From positions 1 through 20,097 of IMG/VR virus record IMGVR_UViG_3300034101_004161: a DNA stretch of 20,097 nucleotides; one strand, 5' to 3'. The stretch comes from a virus. Both the position numbers and the translations under genes were made by a program. Shown here piece by piece: positions 1-20,097 of the stretch. Under the pieces are notes generated by a model. It ran no database searches, was not told the DNA's origin, and worked only from the letters and a program-made list of their open reading frames with translations. Position 1 is the first letter of the stretch. The number at the start of each line of letters is the position of its first letter.

Positions 1-20
1 GGAGGGGCTTGGAGTGTCGG

Positions 21-779
21 ATGCGGATTCTCGTCGGTAATGTCGAGCATGATGTGAAAGTCGCGGCGTGCCTAAGCATGCCGCGACTTGCTTTTACGGA
101 CAACTTCTTCACGGTCACCAGCACGTTTGCCCCATACGGCATTCAGGTGGTGAAGGGAACGGGAGCGTTCTGGGACCAGACAATGACCAGAATCCTCACG
201 GACCTGTCCAAGGAGGAGACTGGCAACGAGTTCATCTGCACGCTCGACTACGACAGTGTCTTCGAGCCGGAGTGCCTGCCTCGTCTCTTGTCGGCGATCC
301 TGATCTCAGGCGTCGACGCTATCGCTCCGCTCCAGATGAAGCGAGATGACAAGCAGTTGATGTTCACGCCCGAGGGGCTGGGCGGTAAGGGGGAGCAGGA
401 GATCACCCTTCCTGCGGACTGGTGGGAGAAGCCTGCCCAGATCGTCGACACGGCTCACTTCGGCCTGACGCTCATTCGGACGGCGGCGTTGAGGCGGATG
501 CCGAAGCCGTGGTTCATTGGCGTCCCCGGAGAGGACGGCGACTGGGGGTCGGATCGCCAAGACCCGGACATATTTTTCTGGCATAAGTTCCGCGAGTGCG
601 GCAACAAGCTTGCCGTCTGCCCGCAAGTCGCGATCGGCCACGCGGAGCTTGTGATCACGTGGCCTGACCAGAGGCTCAAGGCAATTCATCAGTATCCGAC
701 TCATTTCTGGAACAGCGGAGCGCGGCGGCCACCGGAGGCATGGGGATCGCAGGAACACGCAGAGAGGTCATCGAAATGA
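21..779 (+). CDS. GT-A type glycosyltransferase-like protein
   Basis: A 252-residue protein that probably transfers a sugar from a nucleotide-sugar donor. The sequence shows a beta-strand start (MRILVGNV), a hydrophobic strand ending in a DxD-type motif (D76-Y-D78) that would bind the metal and donor phosphates, then an HFGLTLIR stretch (146-153), an acidic GEDGDW segment (170-175) and a VAIGH segment (203-207). This order is typical of small phage and bacterial GT-A (family 2-like) enzymes. The ATG at 21 is preferred because GGAG lies at 11-14, six bases upstream; the in-frame TTG at 9 sits almost on top of the purine-rich stretch at 1-7. The stop overlaps the next start as ATGA. Its place just before the connector genes suggests it modifies a virion protein, the cell surface or phage DNA; the acceptor is unknown. 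The fold assignment is fairly sure, the role is not. Confidence 0.7.
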   Translation: MRILVGNVEHDVKVAACLSMPRLAFTDNFFTVTSTFAPYGIQVVKGTGAFWDQTMTRILTDLSKEETGNEFICTLDYDSVFEPECLPRLLSAILISGVDAIAPLQMKRDDKQLMFTPEGLGGKGEQEITLPADWWEKPAQIVDTAHFGLTLIRTAALRRMPKPWFIGVPGEDGDWGSDRQDPDIFFWHKFRECGNKLAVCPQVAIGHAELVITWPDQRLKAIHQYPTHFWNSGARRPPEAWGSQEHAERSSK

Positions 780-958
780 AGATCAAGATGCTGAGGGATT
801 GGGGATGGCACAAGGAAGGCGACGTCGTTGACATCTTCGACGTCACCGCCAAGGGCTGGATTTCCGACGGGATCGCAAAGCCGGTCACCGAGGAGTCGCG
901 GTCGGTGCAGGTCGAGCAGGCCACGGTCAACGTCGAAAGGCGGAAAGTGAAGCCGTGA
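776..958 (+). CDS. small hypothetical protein in head-tail region
   Basis: A 60-residue protein not recognised with certainty. It begins MKIKMLRDWGWHKEGDVVDI, followed by a short FDVTAKGWISDGIAKPV segment and a charged tail ending ERRKVKP. The pattern of a short beta-rich N-terminus with 'GDVVDIFDVTAKGWISDGIA' resembles small SH3-like phage proteins in which a 'G..v.v....A..Li..G.A' core precedes a variable tail; such proteins are common next to head-tail connector genes. The start at 776 is chosen over an in-frame upstream ATG at 740 because it overlaps the previous stop as ATGA and has GAGAGG at 762-767. The stop overlaps the next start as GTGA (955-958). It is probably a minor virion or neck accessory protein, but this is inferred from position only. 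Confidence 0.6.
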   Translation: MKIKMLRDWGWHKEGDVVDIFDVTAKGWISDGIAKPVTEESRSVQVEQATVNVERRKVKP

Positions 959-1581
959 AATACTACGAGGTCGTTCAGCGAAACAATCTCCGCTACCGGT
1001 CAATCCGGAGAATCACGGAGCCCGTCGTCGAGCCGATCTCGCTGGCCGAGGCCAAGTCTCACCTTCGCATTGACCCCGACTTCGACGCCGACGACCTGTA
1101 CGTGATGAGTCTCGTGTCCGCTGCGAGGCACCACGTCGAGACAGTCTCGGACAGGACTCTGATTCGTTCCCAGTGGCAGATCAAGCTGGACTCGTTCCCA
1201 AGCTGGGACATCGAGCTTCCCCGCCCGCCGATCGCCGCCGGCGACATTGTCGTCACCTACGTGCCCAGCGACGGCGTCTATCTGCCGGTGCCGTTCACTG
1301 ACTTCCGGCAGGACCGTGACTCCACCCCGGCGGTGATTCGTCCGCAGTGGAACAGGACGTGGCCCTCGACGCGCGGCGCGGAGAACGACGTCACGATCAC
1401 GTACTGGGCCGGGTACGGCGACAGTGGCCGGTCGGTCCCCGCCCCTGCCCGCCACGCGATGCTCATGCTCGTCGGCGGGTGGTATGCCAACCGCGAGTCG
1501 ATTGTTCAGGGCTCGCTGAATCCCGTCCCGATGGCGGTCGACATGCTCCTTGGCTCGATCAATTGGGGGCAGTACCGATGA
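955..1581 (+). CDS. head-tail connector protein (phiE125 gp8 / HK97 gp6-like)
   Basis: A 208-residue protein of the phage 'possible DNA packaging' connector family (phiE125 gp8 type, related to HK97 gp6 and SPP1 gp15). The family forms a ring beneath the portal that links the filled head to the tail. Visible hallmarks are the entry helix PISLAEAKSHLRID (28-40), the following DADDLYVMSLVSAARHHVE helix pair (44-62), the DRTLIRSQW segment (66-74), LDSFP (78-82), the LPRPPI turn (88-93) and a C-terminal helical bundle with ARHAMLMLVGGWYANRE (165-181). It starts at GTG 955, which overlaps the previous stop, and ends in ATGA with the next gene. The following genes are the expected neck components, which supports the call. 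Identification is by motif pattern, with no search run. Confidence 0.85.
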   Translation: MKYYEVVQRNNLRYRSIRRITEPVVEPISLAEAKSHLRIDPDFDADDLYVMSLVSAARHHVETVSDRTLIRSQWQIKLDSFPSWDIELPRPPIAAGDIVVTYVPSDGVYLPVPFTDFRQDRDSTPAVIRPQWNRTWPSTRGAENDVTITYWAGYGDSGRSVPAPARHAMLMLVGGWYANRESIVQGSLNPVPMAVDMLLGSINWGQYR

Positions 1582-1916
1582 CGCTCCGGGCCGGAGACTT
1601 GCGAGAGGCTGTGACCATTCAGGTCGCGACTCAGGCGACGAATGCCTACGGAGAGTCGACGGCCACGTGGAACACGTTCGCCACCCGGAGGGCTGCGGTC
1701 GAGGGGCTGACGGCGACCGAGGCGATGCTCACCCAAGAGCTTGCCACGGTGGCAACCCACACGGTTCGGTTCCGGTACGTTCCCGGCCTGAACTCTGGCA
1801 TGCGTGTCCTGTGGACGAGCCGCACGCCCGCCCGGACTCTCGACATCGTGTCGATCACCGAGAAGAACAACCGTGAAGAGCATTCCGTCATCTGCAAGGA
1901 GCGGGTGACGACGTGA
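1578..1916 (+). CDS. head-tail joining / head closure protein (SPP1 gp16-like)
   Basis: A 112-residue protein matching the phage head-tail joining family (SPP1 gp16-like). These small beta-barrel proteins close the connector channel and provide the surface on which the tail docks. The recognisable features are the start RAGDLREAVTIQ (4-15), the NAYGESTATWNT segment (22-33, corresponding to the family's 'D.yGe....W' pattern), an ATRRAAVE strand (35-42), then THTVRFRYVPGLNSGMRVLW (60-79) and a C-terminal LDIVSITE strand (88-95). The true start is ATG 1578, which overlaps the previous stop (ATGA) and has GGGGG at 1565-1569 as a possible weak ribosome site. It couples to the next gene by a GTGA overlap at 1913-1916. 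Confidence 0.85.
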   Translation: MTLRAGDLREAVTIQVATQATNAYGESTATWNTFATRRAAVEGLTATEAMLTQELATVATHTVRFRYVPGLNSGMRVLWTSRTPARTLDIVSITEKNNREEHSVICKERVTT

Positions 1917-2317
1917 ACGGCGTGAAGATCACGGGGCTGAACGAGGTCGTCGGGGAGCTTAAAAAGCTGCCGTCGACAATCCGCCTCGGCGACATCTACA
2001 CGGACACGGCCGAAATCTTCGCGGCCCGACTGCGGGCGGCGACACCGCCGGGCTACAGCGGCACGCTCAAGGACTCCGTGATCTACGAAGCCTCCGACGA
2101 CGAGGCGCTCGTGGGCTACGAGAAGGACGTCGAGACGGCTGGAAACCCGCAGCTTGATAGCGTGATTCGCCCGAAAACAAAAGGCCGAAGCGTGCTGAAG
2201 TGGGTTCCGGCGGACGAGCTTGCGACTGTCCTTGAGGAGACGTTCGACGCTTACGCGGCGGAGGGCGTCACCTACATGGAAGGCAGACTCTTGGAGCAGA
2301 TCGATGGCGGCACCTGA
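1913..2317 (+). CDS. HK97 gp10-like tail completion / neck protein
   Basis: A 134-residue protein consistent with the HK97 gp10-like family, which acts at the head-tail or tail-completion interface. It opens with VKITGLNEVVGELKKLP (4-20), the usual 'i.Gl.el...L..lp' helix of the family, followed by a helix AEIFAARLRAATPPG (33-47) and a GTLKDSVIYEA segment (50-60), the counterpart of 'tG.Lr.si'. The C-terminal helix (101-131) is acidic. Start is GTG 1913 within the GTGA overlap. It overlaps the next gene by 14 bases. The placement between the joining protein and a terminator-like protein is the standard order in HK97/SPP1-type phages. Confidence 0.75.
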   Translation: MNGVKITGLNEVVGELKKLPSTIRLGDIYTDTAEIFAARLRAATPPGYSGTLKDSVIYEASDDEALVGYEKDVETAGNPQLDSVIRPKTKGRSVLKWVPADELATVLEETFDAYAAEGVTYMEGRLLEQIDGGT

Positions 2318-2699
2318 AAAGTGGCTTCGCGAGCGGCTGGACTCGGCAACAACGGCCGGAATCTACCCGATTCTGGCAGTCCAGAACGCACCGTTTCCTC
2401 TGGTCGTCTACCGTCGAACCGGCACCCGCCGAGAGCGTGGCCTGACTGGCAATTTCGGCGTCCCTGTGGCGACGTTTTCGGTGGCGATTGTGTCGGAGAC
2501 ATACAGCCAAGCGAAGGACATCGCCGACGCGATTCGGCTCGCTTGCGACAACTTTACGGGCGACACACAGGGCGTGAAAATAGTAACGACGGCCCTCGTC
2601 TCCGAGCAGGACAACATGGAGCGTCCGTTCGAGGGGCAGGCCAAACCGCTGTACAGGGTTGATCAGGTCTACGAGGTCCGTTTCACAGAATCAGTCTGA
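2304..2699 (+). CDS. putative tail terminator / tail completion protein (DUF3168/gp17-like)
   Basis: A 131-residue protein in the position of the tail terminator, which caps the finished tube and binds the neck. The sequence shows an N-terminal helix (EKWLRERLDSA), a hydrophobic strand PFPLVVYRR, a FSVAIVSETYSQAKDIADAI region (a strand followed by a helix typical of these alpha/beta proteins), and a C-terminal strand YRVDQVYEVRF. This is the pattern of the DUF3168/gp17 tail-completion family, but individual residues are weakly conserved there. ATG 2304 is selected because GGAG lies at 2293-2296, seven bases upstream; the longer open frame from 2220 would overlap the previous gene heavily. It is followed by the largest intergenic gap of the operon (21 bases). 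Confidence 0.65.
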   Translation: MAAPEKWLRERLDSATTAGIYPILAVQNAPFPLVVYRRTGTRRERGLTGNFGVPVATFSVAIVSETYSQAKDIADAIRLACDNFTGDTQGVKIVTTALVSEQDNMERPFEGQAKPLYRVDQVYEVRFTESV

Positions 2700-2704
2700 C
2701 GTCC

Positions 2705-2712
2705 AAGGAGGG
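2705..2712 (+). promoter_or_regulatory. strong Shine-Dalgarno site of the first tail-tube gene
   Basis: AAGGAGGG lies eight bases before ATG 2721 and is a near-perfect anti-16S complement. It is the strongest ribosome site seen in the window, in contrast to the overlapping, coupled starts of the preceding genes. This fits a gene whose product is needed in many copies per virion. Confidence 0.75.
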
Positions 2713-2720
2713 ACGATAAC

Positions 2721-3092
2721 ATGCCATTTGAATCTTCGCAGGGTATCGGTTTCACGTTCTCCGGCACCAAGTTCACCGCGACCCAGATCGCCGTGTCGAA
2801 GTCCACTCCTGAAATCGACGTCACGTCGCTGGAGAGCGCTCACGGCAGCTATCGCTCGTACCGTCTGGGCTCGATCCGCGACGGAGACACGCTGAAGGTC
2901 GACTTCATCGGCCTCACCCTGCCGCAGATGACTGCGACCGGTCAGGTCACGTGGACGATTGACGGCACCGGCTCGAACGCCGCGTTCACGACCGGCCTGC
3001 CCACCGCAGCCCTCGTGACGTCGGCCGACGTGACGGCTCAAGTCGGCGAGTTGATCAAGGGCAGCATGTCGCTCCGACTGACGCAGAACTGA
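2721..3092 (+). CDS. major tail tube protein (first copy)
   Basis: A 123-residue, strand-rich protein called a tail tube subunit from its position, its strong ribosome site and its sequence style. It has the alternating beta pattern GIGFTFSGTKFTATQIAV, then TPEIDVTSLES (a signature often seen in tube proteins before the loop) and a C-terminal strand VGELIKGSMSLRLTQ. Tube proteins form stacked hexameric rings around the tape measure and make the DNA conduit. The downstream gene shares the same overall architecture and C-terminal motif, so the two are probably paralogs. The specific family was not identified, so this rests on context and fold pattern. Confidence 0.7.
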   Translation: MPFESSQGIGFTFSGTKFTATQIAVSKSTPEIDVTSLESAHGSYRSYRLGSIRDGDTLKVDFIGLTLPQMTATGQVTWTIDGTGSNAAFTTGLPTAALVTSADVTAQVGELIKGSMSLRLTQN

Positions 3093-3093
3093 G

Positions 3094-3507
3094 ATGCCTG
3101 AACCTTTTTCGTCTCACTACTTAAAGCTGTATTGGGGCGGGAATGTGTTCTACGCGAACTCGATCAAGCGAAGCGCATCATCTGCGACAGAGGTCGACAT
3201 CACCGGAATGAATTCCACGATCACTTCCGATCCGAATAACTCGGATCGGAAGATGATCTGGAAGGAAGTCGAAACGTGCGTCGCAGACCCCGGCGAGGTG
3301 ACGGTTGACTTCTGGGCGGTTGCGGCGGATTTGTACGGCCTCCCTGACGCGGTGGGCTACAAGAAGCTTCTTCAGGTCAGGCACGTAAACACTGGAGAGG
3401 TTCTTCTCTCCTATCAGTGCATTCTTAGTAAGGTCGATCTCGATGCAAGCGTCGGTGAATACGTGAGGGGAAGTGTCACGTTTCGATTGTCTGGATACAA
3501 GGAGTAG
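3094..3507 (+). CDS. second tail tube-like protein (paralog)
   Basis: A 137-residue, strand-rich protein one base downstream of the first tube gene. It shares the signature ATEVDITGMNS with TPEIDVTSLES upstream, and ends VGEYVRGSVTFRLSGY where the neighbour ends VGELIKGSMSLRLTQN. It has two cysteines outside this core and lacks a convincing ribosome site, so it is probably translated by coupling from the first gene. It may be a minor tube component, a decorated or distal tube ring, or a second major subunit in a mixed tube. Its sequence uses visibly more A/T-rich codons than the first copy, which argues against a very recent duplication. Confidence 0.6.
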   Translation: MPEPFSSHYLKLYWGGNVFYANSIKRSASSATEVDITGMNSTITSDPNNSDRKMIWKEVETCVADPGEVTVDFWAVAADLYGLPDAVGYKKLLQVRHVNTGEVLLSYQCILSKVDLDASVGEYVRGSVTFRLSGYKE

Positions 3508-3513
3508 GTAGGC

Positions 3514-3858
3514 ATGGCTCTCAGCAAAGCGGCGATTCTGGCGGCGAACGACAAGAAGATGGTCGACATGGAGGTTCCTGAGTGGAACGGCTCCGTGAAG
3601 ATCAGGGTGATGAGCGGCACCGAGCGTGACCGCTTCGAGGCGGAGTTTGTCGGCGGCAACAAGTCCGTCGACATGGTCCGTGCGAAGCTCGTGGCGAAGT
3701 GCCTGTGCGACGACGACGGCAACCGTCTCTTCACCGAGCAGGAGATTCCTCAGCTTGGCGAAAAGTCGGCGGCGGTTCTCGACAAGCTCTTCACCGCCTG
3801 TATGAAGCTGAACCGGTTCACGAAAGACGACGTGGAGGAGATGGCGGGAAACTCCTGA
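3514..3858 (+). CDS. tail assembly chaperone (lambda gpG-like)
   Basis: A 114-residue protein that corresponds to the short (G) form of the tail assembly chaperone, which coats the tape measure and recruits tube subunits but is not part of the mature virion. The N-terminus MALSKAAILAANDKK is followed by VPEWNGSVKIRVMSGTERDRFE, a typical chaperone beta-hairpin and helix ('V.I..lt..e...f'), then a conserved AKLVAKCLCDDDGNRLF segment and a helical C-terminus. The ribosome site is AAGGAG at 3499-3504. It stops at TGA 3856-3858, immediately after a slippery heptamer, and a second frame carrying a T-like domain follows. The order tube - chaperone - tape measure is standard, so the call is firm despite low sequence conservation in this family. 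Confidence 0.85.
   Translation: MALSKAAILAANDKKMVDMEVPEWNGSVKIRVMSGTERDRFEAEFVGGNKSVDMVRAKLVAKCLCDDDGNRLFTEQEIPQLGEKSAAVLDKLFTACMKLNRFTKDDVEEMAGNS
3846..3852 (+). promoter_or_regulatory. programmed -1 frameshift site (GGGAAAC)
   Basis: In the chaperone frame the codons read gcG GGA AAC, giving a canonical X_XXY_YYZ heptamer G_GGA_AAC four bases before the TGA stop at 3856. After a -1 slip both tRNAs can re-pair on GGG and AAA, and translation continues through 4142. Lambda uses the closely similar GGGAAAG at the same place in its G/T genes. A short GCCG/CGGC stem (3859-3862 with 3870-3873) begins six bases after the heptamer and could stimulate pausing, though it is small. Confidence 0.85.
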
Positions 3859-4142
3859 GCCGTCCGAGGCGGCGTTTCGAGTTTCGATTGGCACTGGCCC
3901 TCGGGATGACGCACAGGCAACTCTTAGAGTCCTGCGACGCCGAAGAGTTGGCGGAATGGGAAAGCTTTTGGCTCATAGAGCCGTGGGGAGATGAGTGGCG
4001 ACAAACCGCTCGCCTTGCCACGGCTCTTTGCACGGCATGGGGCAGTAAGAACCTCGAAGAGGAAATGATCATGCCGTCGAGCCGGAAGCCGCAACAGACC
4101 GCTGGTGAGATGCTTGGCGAACTCATGAAGCTGAGAACCTGA
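3852..4142 (+). CDS. T-domain extension of tail chaperone (GT fusion by -1 frameshift)
   Basis: This is the -1 frame extension; the full product is join(3514..3852, 3852..4142), 209 residues, of which 96 come from this segment. The domain runs LLSRPRRRFEFRLALALGMT, then HRQLLESCDAEELAEWESFW, LIEPWGDEW and a helix with TARLATALCTAWG. The 'LALALGMT..eLl...s..El.eW..fw.lEP.G..w' pattern is that of lambda gpT and related minor tail protein T / GT C-terminal domains, which bind tube subunits and deliver them to the tape-measure-chaperone complex. The only possible independent start, ATG 3906, would remove the conserved LALAL strand-helix and has no ribosome site, so fusion by frameshift is strongly favoured. 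Its stop is three bases before the tape measure start. Confidence 0.85.
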   Translation, partial: LLSRPRRRFEFRLALALGMTHRQLLESCDAEELAEWESFWLIEPWGDEWRQTARLATALCTAWGSKNLEEEMIMPSSRKPQQTAGEMLGELMKLRT

Positions 4143-4145
4143 GCG

Positions 4146-7100
4146 ATGGCAACAATCGGCTCTATCACCGTCGCGTTTGGGGCCGACCTTCGCGGGCTGA
4201 GCGAAGGCATCGACTCGATTGCCGGCATGTTCGACCGAGTCTCCGAGAAGGCCGAGAGGCTCGCAGAGCAACTCGATTCAATCACGTCGAAGTCGGTGTC
4301 GCTCAAGGTGTCGGTGGAGTCATCTGAAGTCGAGAAGGCGAAGTCGCAGATCGAGGGCATCCCCGTAAACTCTGCGAAGAATGTCTCAATCACTGCGGAT
4401 TCTTCACTGGTTGAAGAGGCCAGCGGGGCAGTGGATGAGCTTGGCACTTCCATCACCGCGACTTCACAGGCTGCTTCTGGGGGGCGCGGCCCATTGGCGT
4501 CTCTTCTCGTGACTTCGGCGAGACTGACCTCTGTCGCGCTCTCCGGCGCTTCCGCATACGCGAAGCTGCGGGAGGCGACGGTCCAGAACATCGACGCGAT
4601 CACCGGGCTTGGCTCAACGCAAAAGTCGCTGGCTGTTATTCAGGAAGCCCTTCGCGGGAACGGAACAGCCATAAAGGTTGTCATTCAGGCCACAACGCAG
4701 GCTGTCCGAGACTACGCGAAGTCCTTCCTGACAGTAGAAGGCGCGCAGCAATCGCTACAGAGCGCCGTGCTGGCAACCGCCAGAGCTTTTGGAATATCTG
4801 ACGAAGCCGTAGTGAAGTCTATTGGATTCTTCTCTCAGTTCGCCACCAATCAGATAGCAACTGCGGGGGTGTTTCGCATTTCGCAGAGGGCTTCTGATCT
4901 TCTCGCCAAGGGTTACGAGTCTCTCGCCGTCTCCGCCGCTAAATACTTTACTGGCTCCGACAAGGCAGTCGCCGCAGGCAAGTCTATCGCGGACACACTG
5001 AAAAGCCTCTCGGCCGACGTGAAGTTCCTGAACAGGGACTTCGACGCCGCCGTCAGTGCTATCGCCAAGTTCTCCCAGAACTTCAATATCGTCGGGCGCG
5101 TGTCGGCGACTGTCGGAGCGGCTTTTGACAAAGCCGCTTCGCTCGTTTCTTCTTTCGCATCGTCCGTTGCGTCGTCAAAGACTGCTTCGGACGTGATCAA
5201 CGCGATCTCGGCGGCGATCGGGAGCCTGTCTGCGGCGGCTAAGTCTGCGGTGCCAGCAATTGCCGCGACGATGAAGAGTATCGCGACAGGCGTGGCTCCA
5301 GCCGCAGGGCTTGTCGGAAGCCTCAGCTTGCTGGCGAATGTGTTTTCCGTAGTTTCTGCGGCGTCAGGTGAAACTGCGGCTGGGTTTTTCAGGGTCGCAG
5401 CCGGCGCGGTGGCGCAAACTGCCGCCGCCGGCGCGGTGGGGGGGGCCATCACTGCCGCAGCAGCGGGGGCATCGGTTATGGCCGGTGCCGCCGCCGGTGC
5501 CGCCACGGCAGTTGGCGGTCTTGCCTCGATCTTTCCGGTCACAACCGCGCTGGCTGTTGCCACGGCTGTTGCCACGGGCCGCGTTGCCCACGCACTGCAA
5601 CACGTCGGTGACAATGCCGAGATGATGGGCAACCTCGCCGACAGGTTCGGCCAGCCAGTGCAAGAGATCGAGAAGCTCAAGATTGCCGCCGAGCAGTCGG
5701 GCGTTGCCCTGAATTCCGTCGTCCGCGCCCAGCAAGTCTTCAGCCAGAACGTCAGCAAGATCAAGATCGGAAACCTTGGCGTCGAGCAGACCCGCGAGGC
5801 GAGCGCGGCCATGAAGCAGTTGGGTATCAGCGCCGAGGAACTCCGCAGCAAGAAGCCGGAAGACCTGTTCATCGACGTTGCCCGGGAAATCTCCAAGCTG
5901 CCTGACGCCACCAAGAAGACTCAGGTCGCGATGGACCTGTTTGGAAGAACTGGCCCTCAGATTCTTCCTCTTCTCAAGAACCTCGAACAGGTCAACGAAG
6001 ACATTGGCAGGCTCGGCGGCACGATCAGCGACCTCGACTTCGAGCGGTTTCTGGCTGTCGACCAGTCCTTCGACAGACTGACGACCGCCTCCGGCGCAAT
6101 GACCGACGATCTCGTCATCCCGTTCACGAGGATGCAGGAGGCGTGGAACAACGCGTCGGCCGAGGTCATTGGCGGACTTGCGCCGCTCGTCGGCGCTGTC
6201 GGCGAGGTCATCGCGGACCTTTCCACGCCGCTTGCCGTGATTGTCGAGGTGACTGGCAGGGTACTCGGCATCTTTGCGAGGGTCGCGGCGGCGGTAGCGA
6301 AGATTGTCACGGCGTTTCTGCCGGTGGCTTCGACCGCCATCTTGTTCGAGTTGCTAGGAGACGCGATCAACGCCGTTCTGAAGCCAGTTGAGTTTCTTGT
6401 CGACACGATGGAAGGCTTCGCGTCGACGGTCGAAGAGTTCATGCGGCCCACTGTCGAGGGATTTCTCAGGATTGGGGAAGCGGCGACAGAACTGCTCAAT
6501 GTTTTCACAGACTTGCTGGGTCTCGGCGACATCTTTGGAGAGACGACCGCCTCTCTTCTTGCTCTTGGGTTCGCGTACCTTGCGGTCACGTCTTCTTCGC
6601 AAATCTTCTCCGCCGTCATGGCGACCTCGGCCGGCACCGCGATTGCAAGCGCAGCCACTACGGCGGCTGCTTGGGTTGCCGCAGGTGCCGCGATTGCTGC
6701 CGCGATTGTCGGCGCGGCTGTTGTGGCGATCGGCGTTTACGTTGCATCTGTCATCGCCGCCACGGCGACGACCATCGCGTCATGCGCAGCGATGCACGTA
6801 GCGTGGCTGTTCGGGCTGGGTCCACTCGGCGCGTTGATCGCCGGCGTCGAGCTTCTCTCCGTAGGTGTCGTCGCCCTGTATGCCTTCGGAGGGAGCATTG
6901 TCGATTTCTTCAGCGGCTGGGGTGATGGGGCCAAGGAAATCGACGGCGCGACTGCCAGTGTTGAGGAACTGACTGCGGCTGTTGAGGAGAACCAGAACAA
7001 AGGACTTGCAAAAGACGCGAAGGCGGTGGCCGACGCACTCGCACCGCCGGGGGACAGTTCCGGCACGGCCCAGGTGAACTTCGGCGACGGCGCGAGGGAC

Positions 7101-9785
7101 GTGCAAGTTCAATTTGGCTGGGCTCGCGAGGCGGTCGTGCGGTTCGGAATGTCTTTCGGCGTCAGCGAAGAGCAGGCAAGGGCGTGGGCCGCGAGCGTTG
7201 CCGCCGAAGCCGCCGGCGTTGCCGAGTCGCTGAAGGGGCCGTCGAAGGAAGAGATCATGTCGGGCATCTCGTCTGCCAGAGACGAAATGGCTGAACTGTC
7301 CATCCGCGCTGCCAAGTTCGGTCAGGCCGGCGCTGACGCTGCCTCGAAAAGCACCGAGGAGTTCAACGAGCTACAGCGTCAACTTGGCTCTGGGGCAATC
7401 AATATCGAGGAGTTCAACGAAGGCGCTGCCGGCATTGCGGAGAGTCTCAGCAAGGGCTTGGATGAGATCGCAAAGTCGAGCCCCGAGGAAACACTCAAGA
7501 GAAATCTTGAACTCTTCAAGCAACTCGACGATTCGGTGAAGTCGGCGGAAAAGTCTTTCCGAGACCTGACTGCCGTTCGCATGGTCGGCGACGATTTGCT
7601 GCCGGCCTCCGATGAAGTTAAGAGGCGTGCGGCCGAGTTGCAGGCTGAGTATTCCTCTGCCATTGAGGCAATCAAGAAGAAGCAGGCCGCTGGCGGCTTC
7701 CAGTCAGAACTCGACCAGAGGAGAAGCAAGGCTGAGGAAGACTTGGAGTCGGGCAAGATCGACTCGATTGGATACTCCGTGATCATGGCGGAGCTTGACT
7801 CCACCAATGCTCAGGAAGAAGCCAACAAGGCCGTCGAGGAGGTTAATCGCGAGCTAGATCGAAAGCGTGCCACGCTCAAGGCCGACATCTCCTTCGCCGA
7901 TGACATCCGCAAGCAACTTGATACTGCGTTCCTGTCTCCGGTGCAAAAGTTCGAGAAGGAACTGAAGAAGATCAAAGACAATCCACAGCTTTCCGACATG
8001 GACAAGTTGCTTGCGGAGACAAATCTCCGCAAGGAGGCCCGCGAGAGCCTCGTCGGCAAGTCAGCCCAGACTCAGCTTCAGGAGCGAAGCCGGGACGTTG
8101 CGCAGGCGGCGGAAGCTGGCCTGATCAACGCGGACGAACTGAATGCAGGACTCAAGAAGGCCGCAGAGGACTTCGCGTCCGCCGTGGGCGTCACAAAGAC
8201 TCCGTTCGAGACGTTCTCGTCGTCGCTCGACAACATTGCCAAGCAGTTCGGATTCGCCGGCCAGCCGATCGACGTAGTTCGCGAGAAGCTCAAGGGCAAC
8301 GCCGAGCAACTCGCGTTGTTCGATCGTGCCGTGCAGGAGTCTCGCGACAACCTCCTCGCCTCTCTGGGCATCGAGAAGACTCCCCAGCAAGTCTTCGACG
8401 AGCAGATCGAGAAGATTAATGAGGCCGTAAACGCAACCGACCCCAACAAGCGGATTACGCAAGAGCAGGCCGATCAGGCAACGGCTGTTGCCACTCGCAA
8501 GCGAGATTCTGCCCTCGGTGCCGGCGAAGACCTTGGCGGTCAGTTCAGGGATCGTCAGGCGAAGATCGACGAGGCTTTCGGCGGCGGGAAAGACCCGGCC
8601 AAGCTTGCCGTGGCCCAGAACAAACTCGACATGGACAGGCGGTCTGCCGCCGGTCTTGAGGCCACGCCGGCTCAGGCGATGAAGGCCGGCATCGACAAAG
8701 TCAACGACGCCTTCGGCGTGACCGGCAAGTCGATGGCTGAGATTCAGGCCACGCTTTCGCCAGCCGCGTTCGAGGAATATCAAGAGGCGATCAAGAAGAA
8801 CAAGACCGCCATCGAGGAGTCGCTTGGCGTCCAAAAGCCGTCGATCGTGAGGCTGCAAGAGGCTCAGGACAGGCTTGCAGACGCAGTCGGCGAGAACGTC
8901 ATCTCTCAGGAGCAAGCTGGCTCTGCGGCACGAAAGCTTCGTGACGATTTCATGTCTTCACTCGGCGTCGCCAAGACTCCGTTCGAGGAGTTCTCTGGTG
9001 CCCTCGACAACATCGCAGACCAGTTCGACATGGCGGGCCAGCCGCTCGACGCGGTGCGTGAGAAGCTCAAGGGCAATGCGGATCAGCTTGCCCTATTCGA
9101 CCGTGCGGTCAAGACGGCTCGCGACAATCTCCTCTCGTCTCTCGGCATCGAGAAGACCCCACAGCAAGTCTTCGAAGAGCAGATGAAGAAGATCGAGGAG
9201 GCCGTCGCATCGACTGACCCGAATAAGCAAATCACGAAAGAGCAGGCAGAGCAAGCGAGGACTAACGCAACTCGAAAACGTGATGAGGCTCTCGGCGGTG
9301 AGAGTGCAGCCGACTTCGGCGGCAGGATCAAGGAGCAACGAGCAAAGATCGAGGAAGCCTACGGCAAGGACGGTGCGAACGATCCAGAGAAGTTCAAGTC
9401 GGCCATGAAGAAGCTGAACGAGTCGATCCCCGGTGCTGAGCAGCAAAGCCCGGTCCAGAAGTTCCAAGAAGACCTTGAGAAGCTGAAGGCGACGTTCGGC
9501 GAAGGTACTCCCGAGTTCGAGCAGAACAAGAAAAACCTCCAAGCCCAACTCCAAGAAGACCTCGCCCCTGCCCTCGACGCCACGAAGGCGGATCGGCGGG
9601 GCATCGAGGGTTCTGACGCACGAAGCAAGGGCGGCGTCGACACGTTCTTCCGCATTCTTCGTGGCAACGACAACCCGTCGCTCAAGGCCCAGCTTGATAT
9701 CGCACGCAACACTCGGATTCTCGCGGAGGCCGCAAAGAACCCGGACGCGGCCCCCGTCATCGCGCAACTCTCAGCACCAAGATAA
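4146..9785 (+). CDS. tail tape measure protein
   Basis: An 1879-residue tape measure, which sets tail length, recruits chaperones and is ejected into the host during infection. It begins with GSITVAFGADLRGLSEGID and a coiled coil typical of these proteins. Long Ala/Gly/Val-rich hydrophobic stretches lie at about residues 392-484, 695-739 and 803-925 and probably act as membrane-inserting segments. Around residues 500-620 is the recognisable core FGQPVQEIEKLKIAAEQSGV, with QLGISAEELRSKKPEDLF and the AMDLFGRTGPQILPLLKN turn, as in TP901/HK97-type tape measures. The C-terminal half is helical and charged, with a tandem duplication at residues about 1347-1479 and 1606-1740. Its position after the chaperone pair confirms the call. 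At about 0.15 nm per residue the length predicts a tail near 280 nm. The ATG at 4146 lies three bases after the GT stop, so translation is probably coupled. Confidence 0.95.
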   Translation: MATIGSITVAFGADLRGLSEGIDSIAGMFDRVSEKAERLAEQLDSITSKSVSLKVSVESSEVEKAKSQIEGIPVNSAKNVSITADSSLVEEASGAVDELGTSITATSQAASGGRGPLASLLVTSARLTSVALSGASAYAKLREATVQNIDAITGLGSTQKSLAVIQEALRGNGTAIKVVIQATTQAVRDYAKSFLTVEGAQQSLQSAVLATARAFGISDEAVVKSIGFFSQFATNQIATAGVFRISQRASDLLAKGYESLAVSAAKYFTGSDKAVAAGKSIADTLKSLSADVKFLNRDFDAAVSAIAKFSQNFNIVGRVSATVGAAFDKAASLVSSFASSVASSKTASDVINAISAAIGSLSAAAKSAVPAIAATMKSIATGVAPAAGLVGSLSLLANVFSVVSAASGETAAGFFRVAAGAVAQTAAAGAVGGAITAAAAGASVMAGAAAGAATAVGGLASIFPVTTALAVATAVATGRVAHALQHVGDNAEMMGNLADRFGQPVQEIEKLKIAAEQSGVALNSVVRAQQVFSQNVSKIKIGNLGVEQTREASAAMKQLGISAEELRSKKPEDLFIDVAREISKLPDATKKTQVAMDLFGRTGPQILPLLKNLEQVNEDIGRLGGTISDLDFERFLAVDQSFDRLTTASGAMTDDLVIPFTRMQEAWNNASAEVIGGLAPLVGAVGEVIADLSTPLAVIVEVTGRVLGIFARVAAAVAKIVTAFLPVASTAILFELLGDAINAVLKPVEFLVDTMEGFASTVEEFMRPTVEGFLRIGEAATELLNVFTDLLGLGDIFGETTASLLALGFAYLAVTSSSQIFSAVMATSAGTAIASAATTAAAWVAAGAAIAAAIVGAAVVAIGVYVASVIAATATTIASCAAMHVAWLFGLGPLGALIAGVELLSVGVVALYAFGGSIVDFFSGWGDGAKEIDGATASVEELTAAVEENQNKGLAKDAKAVADALAPPGDSSGTAQVNFGDGARDVQVQFGWAREAVVRFGMSFGVSEEQARAWAASVAAEAAGVAESLKGPSKEEIMSGISSARDEMAELSIRAAKFGQAGADAASKSTEEFNELQRQLGSGAINIEEFNEGAAGIAESLSKGLDEIAKSSPEETLKRNLELFKQLDDSVKSAEKSFRDLTAVRMVGDDLLPASDEVKRRAAELQAEYSSAIEAIKKKQAAGGFQSELDQRRSKAEEDLESGKIDSIGYSVIMAELDSTNAQEEANKAVEEVNRELDRKRATLKADISFADDIRKQLDTAFLSPVQKFEKELKKIKDNPQLSDMDKLLAETNLRKEARESLVGKSAQTQLQERSRDVAQAAEAGLINADELNAGLKKAAEDFASAVGVTKTPFETFSSSLDNIAKQFGFAGQPIDVVREKLKGNAEQLALFDRAVQESRDNLLASLGIEKTPQQVFDEQIEKINEAVNATDPNKRITQEQADQATAVATRKRDSALGAGEDLGGQFRDRQAKIDEAFGGGKDPAKLAVAQNKLDMDRRSAAGLEATPAQAMKAGIDKVNDAFGVTGKSMAEIQATLSPAAFEEYQEAIKKNKTAIEESLGVQKPSIVRLQEAQDRLADAVGENVISQEQAGSAARKLRDDFMSSLGVAKTPFEEFSGALDNIADQFDMAGQPLDAVREKLKGNADQLALFDRAVKTARDNLLSSLGIEKTPQQVFEEQMKKIEEAVASTDPNKQITKEQAEQARTNATRKRDEALGGESAADFGGRIKEQRAKIEEAYGKDGANDPEKFKSAMKKLNESIPGAEQQSPVQKFQEDLEKLKATFGEGTPEFEQNKKNLQAQLQEDLAPALDATKADRRGIEGSDARSKGGVDTFFRILRGNDNPSLKAQLDIARNTRILAEAAKNPDAAPVIAQLSAPR
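8184..8582 (+). repeat. tape measure internal repeat, copy 1
   Basis: About 133 codons that recur 777 bases (259 codons) downstream. The copy starts at VGVTKTPFETFSSSLDNIA, continues through GQPIDVVREKLKGNAEQLAL and SLGIEKTPQQVFDEQIEKI, and ends at AKIDEAFG. The DNA is similar as well as the protein, for example AAGACTCCGTTCGAG at 8196 and 8973. More diverged similarity extends on both sides, so the full duplicated unit is probably about 259 residues. Confidence 0.9.
8961..9365 (+). repeat. tape measure internal repeat, copy 2
   Basis: The second copy of the unit at 8184. It begins LGVAKTPFEEFSGALDNIA, includes GQPLDAVREKLKGNADQLAL and SLGIEKTPQQVFEEQMKKI, and ends at AKIEEAYG. It carries two extra codons relative to copy 1 in the GGESAADFGG region. 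Differences are largely conservative, so both copies appear to be under selection for a helical structure. Confidence 0.9.
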
Positions 9786-9787
9786 TC

Positions 9788-10645
9788 ATGGCAGTCGTAG
9801 AATCCAGAGAGATGTATCGCGGTCGCAGTCGCCAGACGACCTACGGCGACGTGTCTGTCTACACCCGCATCTTTCTTGTCACCGTTGACGACCCGAATAC
9901 AGACTTGCAGGAGATATCTGAGTCGCCGGGGATCGCGTGGCTCGACACGCACCCGGAGGACGGGGACGCTCTCCTCGTCGACTCGAACATCCAGCAGGAC
10001 GGTGACTCTCCGTTCCATTACAAGCTGACATTCACGTACAAGGCGGCTGAAGACCTCTACGCAAACCCGATCAATCGACCGCCGCAGTTCTCGTTCAGCG
10101 GGAGCCTCGCGTCGGCTCCGGCGTTCTGGTACTTCCCCAACGCAAACGACAACTCAACCAAAAGGATCATCATCAACTCCGCCGGAGACCCGATCGGGGG
10201 ACTCGACCGCGACGAGGGCGAGTTCACGGTCTCGATCGTGATCAACACGCCCCCTCCCTTCGACTACGTGAAGGCCCAGATGTACGTGGGCGCGATCAAC
10301 TCGGACACGTGGAGCGGCGGTGCCCCGACGACTTGGAAGTGCATGTCGATTTCTGGAAACAGAAAAATCGAGAACGTCGGCGGCTTAAAGTACCTGTACT
10401 GGGAGGTCAGCACCACGCTCGCGTACCGCAACACGGGATGGGACTTGCAGACGTGGGACGTCGGGTTCAATCAGATCGTCGGTGGGGCGAGAAGGAAGAT
10501 CATGGCCGGCTCTGAGCCGGTGAGCGAGCCGGCCGCGTTGAGCAACGGCGTGGCGAAGACCCCGGGTCAGCCTCCCGACATGCTGACGTTCCGCATCTAC
10601 CCGATGCGGCCATTCAACGGGACTTTCCCGGCCCTGCCGGCGTGA
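9788..10645 (+). CDS. putative tail-tip protein (distal tail-like position)
   Basis: A 285-residue protein of no family I recognise. It follows the tape measure by two bases, the usual slot for the distal tail (Dit) protein that joins the tube to the tip. It is rich in beta-strand patterns and aromatic residues: VSVYTRIFLVTVDDP near the N-terminus, HYKLTFTYKAAEDLY in the first third, NRPPQFSFSGS, and near the C-terminus YLYWEVSTTLAYRNTGWDL followed by VGFNQIVGGARRKI and a Pro-rich end (AKTPGQPPDMLTFRIYPMRP). The 'YWEV...YR..GWDL....GFN' pattern suggests a compact beta domain that may carry a tail or capsid protein fold. No signal peptide or membrane segment is visible. A structural tail-tip role is inferred from context. 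Confidence 0.6.
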   Translation: MAVVESREMYRGRSRQTTYGDVSVYTRIFLVTVDDPNTDLQEISESPGIAWLDTHPEDGDALLVDSNIQQDGDSPFHYKLTFTYKAAEDLYANPINRPPQFSFSGSLASAPAFWYFPNANDNSTKRIIINSAGDPIGGLDRDEGEFTVSIVINTPPPFDYVKAQMYVGAINSDTWSGGAPTTWKCMSISGNRKIENVGGLKYLYWEVSTTLAYRNTGWDLQTWDVGFNQIVGGARRKIMAGSEPVSEPAALSNGVAKTPGQPPDMLTFRIYPMRPFNGTFPALPA

Positions 10646-10653
10646 GGTGAACT

Positions 10654-11013
10654 ATGGGGTACGGCCCGTCGAGGCAGATGCGTGGTGCCGGAAACTACGG
10701 CGAGCAACTGGTGCAGTTCAAGCTGGCCGATGCTCAGCGGATTGCTAACGTCGTCGGACAGGTTGAGGGGTCGAGGAGGGGGCGAAAGAACTCGACACTG
10801 CCAAGGGCGGCGGGTGGCGGCGGTGGGGGGGCGCTCACCACGGCGACGTTTAGCGGTAGCTGGCTGAAGGGAACAAATAAAGTCGTGAACCTCAGCGACG
10901 GAACCGCTACCGCCGTAAACATCCTTGCAAACGTCCTGTATGCGGCAGGGACTCGCAAGTGCGTTCTTGCTCAGATAGACGGTGCATTCACGCTCATTTC
11001 GTCGGAGTGCTAA
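10654..11013 (+). CDS. small Gly-hinge protein before the fiber
   Basis: A 119-residue protein of unknown function. It has a basic, helical N-terminal half (LADAQRIANVVGQVEGSRRG), a glycine-rich hinge (AAGGGGGGAL, about residues 52-61) and a compact beta-rich C-terminal domain TFSGSWLKGTNKVVNL, ending KCVLAQIDGAFTLISSEC. The C-terminal part resembles the small 'F.G.W..G..k.v' domain often seen in phage tail-tip proteins, where a cysteine pair closes the fold; this is a resemblance, not an identified family. A GAGGTGA site is at 10644-10650. Its stop TAA overlaps the next start by one base (TAATG), so the two are tightly coupled, and it may be an adaptor or partner for the large fiber. Confidence 0.55.
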   Translation: MGYGPSRQMRGAGNYGEQLVQFKLADAQRIANVVGQVEGSRRGRKNSTLPRAAGGGGGGALTTATFSGSWLKGTNKVVNLSDGTATAVNILANVLYAAGTRKCVLAQIDGAFTLISSEC

Positions 11014-14000
11014 TGGGATTCTTCGACGACTGCGAGGAATGCTGCTCGCCGCGTGCTTACGCATGGAGGACCGCCAAGTGGGAATTCTACTACGGCTACT
11101 TTGCCTCGCCACTCATGCTTGGCTATGGCCGGCAATGCAGCAACCCTTTTGACAGGCCTCCCCTGTTAGGCACAGGTCAGACGACGATACCAAAACAGGG
11201 CGATTGGATTTTCCTCGCCACGAGCAGCGAGAGGAGCTACGGAATTCTCGCGGACGGAAGCCTGTGGGGGTGGGGAAAGGCTCCGCTTGGTGATGGAACC
11301 CTAAACGACCGATATCACCCGCATCGCATTGGAAGCGATCGGTGGAAGTGCGTTTCCACGTGCGAAACGCACACGCTGGGAATCAAGCAGGACGGCACGC
11401 TTTGGGCGTGGGGCCGGAACGAGAGCGGGCAACTTGGGGATGGAAACGCATACCCCGCCTTCAGCGAATCGCCTCGCGTCATGCTCAACTCTAGTATCGC
11501 ATCGGTCAGCATAAATGAGGGAATGTTTCAGAGCATCCGCGAATCCCCAACGTCAGTCTCTTTTATCAAGCACGCCCCGAGCGACCCCGGCAGCGGGGCG
11601 ACGGCTACTTGTGCAGTCTCGCTGTCGGTTGTCGGATTTAATTTCGAGCCAAATTCGCCCCCAAACTTTTCTTCTCAAAACAAGCACTACGCAGTGAGGG
11701 GCGGGAGCGGGTACAAGTCGGTTCCGACGGTCGTTGTCACGCCAAGCGTGCCTGACCCGTGCATAATCACTGCGAACTGCCAATTTGATGTGTATGGGGC
11801 CACGCTGTTGAGCGGAGGCAGTGGATACGGCCCGGACACTGCGGTTGTTTTCTCCAAAAACGCCGAGGGCGATTCAGCCACAGCCACATGCACGGTTGCT
11901 GGCGGAGTCATAACGTCCATCACCCCGCAACGTGTAGCGACATACGACACGCCCCCGACAATCACCTTTACTGGCGGCGGACAAGGAGCGGTGGCTACTC
12001 CAGCAATCTACAGCGGGCGGGTGCTATCTCTTACGATATCATCCGGCGGCTCCGGGTACACGTCGCCGCCGACAATCACATTCGAGGGTGGCGAGCCGGA
12101 AGTCGCAGCGTCCACTTTTGCTTCTATGCAGGCGGTGGCGGTCAATGTGACAATCACGAACGGCGGGAGCGGCTACACGCAGCCGCGTGGCGGCATAAAG
12201 ACGAGGCTGAATTTTGCGTCTGGAAGTTCAGTGGACATCGGCACTGTCAACCTGTCACCCGGCGGCCTGTCGCACGTGCCGCCCTTTGAGAGCTTCTATT
12301 CAATCAGTACGAGCTTAGGAGAAATCACATTTGATCCATTTTACATAACCCACGATCTGGCAGAGATAAGAAATACCCACCAGATAATCTATGACGCGCC
12401 GTACCCGAGCCCCTACAGCGACTCCGTCCAGCAGGCACTCGCCTCGCTGAATGTGACGGCAAGCCTCGTTTCGAGCGAGGCTCCGGATGTGCCCCTAAGC
12501 GTTACGTTCGAGCCCGGCGCGACGTTCTTGCAGGCACGGTGGAAGATATCCAAGCCTTCGACGATCGTCGGCCGCACGCGGAATTGCGTAATCCGCGTGT
12601 TCGTGCCTTCATTTGACATTAACTACACATACCCCAACATCGAGATGATAACGCCGTCTCATGTCAAAGGGCAGACATTTCAGTCGCTCGTCGTCGAGAA
12701 GGGAGACGCAAGTTTGTACAACCCAACAGGACCGTGGGTTGTCGCTGATAGGTTTGATAACACAACAATATTCAAGGCCACGTCAACTGAGTTGGTGCCG
12801 TTTAATCAGTGGCAAGAGACTCAGCAAACGCTTTCTGGAACTTACGGGACAGTCGTCGTCGACCAAGTGAGCGGCGGAGAACCTATTTACCCACGACTCC
12901 AGTACATTCCGTGGGGGTGGACGAAGAATGCCCAGCAAATCCCGCCCTACGGGAACAACTATCATGCGATAAGGCAGCAGGGCTATGGCAGTAGCTTTCA
13001 GACATTTCGCAATCCTCCCGAGTGGACGTCAACAGTGTTCCACGTCAAAGAGAGGTGTTATCACGCCAGAGAGGTAGGGGTCGCCCCGGCGACGTCCTTT
13101 CCAGACATAGCAACCTTTTTCGTGGACGGCGACGGCATAGGCGGTATGATTTCGGGCTCTTTCACGCCGTCCACGGGAAAGACTTCATACTCTGTGTCGC
13201 AGGCTGGCTCTGGCTACACCTATGAGCCCAGCGTAACAGCGACGACATTTGTGATCAGCCCAAAGCGGGTGGGCTCCGAATCGGACTGGCAGAGCGTCGT
13301 TGCAGCCGGAGGAAACCCCGCTTCGTCCGCCGGGCTTCGTCAGGATGGATTCCCGATGCGGTGGGGCACCGCTAGTTCCGTCACCTCTTTCAGCCCTGCG
13401 AGAGTCGGATTTCCTCTGTCAGCAAAAATAAAAGACCCGAGTTCTATCGTTAACTGGGAAAGCTATTTTTATAGCAACTACTACGTCCAGTCGCTCGTCT
13501 ACGGATTACCCCCCTCGCGCGAAGTGGTGAACGGCCTTTCCCCCCAGACGGTTGGTCCGGTGTTCGTCTCCCCAAGCGCGGACCCTTGGGTCGTCGACAG
13601 AATTATTACGAAACAAGGCAGTCTCAGTTTTGCCGGGCTCGCCCCCGGCCCTTACGATTTCACAGGTTACTTAACAACGCGGCGTGGTGACATTTGGCCG
13701 TCTTGGTCTAGGTACTGCGGCGGCCCGCAAACTATTTACACGTTCAGCAATATTCAGTCGCTCACGGCCGCGCCAACGCCAGAGCAAGGCGATGTTAGTA
13801 CGTACCAGCACTTCGTTCCGTTTCCTTATGAAAGGGAGGCGGTTCTTCCTGAGTTGCTGCCGGATCGAGCGTCCACGAGTACGCGGACGTTTCTTGGGTC
13901 GTGCTTCACGTCTGCTCCAAATCTAGGACCAGAGGTCGACTGCGTCCTTCACTCGCCCGGCTCCTGTTCTCGTCTTTTCGTTGACGAGGGGATGCTTATG

Positions 14001-17000
14001 GCCGTATCTAAGAGCGGGGAGGTGTGGAGAATTGGTTTCACTGGGCCGGGGACTGTGTCGCATTCGCCGGCGCACGTCTACGGAGAATCTGATGAGTCAA
14101 AGAAAATTGACATCAAGGTGTACGGATACGAAGCGGACGTCATCTGGGAGTGGGCCACCGCAACAAGAGAGCAGGAAGTGGTTTTGCTAGCGAGTTCTTG
14201 GGCATACGGCTCTTTCAGGCACGAAGTTCGATCGGACACGTTTACCTCTCGATACCTTCTTCCACCAACAAAAACTGTCGAGAACGAGTCTTCTGGATGG
14301 TCAAACTCGATATCCGTGAGTCCGTACAGGTCTTGGAAGATTGTGATCACAAACCCCGGGTCGGGATACAAGCCTGGGGATGTCATTAGAATCAAAATTT
14401 CAGGCGGAAAGACGTTTGAGTTTGATCGCATTACCACGCAGACTTCTGCCGCCGAGAAAGAAACAGTCAAGACTGGCACTCTCACTTACACATACAGCGG
14501 AAGAGTTGTCGGAGACACTGCTTTTGCTGGCTTTCCATTAAGCTGCACAACTTACGTCTCCAACGGCCGCGCTGACACATTTTCGACTATTCTGCAACTT
14601 CCGGGCTCTCAGATCGGCGCGCCTCCTCAGCAGCCGCACCCGCCTTACGTGTGGTCGAACAGCGGGGCATACGGAGGAAGGCCGCGACGTCGATTCAGCA
14701 TCTCGCTTGCAACAGGCGTCCAGCTTGGTGATTCCGCTGCCCCAGCCATTCAATGCGATAGCGGTGAGGCGGACATAGAGGTCATCAAGAAGCTGACGTG
14801 CCACCTGATTGACAGATACGAGACGCGACTCGTTGACGTTCCGGAGCAAATAAGGTCCAACGTCGGCGGTTACGGATATCTTACCGGCATCACAGTGGCA
14901 GACGGTGGGTTGTACATGAACCCCCTAGCCTTCGGCAACGACGTTATTGATGCCCCTGACAACTTGTTTGTCACGGTTCCGTCGGTCGAGATCATCGCCG
15001 ACTCAGGAGGCGGCTCTGGTGCCACCGCAAAACTCGTCCCGGTCAGGAACTCGCCCGACGTACCAGACGTGCCGCTCAAGGTGTCGAGTGACGCAAACAC
15101 CTACCAAAGGCAGATCACATCCGCCAACGCGCAGTACGGCGTCACGTCTGGCGGTCTTATTCAATTCAATAATCCGAAGGTGAACGCACCGCCTTCCCAC
15201 CAGAGAGGCATAACAAGTCTGACCCAGCACTTGGCGAGAACATCGTCTCGGGACTTGCTGAGGCTTCGCTCCGGCACGCCCCTTGAGGCCGTTCGTGCAT
15301 TTCCGAACGTGGAGCTTACGCTCGCGGATGCTGGCAAGAACTATCGTCTCCCGCCGCTCATCTCGATGCCACAGCCTCACGCCTCCGTGGCGGTTGCTGA
15401 GGCTCACATCAGCGGCAAGCTTGTTTCGCTTGGGGTTGAAAACGGAGGCTCTGGGTACAGGTATGCCCCAACTCTAACGCTATCGGGCGGCGAGGGGACC
15501 GGCGCAACAGCCCGTGCGGTGATCTCCGGACCTGTCGACTCTGTTGCATTGACGTCAGGCGGCTCCGGATACGCCGCGACCCCAAAGGTGGCCTTCTCCG
15601 GCGCAGGAATACCGGCGACCGCAACGGCAGTGGCAAGGGGTTACGTTTCGTCGATTGTCATTGCCGACGGAGGCTCTGGATACACGTCGTCTCCGCCGCC
15701 GGTAGTCATCACCGGAGACGGGTCGGGCGCTTCCGCCGTTGCGACAACATCGGGGAGGGTGAGGTCTGTGTATCTGTCCTCCGGTGGCGGGGGGTATGAC
15801 TCTCCGCCGACGGTTACGATCAGCGGCGGAGGCGGATCGGGGGCCACGGCAGTGGCCCACATGAGGTTGAATCCGGCAACCAACAAGTATTCTGTCAGCC
15901 ACTTCGAGCTAACGAGTCACGGGAGCGGATACACGAGCCCGCCAACCGTCACTGTCTCCCCGCCACCATCCGGCAACGCGGGGGCGATTCCGGCACTCGC
16001 GGTCGCGGAGGTTGTTTTCTATGTCGACTCAGTGACAATCACTTCTCCCGGTCAGGGGTATTCGACTCCTCCCGCAGTCACGGTTCTTGGCGGCACAGCG
16101 CGAGTGTTTGCGTTCTTGTCAATGTCCGTCGAGGAGTTGTCGCTCAGAAGCGGCGGAACGTACCGATCACCGCCATCCATCTTTTTTCGCCCGGTGGCAA
16201 CAGTTGAATCGGTCACGCTCACGTCGGCCGGCGAAAACTACACGAGAGCGCCGGAGGTTTTGATTGTCGGTGGCGGAGGCAGCGGAGCGGCTGCGGCGTG
16301 TACGATCGGCCCAGACGGAAGAATAAACAAGCTGACACTGACCGCCAGAGGCGTGGGGTATCGGCCCGGCTCTGCTCCGCACGTGGTGTTTGTCGGCGGC
16401 GGCGGAAGAGGCGCTTCCGCGACGGCGACGGTTCTAACGCTTGGCGGAGGCGGAGGCGGCACGACGACGATAAACGGGTCGATTCTTTACGCTGAGCCGA
16501 CGGCTGAGGGTAGTGGCTACCAATTCTCGCCAATAGTTACGATTTCGGGAGGAGGGAATCAAAGGCTTTCCGCCCTTAACGAAGACCTGTCTGCCGGCAG
16601 AATCACACAGTCGCAGTACGACTCGCAGGTCGACGACGTTCGCGGGGTTGTGCTTGCAAGGGTTGAGGGCGCGATCGATCGAATTGACATCACGAACGCC
16701 GGGGACCGGTACTCGTCTCAAGCAGCCTTCGACAGGACTGCGCTGGCGAGGATTCCGGCAAGGGCGACGGCGGTTGGGCCGCTCGGCAGGGGATCGGGAG
16801 ACACTCTTCTGCTATTCAATGCTACCAATGAGTGGCCGGGCGGCGGAGTTTCACAGCCTTCATCTCTGCCGTCGGCCAAATTCCTTCAGAAGCCACAGAT
16901 TCGTTTTCAGAACGGCATCTACGCAGAGGTGCAAGACTTTTACATCAGTAAAGTTACGTGCAACGGACTGAGGACTTACCCAACAAGGCCGACTGGAGCG

Positions 17001-17951
17001 AGCATGTATTCCGGCAACAGTCAGGCTTCGCTAATTGCAAACGGAAACTTGTCTTTTGGTTCATTCAACCAGCAGTGGAGCTACGGGTCTGGCTTGAGTA
17101 AATTCGCATTCGACGTGGCACCGGAGTTCGACGTCGTTGACAGGGCCGGAGGCGGTGCGGCGGTGGCGGCCACGCTCAACGGCTCCGATAAGATTTCTGG
17201 GCTGTCTTTCACGTCGCAGGGCTCGGGGTACACACCGCGCGCGGCCGTGCAGGCACGAGACGGTTGGATCAAGGTTGTCCCGTGTCAGGCGTCATGCACG
17301 ATCAATTCATCCGGCAGCGTCACAAGCGTGACAATATCAAGCCCCGGCGACGGATATGTCTCGCCCGTTGCAATCGTTCACGGAGGAGGCGGCTCTGGGT
17401 GCGTGCTTGTTGTTGATTTGGTTGATGGGAACACCCCTCGTGCAGTGCGTTCTCTGTCCGTATCTAGCGGCGGCAGTGGCTATAGCCAAAGCAATCCGCC
17501 GGCTGTGCTTGTCTACGATTCGTCCGGATCGTTTGGCGATAGCATCTACGGGCAGGCATTTAACGAATCCGCGCTAAGAAGCACCGTGGGTCCATTTCTG
17601 GCAAGTTCATACTCAGGAGAATATGCACTTCCATATTCTTCAGAACTCTCGGGGGGCGACTTCAAAAGCGCTTCCGGACCGAAAGTCCTCGGCGAGTTTG
17701 TTTTTGACGGATTCCAGAAGAACCAAAGCATCGAGAACCTGAGCATCTCGCTAGATCAGGAAGACTTTCTGGCACATGCGTATCAGTCCTCGCCGCAAGT
17801 GACGGTCAACGGAACGTGCGACAGGCAGGCGTCCGTTGCGGCCACTGTTGCAAAATGGACGACTGTTGTCGACTCATTCTCGCGACCGGACGGGTACCCC
17901 TTCAACCTTCCGCATGAGTTTTCAATCGCCCTGCGGGACACCTTGCCATGA
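11013..17951 (+). CDS. giant fiber-like protein with RCC1 and GSGY repeats
   Basis: A 2312-residue protein, the probable host-contact or side-fiber protein. It opens with a Cys-rich MGFFDDCEECC. Residues about 63-163 hold an RCC1-type propeller segment (YGILADGSLWGWG, LGIKQDGTLWAWGRNESGQL). Degenerate RCC1-like units recur at about 756-800 (AGLRQDGFPMRWG, FSPARVG) and 985-1047 (LMAVSKSGEVWRIG). Between and after them are about 20 copies of a 'GSGYtsPPtVtisGGgGsGAtA' unit, densest at residues about 1436-1849. A short helical, SHOCT-like insert (SALNEDLSAGRITQSQYDSQ) lies at about 1853-1872. No catalytic residues were recognised. The ATG at 11013 is chosen over an in-frame GTG at 10959 because GGAG lies at 11004-11007 and it overlaps the previous stop. 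It overlaps the next gene as ATGA. Several segments have lower GC and different codon use than neighbours, as expected for a mosaic fiber. Confidence 0.8.
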   Translation: MGFFDDCEECCSPRAYAWRTAKWEFYYGYFASPLMLGYGRQCSNPFDRPPLLGTGQTTIPKQGDWIFLATSSERSYGILADGSLWGWGKAPLGDGTLNDRYHPHRIGSDRWKCVSTCETHTLGIKQDGTLWAWGRNESGQLGDGNAYPAFSESPRVMLNSSIASVSINEGMFQSIRESPTSVSFIKHAPSDPGSGATATCAVSLSVVGFNFEPNSPPNFSSQNKHYAVRGGSGYKSVPTVVVTPSVPDPCIITANCQFDVYGATLLSGGSGYGPDTAVVFSKNAEGDSATATCTVAGGVITSITPQRVATYDTPPTITFTGGGQGAVATPAIYSGRVLSLTISSGGSGYTSPPTITFEGGEPEVAASTFASMQAVAVNVTITNGGSGYTQPRGGIKTRLNFASGSSVDIGTVNLSPGGLSHVPPFESFYSISTSLGEITFDPFYITHDLAEIRNTHQIIYDAPYPSPYSDSVQQALASLNVTASLVSSEAPDVPLSVTFEPGATFLQARWKISKPSTIVGRTRNCVIRVFVPSFDINYTYPNIEMITPSHVKGQTFQSLVVEKGDASLYNPTGPWVVADRFDNTTIFKATSTELVPFNQWQETQQTLSGTYGTVVVDQVSGGEPIYPRLQYIPWGWTKNAQQIPPYGNNYHAIRQQGYGSSFQTFRNPPEWTSTVFHVKERCYHAREVGVAPATSFPDIATFFVDGDGIGGMISGSFTPSTGKTSYSVSQAGSGYTYEPSVTATTFVISPKRVGSESDWQSVVAAGGNPASSAGLRQDGFPMRWGTASSVTSFSPARVGFPLSAKIKDPSSIVNWESYFYSNYYVQSLVYGLPPSREVVNGLSPQTVGPVFVSPSADPWVVDRIITKQGSLSFAGLAPGPYDFTGYLTTRRGDIWPSWSRYCGGPQTIYTFSNIQSLTAAPTPEQGDVSTYQHFVPFPYEREAVLPELLPDRASTSTRTFLGSCFTSAPNLGPEVDCVLHSPGSCSRLFVDEGMLMAVSKSGEVWRIGFTGPGTVSHSPAHVYGESDESKKIDIKVYGYEADVIWEWATATREQEVVLLASSWAYGSFRHEVRSDTFTSRYLLPPTKTVENESSGWSNSISVSPYRSWKIVITNPGSGYKPGDVIRIKISGGKTFEFDRITTQTSAAEKETVKTGTLTYTYSGRVVGDTAFAGFPLSCTTYVSNGRADTFSTILQLPGSQIGAPPQQPHPPYVWSNSGAYGGRPRRRFSISLATGVQLGDSAAPAIQCDSGEADIEVIKKLTCHLIDRYETRLVDVPEQIRSNVGGYGYLTGITVADGGLYMNPLAFGNDVIDAPDNLFVTVPSVEIIADSGGGSGATAKLVPVRNSPDVPDVPLKVSSDANTYQRQITSANAQYGVTSGGLIQFNNPKVNAPPSHQRGITSLTQHLARTSSRDLLRLRSGTPLEAVRAFPNVELTLADAGKNYRLPPLISMPQPHASVAVAEAHISGKLVSLGVENGGSGYRYAPTLTLSGGEGTGATARAVISGPVDSVALTSGGSGYAATPKVAFSGAGIPATATAVARGYVSSIVIADGGSGYTSSPPPVVITGDGSGASAVATTSGRVRSVYLSSGGGGYDSPPTVTISGGGGSGATAVAHMRLNPATNKYSVSHFELTSHGSGYTSPPTVTVSPPPSGNAGAIPALAVAEVVFYVDSVTITSPGQGYSTPPAVTVLGGTARVFAFLSMSVEELSLRSGGTYRSPPSIFFRPVATVESVTLTSAGENYTRAPEVLIVGGGGSGAAAACTIGPDGRINKLTLTARGVGYRPGSAPHVVFVGGGGRGASATATVLTLGGGGGGTTTINGSILYAEPTAEGSGYQFSPIVTISGGGNQRLSALNEDLSAGRITQSQYDSQVDDVRGVVLARVEGAIDRIDITNAGDRYSSQAAFDRTALARIPARATAVGPLGRGSGDTLLLFNATNEWPGGGVSQPSSLPSAKFLQKPQIRFQNGIYAEVQDFYISKVTCNGLRTYPTRPTGASMYSGNSQASLIANGNLSFGSFNQQWSYGSGLSKFAFDVAPEFDVVDRAGGGAAVAATLNGSDKISGLSFTSQGSGYTPRAAVQARDGWIKVVPCQASCTINSSGSVTSVTISSPGDGYVSPVAIVHGGGGSGCVLVVDLVDGNTPRAVRSLSVSSGGSGYSQSNPPAVLVYDSSGSFGDSIYGQAFNESALRSTVGPFLASSYSGEYALPYSSELSGGDFKSASGPKVLGEFVFDGFQKNQSIENLSISLDQEDFLAHAYQSSPQVTVNGTCDRQASVAATVAKWTTVVDSFSRPDGYPFNLPHEFSIALRDTLP
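11695..12200 (+). repeat. GSGY protein-repeat array A
   Basis: Coding repeats inside the giant protein. Units seen are GGSGYKSVPTVVVTP, SGGSGYGPDTAVVFS, a degenerate VATYDTPPTITFTGGG, SGGSGYTSPPTITFEGG and TNGGSGYTQPRGG, spaced about 105 to 120 bases apart. The shared core is a Gly-Ser-Gly-Tyr turn followed by a proline pair and a beta strand. Confidence 0.85.
15320..16560 (+). repeat. GSGY protein-repeat array B (dense)
   Basis: The densest block, with about 11 consecutive coding units spaced about 80 to 165 bases apart. Examples are NGGSGYRYAPTLTLSGG (15440 region), SGGSGYAATPKVAFSG (15555), DGGSGYTSSPPPVVITG (15663), SGGGGYDSPPTVTISGG (15780), SHGSGYTSPPTVTVSPP (15910) and EGSGYQFSPIVTISGGG (16503). 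Many units continue into GGSGATA and a strand such as VDSVAL or VRSVYL leading to the next. The regular spacing suggests a repetitive beta fold such as a chain of small sandwich domains or a beta-solenoid. Confidence 0.9.
17205..17510 (+). repeat. GSGY protein-repeat array C
   Basis: Three further units near the C-terminus of the giant protein: SQGSGYTPRAAV, SPGDGYVSPVAIVHGGGGSG and SGGSGYSQSNPPAVLVYDS. They are spaced about 120 to 130 bases apart and show the same turn-proline-strand pattern as arrays A and B. Confidence 0.85.
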
Positions 17952-18220
17952 CTCTTCGCCCAGTCGCCGTCGGGGACTACGTCGCGTGGGCGTTAAGTGT
18001 AATTGGCGTCTCGCGGCAGCGTGTCGAGAAGTGGCTGCGGATTCCGCCAGATGATTGCGGATGTTCAGCCCGCCAGTCTGCCTTGAATGCTTGGGGGTTC
18101 AGGGTGCAGTATCGGATAATTATGTTTGCAGGCGGACCGGGAGACGTTCCGTGGCGTGAAAGGCTCGCGATCGTGCAGGGAAGGCTGTATCGGATATGGA
18201 AGACCACCACTTCCAAATAG
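17948..18220 (+). CDS. small Cys-containing hypothetical protein
   Basis: A 90-residue protein of unknown function that overlaps the fiber stop as ATGA. It contains a VGDYVAWALSVIGVSRQ helix (8-24), then a DDCGCSARQSALNAWGFR segment (35-52) in which a CxC pair is followed by a basic helix and 'LNxWG', and a C-terminal RERLAIVQGRLYRIW helix. Related-looking small phage proteins with 'GLGD.v...t...GIkpC.GC..R...LN.wg' occur beside tail genes; the similarity is from memory and unverified. It could bind metal through the cysteines or act as a small lysis or tail accessory protein. No clear signal peptide or membrane helix is visible. Confidence 0.6.
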   Translation: MTLRPVAVGDYVAWALSVIGVSRQRVEKWLRIPPDDCGCSARQSALNAWGFRVQYRIIMFAGGPGDVPWRERLAIVQGRLYRIWKTTTSK

Positions 18221-18471
18221 ACCATCAGAAGTGGCTCTGGCGGTACTCACCGCTCAAGGGCACGGCCGACGGCTGGACTGAGTTCGACAAGAAAAAAGTG
18301 TTGATCGACAAGAGGCTGAGGGGTAGAACACGGCTCGAAACAGAGATACACGAGGGGCTGCACGCGTCGTTCGGAAAGACGATCTCCGAAGAGGCGGTCA
18401 CACAGACCGCCAGCGACCTCGCCAAGATTCTCTGGCTGCTCGGATACAGGATTCAGGAGGAATCGCCGTGA
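18196..18471 (+). CDS. mini HEXXH metallopeptidase-like protein
   Basis: A 91-residue protein with a clear HEXXH zinc motif, H52-E-G-L-H56, in the context TEIHEGLHASFG, followed by SEEAVTQTASDLAKILWLLGYR. In small phage and bacterial proteins of this type the motif sits in one helix and an acidic residue in the next (here E65 or E66) completes the zinc site. The N-terminal 35 residues form a short beta region that includes the extended strand WLWRYSPLKGTADGW, and VLIDKRL precedes the motif. The length is about half that of SprT-like domains. ATG 18196 is within a 25-base overlap with the previous gene; GGGAAGG at 18178-18184 is a plausible ribosome site. Proteolytic activity is inferred from the motif alone; the substrate is unknown. 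Confidence 0.65.
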   Translation: MEDHHFQIDHQKWLWRYSPLKGTADGWTEFDKKKVLIDKRLRGRTRLETEIHEGLHASFGKTISEEAVTQTASDLAKILWLLGYRIQEESP

Positions 18472-19049
18472 TCGATGAAAGTACGGATACGGTGGCCGAC
18501 GATGACGACGATGAGATCGCCGAGGACTTGGATTCCTCCGTCGACATGGATCGAGCCACTCCGATGCCCGGCGCGTTTGGGGTCACCGAGGCGTGGCGGA
18601 GCCTCACTGAGAAGTCGGCCGCGATCTACGCAGCCCGTCGCGACAACCCCAAAGACCTCGTCGGCTCGAACAAGCTGCCGCTGCACCTCTGGCCGACGAC
18701 GGCCACGGCAATGGGCTCTGTCGCCCTCCTGAACGGCGCGTTGAAGTACGGACGGTCGAACTGGAGGGCCGTCGGAGTCCGCGCCAGCGTCTACGTGGAC
18801 GCCTGCCAGCGGCATCTGGCAGCGTGGTTCGAGGGCGAGGAGTCGGACGAGGAGGGCGTGCCCCACTTGTCGGCGGCTCTCGCGTGCCTCGCGATCATCG
18901 TCGACTGCCAAGCCGCCGGCAAGCTCAAGGACGACAGGCAGTTCCCCGGCGGCCACAGGAAGCTCATCGACTCGCTCACGCCTCACGTGAAGCGGCTGCG
19001 GGAGTTGCACGCCGACAAGTCTCCGAAGCACTATGACTCCAGAACTTGA
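18468..19049 (+). CDS. dATP/dGTP diphosphohydrolase-like protein
   Basis: A 193-residue protein resembling the phage dATP/dGTP diphosphohydrolase N-terminal family (DUF5664). It has a very acidic start (11 D/E in the first 20 residues), then the family motifs NKLPLHLWP (68-76), LLNGALKYGRSNWR (87-100), VRASVYVDACQRHLAAWFEG (104-123), GVPHLSAALACLAIIVDCQ (130-148) and DDRQ (155-158). The pattern of helices with acidic and histidine residues is that of an all-alpha, MazG-related NTP pyrophosphatase. It would hydrolyse purine dNTPs, lowering competing nucleotides or adjusting pools during infection. Start is GTG 18468, preceded by GGAGG at 18456-18460, and the start overlaps the previous stop. 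It overlaps the dCMP deaminase gene by 17 bases, so the two are coupled. The exact substrate is not provable from sequence. Confidence 0.75.
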   Translation: MIDESTDTVADDDDDEIAEDLDSSVDMDRATPMPGAFGVTEAWRSLTEKSAAIYAARRDNPKDLVGSNKLPLHLWPTTATAMGSVALLNGALKYGRSNWRAVGVRASVYVDACQRHLAAWFEGEESDEEGVPHLSAALACLAIIVDCQAAGKLKDDRQFPGGHRKLIDSLTPHVKRLRELHADKSPKHYDSRT

Positions 19050-19518
19050 CTACCTCAGACAGGCATGCCAGACGGCGAGACGAGAGTCGCACGACCCTCG
19101 CACGCACGTCGGTGCCCTCCTCGTGTCGAGACGTGGCGTCGCGGTGTGGGCGGCGAACACGTTCCCGCCCGGTGTGCTTCGCTCGCTTTCCCGGCTGGAG
19201 CCGCCTCGCAAGTACAAGTTCATGGAGCATGCGGAACGGAACGCAATCTACGCGGCGGCCTCCGCAGGCATCTGCACGCATGGGGCGACACTTTACGCCC
19301 CGTGGTTCGCATGCCCAGACTGTGCTAGGGGCATCATCTGCGCCGGAATCGCTGAGGTCGTCGGGCTCGCGTCGTTGCGTGCAGCAACGCCAGAGCGGTG
19401 GGAACGCGACATCGCGACGGCGGAGCAGATGCTTCAAGAGGCCGGAGTCGCCACTCGATGGCTCGCCGGCACCGTCGGAGAGAAAATCCGATTCGACGAT
19501 CGAGAGATCGCCGTCTAA
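19033..19518 (+). CDS. deoxycytidylate (dCMP) deaminase
   Basis: A 161-residue member of the zinc-dependent cytidine/dCMP deaminase superfamily, which converts dCMP to dUMP and so feeds dTMP synthesis. It has the usual N-terminal THVGALLVSRRG strand (24-35), the motif H66-A67-E68 in FMEHAERNAIYAAASAG, and P95-C97 in FACPDCARGIICAGI with zinc ligands H66, C94 and C97 and E68 as the proton shuttle. The active site looks complete. The helix RDIATAEQMLQEAGV and a final strand are also typical. The ATG at 19033 lies within the previous gene. The terminal position of the + strand operon, beside a diphosphohydrolase, fits a phage nucleotide-metabolism cassette. Free cytosine or tRNA deaminases share the fold, so dCMP as substrate is a best guess. 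Confidence 0.8.
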   Translation: MTPELDYLRQACQTARRESHDPRTHVGALLVSRRGVAVWAANTFPPGVLRSLSRLEPPRKYKFMEHAERNAIYAAASAGICTHGATLYAPWFACPDCARGIICAGIAEVVGLASLRAATPERWERDIATAEQMLQEAGVATRWLAGTVGEKIRFDDREIAV

Positions 19519-19520
19519 GT

Positions 19521-19579
19521 CCTGCCGTGGGAGGGCGGCGTGACGCCCCAGCCTACCCCGTCACGCCGCCCCCGGCAGG
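19521..19579. terminator. strong hairpin between convergent genes (bidirectional terminator)
   Basis: A 13-base-pair perfect inverted repeat, GGGCGGCGTGACG at 19533-19545 and its complement at 19559-19571, with a 13-base loop. An outer CCTGCC/GGCAGG stem (19521-19526 with 19574-19579) extends it. It lies entirely within the 67-base gap between the deaminase stop and the integrase stop, so it can end transcripts from both sides. No clear run of T follows either arm, so it is not a textbook Rho-independent terminator. Confidence 0.7.
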
Positions 19580-19585
19580 CAATTC

Positions 19586-20097
19586 TCATCCGATCTTCGG
19601 CAGCACGTCGCAAGGCTTCGGGCCTGTTTCGAGGAACTGAGGCGCGAGGTAGTAAAGTTTCGTGATCTTCGGGTTGCTGTGGTCGAGCAACGCCGTGGCG
19701 TCACCTCCGCGAGCCGTGAAATGGGTCGCGGCCGATCGCCTGATCATGTGAAACTTCGTCTTTCTTCCTCCGTCGAGACCTGCCCTCTTCACCACTCGGC
19801 CAAACGAGTGCCACAGGGAGTTTCTGACCTTGCCCCACGAAAAAATCTCCGCCGTCGGACTCTTCCCTCGGCACATCTGATCGATGAGGTGCTGAGTCTC
19901 GACGGACAAGCTGTAGAGCTTGTCTCTCTTTCGACCCTTCCTGAACTCGCTCCTGACGAGCAGCATCCCTTGCTGATAGTCGAGGACTTGCACGCTCAGG
20001 ATTGCCCCTACCCTCTCGGCCGACTCCCACAGAACCGAGATAAGTGCCCTATACCAGAGACTGGCAGGGACTCCGTCGATCTCGCCCGGCTCCGTGT
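19586..20097 (-). CDS. int: tyrosine recombinase / integrase, catalytic domain (partial, runs off right edge)
   Basis: A phage-type tyrosine integrase that carries out site-specific recombination between attP and attB. Only the last 169 residues are visible; the frame stays open to the right edge, so the N-terminal arm- and core-binding domains lie beyond it. In gene order the visible catalytic residues are Arg I in ESAERVGAIL (about 20000-20026), the beta-hairpin Lys in EFRKGRKRDKLYSLS, H and Arg II in FHMIRRSAATH, the second His in LLDHSNPK, and the nucleophile Tyr in ITKLYYLAP. All R-K-H-R-H-Y positions therefore appear intact. The ending PKPCDVLPKIG is unusual. Its direction, opposite and convergent to the late genes, is common for temperate phages. 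An internal GTG at 19993 is not its start. Confidence 0.85.
   Translation of the reverse strand, partial: TEPGEIDGVPASLWYRALISVLWESAERVGAILSVQVLDYQQGMLLVRSEFRKGRKRDKLYSLSVETQHLIDQMCRGKSPTAEIFSWGKVRNSLWHSFGRVVKRAGLDGGRKTKFHMIRRSAATHFTARGGDATALLDHSNPKITKLYYLAPQFLETGPKPCDVLPKIG

Follow-up and report, generated by a model that had tools for sequence, protein, structure and literature searches.

Anatomy of the candidate frameshift site

The locus described herein, found in the 20,097-base viral metagenome record IMGVR_UViG_3300034101_004161 (IMG/VR) that was analysed as a single window, raises the question of how a T-like tail domain, encoded in the −1 frame immediately behind a tail assembly chaperone gene, comes to be translated. 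All features in this part of the record lie on the plus strand. The upstream gene is a G-like ORF of 114 amino acids (positions 3514 to 3858), which we assign as a tail assembly chaperone analogous to gpG on the basis of its match to PHROG 344 and of 54 relatives, and which is preceded by a Shine-Dalgarno-like AAGGAG (3499 to 3504) located 9 nt 5′ of its ATG at 3514. Its 3′ end reads GAG ATG GCG GGA AAC TCC TGA. Divided as GC G|GGA|AAC|TCC|TGA, this stretch presents the heptamer G_GGA_AAC (3846 to 3852) in the correct X_XXY_YYZ phase, with a single codon (TCC) separating it from the TGA stop (3856 to 3858), which begins 3 nt after the heptamer; the stop may be TGA, TAA or TAG among the relatives but is found at the same distance. 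No other in-phase XXXYYYZ sequence exists where the G frame and the −1 frame overlap. Beyond the heptamer, another 96 codons of the −1 frame lead to a stop that ends at 4142 (T-like domain, 3852 to 4142), and these codons would be read only after a shift, giving a predicted GT fusion of 113 + 96 = 209 amino acids. Both the phase of the heptamer just before the stop and the 96-residue extension had been described in an initial sequence-only reading of this DNA, and both descriptions proved to be accurate.

The protein families of the two halves are those expected of a chaperone pair of this type. The match of G to PHROG 344 (tail assembly chaperone) spans the full protein with an E-value of 3.4e-30, and its matches to the Pfam tail assembly chaperone families, including a weak one to PF16459 (Phage_TAC_13), all fall below the cut-offs. 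The 96-residue extension scores 29.5 bits against Pfam PF06223 (Phage_tail_T, Minor tail protein T), for which the gathering score is 25.9, and matches PHROG 337 (tail protein) with an E-value of 5e-9. The T-like identity that had been proposed for it is therefore well founded. When the 209-residue fusion is searched as one sequence, it matches PHROG 14766 (E-value of 2.2e-10) over residues 21 to 194, a region that spans the junction, as well as PHROG 25875 (E-value of 7e-5); both are families of full-length GT-type fusions. Sequence searches recovered no solved structure for any relative of G.

The surrounding gene order is that of the standard tail module of long-tailed phages. Directly after T lies a gene for a tape measure protein of 1879 amino acids (4146 to 9785), which matches PHROG 8462 (tail length tape measure) with an E-value of 9.7e-21. 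The ORF directly before G (3094 to 3507) has no family match, and the candidate major tail protein ahead of it (2721 to 3092) has no confident one. G and T are located between the candidate major tail protein gene and the tape measure gene, with the upstream tail genes assigned by gene order only. This order agrees with that of annotated homologues: in homologous phages, the position of the 3094 to 3507 ORF is occupied by a tail protein or an unnamed gene that follows the major tail protein. Genes further 5′ have PHROG matches to a head-tail adaptor, a neck protein and a tail terminator. The tail terminator-like ORF (2220 to 2699, plus strand; PHROG 347) is listed from a TTG at 2220 within the preceding gene, and its real start is more likely the ATG at 2304.

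Conservation of the slippery heptamer

A scan of viral contigs yielded 54 loci related to G, from which we left out one that ends before the site (L030) and one distant match of 34% (L055), the latter having no in-phase heptamer in the range scanned and a −1 frame of only 26 codons. The resulting comparison set consists of the record and 52 related viral contigs, which together represent 40 distinct regions. A pattern scan of bacterial and archaeal genomes found no relatives there.

An in-phase slippery heptamer is present at the end of G in the record and in all 52 informative relatives. Counted by locus, GGGAAAC occurs 26 times (the record included), AAAAAAC 25 times and GGGAAAA twice, where it is positioned one codon upstream of the usual place; no non-slippery intermediate was encountered in this set. 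By comparison, background codon positions of homologous G genes hold no in-phase XXXYYYZ sequence in 4415 positions, and the genes of the record itself hold five in 2987, none of them of the GGGAAAN or AAAAAAN kind. Codon choice at the site is equally conspicuous. The rare codons GGA (12% of Gly codons) and AAA (14% of Lys codons) are invariably chosen at the heptamer, and the Ala codon is always GCG ahead of GGA (replaced once by the Ser codon TCG) and always GCA ahead of AAA, although other Ala codons are in use. If Ala-Gly-Asn is held fixed, the codon usage of the record, taken as products of codon-usage fractions, predicts GCG-GGA-AAC in about 3% of cases, and the corresponding figure for the alternative GCA-AAA-AAC is about 1.4%.

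On a tree computed without the heptamer bases, well-supported branches require GGGAAAC and AAAAAAC to have been exchanged on at least two separate occasions; AAAAAAC occupies two or more distinct parts of the tree, among them L041, which lies within the record's own clade. Recombination could also transfer the site between lineages, and slipperiness would be kept in that case too. Given that Gly-Asn and Lys-Asn are both allowed, these sequences offer a clean comparative example in which slipperiness itself, rather than the encoded residues, is selected. The three X bases are replaced together in each such switch, and no conserved stimulator was found (see below); the repeated switching could conceivably be a way of adjusting the shift rate to the tRNAs of the host, an idea we put forward only tentatively.

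The same data bear on whether the two frames are joined by something other than the ribosome, such as transcriptional slippage, or are an artefact of an indel or sequencing error. Polymerase slippage is conceivable on the six-A run of the AAAAAAC relatives, but the record and half of its relatives have runs of only G3 and A3, and what is conserved is not a simple run but an XXXYYYZ sequence that keeps the phase of the G frame. Error is excluded because about 40 distinct sequences share the same arrangement. We therefore regard this explanation as exceedingly improbable.

Frame of selection and the starts available to T

Variability by codon position, computed over 38 distinct sequences, reveals which frame is under selection on either side of the site. 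Upstream of the heptamer, values for the three positions of the G frame are 0.10, 0.05 and 0.32; downstream, those of the −1 frame are 0.12, 0.08 and 0.31. It is thus at the heptamer that the variable third position changes from that of the 0 frame to that of the −1 frame. Over the next 230 nt, none of the 38 sequences has a stop in the −1 frame, while each of the other frames is interrupted by stops in 36 of them. As judged from these patterns, selection is demonstrably acting on the −1 frame downstream of the site.

A constrained −1 frame could also be explained if T were a separate protein made from its own start codon, through independent or coupled initiation. The record does not lack candidate starts: a CTG at 3855 to 3857 overlaps the TGA stop of G, a TTG (3888) and an ATG (3906) follow, and 216 nt of open −1 frame precede the heptamer, with possible starts in them, for example the GTG at 3699. 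Moreover, in some homologues annotators have listed the downstream ORF as a gene in its own right. These starts are not shared by the relatives, however. The codon overlapping the stop is CTA, which is not a start, in 25 of the 40 regions, and in 14 of the 40 the −1 frame is closed by a stop no more than 15 nt upstream of the heptamer. Six of those 14 (L017, L025, L026, L028, L049 and L050) have no ATG, GTG or TTG before +219, with the scan covering the available sequence of L025, which is truncated. Given these upstream stops and missing start codons, an independent T start is not the conserved mechanism, in keeping with the original observation that the T-like domain starts without a ribosome site. 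In addition, conserved T residues (LL.RPRR.FE[FY]RLAL) begin at the heptamer, upstream of the CTG, TTG and ATG candidates, and a separate start would leave the conserved heptamer unexplained. On the distribution of start codons and upstream stops, we reject a separate T start as very unlikely.

Candidate stimulatory elements

A small GCCG/CGGC stem had been noted downstream of the heptamer. Such a stem is indeed present six bases after the heptamer and is slightly longer than described, with GCCGUC (3859 to 3864) pairing with GGCGGC (3868 to 3873) across the 3-nt loop CGA (GCCGUC-CGA-GGCGGC, 3859 to 3873, plus strand). A narrower version of the G/GT frameshift proposal, compatible with a functional heptamer, would make this stem an obligatory stimulator. 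Its 6-nt spacing is suitable for such a role, and its sequence is identical in the record's closest relatives; however, most AAAAAAC relatives, as well as L009, L010, L013, L014 and L047, lack the stem or have it in altered form, and its stability in the record does not differ significantly from that of shuffled sequences (z of about −0.8). Furthermore, the stem bases are constrained in any event by their coding for the RPRR motif of T. Pair counts across the relatives equal those of shuffled controls (79.4% versus 78.9%), no covariation beyond chance is evident among them, and RNAalifold applied to the relatives returns a different weak structure, likewise with no covariation. Given that folding, RNAalifold and pair counts all fail to support it, a conserved stimulatory stem is rejected, and we consider it unlikely that the stem is obligatory; it might serve as an optional stimulator in the record. 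The relatives as a group do not have the conserved structure 5 to 9 nt downstream that characterizes stem-stimulated signals.

A Shine-Dalgarno-like GGAGGAG is also situated just upstream of the heptamer in the record (3834 to 3840). We rejected this element as a stimulator on finding that relatives carry GACGAT, GATGAC or other sequences in its place. As neither the stem nor GGAGGAG is conserved, the analysis identified no stimulator shared across the group.

Proposed mechanism

The protein families, the conservation of the heptamer, the switch in the frame of selection, the missing T starts and the joined genes annotated in other phages (see below) all agree with the initial proposal of a G/GT tail chaperone produced by −1 frameshifting. 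We consider it almost certain that ribosomes undergo a programmed −1 frameshift at GGGAAAC, as in the lambda G/GT system, and the support for this assignment is about as strong as sequence alone permits. Most ribosomes would read GCG GGA AAC TCC TGA and stop, releasing the 114-residue chaperone G. In a minority, the tRNAs on GGA and AAC would slip together one base back onto GGG and AAA, and these ribosomes would resume at CTC to complete the 209-residue GT fusion. If the roles are those known from lambda, the G part may bind the tape measure protein, while recruitment of the major tail subunit may fall to the T part.

Sequence and comparison establish the anatomy of the site, the families of both halves and a conserved selection that maintains both slipperiness and the −1 frame; from these we infer the slippage itself, its rate and the division of labour between the G and T parts. 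A set ratio of the two products may likewise be expected from what is known of lambda.

Comparison with known systems

The locus is a further instance of the well-known lambda G/GT class, and no new mechanism is involved. In lambda, the roles of gpG and gpGT have been described and their molar ratio is 30:1, and the G/GT arrangement is widely conserved (review, PMC5009743). The record shares with lambda the gene order of tail protein, G, T in the −1 frame and tape measure, a slippery heptamer just 5′ of the G stop, and a T half that is a member of PF06223 (Minor tail protein T). It differs in that the lambda heptamer is GGGAAAG rather than GGGAAAC, and in that its G belongs to PHROG 344 and matches Pfam chaperone families below cut-offs only.

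Phages of Rhodococcus and Streptomyces have homologues of G that carry the annotation of tail assembly chaperone, and a two-part joined CDS is annotated in phiSASD1, Dubu and Jflix2. In the Streptomyces phages phiSASD1 and Dubu, G is 40 to 41% identical to that of the record and ends with GGGAAAC, the joined CDS lengths fit a −1 join, and the next gene is a tail tape measure or minor tail gene. However, the stop in these phages comes right after the heptamer whereas the record has one codon more, and their T halves have diverged so far that T of the record gives no tblastn match with them; a tblastn search with T of the record matched no named phage.

The Haloarcula tailed viruses HCTV-1 and HCTV-2 are reported to use G_GGA_AAC and A_AAA_AAC for the g-t shift (PMC5009743). 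These archaeal viruses thus resemble our group in having the same two heptamers and the same kind of gene pair, which are the grounds of the comparison. A point that counts against the frameshift assignment, alongside the lack of support for the stem and for GGAGGAG, is that A_AAA_AAC is much less shift-prone than A_AAA_AAG in E. coli (PMC5009743), though this species may not represent the host here.

For the phage group concerned, which is uncultured, recognition of the site allows the two frames to be annotated correctly as one frameshifted gene, which automatic gene callers would split. Four phages, Madraxi, REQ1, Yara and P1312 (L056, L058, L061 and L062), have their T-like ORF annotated as a gene of its own. 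Yara has an in-phase GGGAAAC located 43 nt before the G stop, and therefore a joined CDS has probably been missed. An in-phase XXXYYYZ sequence is absent from the last 120 nt of G in Madraxi, REQ1 and P1312, and thus any shift site in these phages would be of another kind.

Other genes of the record

An ORF of 2330 amino acids (10959 to 17951, plus strand), whose listed start overlaps the preceding ORF, has N-terminal RCC1-type repeats and many SGGSGY..PP.V..SGGGG.GA repeats, and it is likely to encode a large tail or host-contact protein. Further downstream on the plus strand is a gene (18468 to 19049) for a dATP/dGTP diphosphohydrolase N-terminal-like protein (PF18909, E-value of 1.8e-22); its best PHROG match, PHROG 2252, is labelled endolysin, a family name that looks misleading. 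It is overlapped by a gene (19033 to 19518, plus strand) for a Cytidine/dCMP deaminase-like protein (PF00383, E-value of 9.4e-14), an arrangement that suggests the presence of nucleotide-metabolism genes near the tail module. Finally, the C-terminal part of a tyrosine integrase (PF00589) is encoded on the minus strand (19586 to 20095) and runs off the contig end, and thus the phage may be temperate.
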